This document shows, piece after piece, positions 1 through 64,000 of a stretch of DNA of 64,000 bases. Where the stretch lies: contig NC_088295.1 of the NCBI RefSeq assembly GCF_032854445.1, positions 82,876,644 to 82,940,643 on the forward strand, read 5' to 3'. A program made the translations under genes and the position numbers. The DNA comes from Liolophura sinensis. Taxonomy: Eukaryota; Mollusca; Polyplacophora; Chitonida; Chitonidae. The notes beneath the pieces were generated by a model that was given only the letters and a program-made list of their open reading frames with translations, made no database searches and had not been told where the DNA came from. Positions within the stretch are counted from its first letter, which is position 1. The number at the start of each line of letters is the position of its first letter.

Positions 1-850
1 CAAAGCTTTGCTCAGATCGATACTTTCTTATTTTAGTTAGATCCATAATGGATTGTAAATTGAATATGTGATCAGTAATTGTACATTCCTTCCTAAATCC
101 AGCCCATGTATTCTGATAATAACATGTTTTCATTAAGATAACCTTGGGTTCAAAAAGGGAAAATAAATTTCCCAAACAGCTTAGGAGGGTAGTTGGTCTA
201 TAGTTCGATGGATCTTCTGTGCTTTGTTCCTAAAATTTAGCGCTATGATGCCATTTAGCCATGGTTGTGGTATACACCCAGAATCAAGTATTAAATTGAA
301 AAAAAATGTATATGTATATCAACAAGTATATCAGTTGTGGAAGTGATATACTCATTCACTATATTGTCAATACCGGCGGCTTTTTTACGCTTAAGTTGTC
401 TGACTGCAGTACGTGTTCCCTCTGAACTGATTGGTCTATTCAAATTATCACTATTAGTCACACTGTGTTCTCTAATAGTCGTTGAGGCAAATCCGTTGAC
501 TTGTTTGAAGTGTTCAAACGCCTCATTTATATGTACTTTTCAGTCACTAATGTGTGTTAAATCTATTAATATATTTCCAATATTCCATTGGATTGCCCTT
601 CCTTATGTTTTGAATCTCTTCTGTGGAATTGGATCGGCATTGAATATTTCTATAATCTCTTCTTCCCTAGTGTTTTAGTGTTACGATGTTCGTGATTTTG
701 CCTTGTGGTGTAGTTTTCGTTGTTTGTAGCAGTCTTTACTGGACCACGGACGTTTGATGGTGTCACTTCCCACATCGCTTGCTTGTAATACCAGGAATCC
801 GCCGCTTTTGGAGGGGTTACAAGTAAGAGGACGTTGAAAAAACACATCGC
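1..850 (-). pseudogene. Decayed LINE (non-LTR retrotransposon) reverse transcriptase, runs off the window edge
   Basis: Read on the minus strand, this stretch gives broken fragments of a non-LTR reverse transcriptase. In order they are: a segment ending in the RLKRKKAAGIDNIVNEYI-like motif, typical of the start of LINE RT domains (about 410-360); an LDSGCIPQPWLNGIIAL-like segment (about 295-240); an NYRPTTLLSCLGKLF-like segment (about 215-170); and an AGFRK..TTDHI-like segment (about 115-70). Stops and frame changes separate them, so it is an old inactive copy. The RT would continue to the left of base 1. The 113-codon plus-strand frame over the same bases is an antisense shadow. The order of motifs suggests a Jockey/CR1-like clade, but this was not tested. 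Confidence 0.75.
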
Positions 851-3800
851 TGCCCATGTTCCAGATATAGTAACTAGATGCTTATTGTTTTATGCAACCT
901 CTTTATATCTCATACACGGGATAAAGGCCTATCGGCCACATGATGTCGGTAATGGTAAATAATTCACTTTTAAACTTAACTGCCTGACCTATGTAAATTC
1001 ATTTTGCCTTTGTCCTCGGAAAATGTGAGCTGTCAAATTTTGAAGAAAACAGACGTTCAGACAGCACAACCCAGCTCCCCTATTTTATGAGCAAAATGGA
1101 ACCGTCCCAGCGTCCATGATATGGATGGCAACTGTGTACAGATTGTCAATTTGAGCACGCTTCGCTCACCATTGCTTTTAGTGTTAAAGTTTTTGGGCGT
1201 GAGTTAGAATGGCTGGTTACATATTGAAAGGAAACGTGCTCGACTAGTCTTCTGGGCTGAAGTGTTCTGAAGTACATGCAACATACATGATAATATTTGT
1301 TATGAATTGTACACAAATTACCAAGATCACTTAGGATTACCAAAGGGATAACCAGTCATCAGATTACTAATGATTACTTCTTGTAGACCTTACTGCATAT
1401 CCTCCGTAAAATGGATTGACTTCTGGATGGGCCTTTATGACTTTCCCGTTGTTGGCTAAAATGGTTCAGCTTGCCAGTGAATACTTTAATTCAGTTGTTC
1501 CTCGCAAAGCCCTATTGCCACATGTCAGCCTTCAGCCTGACATGCGTAATGGAATGTTTTCTAAAGTTGACGTACATGTATACTACAGGGACGGTCTTTA
1601 GCCACGCTAAACACCTACGTACTGCATTTGAGTTGGGCCCGGTGGCGCTACCAGGATATGAAGTCTTCCGTTATCTGAAACTGTACTTTGAATGGATTCC
1701 TTTCATTGAGCATCGCTATCAACTGATACCTTTATAAAATGCACTTTTATCCTTAACCTATACATTTTCAAAGTGGTTTAGGAAACATTATTCCGGCGAA
1801 AACGATTTTTCCCTCAAGATGGCGGTGAGTCATCTATCTAGTACACCGGAAGTAAACGTCTAGTACTTCAAACCTAGTTAACATCTATACATCTATAATT
1901 AGAAATGATATACTGTAAGAATTTATTTGTTTATTTGATTAGTGTTTTACGCCGTACTCAAGTATATTTCACTCATACGACGGCATTATGGGAAACACAC
2001 AACCATCTGCGCATTTATGCTGTAAGAATGAACACGTCAAATTGTAGCCAGTCGAGTGTATGTGACAAAACGCTAATAGCAACCTTTACAGTAATTTTAA
2101 CCACTCAGAATTTGTTTTTTTGTAATTCTGCATATCTAAGCACAATAACAGACAATTAGGTCTGTATACAGAGAAAAACAGGCCTTCAGGAGGTACGTTC
2201 AAATTGCCTTACCCACTGTTTCATGGCTCTAATATACTTATGTACAACTTGACGAAACATTGCCAATACGCCATTAAGTCCGTGGGCAATATTACATGCC
2301 TTAAAACAGTAACTGTATAATATCTGAGTCGACCCTACGTATAATATCCTAAATTAAACACATTTGTTGAATTATTGACCCATGCATTCTAGTCGTCCAT
2401 GTAGCAGGAACTGATACCCTATAAATGTCGCCTTTTCGTTGTTCTCTCCCTAGAAATGGTACCGGAAGAAATCGTTATTGGCTCTTTTTTTATCCACCCT
2501 AATGAGCTGTCCACCAGTTCATATCTCGGCGGCTTTCCCTTCGTCTGGAACTGCTGATCATATACAACCAGTTTCTCCAGGCTAATGGCACTCTGCCAGC
2601 GAATTACGATCCGTTGCCGCTCCATGTATGTTGGGTCTCACCTCAGACAAGCTATGCTGGGGTCATTTGTTAGCTTTTCACAATCTCCGATCGATTTTTA
2701 TTTAACTCTCACCTTTGAGGCTCACATTACTGGCCGACATTTCGGGGTTTGGCAAATCAAGCGGTCGAACTATATCCCCTGGATCGCTCTTCGTAACTAA
2801 TCTGCAAATGCGTTACTGTCAAGTCGGATCGAAATAAGCAGCGCAATGAAAACAAAAGATATGTCAAATTAGAATCACAAAACAAAGTATGTCATACTAT
2901 TGAAATTCTGGCATATTCTAAGCTAGACTCTTATACCGGATGTATCAAGTATGGCATCGTCGCCTACAGTTTGCTGACCAGTGAACTTGAAATACCATAA
3001 TTGTTTTGCAACCAAATAAATTTGTGTGGTAAGCCTATAGGTGCTGTGGGCGCTTTACAGTAAGATGTGTTGTTCGGACTGAAAGGTAAGACAGTAGCTA
3101 ACTGATGTAATCCGGTGATACTGTCTAGTTTGTGATTCATACTACTGGCCTTTTGTGTAACATCTATTATTTTCAGTGAAAAGGTGTACAGTGTCAACTG
3201 GCTTGGTGTCATGTTCGGTATCTGAGACATGGTGTATTTCAGTGAGTAAATACTAGTATATAAATATATAACAGTAGGTGTGACAATAGTAAGTCTGTCT
3301 TGCGGCCAGAAATGGATGCAATATTTTTTGTGTGTTTGTTATAACAGAGTTTAATGTCGCATTGTTGCTTCCATCAAACACAAAGATTTTTATAAGACTT
3401 CATCTATCAAGGATTTATATCGAGTAACTATACATGTGCAATTCGTTCTATATTTAACTTCGCACATACGGATACTGCTGGCGATGAATTGGTTCAAATG
3501 AGACTTTTGTGGGCGATTTCGCGTTGACTGATAATTTCAAAATAAGGCAAGAACACACCCTGGTTTTTAATTCATTTCTGAAAGGAAAGAACGAACATGA
3601 TGACCTGCCAGAAACTTTCAAGGACAATGGCAAACATATTCAAGGTCAAACGTACCGCGTTTGCAATTCTCTCCTTTTTCAACAATCATCACGTTTTCTC
3701 CTGATTCCTATGTCTCATCCATGCATCTATGTATTTTACTTCTGTTATCGTTATTGGATGTTTAAAATACAAGTATAAAAACTATAGAAACCAGATTTTC

Positions 3801-5186
3801 TCAACCTATAGAATTAAAAAAAGGCGTTTATACCTTATGCTGAAGCGTGTGCTCCCCACTGGTATAGTGAGACCATGGGTTCTGTCACCAGTGACAGTAT
3901 ACAGATAGTGCATGCATGCTCGAGAGAAGTGATATTCAATGAGGGCGAAGCCCGGGTTGAATATAACTTGTTGAGAGATGACAATTCCTGATGTCAAGTC
4001 CCACAGCATGCACCATATGTTTTATTATACCGAAAAAACTGTAGCTTTTCGAGTTGTCCTTTAAATCATCGAATTTGGACAACCGAAAAAGCTTGAGAGC
4101 AGCACAACTCATTATCTCTAGAAAATCTTGTTGTAGAAAAATATTGTGTTATTGTATTGAAATGACTTATTACCCAAGCACTTCATGATCATATGTTTTT
4201 CTGGATCCACATTTGATAATGCATGTAAAACAGAGAAATTTGAATTTATTTTTTTATTGATGCTTCGCCCACGGAGGCCCCACGAAATGAGATTGACAAG
4301 TCATAAATTGGTATTTGGTCGCGAATAAGTGCTGTGTTAGAGAATGGTGGCATATGGCAATACTAACGTGCCTATAATCACCCGGCAAACCAATTCCCCG
4401 GTGTGTCTGACGGAAAGATGTGAAAGTATTTGCCAGCTGGTCGTCCGCCCTGCCTTCATCGCGAGGTGGCTTACTGGGCATGAGGATAAATACATGTACA
4501 TCTGATGCGATGTTACCTTTAAACGATATAGACATAAAACCAATTTATACTATTTGACGTCCAAATTTAATAGATATGCTAACATTTTACAGAGCGGTAA
4601 AATGGGATCTGAATAGATCTCGTTCTCTATTTTAGACACGCTTCAAAAGTCAAACAAGTTACAACTGTGTTTTACTGTTACCTGAAACAATTCAGAACGT
4701 TGCATAATTTTTTACCGATTAATATCGTTAAGTGTCAATGAAACCAATAAGGCAGTACCTTATCTATCGAAACTTTCAATGGTGATCGCAACTACCACTG
4801 GACAGTTGATGTAAAATACAGCTCTAGGATGTTTACAAACTTTAAAATTTATATTCTTAATACGGTGAGTGACAAAAATAATGAGATACGTTGAATTAAC
4901 AACCATACATGTGTACATCATACACATTTGCAGAACATTATCGTAGAGCCCGTGACATTTAGCCATGTGTTATGGAACGGTCTGGGTCACAAATGTCATG
5001 CTGCATAGACCAGATACTAATCGACAATGGAAGAAACCTAATTTATAAGCTGATAATTGATATGCAGTCCCTGGGCGGCTGCAACACAGTGTTAGCCACA
5101 CTTTGGCGATGTTACAAGAGAGATGTTCAACAAAATAAAGAGCGGAAGTTTCATAACCCTTTGAGACTTTGGATTATTATACAAAC
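851..5186. other. Gene-free stretch
   Basis: Only short open frames without recognisable domains or convincing splice context are present. One truncated SINE lies at 1921-2016. Nothing else could be assigned; it reads as AT-rich intergenic DNA. Confidence 0.5.
1921..2016 (-). repeat. Truncated SINE, 3' module
   Basis: It carries the reverse complement of the AAAT-type tail followed by 'gtgttttacgccgtactca', the conserved 3' module shared with the full copies at 16796 and 31608. The tRNA-like head is missing and the middle is shortened. Confidence 0.75.
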
Positions 5187-5400
5187 TACAGCATAGATAG
5201 TAAAACGGATGAGGAGAGTATGACAGTTTCTAAATGGTCACACGCATGACCGGTGCAATCTGGCCTCGTTTCAATTTACCTCAGCCAGAGTTTCATTTTG
5301 ACTGTTCATGTATAGGCTTCTGGTACATGCTTAAAAAGTAGCAACGTAGACACTAATTAACACCATGGCTCATATAGCACTTTTAGAGTCGTAAATGAGC
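5187..5400. repeat. Dispersed repeat shared with 12595-12800
   Basis: It contains 'cagcatagatagtaaaac', then 'aaatggtcac', 'accggt', 'caatttacctcagccag', and a run ending in 'aacaccatgg'. The same ordered motifs recur at about 12595-12800, and the first part again at about 12953-13025. The copies differ by many substitutions and small indels. One copy lies upstream of the first channel gene and another just before the tandem array. Confidence 0.6.
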
Positions 5401-6326
5401 ACTCCGAAACGATAATCTCAAGATTTACTTCCAAAATAACATAGACACCAATTCCCGAAAGAATATCTGAGAAATAATACATAAACAGTAAGCAAAGCTG
5501 GCCATAAGTATGAGGGAAATGATCAGTTTTCGGCGATGCAGGAAAGACAGTCTAGACATGTATTCAACGCATAACATCCTCATTCAAATTCCACATCCAT
5601 ACTCTGTGAATTATTTCCAGATGGAGTACGAATAGCGCTTTTATCGCAGTATGCCATGCTGATATAACAAGTATGAAGGCTTATACATCCCTAGCGTATT
5701 ACAAATGCTACGTTCAAGTAAATCTTGTCTTCCATAAAGCACTGGTTCATGTGAAGAAGTGTAATCGTTTCCGATCATTTATGTGCATATAAAGAGAAAT
5801 AAATTAGTTGCCAATGTCTCAACAGACATATGCATAAATTCTTTTCTGAACATCTTCTCTTACACATTGGATAACGTTCACTAAAGCTTGAATCCCTGAA
5901 GCTGCAGTAGAGCGAGATCCATACTGAACGCGACCTGTGTGAGCATCCACCGAAGCTAACCAAGCCAGAGGAGCCGCGCAGTGTAGTCGAGGCAACGACT
6001 CGTGCAGTGTGGGGTGAAGATACGTGTCCAGAAGGCAATGGTGTCCAGAAGGAATGAATCATTATCGCCGAACTCAGCGATTTAGTAGGTCCTTCTCAGC
6101 TAATTCCCTGCTAATGTACGGACAATTCGGTAGAGGCTGCAACTGGGCACTTAACGTTTTGTTCAATAAACAAAACCATTCAGGCCTGCGGCAGCTTGGG
6201 CGCGACAATGAGAGCTATGGCGGCAAGGTACAATCCGGTTTCCCTCTAGTTTCCGTGTAGCCTACCTGCTTTGGCTGCGTCCGTCTTAGCGTCAGAGGAA
6301 AGAAGCATCTCGGAAAGTCTACAAGC
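5401..6326 (+). promoter_or_regulatory. Probable 5' flank / leader of the first K+ channel gene
   Basis: This interval precedes the channel start codon. From about 5880 it becomes richer in G+C than the surrounding AT-rich DNA, as expected for a promoter or leader. No TATA box, transcription start or upstream exon can be fixed from sequence. A pyrimidine-containing stretch ending in AG near 6260 could be an acceptor for an untranslated first exon. The assignment rests on position and composition only. Confidence 0.3.
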
Positions 6327-9300
6327 ATGGACACAGTCATAATTAATGTCAACGGGCGGAAATTCGAATTGTCCACGGACTCATTTGAAAAGTTTCCGGA
6401 AACATTCGCTAGCCGGCTTGCTGGGATGGAATGCGGCTACAAAGGGAATAAACGACTCTATTTCATTGAACGACACTCGGAGATATTTCAGTATGTCTTG
6501 TTCTATTATCAGTTCGGTGAGCTACATATGCCACGATCCGTGTGTCCTACCTTGTTCAAGAAAGAGCTGGATTTCTGGGGAGTAGACGTGTCGTCCTTGG
6601 AAAATTGCTGCCTGGATGTGTACGGCATGGCTTACGAGAACTTGCGACGTCTCGACGACTTTGAGAAAGACTATGAGGTTAAGGCGGACGAGCAAAGATT
6701 GCAAAGGTTTCCCTCAAAGTGGAGTCGCTTCCAGAAGACAATGTGGCAGATTTTAGATAATCCATTTGCCTCCAAATGGTCAGAGGTATGTACTAGTAAA
6801 CCATTTTTTTTTTTGCTGTCATATGTCATATGGGTATCAACTTTTTAAAATTGTAAGTAAATTAATTCATTGAAAATAGTTCATATGCAAAAGCTTTAAG
6901 GACGCTGACCAAGAATTTATTACCCTAGCACGGCCGGGTTGTCTTTGTGTGATTATTGTCTTGGTACGACCGGATTGTCTTTGTGTGATTATTGCTTTCA
7001 CACCACCGCATTGTCTTTGTGTGATTATTGTCTTGGCTCTACGGGATTTTCTTTGTGTGATTACTGACTTGGCAACACTGGATTGTCTTTATGTGATTAT
7101 TGTCTTGGCACTACCGGATTGTCTGTGTGATTGTTGTCTTGGCACCACCGATTGTCTTTGTGTGGTTGTTGTCTTGACACTGCCGGATTTTCATTGTGTG
7201 ACTATTGTCTTAATACGGCCGGATTGTCTTTGTGTGACTATTGTCTTGAAACTGCCGGATCGCCTTTGTGTGATTATCGCCTTAGCATGGCCGAATTTGC
7301 ATTATTTGATAATATCTGTCTTCATATTTCCATCATGATCCCAGATACCTTTCGACTGTTTTAGAAACAGGGCACGTCAGTATTAATAAGGTCACCACAT
7401 TCTTCCCACTGAACTGTTGGACTAATACGTCAGGATTTAGGTACAGATCACACTAATGTGTGCCTCCGTGGGGTTGCCTCCCCTCGAGGGGCTATTTGCT
7501 GCAGACTAGCAAGTCTTAGTTGACAAACCCACGGTAAACTTAAAATCCCCGTCTCTTAATCATTACATGCATGGTCACACGCCAAAGGCCTTGCAATCAT
7601 TCTGAACTCTGAAACTCAATTTTTTTGTTAAAAAATATTTTGGACTGTTGCATCGGACGTTATTTTAAATGGCATAGAACATGTAAAAGTGTTGGTTCCG
7701 GCTTCTCAAACTGATAAATTCACACGATGCCTATTTTGATCTCGGTCTGCCAACAAGCTGCTGATAGTCATTGGTTTCCCCCGGGCTCTGCTTGTTTTCC
7801 ACTCACCATAAAATTTGTTACCATCGTATAAGAGAAATATTCTTGAGTACGACGTAAAACACCAATTAAATAAATAAATAAATATTTTAATCCACCCTAC
7901 CATGTTTAATCCAACACCATGGTTCTTACGTCATTTTTGCACCGGACGATATGAAGTTTTGCTTGCACGATGCCCACAATGAGACAAAGAAAGTCATGAG
8001 TGTTTCGATCACTAAAGGTCTCCATCCGAGGCGGTTTTCATACGCCACAAATCGTAGTGTCCCATCTGTCATTTCGACTTTTCTGTTGCCTAGAGTCAAG
8101 GGATCCTTAAATACCGTGAAGCAGATTTAAGGGTACCACTGTCGGAGAGTAAAGATGAGAAACAACTGGTTTGTTTAGCTTTCAGATCAGCGATAAGCCT
8201 TACACAAGACCAAACAAAGAAACACGAAGACTCTTGAATAAGTTTAATATATAGATTTGTACAAAATATTTGATTGGTGTTTTACGCCGTACTCAAGAAT
8301 ATTTCCCTTATACGACGGCGGCCAGCCATTATGGTGGGAAGAAACCGGGCACAGGCCGGGGAAACCCATGACCACCTGCATGTTTAATCGACTAATAATA
8401 CAACTGACAATAATACACAAACAACTAATATAGTTTCTTACTGACGAAAGCGTCCAAATCTGAATGGAATATTCCGGCTTCCAAAGGCGAGTCAGTCTAC
8501 GTAAATATAAAATCCACAGTTAAGATGAATTCCTCTATCTATGGATGACCGTCCGATAAGTGGTTTATTCCCTAACTGCTTATGAATGTGTGACTTTTCA
8601 GGGTGGACGGGTTGACAGTAGATCCCGTGAGCAGGGGCTGTCATTCCTCGGAAATATACTTAAATATACGTAATCGTACAAATAGATAATGAGCGATACA
8701 AGCTCCAAAATAACCTCTCAAAAAATAACAAGTGGTGAAGCACAAGCTCACAAAGTGCTACGTACAGAAAATGGAACGTTTTACAGTTGTTTCAGTAACA
8801 AAGGATTTGGCTTTAAACGCAAACAATCTCATCTGTTACAGTTTTGTTTGCCATTCTGTTTAATTACTTTTTGTCCGCAGTTAATCTGCAGTCGTGATGG
8901 AAAGTAATCAGAAAACCATCACACAAATTCCTTTGAGGATGTGCATGGAAAAGTACACTTTACATCATAGGAGGACACTGGAGACTAATCTATAACGCGA
9001 TTCGTGAAACTGTGAGAACTAGGCAACTGTGGACTAATTACACGTCCTTTTTCTCTGTAAACAGCCGGTTATAGTAGGCGGTTATATCTTGCATACCACT
9101 GCGCAACTCGTTGGTGTGATTCTCATTTTGAATAATAGAGCACGCTTTGTCTCATTTGCGACAAAAGCACGAGATATATACTGGGTATTTCACACGGTAA
9201 TTAATCTTACACACTGAATATAGATTGAGTTTTGTACAACGAATGGCGATTAGAGATATTCATGCATGCCTCTGCCGCCAGTGGAAACTGGTATATTTTT

Positions 9301-10909
9301 GTATATGTCTTAATTTACATATCGTACATATTTAAATATTTGCTTGTGGCTCTTGACTGCATATATTATTTTGTTGTGGTAAATGCTGTTGCACAAGTCA
9401 ATTCAAACAGAGGCTTAGATAATAATACCTTGCACAGTTGTGCGTAATAATCACTGTGATTTTCTTCTGATAGACAGTTTGATTAATGATTTCATAGAAT
9501 ACATGTAGAAAAGCAGCTGCGGCTAGGATTTTCCACGTATTGAGCGATGGAGCGCTCTGCGGCTAGGAATCAGCAACATTGTAACGAACAGCTTAACACA
9601 CGTTTCCAGCTGTGTCCGTCCGTCACATTTTTGTCACTTTGTATCTTGTGATAGAATATTCACCTGAATGTAAGACAACTTTCACTTTTGTGTGGGATGT
9701 CGGAGGTGTGGCGAATTTGTACTTGTTTCATTCAGGAAAACCAAAAGTATTGTATGAAATACCGTGCTGGTAACATTTCACACCTGACGATAGAAAGCAT
9801 TGTTTAAAAATGTTGTTCTGTTTCGAGGTTTCCTTTCTTTTTATTAAATGTTGTCTTTTTGGTAACCTTCAGTGTTCTCTTAACACCATCTCGGTACATT
9901 TATATGATTCATTGTGCACAGTCAAATTTAAAAAATAGTATTTGTTTCATTTTCACAGGTGTTTTACTGGTCCTCCATCATGTTTGTCTTCCTGTCAATA
10001 TTTGCTTTGACAGCTGCCACCCACCCGCTGTTTAAGGTGGAAGATAAGCTTGACAAGGAAGCCGTATTATCCGGTCACTTTGGGTGGACTATCAGCGAGG
10101 GCTCTATCCCAACCGACGATGACAAAGAGATCGTCGGATTTTTCTCACATACGGACGACTCAATAATGACCTTTAGCGGGTCAATAAACAACAGTTTAGG
10201 AAGCGGAAACGGTTCAGAGGACGTAACTACCTATTTTGGCTCCTCTGCCACCGTTCTGCGCAAAAAGGACGAAATTGCCCTTCTAGAATTCATATGTTTT
10301 ATATTTTTTACAGTTGAAGTTGTTGCCAAACTGTTGTTTTGCCCACGCTTCCGGGTCTTCTTCAGCTCTGTCTTGAACATCGTGGACCTGCTGGCCATAT
10401 TCCCGCGCTATATTCTACTCACCTTGGATTACTTCGTCGTGTCCAGGGATGTGGTCTGGAAAATGGAGGAGGTGTTTGAAGGTATCGCTGTGCTGAGGGT
10501 GTTCCGTTTATTACGATTAGCCAGAAGAGTTCGAGGTCTCCGTGTTCTAATCTACGCCATCAAAGCCGGACTGAAGGACGTTCTTCTTATGGGGCTTATG
10601 CTCTTCATGGCCACAATCATCTTCGCTTCTCTAATGTACTATGTGGATACACGCAAACAGTTCCCGAGTATTCCTCACGGTTTATGGTGGGCCATCGTCA
10701 CCTTAACTACCGTGGGGTACGGAGATATGGTGCCCCAAACAGCTCCAGGTAAACTTTTGGGAAGTTTTTGTGCCATAACGGGTCTCTTGATAGTGGCTAT
10801 CACGGTGCCAATCTTCGTTTCCAAATTTCTCTTATACTACAATCATGTGGCCAGAAAAAACCAAGTATCGGTAACCCGATGTAATAAACGGTATCCTGTG
10901 GGAATATAG
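6327..10909 (+). CDS. Shaw/Kv3-type voltage-gated potassium channel alpha subunit (paralogue 1)
   Basis: CDS is join(6327..6785, 9959..10909), 469 aa, phase-0 intron. Exon 1 encodes the cytoplasmic T1 tetramerisation domain (about residues 3-97). It has the zinc motif HX5CX20CC (H67, C73, C94, C95) and an FWGVD segment, both like Shaw/Kv3. Exon 2 encodes S1 (about 156-175), a long S1-S2 loop with sequons N230 and N237, S2 (259-279), S3 (290-311), S4 (325-345), S5 (358-382), pore and S6 (418-440). The filter TVGYG is at 404-408. S4 has R333, R336, R339, R342, R343 and R345, but the two outermost Shaker charge positions align with E327 and A330. The S6 PVP hinge reads TVP (435-437). Only about 29 residues follow S6, which is short for the family. 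The start was chosen because T1 begins at once, as in paralogue 2. Known family role: tetrameric plasma-membrane K+ channel that repolarises excitable cells. Class is confident; subfamily is inferred. Confidence 0.9.
6927..7300 (+). repeat. 36-bp minisatellite, about 10 diverged copies
   Basis: The unit contains 'ttgtctttgtgtgattattg' followed by 'tcttgg' and a variable CRCYACCGGA-like end. The first two unit starts, 6939 and 6975, are exactly 36 bp apart. Because 36 is a multiple of 3, the array yields a spurious open frame of repeated CLCVIIVLALPD-type peptides, which is not a gene. Confidence 0.85.
7742..7883 (+). repeat. 5'-truncated SINE
   Basis: It matches the 3' half of the SINE at 16796-17060: 'ggtctgcc', 'cccgggctctgc', 'ttcttgagtacg', 'gtaaaacaccaat', then a repeated AAAT tail. 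The tRNA-like head is absent. It lies in the channel intron in the sense direction. Confidence 0.85.
8265..8383 (-). repeat. 5'-truncated SINE, antisense
   Basis: The conserved module 'ggtgttttacgccgtactca' is followed by 'tacgacggcggccagc', 'attatggtggga' and 'ccggggaaacccatgacca'. It is in the opposite orientation to the copy at 7742 and in the same intron. Confidence 0.85.
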
Positions 10910-11780
10910 ACCATCTTTATGGTATCGTAGGCCACAGTTTGATACCAGTTATACATGGCGGGTGTGTTATAGGTCTGGTCTGATTGGGGACTCAAGGCGT
11001 TGTTCTCAAATGTGCACGCCTCTATTGACTTTTGTAAAGACACGGGCATCTTTTTCCGGAATATTTTTTTCTACTTGTCAAAAATGCTAAAACACACAGA
11101 TGACAGCAGCAGAAATAGAATTGAAGGCTGCATCTGTAGAGGAATGTCTGTTGTACATGTGTATGGAACATCAGTCAGCTAAAGCAATTTGCTCCAGGTC
11201 GGTTCAATGACCTGTTGCTATTATCAGATGTCTAACTCCTGTAACATCCTTTGTCGACACCCATCGTTTTCCATCTTTTCTCGTTTGTCATTCTGCGATA
11301 GGCTGACTTTTGTGGCTGCTTACAACAAAATCCCAGGTGGACATGTTTTGCGCTGACCTAATAATTTTGAGCTGCATGGGTGAGAATCGATTTGGAAGCC
11401 GGGTGACTCGAGGCGGCCTAAAAGATTTTCATGTTATGAAAAACTCCTGCATTGTCACATACATCTTCACGCTATGTAATTTCCGTTTAAATTCCCTTTC
11501 AGACAATTATAAGGTTTCCTGATTTTCACATTCGCTGATCCAGAATGTTGCATGGTCCGAGCCTGCTTGTGATTGAAGATACAAGAACTGAATTCAATAA
11601 CAATACATTTCCATCATATGCTTTCTTGACTTCCCTCCAACGTTTTTGTTGAAATATGGACGAGGCCTAATAATCCCATACATTCGAAAGAAATTATGAT
11701 TTTGCCACATATCCTAACCTTGTTAGAGCACCATGGTCTACATGCAACACATTCATTTATATCATATGTATCATCCAGAG
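10910..11780 (+). other. 3' flank of K+ channel paralogue 1
   Basis: No gene is seen. The part at about 10960-11560 probably includes the 3' UTR. It has a diverged second copy at about 23990-24960. No clear AATAAA lies shortly after the stop codon. Confidence 0.5.
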
Positions 11781-12135
11781 TTAGACCGGCCCCGGAAGAG
11801 CGTCCGCTTCGGGAGCGGTAGATCCAGGGTCAATACTGGGTCGAGTCACAACTAATACCTTAAAAGAGGAAGTCGTAACTTCCTCGCTTGGCGTTCAACA
11901 TGAAGGGGATGGGGCAACGACTGGTTGACCCGTACCGGTATAATGGCTCGGGCGAGGCGGCTTATTTGCCTTCGGTAAGGCGTCTCAGTGAAGCAGCACT
12001 AGATAAAAGAGCGGTGGAAATCCGTCATGCAACAAGCAGGCACATTACGTGTACTCTAAGGATTCCTTCGTTGTCATATGACTGAAAATTGTTAAGTACA
12101 AGGTTAAACCCCAAGCACTCACTCACTCACTCAAC
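11781..12135 (+). repeat. Near full-length tRNA-derived SINE with CACT tail
   Basis: The head is tRNA-like, with 'agagcgtccgcttcgggagc' near an A-box position and 'ggtcaatactgggtcgagtc' as a decayed B box. The body contains 'cttcctcgcttggcgttcaa', 'gcaacgactggttgacccg' and 'aagcaggcacattacgtgta'. The tail is 'actcactcactcactca'. I recognise this arrangement from mollusc genomes; the family name is not certain. The short open frame inside it is not a gene. Confidence 0.8.
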
Positions 12136-12594
12136 CAGATTTATATATTTAACCAATATGTTTCTGGTCCTATTGATGCCTGTGTTTGAGAAGTTTTCAT
12201 AATTAATGGTGCTTGTACAAGCTTGTGCTCAAATGCTCTGTTATTTAACTTAAATTTAATTTTTGGCTGGTCAGAATGCTACTGTTTGGACGAATACCAC
12301 ACGTTGTTACAAAATAATAGTATTTATTAATATAGATCACATTTAACTCCGATATTAAAGATAACAGTTGATATGTATACGTATTTGCACGAAGACCAGA
12401 GTGGCTAAACAAATGTTGAACCAAGGTGTTAGCACATTATAGACTCTGAGGCTTACAATCTTACTACATTTACTTCGCCAACAGCCATATAATCTCTCAT
12501 AAAACTGCAAGATTCACGTAACGAGAAATTTCATGTAATTGGAAAACAGCTCGGTTGGTTTCTGTCAAGGCTGAGTTCTAGGTTTGTAAATAAT

Positions 12595-13025
12595 TAAAGA
12601 CGTACAGCATAGAAAGTAAAACCAGAGCAGCGATGACAGTGTGATATCTGGCAAATGGTCACTTAACCGGTAACATACCGCCCCTCGTCAATTTACTTTA
12701 GTCAGGGTTTTATTCTAACATGTAAATGCTTAAATCATAGCACATTAAACACCCCTAACAACATGGTTTAAGCAGGATTAGTTTAAAAAATGCATTGATG
12801 GTAACTTCAATTTATTACACGTCACTGTTCTAGAAATACTCAAAATACTACAATGTCATCACATTTAACATGCAGTGACAATAAACCAATGCAAAGGGAC
12901 CAGGCGTCGGAGATTCTTTGTCCACCAGCAGAAGCCTATTACATACAATATAATTAAAGACGTACTGCATAGGGAGTAAAACCAGAGCAGTGACGACTGT
13001 GTGATATCTGACAATTGGACAATTG
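12595..13025. repeat. Dispersed repeat, two adjacent direct copies
   Basis: The segment 'aaagacgtacagcatagaaa' with 'gtaaaaccagagcag' occurs at about 12593 and again at 12955, followed each time by 'tgtgatatctg'. The first, longer copy matches 5187-5400. The pair sits at the left edge of the tandem array. Confidence 0.6.
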
Positions 13026-14239
13026 AGCATCATGGGTTAAGCAGAATTACCCCTCCCATAGTTCATCTAAAAAAGTATCTCTTTAAACAAGGGACTGTGC
13101 CTATAATGATTTTACTTATTAAGACCTTATTATTATCCAGCGTTATGATGTAGCCATGTTTCACCTGAATGTTTCCTCATATACCAAGGCTTAAGCCGTT
13201 TTTCACCTCTCACGTGTCTCGATGTGCGCATAGTCACACTGTCACCTATGCCCAGACTTAGCTCTCCTGTCGCTACATTTTTCTGTAAACCTGGGAGATT
13301 TCTCATGCAAATTCCACATGATGTGGATTGTTCCCAGTTGTCCCCGGTGACACGAACAGTCCAAATCAATTATCCCCAATACAGTGGGCACAGTGATACA
13401 TTTCCCTACAGACCCATTTCCACACTCCCAGAAGGTATATTCACACCATCTCCAACCATATAAGCACATTACCTTGTTCATCAGTCAACCGGCCTCGTAG
13501 GGCCTAAAACATACCCTCCAAATAAACATGTGATGCTCAGTTAATAAAATACCATAACCCCAGATTTTTTTTCTGTCCCATTAGTGAATCCTTGCTTGTG
13601 GTAACACAGACAGGCCTGTTCCAACAGCCATCACTTTCAGTTTGATCGTGCTGGCCTTAATGGAATTTAATAATATGTGAACACTTGTGTGGCTTCGACA
13701 CGGGACTAATTGCTACATACAGCCGTGTGATACAGTGATATTTAAATGCAATGCGGGAGGTTATCTACGGTGTACAGTGCTTCAGAAATTGCACAGGCGT
13801 ATGATACTACCATCCTCATCCCGAGACGTCCCTTGCCAGTTCAGGGGGCTCACAAAACATGATATCACAATGATCCTGCACGGGTCGCTTCACATCACAA
13901 TGGTTGTTGTTTACACATCACTGTGATGATGTCCATCATTCTGATCTGAACATGAAGCGACTCGATGGTATTCTATTTGGTGTAGCTGGATCGCTGCCCG
14001 CGCAGTAGTCGAGTTGAGCTCCATTAGTGTTTGCCCCCGGGCAGTGTTAATACCACATGCTCACGGCTGGGCTGTCTATCTCCGTACATTGCTATAGACA
14101 AGTGGTGTGACTGATGTATCCATGTGCACACAATATACTGGCCATATCATATCCTACCCACAGTCCAGATTCATCCATCCAAAACTCTTCACGTTTAACT
14201 CAGAAACAATGTTATGGTCAGTGGCTTGGTAAATCTTCT

Positions 14240-14295
14240 GAGATAGGACTGACCAGTAGGACTGACCAGTAGGACTGACGAGTCGGACCGTCAGC
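14240..14295 (+). repeat. 13-bp tandem repeat
   Basis: The unit 'aggactgaccagt' occurs about three times in a row, the last with one change, then trails off. It lies inside array unit 1. Confidence 0.8.
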
Positions 14296-14299
14296 AGAA

Positions 14300-14770
14300 C
14301 TGTCAGACATGATACTCAGATAGAAATGCTCATGAGTTTAAAATAAACAGCAAACAAAGACCGATCTGCGATACCCATATGGTTCATGCTTACGATTTGA
14401 GACCAAAACAACACACAAACCAATATCCGCTATACTCAAAATTGTTTATACTTCACGATTTCTGATGCTAAAATACATCATGATCATGATCATGATCACA
14501 TCCGTGCGGTCAAGATGGTTTATTTTCCCGATTTGAGAAAAGACAGCAAATAAAGTAGGATCCGTGATACTCCAGTCACGTTTAACATTTCACAATAAAG
14601 AACACACAAAGCGCAACCCAAGACACTCAGATGGTTCGTGCTCACGCTTTGACGATCCGCAAAACGATTAGACAAAATCGATGCAAAAAACTCAAAATGG
14701 TTCATATTTATAAACAAACAGCACACAAAGCAGGATCCGTGTTAATTTGCTTTACGATCTATAAATACAT
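14300..14770 (+). repeat. Degenerate tandem repeat of about 60 bp
   Basis: Segments like 'actcagatggttc', 'gctcacgatttga', 'cagcacacaaag' and 'caggatccgtgat' recur in order about six to seven times with heavy divergence. The palindromic 'catgatcatgatcatgatca' lies within it at about 14480. It is confined to unit 1. Confidence 0.55.
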
Positions 14771-16795
14771 TTGCTTAGCATTTTGAGCACTTGTAATTTA
14801 GAGATTGGCATAATTCGTTTTATTCAAATATATTAACGCGTTGTGTGGTTTTGTTCACTGTCACAAAACGGACATAATAATCTCAACACCTGACTTCAGT
14901 CAATCAGTCTTCTTTCAATCAGAAGAATTGAATTCGGTCACCCTCTTCCCTCCCCATTTTAACCCATAACCTTCCAATCCCAACATGTTCGATCTATCTC
15001 CCTTCAGACTAAAAGCAATAACTTAGATGATTTTATTTGGAGGGAAATCGACCAAGACAGTTGCTAAGAGCTATAAAAAAAACGTTCCCAGACGTGAATG
15101 TGATGAAATGCTGATGACTGAGATTAGGGAAGCCTGCTTTGTTTGGTAGTCGAGTATCCTTATAGAACACCAAGAAAAGCCATTGTTTAATTCCGAAGCA
15201 GATTTTTGGAAACCTGTAATTTTTTCACGCCACCCACCTTCACTGGATGATGTAATGATACTTAAATTGGGTGACCCTGATTCTCCCTGAATTGCTTCAT
15301 TCAATCACGACGGAGGGACTGAGAATAGCTGCAAGACTGTTAAACCTGTGGTGACTTCATTGATCACTTAATTGATAAAACAAAAAATCTTGTTTCAGTG
15401 CCTAAACGTAATATTCATCTGATCAGTACCTTATCAAAGGAATCCTTGCAGCTAGATAAGAAATCGTTTAAATATATTATTGTCGGTATAGACCTGTATA
15501 GATTATATATGGTATTCTTCCTATCAAAGCCCAATGTTATTTACTTCAGCTAACAAGATATCGCACCGTTGCATTAAGAAATGGCTCACCTGTTCATAAG
15601 TTTACTTTCGTAATAAATGTCTATTAACTACACTGTCAAATATCCACGGTATTATACGTAAAACACGTAAAATACGTAAAAGTTGTTTCATTTACCAAGA
15701 CTGGACTGAAAAAGCTATTATACTACGCATCTAACAGCGTACAGTAGGCTGATGGTTAGCAACGAATAATTTTGGCTTCAGCTATTTCATCGGTTACGCA
15801 TAACGGTTATCATAACGACTCCAACCGCAAGAGGAAACCCTTGCGTCATGTTGCAGAAGATCTGTCATTATGAGTAGGTCGGCAATCGCCCTGAGCGACG
15901 ATTTCCTGTCTAGTTGCACGGGGTCCTTTCCAAATGAAACAACCATATAGGGTATTCGCATACTAATCTGGCCACTCAGCAAGCTTGGAAAACGGCGACA
16001 TTTTGTGTGTTTTCTTGAAGGACAGCTAGATGCGAAATCGCCCCCACATCGAAGAAAAAAAACCTTTTGTTTCATAAAAAGGAAAAAGTAGGGTCAAAAG
16101 CAGATTTTCCTATTTTAAGGCGTTTTCTTGAGAGGGTTCCCTTCGCAATAAAATATGATTACGTGAACCAAAATCATTTCCACATATTTGGTGTCTAGTT
16201 AAAGAGAAGTAAGCCATAACGAAGTATCGTGTCGGTTCACGCAATCATATTTTTATAAATGGAAATAAAGGAACTCTACATTCTCAATAGTATTTCAAGG
16301 CTTATAACTGATTAGCCCGCATTGGTCCAGTGGTAACATGAATCATGCGTCACATATGATCAGATATGATGGCCGAATCATGCTTAACCATGCTTGCCCC
16401 ATCGTTTGTCCTGAAAAAGTAAAATACACCAGGAATGTGTGTAGTTGGAAAGGGAATATACGGCAGGAATACACACAAGTCACATCCGCCGTCCTGGAAA
16501 TCATCAGGACTTGTATAATTCACCAGTTATACAAGATGTTTTCCAGTAACATAAAGTTTTTCGCTACGATATTTTTCTAAAAAGCTTTTTATCACTAAAA
16601 TAAGTGGCTGTACAATGGGAGTTAATGTGACATTTCACGAAGTAAAGGTCCACGGGAACATGAAGTACCAGGCCTGAAGGATGACTCTTGCGAGAAACCG
16701 AAAATAACTAGACATAAGTGGAAGAAAAGCACTCAGCCACGGCTGTAAACTTCAGGGTTTATGGAAGGTAGTCTAATGCAGCTCCACATTGGCTC

Positions 16796-17060
16796 GGGGG
16801 CCTTCGTGGTTCAGTTGGCTAGCGCCCTAGCGCAGCGTAATGACCCAGGAGTCTCTCACCAATGCAGTCGCTCTGAGTTCAAGTCCAGCTCATGCTGGCT
16901 TCCTCTCCAGCCGTACGTGGGAAGGTCTGACAGCAACCTACGGATGTTCGTGGGTTTCTCCCGGGCTCTGCCCGATTTCCTCCGACCATAATGCTGGCCG
17001 CCGTCGTATAAGTGAAATATTCTTGAGTACGGCGTAAAACACCAATGAAATAAATAAATA
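16796..17060 (+). repeat. Full-length tRNA-derived SINE
   Basis: The head 'gtggttcagttggctagcgc' resembles a tRNA A box, and 'gagttcaagtcc' fits a B box. The body includes 'agctcatgctggcttcctct', 'cgtacgtgggaaggtctg' and 'cccgggctctgcccg'. The conserved 3' module reads 'ttgagtacggcgtaaaacac' and the tail is AAATAAATAAAT-like. It is the best reference copy in the window for the truncated elements. Confidence 0.9.
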
Positions 17061-17696
17061 CCATATTCGCTCAACATTTTTAGCCAATCTGATCAGAGTA
17101 CAACTTTAATGGACTGTAATCTTTCCCTTTACATCGGAGTTACTCACCAAAGACCTAAAATATTTTTTCTTCAGTACGTTAGCATCAGTAATTATGTAAT
17201 CGTCTCAGACACACTCGCGCATACACATCAATCCCACAAGAAAACAATTGTCATGTAAATATCAATGATAAAGATAATACCTTGAATACATCTACATTTC
17301 CCTGCAGATCCATTTCCACACCCCAGGAAGGTATTTACACCGTCTACAACTATATAAGCACGTAACTTTGATCATCTGCCGACAGGCGTAATAGGACATA
17401 CAAGAAACAGCCACACCAAATAAACATGCAATTTTCAATTATTCCAATCAAACAACCTCAGATTGTTTATCTGTTCACTCTAGCGGAACATCGCTTATAT
17501 CAACACAAGCAATCGTGTTGTCATGCACCAGCCATCGCTTTTAATTTGCCTACTTTGATGGAATTCCACAATATGCGGATAGCCTGGACTGTTTAATTAC
17601 AACACGCAACCCTTGTGATATTTAAACAAAGTGGGGGCGAACATACAGCATAGAGCTGTGCATTAGAATAGAGAGTGTTCGTGTATTGATATAATA

Positions 17697-17905
17697 TTTG
17701 ATTTGTTTTTTACGCCGTACTCAAGAATATTGTACTCACACGACGGCGGCCAGCATCATGGTGGAAGGAGACTGGGCAGAGCCCGGGGGAACCCACGACC
17801 ATCCGCAGGCTGGTGCCAAACCTTGCTGGATGTGCCCAGATTCTCCCACTACTGTGCTGTCCGCCATCGTACAAATGATATAACACCAATCAAATGAATA
17901 AATAC
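17697..17905. repeat. Two SINE 3' ends head to head
   Basis: Bases 17697-17822 are the SINE 3' half on the minus strand: 'tacgccgtactcaagaat', 'acgacggcggccagc', 'gagcccgggggaaccc'. Directly after, about 17838-17905 reads as the same 3' end on the plus strand: 'tctcccactactgtgctgtc', 'aacaccaatcaaatgaa' and an AAAT tail. The result is a small imperfect palindrome. Confidence 0.7.
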
Positions 17906-17989
17906 CTTAAAATAGTACCTTTCTTCCAGTGAGTTCTCCTTCAGGTTTATGACCTTAATAGTTCAGAGATCATTAATTTATCTTTTTAT

Positions 17990-18054
17990 CTAATTATGAC
18001 ATTTTATGCCGTTCTTTAGAATATTTCACTTATAAGATGGCTGTCAGCATCAGG
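17990..18054 (-). repeat. Degenerate SINE fragment
   Basis: 'attttatgccgttctttaga' and 'atatttcacttataagatgg' are recognisable but diverged versions of the SINE 3' module in antisense orientation. Confidence 0.5.
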
Positions 18055-18463
18055 ATGTCCAGAGTCCCATACTTTCATAATTACCTCCCCTGCTATTACG
18101 TTTTTCTGTAAACCTCATATATTTCTCATTCTAATGTTGTTTAGTGATCTATATTGATTTTCTACGCGTCCCCATGACATGATCATCCCAGAGCGACTTC
18201 CCCCCAATACTGTGTGTGGTGGTACATTTCCCTACAGACCCATTTCTACACTCCTGGAAGGAATATTCACACCGCCTACAACTATATAAGCACATTACCT
18301 TGTTCATCTGCCAACAGGCTTACAATGGAGAAAAAAAACACACACTCCAATTACATCTATAACTTTTTTAGACATGCACATGCACATTAAACCGTTATTA
18401 TCAAATATTGACTCTTTTAATGGAATTGGATAACATAGAATAGAATAGATTGTGTGGCTTCGA

Positions 18464-18510
18464 CACATGTGTGCGTGTGCGTGCGTGAGTGCGTGCGTGT
18501 ATGTGTGCCT
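18464..18510 (+). repeat. Alternating TG/CG simple repeat
   Basis: An impure run of TGTG and CGTG steps. Alternating purine-pyrimidine tracts of this kind can favour Z-DNA. It sits just after the 'gtggcttcgacac' landmark of the array, replacing sequence found there in other units. Confidence 0.8.
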
Positions 18511-20274
18511 TATCAGCTGAATGGACCCGCAAAAGCCAGCTGTATGGACCCAGCAATAAGCAATGTACATAACTACCTAGATGCTCACAAAGTGGAGATT
18601 TTATTCGGCAATGATAAATATTCGTTTAATCTATCACAATGGTTGATAACAATTTTGTTGTTTGCTTATCCCTGCGATGATGTTCATGAGTCTGGCCAAG
18701 ATTGGAGATGAATCGTCTTGATGGTTTCGTATCAACGAGGGAATGTTATCCGCAAAATGCAGTCTGGAATTATGTCTTATGCCGCTATATCGCTCAGAAT
18801 TTGATAGTATCGTGGACGAGCAGTGATCCACTTGAGTTCTCGTAGCATTTGCCCCCGGGGTGTAAAAACATACCCAGCGTGCAGGACAAATTCCACATAT
18901 GACCTTCTCATTTCTGGATTGTTTATATCACGATATGCGTACCTCTTCTGTAAACTCTCAGTCACACTTGTGGATAGTTAGATGGCCCAATCTTACTTTG
19001 CTCGCCCCTAAGTCTCTAACTCGTCTTACCTCCCCATTCCGTCACACGGTCATCCAATCCCCACAACTTCAGCTCAGACCTCCTCTGAGACCGAAAGCAA
19101 TAGTTTACATCCTTTTAGTTGGAGTTGCTAAGAGGTATGAAAAAACATGGCCTAGAATGTGATGAGATGTTGAGATCAGCGAAGAAAGCTTTGTGGGGTG
19201 TCGGGTATCCTTATACATGTAAAACCGTCAAGCACAGGCACCGTAATTCCCGCAGTCATCTTTTCTTTTCTAATTTTTTTTTCTTTTTTTTTTTCGGAAA
19301 CCTGTCATCATCTTTCATCGGATCTATTGGGTGTGTTTGGACAGTCTCATCACGTTTCGGGTTTCAGGCAAACCTTAGGGTTTATCTGGGGAATGGGGAT
19401 GTACTGACACTTGGAATGAGTGACACTGATTCTTCCTGAATTGCTCCACTTAATCACCACCACGGCACTGTGAACAGCTGCCCATCTCCGAGGCTGTTAT
19501 TAGTTAAACGTGTCGTGACTTGATTGATCGCTTAATTACCTATTAATAAAACAAAACATCTCTCTGGCGTACCTAACCGTAATATTGAGCTGATCAGTGG
19601 CTTATCAAATTTCCCAATGAAAGTACCTGTGCCATATACACGGTAGTCACATAATAATTTAGCCACAAAGAAGCACGTAAAGCAGGTAAACCAAAAAGCT
19701 GTCACACAACATGGAACATTTTCAAAGCCAGCTAAAGTGGTTTGACGTTGATTCTAGATCGTCAAATTTCAAGCAAGATTGCAGAACTGCGTATATGTTT
19801 GCATCACGAGCGTAAATAAGCAAAGGTGTGTGTTATCTGTGGCTGTAATTCTGCGTAGTAATTAGCCTTGTGTAAAGCTATGTACATGCTATCACTTCCC
19901 TAGAATTTGAACACAGCATATATTGGACTGGAACTTCGTGTCTTTGTTGTGTGTCATTATAACTGATAAAGCAGTGCAGTGAGCACGTTTAAACACCGGA
20001 TAACATAGCCACGCATCCAGTGATTACAACAATTTCAAGCACACGGACATCTCCTTTCCGAGGTATTATTTTCACTTGGGCCATGTTAAATAAATTTAAT
20101 ATCACCACATACTAGTGGTATATTATGGTGGAGTAGTGAGGGAAGTGTACATTATGGAACAGGTAGATTCTGAATGAAAATTGCTTGATGTTTACACGAA
20201 ACTTAGGTGGCAGAAGAAGTAAACTTCAGCAGCGGCGACATTTTAACGGTTCATATATAATCAAACGCGTGTGG

Positions 20275-20458
20275 TGAATCATGCAATTGAATCATGCAAT
20301 TGAATCATGCTTAACATATGATCAAATATGACAATTGAATCATGTTTAACATATGATCAAATATGACAATTGAATGCGTAACAAATGATCCAATATGACA
20401 ATTGAATCATGCGTAACAAATGATCAAATATGACCACTGAATCATGCGTAACAAAGAA
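20275..20458 (+). repeat. 35-bp tandem repeat
   Basis: The unit includes 'caattgaatcatgcttaaca' followed by 'tatgatcaaatatga', with four to five copies. Unit 1 has about one and a half related copies at 16337-16390, so the expansion probably followed the larger duplication. Confidence 0.8.
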
Positions 20459-20955
20459 ATACTGCCGCCTGATCACAGTTTACCTCAGTTAAGGATGGAT
20501 TAAACCTTTCATGACAATGCTTCCACCATCAGGTCTGAATAAGTAAAATTCACTGGGAATGTTTTTTTTCGGAAATCGGCCTGTAGGTATACATGTACAC
20601 ATCCAGAAATCGCACCAACCTGGAAACCATCAGGGGATGTGTAAGTCAGGTCTTCGCTTTCTCTATCCATGAATTCACAACTGATGCAAGGTGTTTTCCA
20701 TGGACATGAACTTTCTCGTTACGAGAATTTTCTAAAAGTTTTTTGTCACTTACCTAAATCACTGTTTTATTACAATTTATGTGGCGTTTGACAAAGTAAA
20801 ATTGTCCGACAACATAAGGTACCAGACCTGAAGAATAATTCTCACAACCGACCTAAAACACACATAACTGGAGGAAAAGTACGCATTTGTTTAGTCGTTC
20901 TGGTCAGAGCATAACTTTAATCGTCTGTAATATTGCATTTTACATCGGCTAAAGG

Positions 20956-20957
<2 letters not shown>

Positions 20958-20999
<42 letters not shown>
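20958..20999. repeat. (AT)n microsatellite, about 42 bp
   Basis: An uninterrupted AT dinucleotide run near the junction of array units 2 and 3. Confidence 0.95.
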
Positions 21000-21003
<4 letters not shown>

Positions 21004-21294
21004 CTGTAACCACTAATGATGCCATTTCAGTTTATTATATCGTAATTACCTCAAAAAGGGTATTCTTTAATATATTCAGCTGATTAATTGTTTATTAAAT
21101 TTCCAGATGAAAGTACCCTATACAGTAGTTGCATACTAATTTGGCCATGCAGGCACAACGCAAGCGCAATCACACACCATAGAGAATCTTTCAGCTCTGA
21201 GAGTGTGAGTTCATACCCAACTAAGGCTTCCCTGTAGATCCATTTCTACAGCCCAAGAAAGTTTAGGCCTATTCACACCGACTACGACTACATG

Positions 21295-21394
21295 TATATA
21301 TTTATTTATTTATTTATTTATTTGATCGGTATTTTATGCCGTAATCAAGAATATTTCACGTACGCGACGTCGTCCAGCATTATGGTGAGAGGAA
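21295..21394 (-). repeat. Truncated SINE inserted in array unit 3
   Basis: A TTTA-type tail on the left is followed by 'cggtattttatgccgtaatc', 'aagaatatttcac' and 'ccagcattatggtgagagga'. It splits the 'acgactac / tatataaacac' landmark that is continuous in the other units, so it inserted after the duplication. Confidence 0.8.
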
Positions 21395-22049
21395 ACTTAT
21401 ATATGCACATGTATATAAACACATTACTTTGTTCATTTGCCAACAGGCGTAACACGACGCACAAGAAACTCACAGGCCAACAAAACATGTAATATTTAAT
21501 TACCGCAATCAGACAACCTTAGATTGTTTATACGTTCACAATGGCGAAACATCGCTTATATTAACACAAACAATCGTGTTGCCATGCAATACACATCGCT
21601 TTTAATTTGCTCACGTTAATGGAATTCCACAATATGTGAATAGCCTGTGTGGCTTCGACACGAGACTAATTACTACATCAAGCCCTTGTGAATCAACGTA
21701 TACATTATAGTCGATATGTAATTGTGCGAAGGCTGGGGTAGGTGAACAATTATTGAACTATATTAGACTAAGTTATGCTATTAGCTGATTTATCAGCTGA
21801 TGTTAACCTCTAACCTTACTATGTTTTTCTGTAAACCTCATGTACTTCTCATTGATAATTCAATTCATTGACAATGCTTAATGATTTATTTAGATTTCCT
21901 ACTTGTCCACCATGATACGATCATTCTAAAGCAACTGTCCCCGATGCTATAGGTGGTGGTACATTTTCCTGCAGACCCATTTCAACACTCCCGGATGATA
22001 TATTCACACCAGATCTGAGTTTTGTTTCATTCTTGTCACATTAACTTTC

Positions 22050-22192
22050 AGATTCCGCATGGAAACTGGGAGGACCGGGAACCAGTCCAGGTCGGGTCAT
22101 ACCAAAGAATAAAAAAACTGGCACTTGTTGCCGTCTCGCTCGGCGCTCAGCACCGAGAGATGAGAGCAAAGAAACAGGACTGGTCGTCTACA
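22050..22192 (+). repeat. 5' part of a tRNA-derived SINE inserted in array unit 3
   Basis: It contains 'gggaaccagtccaggtcggg' (decayed tRNA-like region) and 'gtctcgctcggcgctcagca', then ends at 'ggactggtcg'. It interrupts the landmark between 'attcacacc' and 'tctacagctatataagca', which is intact at 18265-18295. It is related to the element at 46378-46600. Confidence 0.65.
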
Positions 22193-23989
22193 GCTATATA
22201 AGCATATTACCTTGTTCATTAGCCAACAAGTCAGCTAACCTAATTTTTTATCTATTTACACTGTTCCCAAAAATGGTCACTTTTAATGGAATTGGACAAC
22301 ATGTGATTAGCCTGTGTGGCTTCGACACGGGATCAATTACTACACATAGTTCTTGTGATATTTACATGATGGGCGACCACAAAGCGGATGCTGTGCCTTA
22401 GTATAGAGTGTTATTATACATTGGTCCATTGCACAACCTTCCTCGTCATCATTATTCCAGGCTGTCCCACACCACCAACTGTAATAAGGAATGTACATGT
22501 ACGTAACTACCCAGATGGTCACAAAGCAATGATCAGTATTCGTTTATTCTATCACAATCGTTGATAACAATACTAGTCTTCGTATATCACTGTGATGATG
22601 TCCAACATTCTAACCTTACTCGAAGATGAAGCTACTCAATTGTGTCGTCTCTGAATATTAAACGCTAGTCTGCAATTCTATGTTACGTCATTGTATCGTT
22701 CAGCATTTGACAATATTGTGGCCGAGCAATATTTGCCCCAGACAGAGATAGCAGATCCCCACCCCCGGGCTGTCTATCTCCGTGCACTGCCATAGACAAG
22801 TGGCTCTGGTGATTGATGTTCACGTATACACACAGAGCGGGTGATATCAGATGATTTCCCTCAGGTATGCTACGTGTACATTCAGGATTTTTCCAGAATA
22901 CATGTAAAGCATTCAGCACCATCCGCATTCAACTTCTCCTGTTTTAATGAATTTTTAGGGGCATTTGGGCGGATATTAAACAAAAACGGGATAAATGCAT
23001 GGATGTTAATTCAAATATTCTACAGTATTGCGCCGTTTTGTGTATTGTCACACAGAGGATTTGGTGTTAATTTACTGGATGTAAAAACATACCCAGCGTG
23101 CAGGACAAATTCCACATATGACCTTCTCATTTCTGGATTGTTTATATCACGATATACCTCCCTCTTCTGTAAACTCTGAGTCACACTTGTGGATAGTTAG
23201 GTGGTCCAATCTTACTTCCTTCGCCTCTAAGTCTCTAACCCGTCTTACCTCCCCATTCCGTCACATGGTCATCCAATCCCGACAATTCCAACTCAGACGC
23301 CTTCTAAGACTAAAAGCTGAGGCAGTTGTTGAGGGGTATAAAAACGTTCGTGGACTTGAATGAGATGAGATATTGATGACTAAGATCAGGATATAGCCTG
23401 CTTAGAGGGGTTGTCGGTTATCCTTATAGAGCCGTCATGCACATGCCCTGCGGAGCAATTATCCTCAAATTGTCATATTTCCATCCGCAGTAATTCCGTC
23501 ACAGTTGTTTGACAGCCGTCATTTTTTCCAGGCCATTAGATTTCACCGGATCACACGGAGTCTCTTTTGGACAACAGAGATACTTGGAATAGGGCCTACT
23601 TGAATTAGCAGAATAGGCACAATGGTTCTCCATCGAGGGACTCTAAACCTCCGAAGCTGTTACTATAAAAAGTGACGTGATTTTGTATATCGTTTTATTA
23701 CCTAATGATGGGCAAAACTATACCCGACATCTCGCTCTTATGAGAGCAGCTATAAAATTTCCGCTTAATTTATCTGTTGCTTAACAAATGTCACTACTAC
23801 TAATTACTATTATGCTTATAGTACTGTGGTATTTTCCGATGTGTGGTTCACGTTCAAATCATACTTTAGACAGACTGTGTTCTTTTAATACTCAAACTGC
23901 ATTTATTTTACATTTATCTTCCTGGCGATATAGTGTAACATTATGCCTGCATGTGTAACCAACATCCTGGTACTTTACAGACTGTCAAA

Positions 23990-24960
23990 TCTACCGGACA
24001 TGTAAGAGGCATGGCCAAATTGGAAACTGAAGGCGTTCTTATGTGTGAACACGTTGTGAAGGAGTGGAATGGACATACACCAAAGCGCTACGTGACACAT
24101 GAAAGCAACCATGACAAACACATCGACATATTTTCGGGAACATTTTTTGTGCTTGTGAAAAGTTCTGAAACTTATAAATAGATGACAGCCGCACAGTGAT
24201 TGAAAAGACAACTATATGGGAATATTTGTAATGGGTGATAAAGAAATCAGCTGAAATAATATGTAGCATGTTCAATCAACTGTTAACGATATCAGATGTT
24301 GAAACCCCGTCATCATCATCTGACCACACTCAGTGTTTTCCTTCTTTTATAGCCTGCAACACTGATACACCGCCAAGTTTATCAAAAAACTTCGATATGT
24401 TTTAAGTTTTACATTTCAACATTTACTCTTTCCAAATTCCTCCCGAAAAATTATTGCTGAAGGAATTTTATCTAGGTCACAGCAGAAAATGAGTATGTGC
24501 AATCTTTGTTACATAACTAGCTTGTCAATTCTTGTTACTATAATCAACGGCACAAAACTATATAAAACTTCGTTTTTAAGGTAATTGTGATGTGTCAACA
24601 ACTGTTTCTTCCAAGGATGTAAAAGCACTACCATTCTGGAGCAGAATTTCCAGGGCCAAGATGAACTATTCATACACTTCTCGAAACTAGGTGGGGGAAG
24701 AGCAGTACAGGGGATTTTGAGTGCTTCATTCTGTAGTTGTCTGCAAATAAATTTCAGATGACAACATTTCGCGCTGACCTGATAAGTTTGAACTGCAGGG
24801 GTAAAATTGATTTGGAAGCGAGATGACATGAATGAGTCTAATAGATTGTCATGTTCCATACATCCTCATGCTTAAGAATTTCCGTTTAAATTCCCCAGAG
24901 GACAATTTGAAGGTTTCCCATTCGCTCTTCCAAAATGATGTCTGATCAATTCCTGACAGA
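23990..24960 (+). repeat. Diverged copy of the 3' flank of K+ channel paralogue 1
   Basis: Several ordered segments match 10980-11560. Examples are 'ctgaaggcgttctt' against 'ctcaaggcgttgtt', 'agatgacagccgca' against 'agatgacagcagca', 'cgcgctgacctgataa' against 'tgcgctgacctaataa', and 'atttccgtttaaattcccc' shared almost exactly (about 24880 and 11480). It implies a segmental duplication that included sequence next to the channel gene. No channel coding remnant was recognised beside it. The 116-codon minus-strand frame at 24509-24859 lies in this copy and looks fortuitous. Confidence 0.65.
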
Positions 24961-25080
24961 AGTAAGCATTATCTTGCCGCAATATTTTTCATCTTTGATC
25001 ATCTTTCAAGCATTATTCACCGCTCATGACTTGCTGTTGTATCACGTGATCATGTCGTCGCTGCTCGGGTTTAGCTCTCT

Positions 25081-25107
25081 CCCCCCCCCCCCCCCCCCCC
25101 CCCCCCC
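25081..25107 (+). repeat. 27-bp poly(C) tract
   Basis: An uninterrupted run of 27 C (27 G on the minus strand), followed by 'actcacacacaa'. Such runs can form i-motif or G-quadruplex structures, and their length is error-prone in assemblies. Confidence 0.95.
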
Positions 25108-25144
25108 ACTCACACACAAGAAGAGGTAGCCAGCATAAGCAGTC

Positions 25145-25190
25145 ATTGTGCCGCGTTGGCAAGTTAACCACTCGGCCACGGAATCTCCCA
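25145..25190 (-). repeat. tRNA-like head of a decayed SINE
   Basis: The minus strand reads 'ccgtggccgagtggttaact', close to a Ser/Leu-type tRNA A box. No matching acceptor stem or B box completes a tRNA, so it is treated as SINE-derived. A similar piece occurs at about 39300-39335. Confidence 0.45.
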
Positions 25191-25199
25191 CCTGCGACT

Positions 25200-26720
25200 A
25201 CATTTTTCGTCCAGTTAAAACATAATCTATGTTGTTTCCTCAATGTACCTCATAACAAACCCACTCTAAATCAATTATCCCCGATACTAACAGACTGCAA
25301 TTAAACATGTGATTCTAAATTAATAAAATCCGGTAACCTCAGATTTTAATGGCGAACCATGGCTTATGTTAACACGACGTTCGTGTTCCATTAGCCATCG
25401 CTTTTAACTGATTCACCCTAGTGGAACTAGAAAACATGTGAACGGCCTAAAACGTCGGCTCGGGACCACCCCCATGCAGTGTATACAGTGAATAAAGCGT
25501 GGACGGGTATCTAGCGGATTGCTTCACATGAGAAAACGGTGTTAGTACCGGTATATAGAGTTCTGCGGAAACAGCGCTGGTGTGGGTGATACCACATTCC
25601 ACGCTATCATTGTCCCGGGCCGTCACTTGCCAGCTGAGTGGGTCCACTAAACATTGACATCATAAGGATCATGTACTATTAGTTTTCCATCACAATGGTT
25701 GACAACAAAGCTATGGTTTGTAATGGTTTACAGCGGACAGATCAGTCTGGAATTCTGTTTTGTGTCGCTGTATCATTCAGCATGCGACTATGTTGAGGAC
25801 AAGCAGTGGTCGAGTTGAGCTCCATCAGTGTGTTCCCCTGGCAAGCCTGGCCCGAGTTATTACCTTACCCATACGGCGGGGCTGTTCACCGCCGCAGAGA
25901 ATATTAAGAAATACATTCGTTTTGTGCATCGTCACAACGCGGAGTGTTAATTTATTTGATGCAAAAAGTTACCCAGCATGGCAAAGTCGTCTTATGGCTC
26001 ACACACATGTACGTCCCTCTTTTGTAAATGGTAAGGCACTTGGGGATAGTTAGATGGTTCAATCTTACCCCGCTTTCAAATCTCTAACCCCTCTTACCAC
26101 CCATTCCGTCAAACGGTCATCCAATCCGGACAACTCCAACTCAGACTTACTCTCAGTTTAAAAGCAATAACCCACATGTTTTATGTGGGGTGATGGTCTC
26201 AGCCGAGACAGTTTCCGTGGGGTATAAAGGCGCTCGTGGACTTGAATATGATGAGATGTTGATGACTGAGATAAATGTAGCCTGCTTTGTGATGTTGTCT
26301 GCCATCCTTATAGAACCGTCAAGCACAGGCACCGGGGGATAATTGTCCTCACACTCTTAGATTAGATTTACACCAGTAATAATTCAGACAGAATTTTTTT
26401 TCAGGCCGTCATCTTTCATCGGATCACTTAGAGACTCTTAGGATAATCTTATCACGTTTCTGGTTTTCAGACAAACTTGACGGTTTATCTTGGGAATGAT
26501 GGTGCAGTGATACTTGGAATAGGTGACACTGATTCTCCACGTATTTTTTCCCACTTAATCACTCCCAAGGAACTGAGAATACATGTAGCTCTTTTCCTAG
26601 CGGATCGATATTGACTAAATGCGTCGTGACTTGATTGATCGCTTAATTGCCTATTGATGGAAAAAAGTACTTGACATCTCGCTTTTGTGTGCGAAGCTAT
26701 AATATTTCCGCTCAGCTTAT
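25200..26720. repeat. Tandem array unit 4 (partial)
   Basis: It retains 'gtggtcgagttgagctccat' (about 25807), a 'cacccattccgtcaaacggt' block (about 26097), 'tagaaccgtcaagcacagg' (about 26310, like 19225) and 'ttgatcgcttaattgcc' (about 26636). It lacks the long linker of units 1 and 2 and is preceded by the channel 3'-flank copy. Confidence 0.6.
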
Positions 26721-27370
26721 CAAATGAGTATTAAGTTTCCATATGAAAACGCCATATCCGGCAATCGGCTTCTAATACGGTCATTCTTCATCACATCGAC
26801 TCATGTACATGTAGTACCTATGTAGGAAAACCAAACTGAAGTTCACAAAAACGAAGTTCTTTCAGATGTAAGTGGGTGAGTTCAAACCCAGCCATCGCTG
26901 GTCTGACCGTCTAATAACTCTACAGGTAGTTAAGAACTTACTTGAAAAACTATGGCATTCCGAATGTGTGTATCAGGGTACCTGGGGCACCAGCCTAAGA
27001 TTTAACAGAAATAAATGGATGTACTTAGATCCATTGTCTAGAGACAAAGGTACAAAATCTTGATATGAGAGGATTTCATTGAGAAGTTCTTCAGTGCTTT
27101 GCTTACCCATAAACAACTGACTGACCTTTGCAGTATATGTGCGTATGCTTGGGCGAAGCTTCCGTTGTTCACTGTTGTTACTGTAAGACGAGATGAAATA
27201 TTTTCAGCACTAATTACACACTGTCTGGAAAACCCAAACATTCATATCGCATATGTCCAATGCACCTGCTACACACAGACAAACAGCTAGACAATATTTG
27301 GCCTCGAGCTTCTGCAGGTATTCTACGCTCTTAGTACCTCAGTTGCTATTGGCTTTTTCCCATGTATCTG
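26720..27370. other. Gene-free stretch
   Basis: Short open frames on both strands without a recognisable domain. Nothing could be assigned. Confidence 0.4.
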
Positions 27371-27975
27371 AGGCTGACCCCAGAGGCCATTCCAAAGCGA
27401 CAGTCACATTATCCCATGGACCCGAAGTGCCTTGTGTATTTGAAAGTGCCAGTCTGTGCCGTGTATTTGAAAATGACAGCAACATTACATCGCACATTAG
27501 CAAGTCACTTTATCTCGTGGATCCGAAAGCGCTTCTTTTAATTTAAAGTGCCAGTCTCTTTGTCCAGTGTATTTAAAAATTCTAGTCACTTTACACCGTG
27601 TATTTAAAAGTGCCAGATATTTCAACCCGTACATTTCAAAGTGACAATCAAATTACATTGTGTATTTAGAGGTGTCCCATATATCTGGAGTTACCTGTCG
27701 CTTTTGAGGTTACTAGGTGCTTTGTCCCATGAATGCGTTATTACCTGTAGCTTTGTCCAGTGTATCCGAGGCTACCTGTCACTTTGCTCCATGTATCTGA
27801 TCTGTCGCTTTGTTCCATGGATCCCAGGTTACCTGTCGCTTTGTAAAAAGGGGTTCGAGGTTACCTGTCGAATTGTTCCATATATTGGAAGTTACCTGTC
27901 GCTTTGTCCCATATATCGGAGGTTACCTGTCGTTTTGTCCAATGTTTCCGAGGTTACCAAATTTTCTGTTCCACA
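27370..27975 (+). repeat. Minisatellite, 31-bp unit in its right half
   Basis: The right half (about 27670-27975) repeats 'gaggttacctgtcgctttgt' followed by 'cccatatatcg', a 31-bp unit. The left half (about 27370-27660) has a more diverged version around 'gtgtatttgaaagtgccagt'. The 132-codon open frame across it is a by-product of the repeat. Confidence 0.75.
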
Positions 27976-30600
27976 AAGCAGAGTGGTCGGCTCGTTTCGG
28001 AGAAATGTCTTCGCCTTTAGTGACGTTCCACCACCCTAAATAAAAACAATATAACCAATATGGCTCTAAGTGCCCTGGCTCCGGGTTAACTGGGAGCGTC
28101 ATCTGACCACCATACAAGCTGAATCGCCACCACCTGAAGTGCATTGTAGTCAGTAGTAAGGGTTAATGAATACAATTTCTTATGCCTAAAAGAAAGTGCC
28201 TTCTCCTTTTCCAAACCAGTCGCGGCCAAACTGGCGCCTGACGCACTACATCCATGTTAACATAAATGGGGAAGAAACTACCAGGATATGAAACACCAGC
28301 ATAAAACAAGTAACCCCGATTATTGGGTATGACATTGCTCTTTTATCAGCCCAAAGAGCAAACAGGGCTAAATGTGGCTAGCTTCTTTGTTTGCTTGCGT
28401 GCGCAGTGATTCATGTTCTACTCAAAAACACACAACTCAATCTACTGCTATTTTGGTGGTGCAAATAGAACCAGGTTAAATTCATTATACTTGGTTAACT
28501 TTGACATGACAGTTTAAATCAGTGACGTTAGCATGCATCCATATAAATCATCTATCATATCCTGAACTGGTTAATTAATGTTTGGTGCCGTTTTAGTCCT
28601 AACCAAAGGCCTTGACACATCTTATTTCCTCACCAGGACTATGCTTTTTAGAAGCACAAAGGTATATATTTAAGGGAAGTGAAAACATAACAATGACTTA
28701 GATTTAAAAAACAGTGAAAAGTTATTTCTGAATATGCTCTTCGTGATGATTTGCCTGTGAAAGGAAAAACTCATTTAAAACGAACTGTTATATGACCGGT
28801 ATTTGTGAACAGCTTTTTGTACAACACAAATGCGACACATTTATGCATAAATATGCACCAGCTAAAGCAAACCGACAGAGTTAACAAAATCCTCCCCCAT
28901 CACATACAGATCGCGGTGTACCAATTAATATAATGGTTAATATAATCAGATAGTCACGTGTTTTAAACACGACTGTGTGATGTACAGTACGATGGCCAGG
29001 ATCACTTTTTTCTCATTTCCTGAACACGTATGGTGCCTACATTCATACTCAAACAGCAACGATCAGCGGCGTTTGGAATTCATAAGTTGTCTCCCCTGGA
29101 AACGCTTTGGCTGCCACATAGAACAGATATGAGACATCTGTAATTCAGTTATTCCACACCCGTAATAGAATTAATAGATTTGACAATGGCGTGTTTGCAC
29201 TGTATAACATCAAGAGCATTGCCCGGATAAAATTTGTGCCTTTATGTCATACATGTTGTATTTCAGCGACAAACTGTTCCCATTTGGCATATTTGACATG
29301 TTAGAACGTTTAATACAAATAATCCCAAGACGATAATATAGCAAAAGAAGATGAAGGACTCTCGTATTAGGCAACAGGTAAAGTTTATATGTTATCTTAG
29401 ATCTTAGTTCGTCAGAAGAAGTAAATAGCATCTTTAACCAAGGCATGTTGTTCAACGACTCGGGCTGTAGACCAGACTGCCAAACGGCGCCTACATTCAC
29501 ATTCCACAACTAGCCGAAACACTTTTCATACGATGTAGCAGAAGTCGCAAGGAAATATCCATAGCAGTAGTTAAACTAGTGTGACGTGTACTTCTTCCAA
29601 TCAAAACTGTGAACTTTCTTGGTTCTTTCTTCTCTCGAAAAGCAAATGTGTACCATTTTGTAAACACGTGTGTGTTGCGCTCGCTATGTAAACAAGATGT
29701 GTACACACTGAAAGTGTATTTACTTAGTGATGATGTGTACAATGTACACATTAATGTTCATGTGCAAATGTGTTGCAATCAGTGTGTGAATGTAGTGCAC
29801 GGCTTTTACAAAGTACCGGTACCCATGTTTCCAGACAGATAAACACCATATATACATGTAACAATGACGACGTGGCCGACTGTATCAGCCATTGTTTTGG
29901 CTCTGACTTCACTTGATTCTGCAACTTACAAGTTGCAGCACTTTCCCCAGCTAGGTTTGGCCGGATCACAGCCCTAACAAATTTTTGCGCATGGCATAAA
30001 ACGTCAGTTATGTTAATGTGCAACCATTCTGAAGTATATACATGTAGAAGAATATGATTTGCTGTTTGAGTTACATATTGAAGTTGGATCACTGAGCGTT
30101 AATTTTCTATCTGATTACATCCACAGACCTATTCTGGAGAGCGTTGTAATCCTATATGGTGTTCATGATCACATATTTTAGACAAACAAGGACAACAAAA
30201 CTACAAAAATAAACAAACACATGATTGTCAACACATGTGACAAATAACAGCATGTTTAATAACAAAGACAAATGGCTTGCAAGCCAGGTAAGCTTTCTAA
30301 CAAGGTTCAAGCTTTTTGTCTGCAACCAATATTATATCATCTACAAATACGTATATCTTAGTCCCTACATACATGTACATCAACAAGTAACAAGTAAATA
30401 AACATTCGCATGTATCAGCAGAGATATTGATCTTCTTGTTACAGTCAAAACATAAACGAGCAGAATCAAAATATCATCATGTTTTTCTCATAGTAAGCCT
30501 ATGTACATGTTCTTCCGAACTGTCGACGTGGGTTTTACTTTTCCCTATGAACTGTATACAGGGACCAAGGCAATGATAGATTTAATTCGGTTTAATTCTA
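27976..30600. other. Gene-free stretch
   Basis: No recognisable coding exons, RNA genes or SINE copies were seen. The longest frames (99-113 codons) show no domain and poor composition for protein. Confidence 0.4.
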
Positions 30601-30606
30601 CACCAC

Positions 30607-30709
<103 letters not shown>

Positions 30710-31607
30710 AAAAGCAACAGAGTTTTAAATTGATGTCTCATACATGTCTCATTAAACTGTGTTTAATCAAAAAAGGTGCGTGCACCAGTTCAATCTGAAA
30801 AAGAAATCCCAAAGAAAACAAGTTGGGCGTTTCGTGTCTAGGCTCAATCAGATTAACAACAACAAAGTCTGCAAATACAGAGGTCTGTGATGCATCTCTG
30901 TTGATTCAGTCTGCCTTACTCATTAGTGAAATGTGCAGGATGAATCACATTTGAGAAGAGCTTATGAGCCGAAAGCCGCACTCCATCAAGCAAAAACTGT
31001 AGATCTATCTAACATTTGTATGAAGTTACCATTCTTTATAGCATGAGTAAACACAGATTTATACCCGAGTGTAAATCAGGGTTTTCCTATCATTGTGTAC
31101 AATGCATTATAGCTCATAGCATATCACCAAGAATGTTAATTAAGTTTTGGTGTAAATTTCTAATTTTGTTAATACAGCGTGGTTCAGTCCACAGTCGTTC
31201 CTTTGTTGATTTTTTATTAACTCCTTTCTATGGATTTTGACTGGTACTATAATCGGTCTATTTTAAATGAATTTCATATGTGGATAATTTCCAGGGAAGT
31301 ATATTGTCTCTTGTTAAACAGCATAACTAGATAAAATAGATCTTCCTTGTAATGAGATATAATGTAATATTGTTTTGAGTGAGTTTGATTACGCATATAT
31401 ATAATAACTTACTCGCCTCACTCTGTACGTTAGATGCGCTGTGCATATATATACAGGCCCATTATATATGCACATATATTATATAAGTTCAAAATTACAC
31501 ACGCACCCTCCGCGTCCCCAGATTAATCTTATTTATTGATACATGATAACAACGAAGGTGACAGCGCCTTTTATTTTAAGCTCTTACATGTAACATACGA
31601 GCATATA

Positions 31608-31852
31608 TATATTTATTTATTTGATTGGTGTTTTACGCCGTACTCAAGAATATTTGACTGATACGACGACGGTCAACATTATGGTGTGTGGAAACCGGGC
31701 ATAGCTCGGGGGAACCCCAAGACCATCCGCAGGTTTCTGACAGACCTTTCCACTTACGGCCGGAGAGGAAGCCAGCAAGAGCTGGACTTGAACTCACAGC
31801 GACCGCATTGGTGAGAGAACCCCGGGGTCATTCCGCTGCGCTAGCGCGCAGC
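31608..31852 (-). repeat. Near full-length tRNA-derived SINE
   Basis: On the minus strand it mirrors 16796-17060. It has the 'ggtgttttacgccgtactca' module next to the tail, 'ggccggagaggaagccagca', 'gagctggacttgaactcaca' (B-box region) and 'gcgctagcgcgcagc' at the head. AT-rich simple repeats flank both ends. The frame at 31688-31897 is inside it and is not a gene. Confidence 0.9.
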
Positions 31853-31899
31853 ATATATATATATATATTTATATATGGGTACATGATAGGGAAATAGCA

Positions 31900-34695
31900 T
31901 TGTAACAGTACTGACAAAAGTATGAATACACAAATGTACCATGGAATGTACAAATTTCCCATTAGTATTGATTCTTCCTTCCACGTAAATTAAAGATGAC
32001 ACGCTTACGGCTTAGGAAAACTGAGGCGATAAATTGTATATGAAGATACCTTGATAGTTAGGATCGATCAATTACCAGAAAACCCGACTGCCGTCACAGG
32101 CTAGAATTATACGGCTAAATAACAACAATAAATAACCACTCGGTTAAATAGCGCTCTTATTTAGGCAGAAAGTGTATGTGTTCTCTCTCTGTCAAAGCAT
32201 TCGTTATATATACGTGGACATGTACAAGATCTTACAGACTGGTTACCTGTACAGCAACTCATAGGCTTCGTTCGATTGTCACTTTAGGGTGTTTTCTCCA
32301 TTTGGTGTTTTCTCAACATGATATTATATCCATTTGATCTTTTGTCTACTTGATACTTTTCATCGTGTTTTGTCCACTTAATATTTTTATGGTGTTTTTC
32401 ACCAATTTCACCAATTAATGTTTGATGACGCCAGTCAGGTTTATGGTTACAACCTGGCATGCCTTGAGCAATCCACAGCTTATTGCTAATTACCCGGCAC
32501 ACCTTCTCCAACAAATATATGCATTTACGCTTTAATAAGCATGATGAAATGTTTTTCAAAGACAGACGATTTTGCAACCAAAATAGATGTCTCCTACCAC
32601 TCGTCCAGTAATTTTACGGTGTAATATTCAGTCAGAATATCTCTTGATTAATGGACTGACGGTGTGCTTACGATACAGTAAACAGTTTGACATTATGAAG
32701 CCTTTTCAAAAACACATATGATGAAAGGATTATCGCAGTCAGCCACAATTAAACACTGCTATTCAAAGATAACTCTCATTTTATCAAAATATTACAATCT
32801 TTAAAGAACAACCAAAGATTATTTCAGAAAGAAGGTTCATTAACTACCAAATTTCATTAAAATCAGTCGGGTAGTCCAGCAGATATGTTGCAAATAACCA
32901 CTAGCCAATCAAAGGGTTAAAACATAGAATGGATGAAGTATGGCAACCTATATCGAAATCATACACGAATCCTACCTGGGAGCACATGTGGTCATCTAGC
33001 TATCAATAATATTAACATGTTATACTTAGCGGAAGTATAAGACTGAAAGGTCCAATTGTTATTTATTAATTTAATTGATTGGTGCGTAACTACGAGTTTA
33101 TGAATTTTGCGGAAAGTTACATTTGGGGTGATTTTCATAGTTCTACAGTGTCTAATGCATAAAAAAGATATTTCATTGTGACTGGAGCAGGCTACCATTT
33201 TTCGATTTTATGACATACATCGCTTCAGTGTATGTTTGGACTTTTATAGGGCGGATGCTTGCCATATAACAGGAAAAGAAGAGTAAAACAGAACTGAAAA
33301 AAGTAGCCTCACGAGTGTATCAGTCGCTGTCACTCACAGATGTCTTGTGATCATTGAAATGGAATGTCCATTTTGGTTGTCGGCTGGTAAACGCATGTCT
33401 TTTTCGAATCAATGCATATATTTATTCATTATTCGGATCCGTAATTTATTCTACACTGAGTCACAGAATAATGAATGCATATGCAGGGTTCATCTCATTG
33501 TTGCTTATACGTACACTCCCCCCTCCCCCCAAGCCCCTCATTGCACTCTATGTACACTGGCAGAGCATTACAGGACTTTAATGAATTTGGGACGAACTCC
33601 ATTACGTTTCGGATAATGACATTATATTTACCGAGCTATGGACAATGGTACCAAGCAACATGCACAGACAAGAATGATGGAAATTTACTTTGGCTTCCGT
33701 TGCCATGATACAATGCTGTTTTCTTTTTGTACCATCAGAAAAATTTGTTTGTTGTAGTAATGTTATCATTAACGTGGCTTTGGCATGGTTTCGGATTCCA
33801 CAGATCTATTCCTCAATTAGCTTACCGTCAAAATAAACACGGGTAATTTCAGTGCATCTCTATTACTACGCTTTTAAACCTACAATACAATGGAATCACG
33901 TCCATCAAAGGTCTGCAACACTAAGTATAACACATTGTGAAAGCATAACACACGAAGCACGGGAACCAATGTATACACAGCTTTAAAGCACTAAACCATC
34001 CGTTGCCAAAACTCATATAACCATTTTTCCTTTTAGTACATCACTTGAACTCAGGCGGTGCGTAAAACAATTGCGAAAAAGTCTCCCAACAAAATGTTTT
34101 TAGAGCCACATAAAGATGTTAAATATTATTTTTGGTGCCAAACTCACAGTGTTTCGACGGGATATCATTCCAAACTTAAAACATCTTTCTAGGTTGAAAA
34201 GAACTTAATCAGGCGAAATGCCTGACTTAGTTACGGTCGAAGTATTTTGTCACAAGATGCCTATAGGTGATGGTTCTTGTGCAGTAAGGTGATTGAGGAC
34301 ATGATTCAGTCCATAACAAAATTCCAACTCTTCATCTGATCTCTTAAGGATTTTTGTCTGACGAAGCGGATATTCAGCGTTTCTTTGTAAGTTGTATTAC
34401 CTTCCCTTGAAAACATTGATAGTGTTATTAGATTACGGATACAGACATCATCAACTTCCGCTTCATTATAAAGCATTGTTGCTTATATTAACTCCAGGCG
34501 CTTATGTCATTCGCCCGAAAACCAGGTTGGAAATTAATGATATGGAACTGCATTTTTTGTGGGCTGTTTCTTAACTTCCACACTATTGCCTATAAATCTA
34601 ACGAAAACTTGGTTGTTTTGAACGATTTGACGTTTCCGTTTAGTTTTAAGGCTTAAGCTAAACCGGAAGTGGCCATTCCATAGTAGAAATCTGGT
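31900..34695. other. Gene-free stretch downstream of K+ channel paralogue 2
   Basis: Only short frames without domains were seen. The part nearest 34695 should contain the 3' UTR of the minus-strand channel gene, but no convincing poly(A) signal was identified. Confidence 0.4.
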
Positions 34696-37423
34696 TTAGG
34701 AGTCCTTTTGAGAACCGTATTCCGGCATGGGTTTGACAAAACTGGAGTACCTTCTGAAGGGTTTGTACTGATTCCCAGTAACACTCCGACAACGGCCAAC
34801 GCGGTGGTAATACAAGGCAAACTTGCTGGCAAAGATCGGGACGGTCACAGCCATGACGATGACCCCGCTTATAGCGCAAACCGACCCCAATATCTTTCCA
34901 AGGAGAGACCGGGGTACAGTGTCCCCATATCCTACTGTCGTCATGGTAATGATAGCCCACCAAAACGCTGCTGGGATACTCTCTATATTCTCGGTTGGGC
35001 GTTCGCAGAAGTAAAACAGACTTGAGAACATTAGTACCCCAATGCCGAGTAGCAGAACCAGAAGCCAAATCTCACGAAATCCTGCCCTAAGCGAGAATAG
35101 GAACACTCGAAGTCCGCTGCACTGTCCGACCAGACGAAACACTCTAAACACCCGTACCGTACTGATGGCTGAGATAAAGTCCATATAAGATGACGTGTAC
35201 TTCAACTCTGGGAAAATAGCCACAAGGACGACTCTGGAAAAGAATGCAATTACTGCCACTGTGTCGATTAAATTGAGAGGCGAAGATAGAAATCTTCGTC
35301 TGTTGACGTAAACGCCAAATCGAAACAGGAGGTCAACCGAGAAGAAAATACCACAAGCAAGAGACAAAAGGTGTATACTTGGCATAGGTCCCCCTAAATG
35401 TGGAGGCAGTTTACCTTGATGAGGTTTTCGTGATACTGAGAAGTTGGCCGTGGTATTAAAGTCATCTTCTTCCTGCGATTTACTCAAACCTAATTTCTCT
35501 TCGACAAGGTTTTCGTAACTGTGGAATTTGTCGCCCAGGAATTCTTTCCATTCTTCCTTGGAGAGCTTATGTCGAAACTGAGGCATGGTCTCAGCACAGA
35601 GCGCTATCACCGCCAGCAAGACGAACACCATGGACAACCAGAAGTATATCTGAAAACACATAAATGAATTTATTCATTTGATAGATTTTTGAGGTATAAT
35701 AAATTACAATTCACATGACTGCATTTTCGTACCTAATTCTGCTTGAGCCATGGTGTTATTGCTTTTAACAGAAAAGAATAAAACGCTGAGGTACATGTTA
35801 ATCCACACGAGATCGGATTCTACCTGTTACGTTCGATCATTTGTCAACTGTCACAATGACGTAGTTGCTCTAGTTTCATTCTCCTTTCTGGGTTATTGTA
35901 TTACTGCTGTATATAATTTCAACTCTGACTGCTATCAGAAAAAAACCGGAGTGCCTGACGCGAACGTCGAATCCTTGCCTTGCTGTCAAACTCTGTGGAT
36001 CAAAGGTATAGCGGCATCAACGGGTTTTCCGAAACAGTGGCGTTAGGAGCGACTAGCTTTCATCCCCTTGCTCCACCTAACAAATTACTCCATCGAATAG
36101 TATTTCCAAACTGTTTACAATCTATGTCATCAACCTAGCTCATTAACAGTCTAGCTGAATGATGAGAGTTGACGAACCATTTTTACACAGAGATCCGACT
36201 TTTTTATACGCCATATTAAAACATGTCAGAAAATACATAAAGATTACATAAACAACATAATGTGTCCCAAATCCTTTAAAGTGCCACTCTGGTCAGAATA
36301 CAAACTGCGTAGAAATATTACAATTATACGAAAGAAATCCTACGGAGTAAGCCTAACACTATGTTTCAATAGGATTTTGATGAAGAACGCTATTTAACCC
36401 ATATAACTGAAGATTCCTTGAAAAACAAAATCTTCGGCTGTGTCCGTAAAATTTTCCTCATGTGACGTCTTAAGATTCCCTGAATGACGTCGAATCAGGC
36501 AGATGTGACGTTGAGTAATGCATTTATGCTGGGATGACGTTAAGAGCGTTTGAATGGGCAACGCCATTTGTGGATATACGTCAGCGATTGATGACATCAT
36601 GTGTTCGTGGGTGACGTCACACCATGCAAAGCGGAAGAGACAGAAATATTTTGTTTCTATATAATCTGTCGAAACATACAATATCGGTTTTAATTCACTG
36701 CAATATTTTCACAATTTAGGAAAGCAATTCAGAGTATCCAAGTCTTTATCAATTTACCTTGCTTTTAAGAGACAGATGTTTTGACACCAAAGTAGCTCTT
36801 CCCAAAATGTGATATGTTTTGTCACTTTAAGCATTTCAATGGCTTTTATGCATGTACGTATCTATTGTTCTATAAACTATTTTGTAGAAACTATTACATG
36901 TTTGGTCAGACGTTTCAGATTCGTGCTCAAGAAGAAAAGAAAAACCCTCGCGTGTAATCTGATAAAAACATTTTGTAAGTAACTACAATTATACCTGTCC
37001 AAAGACACTGTAGTGTGGTTCTTCTAGGGACTCGTGAAAGAATCCCCGCCAGGTGCCTTTGTTGATTGTTGAGGGCGTCTCTTCCTTATTCATACTGTCC
37101 AATATCTTCACTTCCTCCAGGAATATGTCCATCCTCATCTTACAGCAGTTTTTCATCTCGTTAACATCCACCCCCCAAAACTCCATCTCTCGAATGAACA
37201 CCGAGGGGCAAACATCCTGCGGCATGTGGAGCTCGCGAAGATTCAGGTAATCCAAAGCCGCTTCAAAACATCCAACATGGCGTGCGAAGTAATAATGACC
37301 GTCATCCAACTGCCGATAATTCTTACCACCAGTCTTCGCCTGTTTCAGCGGTCTATCTATCAAAGACTTTGGTACCTCATAGCGCCGACCATTCACGCTG
37401 ACTTTCACAATTTCAGAATCCAT
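34696..37423 (-). CDS. Shaw/Kv3-type voltage-gated potassium channel alpha subunit (paralogue 2)
   Basis: CDS is complement(join(34696..35649, 36995..37423)), 460 aa, phase-0 intron at the same T1/S1 junction as paralogue 1. T1 (about residues 5-96) has the zinc motif HX5CX20CC (H66, C72, C93, C94) and FWGVD. Then come S1 (145-163), a long S1-S2 loop with sequons N208 and N212, S2 (235-254), S3 (267-288), S4 (303-326), S5 (335-358), filter TVGYG (381-385) and S6 (394-418). S4 keeps only R309, R312 and R315. The outer positions are S303 and S306, and the inner R6-equivalent is G318. The S6 hinge is TVP (412-414), not PVP. A basic tail follows S6. An in-frame ATG at 37465 would add 14 residues; 37423 was preferred because it matches paralogue 1. 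It is likely a plasma-membrane K+ channel or modifier subunit with altered voltage sensing. The role is inferred. Confidence 0.9.
35650..36994 (-). other. Intron of K+ channel paralogue 2
   Basis: On the minus strand the donor is CAG|GTATAA (36995/36994) and the acceptor is TGTTTTCAG|ATA (35650/35649). The length is 1345 bp. Readthrough would add one residue and stop at once, because the donor itself reads GTA TAA. A cluster of TGACGT sites lies in its donor-proximal part. Confidence 0.85.
36460..36622. promoter_or_regulatory. Cluster of CRE-like TGACGT sites in the channel intron
   Basis: Within about 160 bp there are TGACGTC at 36463 and 36485, TGACGTT at 36506 and 36535, ACGTCA at 36578, TGACATCA at 36592 and a full palindromic CRE TGACGTCA at 36612. 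The first three are 21-22 bp apart, about two helical turns. CREB/ATF proteins bind such sites. Enhancer function is inferred from the density of sites only. Confidence 0.5.
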
Positions 37424-40400
37424 TTTGCCTAATATCCAAAAAATTAAACTCTGATGACTTCTCAATCTCCAACGGAATGCTACGGTGCATCGACCACGGT
37501 CACAGCGCGTTGGTGATCGTTGTCCGACCTACATCCGTAACGTCTATTATTATGGCTAGTTCTCATGAATAACCAAGTACCGTTGCATTGTACACACTAA
37601 CGACAGTTCCATGTTTTGATTATCCAGTCAATATGAACCAATGGTTTCACTGGCTATCGCGTGGGTGTCCAACATGTCGAAATCTGAAAACGGAAATAGG
37701 AGAAAGAGAAATCTACCACCCGTTATTTTCATGGCTAAATTTAAATGCGCGAAGACGTTTTCATTTTAGAACAGTATGACTTACGTTTTTAAAAGAGGAT
37801 GCGTACCTGAGAAGCTTAGTTCGTCCAGCATAGTTCGCCGTACCGGAATATCTAGGCGCGTGATAGTTCAATACCTGCTTTAAATAGTATTGCTCTGCAC
37901 TAATGAACAACCGCCAGCAGCAATGGAATAAAGCAGACAAAATCTGCCTGTATACTAAGGCACAATGGCTTGTTGCCTTGGAAAAACAACAGGCCTCTAT
38001 TAAAAATTGTTTAACAGTGCCGAGCCATAGGTATCCCTCGCGAACAAGGTGGGAGATCGATACATGGATCGACGGATGGTTTAGCCCATCCTTGTCAAAG
38101 CCATAACGTTGTTGAGGGCATATAATGCTTACTCAGATGAAATGTTCAAATCTCCCATGTGACATTATGTTACCTGTACATCAACTCTTGGCTTTGAAAT
38201 AGCTTTGAGGAATATTTCCTGGGTACTTTCTCTATGAAGACAATGATTTGCGCGAGTGTGTTGACGTCAGACAGGCGTCGCTTTGCTGAGCAATTGAGTC
38301 CTTACCTGTATATATGGGGAGTCCTAGACTACTAAATCCATAGCATGCCTCGTTGACATTCGATTCCAAGGTATGAGGTAGCGTTTGGCCTCCAGTATGG
38401 CATGGATATCCAGCGGAGATTCCAGACTGCCCTTTGCTCTAAACATAGCACGGTATCTATGGAACGACAGAGCAAAGTCTAAAAATCGAAAGTGTTGTTT
38501 GTCCTGATCTTCGATGTCGGCATATTCTTGACACATTATACGATATTTGGCATTTGAGCCTTTTAACTATAACGTGGCATAAATAATTTCATATAGATTT
38601 TTAGGCATAATCATTGATTCTTTCCTCTCATAATGTACGGGTACAGGTCTTGTATTAAAGTCACCATTTGACTATCCACCATACTGCATTTAGTTCTAAA
38701 CTTAACAAAGCTACACTAAGAACAAAGAACTGGGAAGTATAGCATATCTAAACATAAACACCTGTACCTGTTTTCGCTTTAAAGCTTTATGAAGTAAATC
38801 ACCACGCAAATACTAGCAACCATGTACACACAAGGTTCTCCCTTTGAACAAGGTACCAAAGTATTTAGTATCTCGTATACCGGTCTAGCTACTGATGATA
38901 TTTTCAGATAATGGTAATTTCCTTCCTCGTGTGGAAGTGAAATGTCCTTAACTGGGGCATTCAGTACCAATGAAATTTCTAAAGTACTCTGGTTTGGCCG
39001 CCAGTTCGGCATGAGATACAACACCTTGAGATGGACACATAAATGTCAACCGCGCATTTCAATGGCTTCCTAACTTCAGCCTATCGAGAAACATAACTGC
39101 GCCATTTGTTTACGTCCAATCAACTCGACATCTTGATCACCTCACAGTCAGAGCGCAGAAAAACTGTTGTATTCTGACAGGTTTCGGCCATTAAAGACAT
39201 TTTACGGATTTAGGAAATGCCGCCGTTAAATTTTCATAAGAGTATGAGTTAATAATACCACCTGTTGTCCAGATCGGTGAATGTCTCCAGAGTTATTACG
39301 CCGCGCAGGCATGTGAACCACTCGGCCACCGTAGCCACCTGGAGAATAATAATGAGGCTGTTAGGTTCCTAACAGCGATACCGGCTATCAAAAAGGCCTG
39401 ATTGCGATAGCAGCTGACAGCATAACATAACCAGTAAGTGTTAAGATAGTGTAAAAAGTTGTATTGAGGGGTGGAAGTTTATACAGCCTAATAACAGGTA
39501 GGCTGCCGACATAGCGACCTGCTGGCTAGGTAATGTCACTGTTAAAGCTGATGTAGCAAGAATGTAATAAGTTTTTTTCACTATTTTCTCGGGGCAAAAT
39601 GACAACATGGCACTAAACTACGGAGCAGTAGTCGATCTACTCACCGATCAATTTGAAATTAGGATTTAAATGTAATTTACGGAGAATCTAAACATAGTTG
39701 AATAATAAAACCGCAAAGTATTGTAATTGTAGGATTTGGCCTCCCAACAATATGTCGGAAAACATAAGTGCTTTTGATTTTGGACTACTCCCTAGCAGTT
39801 TGATTCAGTCATGACAAACAGTCTATCAGGAAATCCGTAAAAAGTGGTTGCAGAGAACATTTAAATCATCCGAGCAAGACCTATAGGTTTCGAGCTTTCA
39901 GCCTGAAAAAATAAATATGCATGTAGCTGTCAGGTGCATGGTTGAAAACAGTGTTTGAAGTATGTGCATATAACTTCCAATTATCCCAGATAGGACATAC
40001 GACATTCACTGGAATCGAACTGCGGTTAGTCTGACTGACGTCGGCAGTATATGATTTGTGGCCTGATTGATCTTTACACATCTCCAGCCTGGATTAATGG
40101 ATAACTATTGTATATTAGCTGTATTAGTCACACTACACATGGGGACTCGCTTATGGATAAGTAAAACAGGCAAGCCTGTCCATTATAGCTGCCTGGTTAA
40201 TGTATAGTAAAGCAAGCCAGTTGTGTGCAAAACTAAGCCATTTGAAAAACATTCGAAAATCAAATACCTTGAAAGTTCAACTTATAGTAAATCGGCTTTT
40301 CACATTTTTCAAGGCTCTACAAGTCTCACTAACCAACATGTATTTATAGGTAAGTTGTCGCTAAAGCCACTTGTTGGACACTTTCATAACTGACCTAACC

Positions 40401-41457
40401 TGATTCGTAACCTAGTTTCGTATCATCGATGCGTGCCATCATGTCATCGTTTCGTGCCATCCCCGGGCGACGGTACGATGGTACGATGAGGGCCTCACCC
40501 AGTTTCTATACATAAGTGATGTATCAAGGTTTTGAACGCTAAAACTCTCCTTTGATGAAATGAAATGCGAAATGATGGGATTAAAGCGGAAAGCAGTGTT
40601 TGATCTACCAGTTGTCCGATTTTTGGCTTCAAATCAGTTTATTCCGGCCAAGTGACCTTTACACTTGTGGATGTTTATTTCCAGAAAAAAAGCCAATCCG
40701 AGTTCAGCGGGCTAAACTATATTTAACTGCCTACTTATACAGTTTATACAGTATACATTGTGTAACAGCATTCCAAATTGCCGCTTGATCCGTGCAATGG
40801 CTCTGGTTTGGTTTCCTAGCAAGATGGCGGGAAATGTAGATCATACTGGGATTTCATCTGTTTACGGTTAGATAGAACTTTTGCTTTTGAAACTCAGGTA
40901 TCGACTTTGATTAAACAATTGACGGCAAATCAATAAAACGTGGTTGCAGACAGCACTTTTAATCGTCCGAGCAAGAACAACAGGCTCCCAGTTTTTAGCT
41001 TAGAGGCCTAATAACCCATAAATACACCTAATGGCATCAATGATGACACGCCAACAAAGATTCCAGTCAAATATTGACACTTTTAATGAAGAAATACAGT
41101 CCGCGTTTCACATCGATGAAATTTATAAAATTAGAGTGCATTAGTAATCAATATATGATACACAAGTAACAAGGGAAATAACATAAAATATACCAGTATC
41201 AGTGCACAGAATAGCTGTTGGTACAGAGCGCTTTAGTGCACATATCTGAGTCCCTGTTGTGACAGTCCTGAAAACAGCTTGTAGCAATAGAAGCATCAAA
41301 TACACTTATTACCACACCAGTAATAATCAGGTGTTTTTTTCATTATTTCGTCAAGAGTTGTCTCCGGCTACAAGTTTTGGTCCCTCCACATAAACCGGTT
41401 CATGAGATTTCTTTGACATCCTTAAAACCAGTTTTTTGGCGATGATCAGTGGAATGT
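37424..41457. other. Gene-free stretch; 5' flank of channel paralogue 2
   Basis: The first few hundred bases right of 37423 should hold the leader and promoter of the minus-strand channel gene. Nothing else is recognisable beyond short frames. A tRNA-like fragment 'gaaccactcggccaccgtag' lies at about 39314 and is probably SINE-derived. Confidence 0.4.
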
Positions 41458-44400
41458 TTAGTCTCGAAACAGTTTCAGACGTAGCAGCATGTTGATAAAC
41501 TTTGGCAGGTCTATAGCTTTTTCCGGTCCTGCGGCCGTCTGAATCAAAAGGGCAATCTCTTCGTCTTTTAACTTCCTGCCTGCCGGCGTGTGCATCTCCT
41601 GCATGGCGTCAAACGTACGGCTGATGTCCACGTCTCCAGAAGGTTCAGCCAGTCTTTCGTACATTTTCAGCATGTCGTGGACCCTGAAAAATTAATATAA
41701 TATGTTAATTAATGTAATATGTTAAATCAATAAAGACCAGTTGAATTAGTAAATGTCACCTAATTATTTCACAATTCTTGGTTTTGCAATTCAATTTTGT
41801 AGTTGTACAAAAGTCTTAATTTGAGGTGGGGGTGTGTTTGGCTGAGGAGATGTGGGGGAGGGTGGATACTGTCAGGTATAAGTGAAGTAGGTCAAGGTAA
41901 ATTCATTTAACGTGACCAAATAATTACCTTATCTTACATTCTCGATTTCGTATAGAACCACGCTTACAGCTCCCATGGTGCACATACTGCAATATTCACT
42001 GACAGGAACGCAATATCCTATATGTCAGGGGAGTGAGCCAATAATGCAACCTGCCGACCTGTCACGATCACAGTTTACCCAAGGTGGATTTCTAAAGGTC
42101 AAGTCCATCTTGGGTGGTACGCCTACTGGGTTGCTTGCCGTAGCTGCAAACCCACTAGACTCTGCTATAATATAAGGGCTTCCTTTTACGTTCTACAACG
42201 TAACCATGCTACAGTGCCTTCCAGTCAGGTTTCTACCGGGATATGCATATTAACCCTTACTTACAATGTTTCAGTCGCAAAGTAAATAGGGACAAGTGAA
42301 CCTAAGAGTCACGCATTATGTTTGCTAAAGCATAACAATCCTGGGAGTTTATTCTTCATTACTACAAACCATCTGCCTTTCTCTCTTTCTCTCTCTAGTG
42401 TTCATACTCCAGCTTTCGTGGACAACTTATAGGTGATAAATCGGTATCATTGTCCATGTTCAAATGTCATAGGATGGTCTTTCAACGAGAATCTTTCACC
42501 AAAAGACATATATACGTTAAATATTCAAAGGTTATCAAAGTTAGTTTCAGGATGGACATAATAAGGTAAGCCTACAGCTACACTATGCATGGACACTGAA
42601 TTAAGTTTCATGGCTGGTTGTTTGACCTTTACAAACTGTCATAGCCAGGGACTGGAGCTTACTAAGGTAAAGTTTACAAATGACTCGCGTAGTACGGCCG
42701 AGTAAAATCCTTGCCGCGTATGCTAGGGAAGCATGACCAGCCTAACAGTTAACGAATCTGAGAGCATACTCACTTTAATACACCTGGCGACAGGTAAGAA
42801 CGGGTGGACAAACCTGTCTACCCGAATTAATTACCCAGCTCATAACATCAGTTCAGAAAATTAGGTGAAGGTTTCCGGACTGTTATAAACTGTCGAGGCC
42901 TTAGTAAAATATTTACATATACGTCCTCTTTTTAATCTCTGAAAGGGTATTAATGCAATTATACAAAGTCCAAAGTGAACTGGATTCCAGAAAGAAAGAC
43001 TGGTTTCACACACGTTTCCTTCAAGATGTCCTCATTTGTTCTACTAATGTTTCCTTCAAAACATGGAGACTTTTCTATATTACAGCTGTTTAACAAATAC
43101 ACCTGACTTCACAAAATAATGCACGATTTTAGCAACAAAGCACGGATTTTGAGAACATAGCACGATTTATACATTAAAGCACGACTTTGTACTGTTCGTT
43201 TTATTCTCTCCTCTCGTTAAAATGTGGTGACCAAAGGGTATTTCTAACTTTGTTGATTGTCACCATAAATTATCCATTTTAATTTTTATTGTGTGGTTGG
43301 AACTGTAATACGCGTCATCCTCAATACATTCCCACAAGTGTATACCTTTACGCTGCGCATACCATTTTTCATTTAGGTATCAAGTTGTCATCGGAGTCTG
43401 TATGTTTACATTGAAAATGTGTTATTCTTTTGGGGCTAAAGATAACAAATTGGATCCATTTGTCTGTTAAGGGACCACACCAGTAAAGCCCGTGGTCATC
43501 ATACTCTGCGAACCTACACAAGGAATGGGAGAAGTTTCATTGTAGAAATGGTACATTGTTTTGCCAAGGTATTATCGCGAATGCCTTGTGAAAATATTAT
43601 TATGGTCTCGATATTCCCTTGTATAAATGATCCTAGCCTAAATACGCCGCGTGGTGTATGTGTAAATAGTGTACTCTTACCCATGGCCAACCTGGGTGTA
43701 AAACTGTTGGAACTCCCAAATACTCAGCTCATCGTTCTGGTCTTTGTCAAAGATATCAAACATCACTTTCGCATGTTCCTCAGACAGATTAAACTCTTTC
43801 TGAAACATCTCGTAAGCTGTGTCCTTCTTTAGACGTCTGAAGTGATTGCCCACGTATTTGTCAAATATCTTCTGTACATCATCCCTGTAACGAATCAAAG
43901 ACACCTCATAAATATTCTAAAGGGTCATCAGCAACAGATATGCTGACAAATACACCAGTTTAAAAAAATAGATATTCTATATAAATGAGCTACAGCTGTT
44001 TATGTTCAGTGTCTTTAATCAGGAAAACCGTTTATTTCTGACAGCGATATATCTGGTGGATCAAACGATTTATGGGCATGTTTAAGTCTTGATTTAAGCT
44101 GTGAAAGGTACACTGTGGAATCCGGCTGACAAGTTTGAGGCAAATTTCCAACTGCACCTCCATGTAGCCACCCTCTGTGTTTTGAGGATTATCATGATGT
44201 GTTGTGAACTGTATAACTGGATTACCCAATCCGTTATTTTATACAACAGTTTATTCTAGAAATATCAATCTGAACTAGATGTTCACCACGTTTTTCTGAA
44301 TAGAATATATCACTCTCTACTTTCTTCATTTTCTCCACAATTGCGTCATTTATGGGACGCATTTATTAGAGTTTAGGTGTTCAACAAACGAAAACAAAAA

Positions 44401-44826
44401 AGCTCGTTAAATACCCGACATGGTCAGTCCTTAAACTATAAAGCCACTTGTTTTTTTTAACAGGTGTGTTGAGTATGTTACTAGATAGATTTCACCAAGT
44501 AAAGAATGGCCACTTGTTTTTTCTACAGGTACATTGTGTATATTACTATATGAATTTCACCAAATAAAGTATGGCCACTTGTTTTTCTACAAGTGCATTG
44601 TGTATATTACTATGTGAATTTCACCAAGTAAAAGAAAGTGGAATAAAAAGATTTTTTCTGAGAAAAGGATTTTTAAGGTATAACAAACACAACAACGGCC
44701 TTCTTGACAGCATCAAAGTACATTGTTTATACAAATGAGAATAATAGGATTTCCATACATTAAAGTGAATGTTAAACTAGTATGTTACCTGTTTGCTCGC
44801 TTACTTTTGATATTATCAATATGCAT
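41458..44826 (-). CDS. Small four-EF-hand (calmodulin-like fold) protein
   Basis: Model is complement(join(41458..41683, 43681..43884, 44789..44826)), 155 aa. The two 3' exons are well supported: acceptor TTTTTCAG|G at 41683, donor GG|GTAAGA at 43681 and acceptor GTTACAG|G at 43884, with both introns in the same phase. The 38-nt first exon (ATG at 44826, donor CAG|GTAACA at 44789) was chosen because it alone, among the candidates I found, joins in the right phase to give a short N-terminus. It is less certain. Only EF-hand 2 has a canonical loop (D59, D61, N63, S67, E70). EF1 (about 19-35), EF3 (about 90-105) and EF4 (about 130-143) have lost ligands. The size fits calmodulin- or troponin-C-like proteins. 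It is probably a cytosolic Ca2+ sensor or buffer; the exact family is not recognised. A tandem repeat lies in the first intron. Confidence 0.7.
44443..44640 (-). repeat. 65-66-bp tandem repeat, three copies, in intron 1 of the EF-hand gene
   Basis: Units start at 44443, 44509 and 44574 with 'gccacttgtttt' and each contains 'tgaatttcaccaa' or 'gatttcaccaag' before the next unit. Confidence 0.85.
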
Positions 44827-45764
44827 TGATAGCGAGACCTTTGGGGTAAGGGTTGTTTAACTGAAGTGGGTTTTAGCAAGTTGATTACACAGGTCATAAC
44901 TAATTAAATAACATGTGTGTCACGAATGTCACCGTCCCCACTATAATGAAGCAGCCACCTGTATAATGTATATGGCTACACACACAGGCTCCAACAGTCA
45001 GTGGTTCTATATTCACATTGTGGCCCGTACATTTCTCTCATATTTCTGTTCCACGCGAGTCACCCAGCACCTGCAGTCGTTTATCGTGACAAATGCGGGA
45101 AAATAGCAATAATTTTCCTGTTCCTTCCGCATTGCGTCACGTCTTCTGCATTACAAGCTCGCTAAAGGCATAATGGCAGCTCGTGGGTGGGTGTTAAAAC
45201 ACTATTAAAATCCATAATATTCTAACAGGTGCAACATTTCCTCCATCCGAGCAGCTAAAATATATTCATCTGTCTCACATCCATAGAGTGTTTGTTTTAT
45301 TTTATGTTTTTCCCCTCCCACGGCTCGATATATATCAGCAGGCTATGTCAGACAAAACAACTTCTCAGTAATACAACACGCCTATAGCTAATGCTACATA
45401 CCCAACTCGTTATTACCAGAGCCGGTATTGTACCCATGCAAGTTTAGCCAAATGTTTACTATGCTTGCTCCCATATGTGGCCTTCTCTGATCGGTATGTA
45501 TAACACGTCGCGGAATTTAATAATACCGCTTTAATTCGGCTCGGCACCCATCCTATGTTTATGGCTAGTGCACCGTCTAACCCGTGTCTTAATCAATCCA
45601 ACGTATGGAGCAACACACCAGTGACGGCATCAGAGACAGAATGACATTAAAACGCCCACAATGCCACACACCACCGCTACAAGACTGACGAACTGACATT
45701 TTTCCTCAACTTAATCGTTTTTTGTTTCCTATTGCACTCTGTTCTGTTAAATTTAACATAATAT

Positions 45765-45950
45765 TATTTTTCCTACGTGATGCTAGAATAAATTATGTTA
45801 CCGTAACATGACATTATGTTACGGACAAAATAACAAAACCATTACACCAACAAAAGTATTATGTTAATGTAACAAAACACGTGGATCACACATAACATAA
45901 TATAGTTTGTAACAATGACGTAATCTATCCTATAGCATCACTCAGAAAAC
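45765..45950. repeat. Possible MITE-like inverted repeat
   Basis: The left end 'gtgatgctagaataaattat' resembles the reverse complement of the right end, which reads 'atctatcctatagcatcact' on the plus strand. Between them are several TTATGTTAC / GTAACAT motifs. Both ends are diverged, and no target-site duplication could be fixed. Confidence 0.4.
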
Positions 45951-46377
45951 AGAGCATTCAGTCATTTTGACAGATTACTTTTTACAGTGTACGGGTTGGA
46001 AATATGCTGTAATCTGGCATGTGGCAGATTTATTTTAGTGGAACCTTGTAAAATCCACATGCCTTAGCGATATATTGAATGGTCCTAAGTATGGCTTATT
46101 TGTTTTTTTTAAATGACCCTATTTGTTTGTGCACATGACCCTATTTGTTTGTATGCTTGTATGGGTGACCCTAATTGTGAATATGAATGACCGTTATATT
46201 TGAGTGAACTACCTACCTCTTCGTATGCAAGTGCTTATTTGTTTGTACGAGTGAAACTACATGTTTGCTGGGATAACTTCACTAGCTTGCAGGGAAGGAT
46301 CTATCTGTCCTCTTGTAGTGGAGATATTACTTGTATAAATGAGTATTCTTAACAGAATGTAATTGCCTTTCTTGAAC

Positions 46378-46600
46378 CGGGTTATACCAAAGACGTGCCA
46401 TTAAAAATGGTACTTGCTGGTGCTTCGCTTGTTCCTCAACAGTGAGAGGTTAGGCCTACAGCAAGAAAATATGACAGGTTGACCCGGTGTCAGTATAATG
46501 AGACTGGGTGACATGTCATGTCTGGTGTCTGGGGTGTCATGTCAGGTGCCTTCGGCATGATACTTCAGTGGCGACAGCACAAGAAGACACGGTACATGTA
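46378..46600 (+). repeat. Degenerate SINE related to 22050-22192
   Basis: It includes 'gtgccattaaaaatggtact', 'tgctggtgcttcgcttgttc', 'caggttgacccggtgtcagt', 'ataatgagactgggtgac', 'gccttcggcatgatacttca' and 'gtggcgacagcac'. This order of blocks fits the body of the CACT-tailed SINE superfamily seen at 11781. Confidence 0.6.
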
Positions 46601-46865
46601 CACACACTTAATGAATCCTCGTTGCCATGCTGGAGACATGTCATAAAACCCCAAGAATGCATGCATGAACCTACATATTAACTGCAGGATTAATAGCTCA
46701 GGCGGGATTAGAATGTTCTCGACCACGAGACTGACACAAATACCTGTGTCTTACCTTGCTTCTGGCTGGGTTATCTGCCCCTATATGGCGTTTATCTATT
46801 TAAATCTCACTATTAAGAACACCCTTTTCGCGTCAGCGTAGCGAAGTGAAATTCCTCCAGGCCCT

Positions 46866-46990
46866 CCATGTAATTACCTTACAGTAACAGTTATCTGTGT
46901 AATTGCCGCACGGTAACAGTTACCCGTGTAATTACCATACGGTAGCAGTCATCTGTGTAATTACCCAACACTAACGGTTACCTGTGACCT
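46866..46990 (+). repeat. 29-bp tandem repeat, about four copies
   Basis: The unit is like 'gtgtaattaccatacggtaa' followed by 'cagttatct'. The two central copies are exactly 29 bp apart. Confidence 0.8.
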
Positions 46991-49276
46991 TGTAATACAA
47001 CTGCGCAGTCATGTACACGAACCTTCAATCTATATTAGGTTACATTTACGCGGCTTCAATGTGCAAAGTCATCAACAAGTTCTTTTTCTGTTTCATAGAA
47101 TACAGCGTCCATCAAACAAACAGTAAAGTGGTCAGAGTTACAGACTTGCTTGGCTAAGTCCCGAAGACTTTGAACTAGGCTATATATTAACATTGCAGTT
47201 ATTAATAGAGAAAAATCGAATAAAATTGAACAGTCGACCTGAGCTCCCCTATGTAGGCCTACGACGGTAAGTGGTGAGCATGAGATTTATTTGTCCGTCC
47301 TATATTGCATGATTACAGCTTATCAACGCGATCAACGCGTCACGTTCCAAGGTTCATCTCGATCATGCCATATTACATCACGAAAGATGCACACATACAT
47401 GTAAAAGCCTACAAGTTTGCCGAACACTAAATACCAGACAATTATGCATAGAAAAAACGTTTCTTATTCCAGCATATATTTGTTCCAATATTTTCCAGTC
47501 AACGATTTCTGTATATGCATATACAAACAACTAAAAGCCGTTAGACCTGATGTGTGCTCGTTTTACCTGCCCGACTGGCTTATGCAAATGTATCATCAAG
47601 GCCTAAAACAACATCCCAGGTATTCTCAATCGATCCGACACCCGTTATCTGATCAGATGCTCAGGCAGGCTGTCACATTCACAATATGCAGCCTGGGAGC
47701 TTCCAATGGCGCGCAGAGAGCAGACAAATAGTTAGTTTGCAGGCCTATAAATTCAATACTCACGAGACTTTTCTAGGTGTTACAGCCATAGTTAGGCTGT
47801 GAGATGGTTCGGATGCTGGGTGGTTCTGTGGTATTCAGCCGATTTACAGCGACGAAAACGCTGTACAATACACTCTTCTACACGATTATCTTGCCCGGTG
47901 ATGTTAACAGTGACCCCTTCAATTGATGTAACAAGCTATGACGATTTGGTGACTTCCTCTCGCTGTGCGACGTGTCCTGCATAAAGCGTTGATGATCTCG
48001 TCCAGGATGTAGCTAAACACAGAGGCTTTTCTCCTTAACAGCTATCCCACGCTCACAGACAAGGGAGAAGCTGGCCAGCTCGTCCCAAACACCGCTCTCT
48101 CTCTGACGTCCGCAAGTCACCGGTAAATTCTCGCGAAAACTGTCCCCGCTAGAGGTGACTCAGAGGGTCTTCTGGCTATACAGGTGTATGCGCGGTTCAG
48201 CAGTATAGTGCATGGGCGGTGCGACGACAGCCTGTGTTCAGCGGTTTAGCGAACCGAGCCAACATACATATTTCTTCTATACCCAATTGTATGTGAAGCG
48301 TTTATTTATACTTTCGTGCTTGGGTGAGTTTATGACAGGTCATACTTTCCTTGGCGTTTTTCAATAGCTCAGTATAATACTTTAGAGCCGCCTTGAAAAC
48401 TTGTATATCAAGGTTATGAATACTATCTACGCCTGTTTGAGCCTGGAGTGTATACGGTGGAAACGTTCCTACCTGGAGAGTGCTGTGTAATGATGCTTAA
48501 TCAGCATATCATAAACACGCTATATGAAGGCGTGAGGCCAAGATTAACGAAGCTTGTCCCATGATACAGGCATTTTACAATACTGGGCAATATCTGCACG
48601 GCAAAGGTATTTGTTATATGATTTGTGTCATTGGGACAGTGATTAATGCTGTACTCCAGAATATTTCACTTATAAAAGAAGGATATCGCAGCTAGCCAGA
48701 GAGAACCGCGAATAAACGCCTTCCTTTGCTAATTATACCCGAAAAAACCCTGACCTTAAAGCCGTATGTAACCTAATCATCAAGAGCTAAATTTGAACCA
48801 CCGACCTGAGAGCTACATTGCTCGACAAAATAATACTTACAAGTGCAGTCTATATGCACAATGTATGAGGTTTTTCAGAGAAAGTGTCTCTGGAAAGTCT
48901 CCTTCACAATTTAATATTGTCGTAACCGTGCCTCTTCACGGAAGCTGACAAGTGTCTGCACATCCTGTAGAAAACTCCACCTGAAACGTGATAACGCCCA
49001 TCAGTATGATAATTGTCCCAATGAAGTACAGTATGACAAGCTCGACGAACTGTGAGCGAAGGTTCAGTCAAAAAAGTTTTGGTTATACTGCTAATTTTCC
49101 TTCTCCAAAGCGGGCCTCAAATTAACACACATGCAAACTCCGTCGATCTAAGTACATTTCCATCTGCAAAAGTGATAGCTTTGTGTGCATGATTTGGTGA
49201 GAATTCCTTACCCCACCACCTGGTTGTGATAGTCGAGTTGTTAGAGCAAGCACGTCGCAAGCGGGAAATCATTCCA

Positions 49277-50190
49277 CTATTAGCACTGAAATGTCAACAG
49301 CTATATGGAAATCCAATAACACCACAAGACATAGGACTGCACCATTTCCACTTAAATGTCAACGGTTATATGGAAAGCCAATAATACCACTACATGCGCC
49401 ACTCCACAAGTGGCACTGAAATGTCAATAGCTATATGGAAAACCATAAATACCACTACATGTACCACGCCACCATTTGCACTGAAATGTCAACAGCTATA
49501 TGGAAAGCCAATTACACTGAAATGTCAACGGCTATATGGAAAGCCAACAATACCACTACATGCACCTCGCCACCATTGGCACTGAGATGCCAACGGCTAT
49601 ATAGAAAGCAAATGAAATTACTACATGTACCAGAACACCATTTGCACTCAAATGTCAACAGCTATATGGAAAGCCAATTACACTGAAATGCCAACGGCTA
49701 TATGGAAAGCCAGTAATACCACTACATGCACCACTCCAACATTTGCACTGAAATGTCAACGGCTGTATGGAAAGGCAATAATACCACTACATGCACCACT
49801 CCACCATTGGCACTGAAATGTCAACGGCTATATGGAAAGCCAATAATACCACTACATGCACCACTCCACCATTGGCACTGAAATGTCAACGGCTATATGG
49901 AAAGCCAATAATACCACTACATGCACCACTCCACCATTTGCACTGAAATGTCAACGGCTATATGGAAAGCCAATAATACCACTACATGCACCACTCCACC
50001 ATTTGCACTGAAATGTCAACAGCTAAATGGAAAGCCAATAATACCACTACATGCACCACTCCACCATTGGCACTAAAATGTCAACGGCTATATGGAAAGT
50101 CAAAAACACCACAACATGAACCACACCACCAACGGCGCTGAAATGCCAACAGCTTCATGGAAAGCCAATAATAGTACTAGCACGCCAGTT
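49277..50190 (+). repeat. 65-bp minisatellite, about 13 copies
   Basis: The unit runs 'cactgaaatgtcaacggcta', 'tatggaaagccaataatacc', 'actacatgcaccactccacc', 'atttg'. Unit starts at 49811, 49876 and 49941 are exactly 65 bp apart. Central copies are nearly identical and outer ones diverge. Two places (about 49510 and 49670) carry a truncated half unit ending in 'ccaatta' before a new unit starts. Short open frames across it are repeat artefacts. Confidence 0.95.
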
Positions 50191-51275
50191 GCTGACATAC
50201 ACTACCATGGAACCATACAAATGAGCAAGAAAAAGAACATGAAATACACGAATGTTTAAAACGTCAAGCTGAGTTAACGTGGAAGTTTATACATTTGTGT
50301 ACATGCGCTTCGTAATATCTGTCCTGAGAGTACTGCAAATGAATTTGTGGTTCTTAACTTGTGGTTCACAGAACTATGTCCTGTGATATAGTTCAAAGTA
50401 TGCTATGTTTAGCGCTTGTCACTCCTGTCTGAATTAACACAAACGGTTGTAATGGAATTTTTGTGAATCTTATTACGCCTATTGGACAAAAGCCCATGAA
50501 AAAGCTGAATTTTATGTAGGTCTAGAGCACGAGACTGAGTAGGACCTATGTTATGAATTTACAAATATGTCAGCGTCTGATACAGAAGGAAATTAACAAC
50601 GAGATTATGTACGATGGTACTATTCACGTAACATACACTCGTGGTTAAGCCGTACAATGTGACCTCACATTAACGCTGTCTGTGAGCCTACTTTAATTTT
50701 TGTATACTCAGGTTTATCGAAATAGACCTGTAGCACAGCACGGATCCCCCAAACCTGACCTCTGACCTTTAGTATACACAACTTTAAGGACACGCCTATT
50801 AAGGCTTTGTGCACTTGGAATTAATAAGATCACCAGGGGCAGCCTTGCTGTGGTGAGAGTCGGATAACTAGTGTTGTGAGAATTTCACATTGACAATAAC
50901 ACGCAAGTTATTGTCCACACGGATACTAAATGTATATTATTCACCGAATACCCGAGGGGAGATTAAATCTTTTCGTCTCGCTGACAGCCTTCAAGTTCAT
51001 TCACCAGTAGCGAAGTGGACAGAAATGTTTGATGTTAGATAGTCCTGAATTGATACATTATTCTTTTTTTCAGTGAAGCTCCCGGTGAAGTAATGGTTTA
51101 ATGTACTAGGCCCTATTTTCTGTTATTCCCTTGAGAAAATCACGTATCAAAATGAAACAGTGGAAGCGTACAATAGCATAAAATTCGCAAAAGGATCTGG
51201 CGAGATGGAACAGTTTCAAACAGAAGGTATAACAACTTTGTGAGTTTATAGACTTTATTTATTCACCCCTGTAAG

Positions 51276-51350
51276 CAGTGATCACTTGAATGACAGTGAT
51301 CACATGAATAACAGTGATCACTTGAATGGCAGTGATCACTTGAATGACAG
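51276..51350 (+). repeat. 18-bp tandem repeat with TGATCA palindromes
   Basis: The unit 'cagtgatcacttgaatga' occurs about four times with single changes. Each unit carries the palindrome GTGATCAC. Confidence 0.9.
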
Positions 51351-52272
51351 CGAACTGAATTGAATCACATTGGTCTTCAGAACAAACTGTTTTAAGGGAT
51401 AGTAACCCATAACATCTGTTATCGTGAAGGGTTGATCAAAGAGAATATTCTGGAAGTTAGAGCTCGTAATAGCCGTGTCCTGTGACTGACATTTATCTGC
51501 CGTGGGTTCTGTATTGACCCAGGGTGAATATTGACTCAGGACGATACAAGCTCGGTACCTGCCAATGGTAGCAGTCTTGACGTCACACAGAACGTCTAAT
51601 TCCCAGCAGGCGGACGTTTCTTAATTGGTCAGTCAACATAGCTACGTGTCATTTAGCCAAATTTGGCCAGGATGTACCTTTGTCCGCGATGTATGCTCTG
51701 TTTCCACCTACCACTTACACAACATTCAAACGAAGTTGTTACATTTGTCCACACAAGATACAATATTTTTAATAAATTACAATTTCTCCACCACTAAATC
51801 AAGAAAAGTTGTCTAAAGCATTCCTAGCCTCGAGTGGCCATTTCACCCCATCTCTTTCAATAATGCGCTGGCTGACAGATTGATACTGTGCCAGTCCATT
51901 ATAAAGACATGCGGGCGTAAAATAGCCAGCTGTGACTAACGCATGACATGTATTTCATTATTGCTTGTGGAGATGAGCCTTCACGTTGTAGAGCCTAATG
52001 ACGATAAATTGATTGTTGATCTTTGTGCTTAAATCGCCTTTCAGTTGGTCGTATGACGGCTGATTGAGTCTTCACGATCTGAATTGGTAAGCCTTGGAGG
52101 TGACACAAAATCTCGCGTAACCGTTGTAGAGATAGAGCGAACAACGTCATGTAGATAATAGGTTAATATGGTTATGAGTTAGTAGTCCTCATAGCATGTG
52201 CAACAACATCTAGTCTAGTACATAGCCGCAGAGATGTGGCCTACTATCATATGGTTGAACAGCTGGCTACTG

Positions 52273-52366
52273 AGGTGTGTCCAATTTTTCTCCCACCATG
52301 ATTCTGGCCGTCGCCGTGTAAGTGAATTATCCTTGAGTGCACAATAAAACACCAATAAATAAATGT
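52273..52366 (+). repeat. 5'-truncated SINE
   Basis: 'ctcccaccatgattctggcc', 'gtcgccgtgtaagtgaatta', 'ccttgagtgcacaataaaac' and an AAAT tail match the 3' third of the full copy at 16796. Confidence 0.8.
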
Positions 52367-52603
52367 CATACTGAGAGTAAGCATGGGCTAGTATATCTTA
52401 CACTGATTTACATGTATAACATGTAGAAATGTTTCAGTGCATCAGAATTATTTTGTGCGATTCAGTTTCCAATTCCAACTTGTTAGCAAAACTGTAATGC
52501 AAGTTATTAGTCTAACAGAGCTTCCCATGGCTTTACAGAAAGCATAGGCATGTTGACATCAAGTCACTTCTTTGCAAGCAAATGCTATAAGTCTATACAT
52601 ATC

Positions 52604-53111
52604 ATCAGAAATCCATTAACTAGAAGTATGTAACTCCCTTATAGCTAGTATCCGCGACACAATGCACGTGTTACGTCATCTCTAGACGCTTGCGCCACCT
52701 GGTGGAGAAATATACCAACATCTTGGGTTGAAATTGTGAGCTGAATCACGGGAAATCTAATATAAACGGCTCCTACAAAAACTACGCTTTCTCAAATCAT
52801 TGTTGCTATGCAGCTAAGAACCCACTGACTATTTTTTATATTTGCAAGGAACTCTAAAAGAATTACTATCAAAGACATTTTTTTCCTTTTATAAAACTCT
52901 CCGTTTATTTTAACACAAACGCGTCTGGAACATTTTTTCCCACAATACATCAGTCGTTTCTTAAACGTTTGCTGCGTAAAGGAGAGAACAAAAACTGTGC
53001 ATGACAGTGCAGATACTGTCACATAATGAGTTATAGATGGAAGAAAAGTGTAAAATGCCGTGGAGACATGCCATACGGAAGTTGCACACTTCTAGGTAAT
53101 GGATTTCTGAT
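52604..53111 (+). mobile_element. MITE-like DNA transposon, copy 1
   Basis: The terminal inverted repeats are about 50 bp. The left end begins 'atcagaaatccattaactag' and the right end is the reverse complement of 'atcagaaatccattacctag'. The interior matches copy 2 in reverse orientation, for example 'cacaatacatcagtcgtttc' against the reverse complement of 'gaaatggctgatgtattgtg'. No transposase frame is present, so it is non-autonomous. The superfamily was not determined. Confidence 0.75.
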
Positions 53112-53288
53112 ATCATACAATACATGATCGTTATCCACCGGGACGTATCATAATTACATCAGTGAAGAACTTATTAAACTGCTGCAGGGACTCCAATGTG
53201 TTCCAATTAAATTGGCCATGTAAATATACTGTTTTGCTCTCACGTATATTGATGACAATAAGGTCATACTGACCGAAGCATAAGTACT

Positions 53289-53652
53289 ATCAGAAGTCCA
53301 TTACTTAGAAGTATGCAATTTCCCTACAGCTAGTCTCCACGGTACCTTACACTTTTTTTCCATCTCTAACACATATGTGACGTATCTGCGCAACCATGTA
53401 TTTTTTCTCTGTCTGTTACGCAGCAAACGTTTGAGAAATGGCTGATGTATTGTGGGACAAAAGGTTCCAAACGCGTTTGTGTTAAAATAGACTTTAAAAA
53501 ATTATGACAACGGAGAGTTTTATAACAACAATGTCTTTGACAGTAACTATTTTATATTTGCTTGGAAATATAAAAATACCTAATGGGTTCTTAACTACAT
53601 GGAGACTATAGCTATAGGGAAGTTGCATACTTCTGGGTAATGGACTTCTGAT
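53289..53652 (-). mobile_element. MITE-like DNA transposon, copy 2 (inverted, shorter)
   Basis: The left end 'atcagaagtccattacttag' and the right end, the reverse complement of 'atcagaagtccattacccag', form inverted repeats matching those of copy 1. The interior is inverted relative to copy 1 and about 145 bp shorter overall. Only 177 bp separate the two copies, so together they can form a long hairpin. Confidence 0.75.
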
Positions 53653-56468
53653 ACTTTAGTTCGCAGTTTATAATGTCGAGTAACACAATTTACTTCACTC
53701 ATTTTTGTACATGTATATTGAGTGATAAACAATTAACGCATAATGATGTGGAGTTATTTTATTTATCTATTTGACTGGTGTTTTACGAGGCACTCAATCC
53801 ACGACTATCCGTAAGTTCATAACGTTGCTGAATATTTCACCTTTAAAAATATATCTTGTTCAAACACGGGAAATTAAAATAATATACGCTGTCATTTTCA
53901 GCCATTGTAATGTATGCAATGAAAAAGGCAGAATCTCAGTTATGATCCAATCAGCAGAATATCATTTAACCATGACACCAGATCAAAAATGGACGTTAAT
54001 CGTGGACGCCAGCATCAAGTTCTAACTATAGGCCTACGTCCCTTTTTTGTTAACTGTACAAACTAAAGTCACCATATAGACCCAGTACCTTAAATAGGTT
54101 GAGAGGTTCTTACTGGCTCATTCACTTACATCTTTCTCCTCACGGCAGTCGAACGTCCGAAGAAGCTTAAAACCAGCTCTTCCTCGAGTCAGACAGTCGC
54201 ATGTCAGGTGTGCGCGTAAAAGATGATGTTGTCGTAGGTTCAGAGGAGTTAAGTCCCCTGAATTGACGTCTGCATGCAGGAAACGCAATTAGGACTCTAC
54301 GTAGGCCTATCGAACGTTTAAATACGCGTAGGCCCCAATTTCTACGAGTTTGGATAGAGTAAATCGTCGAGAGTCTCTAAATAACAAGTCTCACAAATTA
54401 AGCGATCATACCAAATGCATATAGGCCAATATTGGTAACGAATCTTTGGATAGGCCTATATCGTCTTTCGGATATCGTTACTGCACGCCAACTAATAGGC
54501 CTGTTGTAGGCCTGTTTGATAGATTAACTAAAGAGCATTTCACTAATATACGATAACGGTGACTGTTTTGTGTGTGGAGAGAATTAACTTGATGCATAGC
54601 CCGGAGAAAATTGCCGCTCATCGGCCCTCGATCGATAATTTTAATTTGTACATGCATGATTGGCTACTATATATACAAATCAACAACTTCATTTTTAAAA
54701 AGAAACACAATTGCTGCAAGTTTAACCTGAAATACTAGGCATTTTTTTCTCATTTTCCTTTAATGCTGGTTAGGTCTATCCCAACTGGGGAAACGTAATC
54801 CAAAGGTCGCCCGTAGCTACGCAATGTACGAGACCATACTGTTGTTGTTGTTGCGTGCAGAAAGTCAGCTGAGGAGTACCAGGGATGTACGCTGTGTATA
54901 TGTCAGATCTAATTTTGTACTTTGCCACGGTGTAACAAGAATGACTCACGATCTCACTTATCAAGTAATATATACATGACCGAGCAAATTATTTTGCCAT
55001 CTTCGTGAATGTTCTTTTGTTTATGTTAGCTCAATATTGCACTGCTAAGTTGTGGGCGTTTCATTTTCATTCAATCCTTTAACGAGCAGAATATTGTGTT
55101 GATGTGTTATATCCGTGCTGGTGAGCTTGTCTGATTTGCTTGAACTTGAAGTGGGGAGACAGGGGAGAGTGTTCATGGTGAGACTGGTTGTCACGTTTTT
55201 TGTCGGTTTTCTTCTGCTTCTGTATATGCTCTTCATCAAACTCACAGCTGTACAGTTCACAGAGCTCGCTTCTTTACTGCAACTGCAGATTTGCAGTGCG
55301 TTCCCTGAAATGGCCAGATGGTTTTGCGCTCAAAACATCAGCTTGCTCAACCAAGACTCATTTTCATATACGTTTGCTTCCTTTCTGTCATCTGTCTCAA
55401 GACTAAAATACTTTTAAAAAATGTTTAAAATGCTCTGTCATGTCTGTGTTAAATTAAATTTAGTTTCCTCTGTTTCTCGATCTGCTTGAATCAATGCTAT
55501 TAAGCCTATTACATGTATGTTTGCATATATATCGATATACAGTGAAAGCTTGTTTAGATGATTTCTTTTCTATTTCTGATAAATGTTTTAAGTATGGTAG
55601 GCTACATGATTGCAGTCAGGTTTAATGATGAGGAAACCATACAGAACAAAAATACCAGCTGTACAAGAAGCTTCTTGGCATAAAGCTGCAGTGAACCTGC
55701 AAGAATTTAATTCATTTTAAAGACTCTACCTGTCAAGGATGTATCCTGTTAAAAGGTTAAATCATGCCCCAGCTCTTTCTGTAAGCAGCGAGACTGCGTA
55801 CTCCAATGCATCAAGCTATATAATCCCAAACTTTGGTTTAATTTCGTAATGTGCATAATTTGATGTGTAATAACATATTACAGTACAAACAAATTTTTCA
55901 TGTTTCGATTTGGGGGGTAAAAATGGGTTCAAAGTATACTTTTCTGAAGGCCCCAGCGGACAGTCCGAAAATTAAGTAGCTTGTAGCGGTGACGTCAACA
56001 ATGATCCCTGTTTAAAGAGAACTCTGTGGGGCAAAGACCAATCAATCTGGCCGAATTGGGCCAGGGACATGGGGAACAGACAGATTGGGTGTGTATAAGT
56101 GAAGGAGTGCTGAGGGGGTGCTAAGCTGGTTTGAAGAAGCCATGTAGTATCTGTGTACTTGTTACATTGCCCATACTGTAGTGACGCGGTTCAGTGGGCT
56201 CAGGGCACTTTGGGGTGTTCAAGTTCTGAGCAAGATCAACGGTAACATAATTTTTGAAAAAGTCTGACCGTTGACGGAAAATATGCAGAATATAGAGGGT
56301 TTGGCAGAGAAACATAATCTTTGTTCTGGAGTTCCTTTTCATGTATCCTTTAATTATTGAATTGCTAAGTGCATGTAGAATTAATCCCAATCAACTAAAT
56401 ATAAAGAAATGTTTCTTGTGTGTGAATAGTTTCACAAAGAGAACATCAGGTCTTATTGTGTTTTCCAG
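53653..56468. other. Gene-free stretch; possible TBCEL promoter near its right end
   Basis: A short SINE end lies at about 53758-53800. A 100-codon plus-strand frame at 55115-55417 has a hydrophobic segment but no recognisable domain or splice support. A CRE (TGACGTCA, 55990) and a CCAAT box (56038) lie about 450-500 bp upstream of the TBCEL start codon and could belong to its promoter. An acceptor-like TTTTCCAG at 56468 suggests that the first coding exon of TBCEL is preceded by an untranslated exon somewhere here. Confidence 0.35.
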
Positions 56469-56488
56469 GTCAGCTCTAGTCTGCCATA

Positions 56489-59400
56489 ATGTCAGCTGGT
56501 GCAGCTCAGAATTTTCAGACCTTTGTTGATGCCTTGATGTGTAAATATAGACATTCTGAAAATTTGGAGTTGGACCCAGACATATTTGTTCCAAAACAAG
56601 CTCCAGGAAAAGCAGGTAAATGCAAATAAAAGAAAAGAGATTGCACTTGATACAATGAATCTAATTAAAAATACTAAGTTATTTTTAAAATTCTTAGTAT
56701 ATGTTAGGCATACAGTTACATGTATTATCTCCCTTTTGCATTGGCAGTTATATGATATCTCTGGTGGTGCCTGTTGCATAATTTTACGATTTTTCCTTGC
56801 CATACAAGTAAAGCCTGAAAACGGCAAAGCTGGCATAAATCGCTCAGTCCATCGTGTCCTCCATCTTTAACATCTTGTAATTTATGCTGAGGGCGTGTTG
56901 CCTTTCAGCGGATGAAATTTAAAAAACTGCCGGCTTGTTGGTGTAAACTCGGAACGTATTTCTGAAATTCCGGTCTCCAGATCGACAAACGGAAAACGAA
57001 CTGTACTGTTCGCTACCTTCTGGGAAGAAGAGTTCTACCAGTGTACGAACTGCACTTTGACGGTTTCCAACGACAATTCTCCTCATAACACATAAGACTT
57101 CAGGACTAGTTCTGAAAATGGAGCAGATTTTGGCGCTGATTTTATTTATAATTTATCAACTTGAGGTACATAGTAGAATTTTTTATGATATGCACCTGCG
57201 AGAAAATGCATAGTCTTTTCAATGGCATTTGACGGATATTTTAATTTTCTTCTTCTTTAACTTACTCTGCCAGGTTTGTATTACATGTAACATTATTTAA
57301 TAATAACTTTTACCTTTCCTGCTAGACTCTTCTGGGAATATTGTTCTGAACACTGAAGTGCTTGCCCTGCATGATGCATGCATCAACACAGCAGGGACAG
57401 TTGAGGACATACAACATTGCTTGAAATGCCTCAGAGAGCTGGATTTGACCTGTAATAATGTATCAGAGTGGGATGAGGTATGTTGACCAGGGTCAGTTTT
57501 GTCTTGCTGTTTCAAGCACAAATTATTATGCCTGAGTGTATAATCCATTATCAAAGGTTAGATGGTTGTCTTAAAAAATGTATAATTTGCATCATATTTA
57601 TATTTTTAATATGTTCATAAATGCTATCATAATTTAGGTTAAATGCATATGGTTCGAATCAAACAACAAATTTACATTCAAATAAATTTATTAGACAAGC
57701 ATCACATCCTTATTTAGAACATTATTATGCAATAACAATAAATACCAAAAGTTGGCCCCAAATACCCACCATACAAAAATGCCCTTCAAATACCTTTTTC
57801 TGTTGAAAAAAAATCCAAAAAAAATATTGAAAATCATATTTGCAAATAAGTTGAAATCTCATCTTCTGAAAGTTACAACATTTACATGTGTATGCAGTAT
57901 GAGCAAAATAGTTCGTAAATATATATTAAGCTTGGTCTGACTGTGTTTGCCTTTTCAGGTATTTAAATTGCTTGGCGCAATGCCAATGTTGGAGTTTCTG
58001 AACCTCACCTCAAACCCATTGTGTAACCCTATGCCCAGAGACCAGCATAGCTGTAGGTTCCCATCAGTACGTCAGTTGGTCTTAAACAGCACTCTGATTT
58101 CCTGGTCAACCTTGACAGAGTTAATGCCATGCTTTCCTAAGTAAGTCATTGGTCCAAGATTTGTCAAATTCTGCACGTTCATCTGTGTTATAAAAGACGT
58201 GTGACTAAATTTATGGGTTTCATTGTATGGGAATACAGTAATAATGTATCAGTATATGGGGCTGTTGTGTTTGGACAATGACATTCATTTACACTGTCAT
58301 TTGTTACAAGTCTAGAATAGTTTTAACTTCTTTTCTGTAAACTTTCTTTAAATTTCAAAATAAAGAGTAATTTTGTGTCGATTTGAAGATAATACAGATG
58401 AAAGGATATTTGCGCATTCTTAAATGAACTGTTAGACAGATATTCTAGTTTATCCCATAATTTGCCCGTGTCAGTTATGTAAATTTTCCTTATACCACTT
58501 GTTACATAAAAAGCTTGAAATTTTGATTGGTTACCTGAACTTTCAGGTTGCTTATCCAAACTTATCCAATGAAAAAGTAGAGCTGCATACTGGACTACTT
58601 CTATGGTTTGTTGCTGTGACAAAAAAAAACAAAAAAAAACAGGCTAGCAATCACTTACTACACCATGACAGTTGTTTCTTGGTAACAAAATAGTTCAATT
58701 TTTGGTACAGTGGATAGGAATAAAATTTATCTTCATGAAATGTGACAAATAGCTAAGGTTGGTGAAAGGAAATGAAAGGAAAGCACTTGACACTGTACAT
58801 GCCGAAAACAAGGTACTCACAAACACATGATTAACCCTCACTGCATCAGGCGTCAACGACAGCAGCATGTCTCGGTGTCAGATTTTAACAAAATTAAACA
58901 CCTACAAACTTACCTTGCTACTTCGTAGAGCACCAAGGACTCTTGTGTGTATGAACTCGTATGCAACTTGTGTACCTCAAGATTATTCTTAGATTTAGTT
59001 CATTCTTCTTTCTACATCAAACACGATAATTGATCCCACTGTGACATTTTGGTTCAAACATCATGTCTACCATCACATGGAAAGCCCAAAAAGAACCAAA
59101 GTAAAGCCTTTTGAAATACCGTAGACACTGTTTTGCGACATTCTTCAAGTTCCATGATGGTTAATAAGACCAGCAAATAAGTTTTGAGGTGAATTGTTCG
59201 CATTAATAGCCTAAATTTGAATATTTCATTCAGTATGTTTTTCTAAATCACCGCTCCTAGCACCTTGCTTGTCATCACGTGACATCAGTTATCATAGAGA
59301 TATGATCTAGATTTAGGTTACACTTTTGGAGCTGAATGTTTCGACAAATGAGCAGTAATGAATGCTGATATTTTCGAAACAAATTAAAGCTCATCATCTT

Positions 59401-62347
59401 ATCACACTAATGGATTATGTTGTGTTTTCTGTTCACAGAAATCACAGATTTTCTGAATGCTTTCTAGAACTATATTTTGGGAATGTGCTACGGTCCCAAC
59501 CTTTTCACATACATTGATATCATTACGCATCTCATTTGCATACTTGTCAAAACAAACAGACATTCCTTTCTCTATCAATCACCTAAAACCGCTCAAAATA
59601 AATTATGCATAATAGGATATGCAATTCGTGACTATACTGTATCTGATTTATTAAACTTGTGATCTAATTTTCATTTTCACAAATTAAAATTACACCACTC
59701 GTTTAATAAATCTGATATAATGGGTCACTCATTTTATATCCTCTATACATGCACATGTAAATGTATCATAAAAAACATTTTGATGTAATAAGCATATACA
59801 TGTAATATACATATACATGTAGTAAACATATACATGTAATATACATACACATGTAGTAAACATATACATGTAATAAAACTTGTCTTTATAGTGTGGAAGA
59901 GCTGCATTTAAGCCTGAACAATTATTCATCAGTAGATCTAGATGGGAGCTATCAAGCATCAAGTGTCTGTGTTCTGTATTTCAACGGGAACAATGTGGCT
60001 GACTGGTGTGAAGTGGCTAAGCTGGGGTATTACTGCCCCAATCTGAGGGCTCTAGTGATGTGTGAAGCGCAAAACCTTCAATCCTTTGGAGAGGCAGATC
60101 AGTGTAGAGCTTTATTCCCTAACCTGACCAGTCTAACGGTCAGTGACACAGCTATAGAGGACTGGGAACAGATTGACACCCTCATGCAGTTCCCTGCCCT
60201 GGATCAGGTCAAGCTCCAGAGAATCCCCTTGTTAGAGGTCAGTTCATAGAGGAAAAGCAGTTTGCTAGCCATTTAACAAACAGTGTAGCATTCTTTTAAC
60301 ACTTTATAATGTGCTCATTTTTAAGACAATGGGTTTTTTAAATGTTAAGATTTTGCTGGTTTGGCAGTGTGTTTGCATTCGTAGGTTTGCTATGTACATA
60401 TACGTGTATCTGGCAAAAATGATGATTCTACCCAAATTCTGCCTTATTTAGTCAAAAGGTGACCTAATCTGCCATCATAATTGTAGATTTATATTATCAA
60501 AATGAAATGTTGTTGAGTCTGCATTAAAACTCAGTCAAATAGGTAAAGTGAACAGAATCAGCTAGTCTGGCAGACTCGTGGGAAGCTGCTAGTTTATGCC
60601 TAGCCTGTACTGTTTTTTTACTTGTTTCTTAGTTGTAGACCTGTTCAGGCCTGGAAATCATTTTTAAGGTGGTGCAGGACATAATGGCAAATTACATGGC
60701 CCATGTCAAAATACTTCTTGATGCCAATCATTGGCTTTGTTCTGCTGCTTATATCCAGACTTGCTGTGTGTATTTTGCGTAGTATTGGTGCAGCTATCCA
60801 TACACATGGTCTGTCCTGTATCTTCATGTCCATGTATCGTCATTAATGATGTTTGAAACTAATTAAAATATGATTGTAGGATTACACAGAAAAAGAGGGA
60901 AGGCAGTTGTTAGTGGCCAGATTACCTAATGTGAGTAAGTTGAATGGCAGTATGATCACTGACACTGAGAGGGAAGATGCTGAGCGAGCTTTCATCAGAC
61001 ATTACATGGACTGTGATGAAAAGCCTGCCAGGTAAGCACCGGACTTTTGCCATGTAAACTAAAACATCAACATTAAACATAATCTGTGGCATCTATGGAC
61101 AAGACTAAATCAGTGTTAAATCATTACACAGTGACAGCTTTTTCTTGTTTCCAGTATTATGAAACTTTTCTAAGACTAGAATTGATGTGATAAGGAAGGA
61201 CGTATGAGGGTGCATTTACATGTAAAAGTTAGTAAAAATTTCAATTTGCATAAATGATTTATAAAAACTTCATGCCTAATGTTTGTGTATCAGATGCTAT
61301 TTAAAAATGCTGGCTGGCAAAGTTATAACAATGATAATGTTGGCACCTACTCTGTGGGATGTGAATCTTGACACATTGTTAAAGGAGGAGAAAACTTTAA
61401 AAAATGACACTATGGGCTGAAAAGAGCACATTTTTTTGTATCTGGTGTTGCCTGCTGCATAATGTTGTGATTTTTCCTTGCCTTACACGTAAACCCTGAA
61501 AACAGCAAAGCTGGCATAAATCGCTCAGTCCATCGTGTCCATCTTTAACACCCTGTAATTTATGCTGGGGGTGTGTTGCCTCACAGCTGATGAGAGTTAT
61601 TAAAACTGCTGGCTTGTTCGTGTAAACTTGGAACCTATGTCCAACATTCCGGTTTCCTGATCATGGAAAATGAACTGTACTGTTCGTTGCCTTTTGGGAA
61701 GAAGAGTTCTACTGGAAATGTATGAAGTTCACTTCAGCGGTTTCCGACGACAATTCTCCTCGTAACACATAAGACTTCAGGACTAGTTCTTAGGCAAAAT
61801 GGAGTCGCCCACAGCGGATTTTGGTGCTGACTTTTAATTTATAATTGATCAACTTGAGGTACATATTAGAATTTTTATGGCATGCACCTGAGAGAAATGC
61901 ATACCCTTTTCAATGGTATTTGTTTGATATTTAAATTTTCTTATCCTTTAAATTGAATTTCATGACAGTGTAGTTCTTGTTGCATAGTGTGTAGCATAGT
62001 GTGCACTCAAGTTTACTTGTACTTTCAGGTATTTTGAGCTAGAGAGCAGGTATGGTAAACTGGACCCATTAGTTCAACTGAACCTGAAACCAAAAACAAC
62101 AGCAGAAGTGAAAATCAAATTTGGTGATCAAGAAGAGACCCGTAAAATCAGCTTACGACAGACTGTGAAACAATTCAAAAAAAGTTTAGAGGAATTTGCA
62201 GCTCACCCAGTTTCAAAATTCCGATTATTTTACCATGACCACACCTCAGCTTATGGTGCTGAAGAGCTGAGATTCCCAACACGTAATCTTTATGCTCTCA
62301 ATATAACAGATGGAAGTGACTTTATTATTGTCTTAAAACACAACTGA
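56489..62347 (+). CDS. TBCEL: Tubulin-specific chaperone cofactor E-like protein (TBCEL)
   Basis: CDS is join(56489..56615, 57326..57477, 57959..58140, 59892..60237, 60880..61031, 62029..62347), 425 aa; the human protein is about the same length. All introns are GT-AG and the reading phases join cleanly. A short N-terminal region (1-42) leads directly into leucine-rich repeats (about 43-275, with LRELDL, LEFLNL, VEELHL, LRALVM and LTSLTV strands). A conserved SKLNGS..TD.ERED block in exon 5 follows, then a C-terminal ubiquitin-like domain (about 345-423). There is no CAP-Gly domain, which separates TBCEL from TBCE. Known family role: cytosolic regulator of tubulin stability whose overexpression destabilises microtubules; the Drosophila homologue acts in spermiogenesis. 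The start is the first ATG in an exon that opens after a splice acceptor. No neighbour shares an evident pathway. Confidence 0.93.
56755..57262 (+). repeat. About 500-bp dispersed repeat, copy in TBCEL intron 1
   Basis: It matches 61438-61950 over its length in the same orientation. Shared segments include 'ggcataaatcgctcagtcca', 'gacttcaggactagttct' and 'caacttgaggtacat'. No terminal repeats or tail identify the class. Confidence 0.85.
59765..59880 (+). repeat. 18-19-bp tandem repeat abutting a TBCEL splice acceptor
   Basis: Units like 'catatacatgtaatata' and 'catatacatgtagtaaa' repeat about five times, ending about 10 bp before the exon 4 acceptor (59890-59891). The array occupies the place where a branch point and pyrimidine tract would be expected. 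Confidence 0.85.
61438..61950 (+). repeat. About 500-bp dispersed repeat, copy in TBCEL intron 5
   Basis: Second copy of the repeat at 56755. It differs by scattered substitutions and small indels, including an insertion 'gtcgcccaca' near 61805 that is absent from the intron 1 copy. Confidence 0.85.
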
Positions 62348-63480
62348 TCATTCAATGAGAATCTATTTTACATTTTTAATTTTGTTTAATTTTACATATA
62401 TGCATGTTTGTAGTATGTGAGTGACTGTGATCTGTATATGATGTAAATCATGTGAATCCTTTGTTAATTATGAAATTGTAAGGAAGCTTTTGATTTATTG
62501 GAATCAGACGGTGCAATAATTAGTAACATGTAGGACAACAGGTTGTCTCTTAAAAGAATTCTGGATGATTTTTAACAGATACATGTACATGTAGGTCTGT
62601 CTTATGTTAGCTGGACAGGAGATTTGTAAGAAACCACATTTGGGTGCAGTACATGTACATGTTTGACAGTTGTACAGGTGAGCACATGTATATCAACTAC
62701 AGCTTGCATGAAACAAGGTAAAGGCCTGTGTGACAGTAGCAGGCTGTGTGACAGATGAACAGGTCTGTTTAGACATTTACAGCCTGTGTGACAGATGTAC
62801 AGGCCTGTTTTGATAGTTACAGCCTGGTTGATAGATGTCTAAGTCTGTAATTCAACTATAGCCTGTGTGACACAACGCATGTATGGCACAAGTCAGAGGC
62901 CTGTATGTTTTGACAGTTACAGCCTGTGTGAGACATACATGTCTCTATAACATCTGCAGCCTGTGTGACTGATGTACTGGTCTCATAACTACAGCCTGTG
63001 TGTCTGATGTACAGGTCTCACAACTACAGCCTGTGTGTCTGATGTACACATCTCACAACTACATCCAGTTTGAATGATGTACAGGTCTCACAACTACAGC
63101 CTGTGTGACAGATGTACAGGTCTGACAACTATAGCCTTTGTGACAGATGTACAGGTCTCTCTACAGCCTGTGTGACAGATGTACAGGTCTGTTTGACAAA
63201 TACATGTGCTGCTTGTGTGACAGACATACCACTTGTGTGACAGGTATACTACTTTGTGACAACTAAAGGCTGGCAGATGATTCTTCAAGTTCAATGAGAA
63301 GCTCAAAGTGTTTTCTCTGATTATTTAATCGACATTCCATGGCAGTGAGTATCAAGATTTTATGCCATAAGATTGCTCCTGGCTAATGTTCATCGGAATT
63401 GGGGTCGTCCGAGCTGTCTAGTGTGCCACTCTGTACGGGCCAGAGTTCCACGAAATGGAGCAAAATAAATAAATAAGATG
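62348..63480 (+). other. TBCEL 3' flank, possible long 3' UTR
   Basis: No AATAAA was found shortly after the stop codon. The first clear one is at 63464-63469, overlapped by a second at 63468. If used, the mRNA would carry the 35-bp minisatellite at 62690-63250 in its 3' UTR. This is an inference from signals only. Confidence 0.4.
62690..63250 (+). repeat. 35-bp minisatellite downstream of TBCEL
   Basis: The unit is like 'acagcctgtgtgacagatgt' followed by 'acaggtctcacaact'. Starts at 62991, 63026, 63061, 63096 and 63131 are each exactly 35 bp apart. The left part is more diverged and irregular. The minus-strand 70-codon frame across it is an artefact. Confidence 0.92.
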
Positions 63481-63599
63481 TCCGTGTATTATTTGTAATA
63501 TTAATTGGGCTACACCTGTTGAAAAGTACATAAGTGGTGTTACTATTTTTATACATGATTAAAGTAATTAATTAAATTAATTTTTGTCTGCTGTGTTTG

Positions 63600-63830
63600 G
63601 TGGGTTACTTATGTAAGCAACTTGTCCGTGAGAAGTGTCTGACTAAGGAGATTTCTGCACAAAGTTTCTGTACGTCTTTGCAGCTCTGCCATACAGGTGG
63701 GAAATTCGCCAGTAACTAGCCATTGTTTGAGGCATGTAGTTCACTCCAGGTGCTCCACCTGTAAAACTGACCGCCGTCCACCGAGAAACTCTTGAATATG
63801 ACGTCAGTTATTCCTCCACCACTTCCTCCG
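63600..63830 (+). repeat. Probable SINE-related dispersed repeat
   Basis: Segments 'ctctgccatacaggtgggaa', 'ggcatgtagttcactccagg', 'aaaactgaccgccgtcc' and 'cttgaatatgacgtcagt' look like the body of another mollusc SINE family. Only one copy is in the window, so the call depends on recognition and not on internal comparison. Confidence 0.4.
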
Positions 63831-64000
63831 AGACTGCTGAGTTGATCTCCACTGACGACTACATTGGTATAATACTGTCAGATGTAGCAATAGACATCCG
63901 TTCCTAAACAATATATTTTTTTTACTAATTTAGTAAGTTTGAATAATGAAGAACATTAACACATCATCCATATTTAACATCGTTGTAAATTCATTGTTCA

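Follow-up and report, generated by a model that had tools for sequence, protein, structure and literature searches.

A Kv3-like gene of the chiton Liolophura sinensis with three arginines in S4 and a changed S6 gate may encode a regulatory subunit

Two Kv channel genes lie within a 64-kb stretch of Liolophura sinensis DNA, called the window here (an assembly originally labelled L. japonica is reported to be from L. sinensis; PMC12441733). The second gene, paralogue 2, appears to encode a full-length Kv3-like subunit that combines a Shaw-type T1 domain, an S4 segment with three arginines and a T-V-P gate in S6. Judged from its sequence, the protein may be a regulatory subunit that co-assembles with a canonical Shaw-type subunit and does not gate well alone; this is the reading that we prefer, with a confidence just short of even. 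The gate change lies outside S4 and is a larger signal than the S4 change.

The spliced model of paralogue 2 joins two minus-strand coding exons in phase 0 with GT/AG borders, and its product of 460 residues is the same in every letter as the NCBI L. sinensis protein P0001. The main parts of the two genes are the following.

36995..37423, minus strand: exon 1 of paralogue 2, residues 1-143, start codon and T1 (BTB_2; Pfam PF02214, E 1.9e-10; match to P0001)
37142..37228, minus strand: T1 zinc motif HX5CX20CC (H66, C72, C93, C94), from the sequence
34696..35649, minus strand: exon 2 of paralogue 2, residues 144-460, S1-S6 and stop codon (Ion_trans, PF00520, E 5e-31)
34921..34938, minus strand: selectivity filter TVGYGD of paralogue 2 (residues 381-386), from the sequence
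6327..6785, plus strand: exon 1 of paralogue 1, T1 domain (splice model, Pfam)
9959..10909, plus strand: exon 2 of paralogue 1, S1-S6, 469 residues together with exon 1 (splice model, Pfam)

Paralogue 2 is of the T1-bearing Kv type, with PF02214, PF00520 and PF07885 all over cut-off in addition to the TVGYGD filter. The filter and the T1 zinc site had been described as intact in the original prediction, and both are, as are the charge-transfer phenylalanine F290 and the inner acidic residues. The HX5CX20CC motif is also common to Kv2 and Kv4, and among the matches listed in our protein searches (see below) it was found in 43 of the 50 gate-altered proteins of at least 400 residues. An AlphaFold2 model of paralogue 2, made with 14 sequences, was of modest quality (mean pLDDT 70.8, pTM 0.48), and the folds closest to this modest model were those of Kv4.2 and Kv3.1. 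A tblastn search of the 64-kb window with 17 Kv queries (one of them a duplicate; E up to 1e-3) found only four exons, those of paralogues 1 and 2; thus, no alternative exon over S4, a possibility raised together with the original prediction, was seen in the window. The NCBI name of P0001 is 'subfamily F member 1-like', i.e., that of a vertebrate silent subunit. Membership of Kv5/KCNF1 was ruled out by the type of gate and by the tree described below, in which the Kv5 rows fell with Kv2 and the chiton rows elsewhere.

The voltage sensor of paralogue 2 departs from the canonical pattern both in S4 and in S2.

35113..35181, minus strand: S4 of paralogue 2, residues 300-322, basic at R309, R312 and R315 only, of seven charge positions (sequence, MAFFT)
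35362..35364, minus strand: S239 at the Shaker E283 position, outer S2 countercharge lost (alignment; serine in P0002 too)
35590..35592, minus strand: E163, acid of S1 (sequence; alignment)
10478..10537, plus strand: S4 of paralogue 1, its seven charge positions being E, A, R, R, R, R, R (alignment)

At R1 to R6 and the next position, paralogue 2 has S303, S306, R309, R312, R315, G318 and S321. HMMER placed this S4 on that of Kv2.1 without gaps, and a MAFFT alignment of 229 Kv proteins gave the same columns; an error of register is ruled out by the agreement of these two independent alignments, and the register originally proposed stands. In the AlphaFold2 model, modest as it is, residues 296-318 form the S4 helix and residues 321-332 a separate linker helix. 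The interval first assigned to the sensor, 35159-35600, covers S303 and S306, but the codons of R309 to S321 lie just beyond it at 35154-35116, with the three arginine codons at 35154-35134. That the two outermost charges are missing is true of paralogue 2 but not peculiar to it: the arthropod Shaw rows read E, S, R, R, K, R in the MAFFT alignment, and with E, S at the start of these rows and E, A at that of paralogue 1, loss of the outer pair is something that paralogue 2 shares with Shaw. The inner charges are missing as well, as had been claimed, with glycine at R6 and serine at the position after it. What sets paralogue 2 apart from paralogue 1 and from arthropod Shaw is the loss of R6 (to glycine) and of E283 (to serine). 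In Shaker, E283 is reported to be the partner of R3 and R4 in folding, and that of R1 in the resting state (PMC7059764). Possibly, E163 of S1 substitutes for the missing acid in paralogue 2.

A relative of paralogue 2, P0002, is probably from another chiton; it is 86% identical to paralogue 2, in a comparison that does not cover T1, and repeats its S4, E283 and gate states, except for a leucine instead of serine at R1. S303L and V308I are the S4 changes between the two, and because of S303L, R1 is non-basic in both proteins without the residue being fixed. Identity reached 21/23 in S4, 15/15 in the S4-S5 linker and 32/32 in S6, as against 19/24 in S2 and 56/83 in the S1-S2 stretch, a pattern that suggests constraint on the paralogue 2 sequence. 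Conservation of S4 to this degree argues against decay, and the earlier view that the gene does not look like a pseudogene agrees with the pattern as a whole, by which a pseudogene is disfavoured. That the S4 losses are damage under relaxed constraint in a decaying gene thus seems very remote: the absence of R6 and E283 and the fast divergence of the S1-S2 stretch would fit such a history, but the reading frame is open, the splice sites are canonical, the filter and the zinc site are intact, and S4, the linker and S6 are kept in P0002. Both P0002 and P0121, the relative of paralogue 1 (94% identical), start at the first methionine within exon 2, and therefore fit genomic rather than spliced transcript contigs.

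The larger departure is in S6.

34819..34845, minus strand: altered gate TVPIFASKF of paralogue 2 (residues 412-420) where the canonical sequence is PVPVIVSNF; the same in P0002 (alignment)

Both chiton genes have T-V-P where canonical Kv channels have P-V-P, i.e., the first proline of the PxP motif is lost. A degenerate S6 gate consensus is a mark of regulatory (silent) Kv subunits, and it is present in paralogue 2. We assessed how such gates are distributed with three protein searches, for each of which the best 120 matches were listed, picked by likeness to the two chiton proteins or to relatives of these; the counts thus hold for that sample and not for a phylum. Mismatch to the pore pattern cost 13 of 242 proteins in the MAFFT set and 1 of 53 in the charge tally, which took in 279 of 280 rows, one with a gap in S4 being left out. 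Among the matches listed, 73 rows are gate-altered, with T, S, I, V, A, L or Q for the first proline, and all 73 keep the second; 46 of them carry the name of a mollusc, P0182 comes from a flatworm (Cichlidogyrus) and 26 are without a name. The position of Shaker V478, one of two residues proposed as the pore seal (PMC3440756), is occupied by alanine in paralogue 2 and likewise in 11 of the 73 gate-altered rows among the matches listed.

The gate-altered proteins also differ in their sensors. Among the matches listed, R1 is basic in none of 72 gate-altered proteins versus 123 of 190 PxP proteins, and R2 in 37/72 versus 162/190; position five is arginine in 61/72 versus lysine in 187/190. R6 is basic in 60 of the 72 gate-altered proteins listed. 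In the same listed matches, an acid stands at E283 in 67/71 gate-altered and 174/183 PxP proteins, and at the position of E163 in 26/67 and 134/181, respectively. Three or fewer of the six S4 charges were counted in only 12 of the 279 listed proteins, namely 10/72 gate-altered, 1/190 PxP and 1/17 P-x-nonP. The ten are the chiton pair (paralogue 2 and P0002), four oyster proteins (P0015, P0022, P0025 and P0179), P0093 of a mussel, P0241 of Mactra, P0252 and P0256. P0241 (Mactra antiquata), whose S4 has E, Q, R, R, R, D and whose E283 position is glycine, likely parallels the chiton in losing R6 and E283. Also, a gate-altered clade of seven rows (P0030, P0032, P0034, P0047, P0052, P0080 and P0094; six named bivalve or limpet, one without a name) has an unusual sensor, in which the fifth charge is lost (I, A or V) and R2, R3, R4 and R6 are basic.

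An expansion of lophotrochozoan Shaw genes has been published, with 13 Shaw genes in Lottia and function left for future study (Jegla, 2012; PMC3519636). In the available texts of a literature that took in few subscription journals, we found no account of the first-proline gate change, of a missing R1, of three-charge sensors in molluscs or of this particular S4; a paper on Lymnaea ion channels (PMC7789530) has one general sentence on this subject.

Silent status had been suggested for paralogue 2 on account of its S4, and it is plausible; the reason for it, the altered S6 gate, had been missed. Of 44 regulatory subunits from Nematostella and mouse, 43 are reported to carry nonconservative gate changes, the gate of alpha subunits being remarkably conserved (PMC9989356, citing Pisupati, 2018). 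Read backwards, this rule would make paralogue 2 likely regulatory, and paralogue 1 too; as reported, it runs from regulatory to altered gate, not from altered gate to regulatory, and it comes from sea anemone and mouse. Moreover, the rule is less certain for the chiton because vertebrate silent subunits are described as losing the second gate proline (PMC3440756), and the chiton proteins the first. The lack of any basic R1 and the ten charge-poor sensors in the 72 gate-altered proteins of the listed matches are further points for the regulatory reading.

If paralogue 2 is a regulatory subunit, co-assembly would take place through T1. With only R3, R4 and the fifth position kept, its sensor would move little charge and act as a weakly voltage-dependent arm, and the altered gate may be tolerated in only one or two subunits per tetramer. 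The T1 of paralogue 2 scored 158 with Shaw, 148 with Kv3, 148 with Kv2, 145 with Kv5, 99 with Kv4 and 82 with Kv1, and that of paralogue 1 scored 208 with Shaw, 199 with Kv3, 186 with Kv5, 171 with Kv4, 157 with Kv2 and 113 with Kv1. Thus, both T1 domains are nearest Shaw among the canonical groups, on small panels (1 to 4 rows in each) and, for paralogue 2, by narrow margins. With its zinc motif kept and Shaw as the best-scoring match of its T1, paralogue 2 would be expected to partner a canonical Shaw subunit. Possibly counting against the regulatory reading is a class of non-inactivating K+ channels of Aplysia, attributed to Zhao in 1994, that reportedly can help to set the resting potential. 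Drosophila K-Shaw2 counts against it as well, as this channel is reported to give currents by itself in oocytes (PMC4657974).

Paralogue 2 could also work on its own. It seems unlikely, though it deserves serious weight, that it forms a homotetrameric, leak-like channel with a small sensor and a shallow conductance-voltage curve, as Drosophila Shaw does. Arthropod Shaw rows have the same outer losses, with R1 and R2 replaced by E and S ahead of R, R, K and R, and Drosophila Shaw is described as weakly voltage-dependent and leak-like (PMC4657974, PMC4649037); on these grounds the shallow voltage dependence suggested originally is plausible. The intact filter, F290, inner acids and T1 of paralogue 2 would also suit a channel of this kind. 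Conversely, neither chiton gene has the PVP gate of the arthropod Shaw rows, and paralogue 2 has additionally lost R6 and E283, the residue that in Shaker is described as the folding partner of R3 and R4.

Compared with such a homomer, a gating-pore (omega) channel is a possible but weaker reading, and we consider it quite improbable. The small residues that replace R1, R2 and the S2 acid would let the sensor domain pass cations at negative voltage. N.at-Kv3.2, a flatworm channel of the Kv3 family whose R1 is H and whose R3 is G, is reported to carry a natural omega current, and the change of Shaker R1 to serine to open one (PMC2443804); paralogue 2 has serine at R1, at R2 and at E283. However, omega channels of the N.at-Kv3.2 type are marked by R1 and R3 both being non-basic, and paralogue 2 has serine at R1 but arginine (R309) at R3. 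This R3, lost in N.at-Kv3.2, could plug the septum at rest. Also against an omega current, the R1 substitution H325S is listed as turning N.at-Kv3.2 into a delayed rectifier (PMC2443804, Table 1), and P0002 has a bulky leucine at R1.

A tree was built from 99 rows with the S4 and gate columns excluded. It contained 64 gate-altered rows and 35 hand-picked comparison rows, 34 of which are the canonical group and the remaining one P0189; five short rows and P0001, the duplicate of paralogue 2, were left out. The 34 canonical Kv1-Kv5 rows came together with no gate-altered row inside (89/96; 97/97 without paralogue 1), and the core of paralogue 2 fell outside the canonical Shaw/Kv3 rows, a position that long branches may distort. 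Paralogues 1 and 2 were joined in one tree (98/89), with the program's long-branch warning. When paralogue 1 was omitted, paralogue 2 came to stand next to 16 rows of mollusc type, a placement that had no support (60/0). That the two are sisters was rejected: with either one left out, the other had no firm near neighbour except its own orthologue. A single clade of the 64 gate-altered rows was rejected by the AU test (p 2e-7), likely because P0189, with a PxP gate, adjoins P0194, with a QxP gate, among the gate-altered rows. On the tree, the gate change required two changes, the three-charge state two and the loss of a basic R6 four. As the gate changed only twice, its link with the loss of R1 does not stand for many independent events. 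The lack of R1 may be an old state of the whole gate-altered group and that of R2 an old state of roughly half the group (35/72 among the matches listed), and the loss of R6 and E283 would be a later step on the chiton branch.

The two chiton genes share the same two-exon plan and lie tail to tail with 24 kb between them. This proximity, their union in one tree and the likeness of their T1 domains (score 181) would suit a silent subunit dedicated to paralogue 1 as its partner, which had been offered as one possibility and which we regard as improbable. That union is one of long branches, and paralogue 2 loses its supported position when paralogue 1 is removed. The T1 of paralogue 2 scored higher with that of scallop P0005 (195) than with paralogue 1, and the T1 of paralogue 1 higher with Shaw than with paralogue 2. 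Paralogue 1 shares the T-V-P gate and is likewise without R1 and R2; it is thus itself predicted to be regulatory and unlikely to be the main partner. As far as these sequences indicate, the likelier candidate partner for paralogue 2 as a regulatory subunit is a canonical (PVP) Shaw subunit.

A wider version of the regulatory reading is possible but on balance doubtful. Molluscs may have their own class of regulatory Kv subunits, of an origin apart from those of vertebrates and cnidarians, with a mirror-image gate altered at the first proline and no R1; the chiton gene would be its most charge-poor member, its three-arginine, E283-less sensor tuning mixed Shaw channels or leaking through them. 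If the regulatory prediction holds, gate change and sensor decay would have moved together across a whole animal Kv group, and sensors with five, four and three charges would offer a natural series for the minimum number of S4 charges in a working heteromer. Regulatory Kv subunits would then have had a separate origin in molluscs, whose neurons have long served as classical models, and database names such as Shab, subfamily F member 1-like and egl-36-like would conceal the gate-altered group.

The rest of the window has features of its own. In the intron of paralogue 1, a minisatellite of about ten 36-bp copies (6928-7277) begins some 140 bases past the donor site and lies within a frame open for 152 codons. 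Stretches that recur about every 3-5 kb with 60-90% identity occupy 13250-26200, like an array of duplicated units, and a tandem array of 65- and 101-bp units lies at 49212-50244. A dispersed repeat, presumably SINE-like, occurs in both orientations at 1921, 7744, 8256, 16844, 17684, 21308, 31607 and 52286; ARAGORN found no tRNA. On the minus strand, 41351-43916 may be a gene for an EF-hand protein: for the piece at 43677-43916, matches to the EF-hand models of Pfam stayed under cut-off (E 2.1e-5), and the piece at 41458-41691 had no Pfam match. On the plus strand, leucine-rich-repeat and ubiquitin-like pieces at 59860-62347 match Pfam below cut-off, and we take them to resemble a tubulin cofactor E-like protein.

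Of the known systems, arthropod Shaw (Kv3) resembles paralogue 2 in its non-basic R1 and R2, in keeping R3 and R4 and in the type of T1, but it retains R6, E283, the lysine at position five and the PVP gate. The Shaw-like mollusc proteins with altered gates (Haliotis, Mizuhopecten, Magallana, Mytilus and others) share with it the lost first proline, the absence of a basic R1 and, mostly, arginine at position five, although most of those among the matches listed keep a basic R6 and an acid at E283. The flatworm N.at-Kv3.2 (PMC2443804) is likewise Kv3-like, with a natural loss of S4 charge that includes R1; it is described as an omega channel with R3 changed to glycine, whereas R3 is intact in paralogue 2, and R2 and R6 are lost there. 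The vertebrate silent subunits Kv5, Kv6, Kv8 and Kv9 have an altered PxP gate and an intact filter, as paralogue 2 does. They are reported to lose the second proline (PMC3440756), our Kv5 rows reading P-x-H, whereas paralogue 2 loses the first, keeps the second (P414) and does not group with Kv2 and Kv5 in the tree. Finally, the regulatory subunits described in PMC3519636 combine a regulatory phenotype with a degenerate S6 gate like that of paralogue 2; their function was tested, in another animal lineage, whereas paralogue 2 is known from its sequence.
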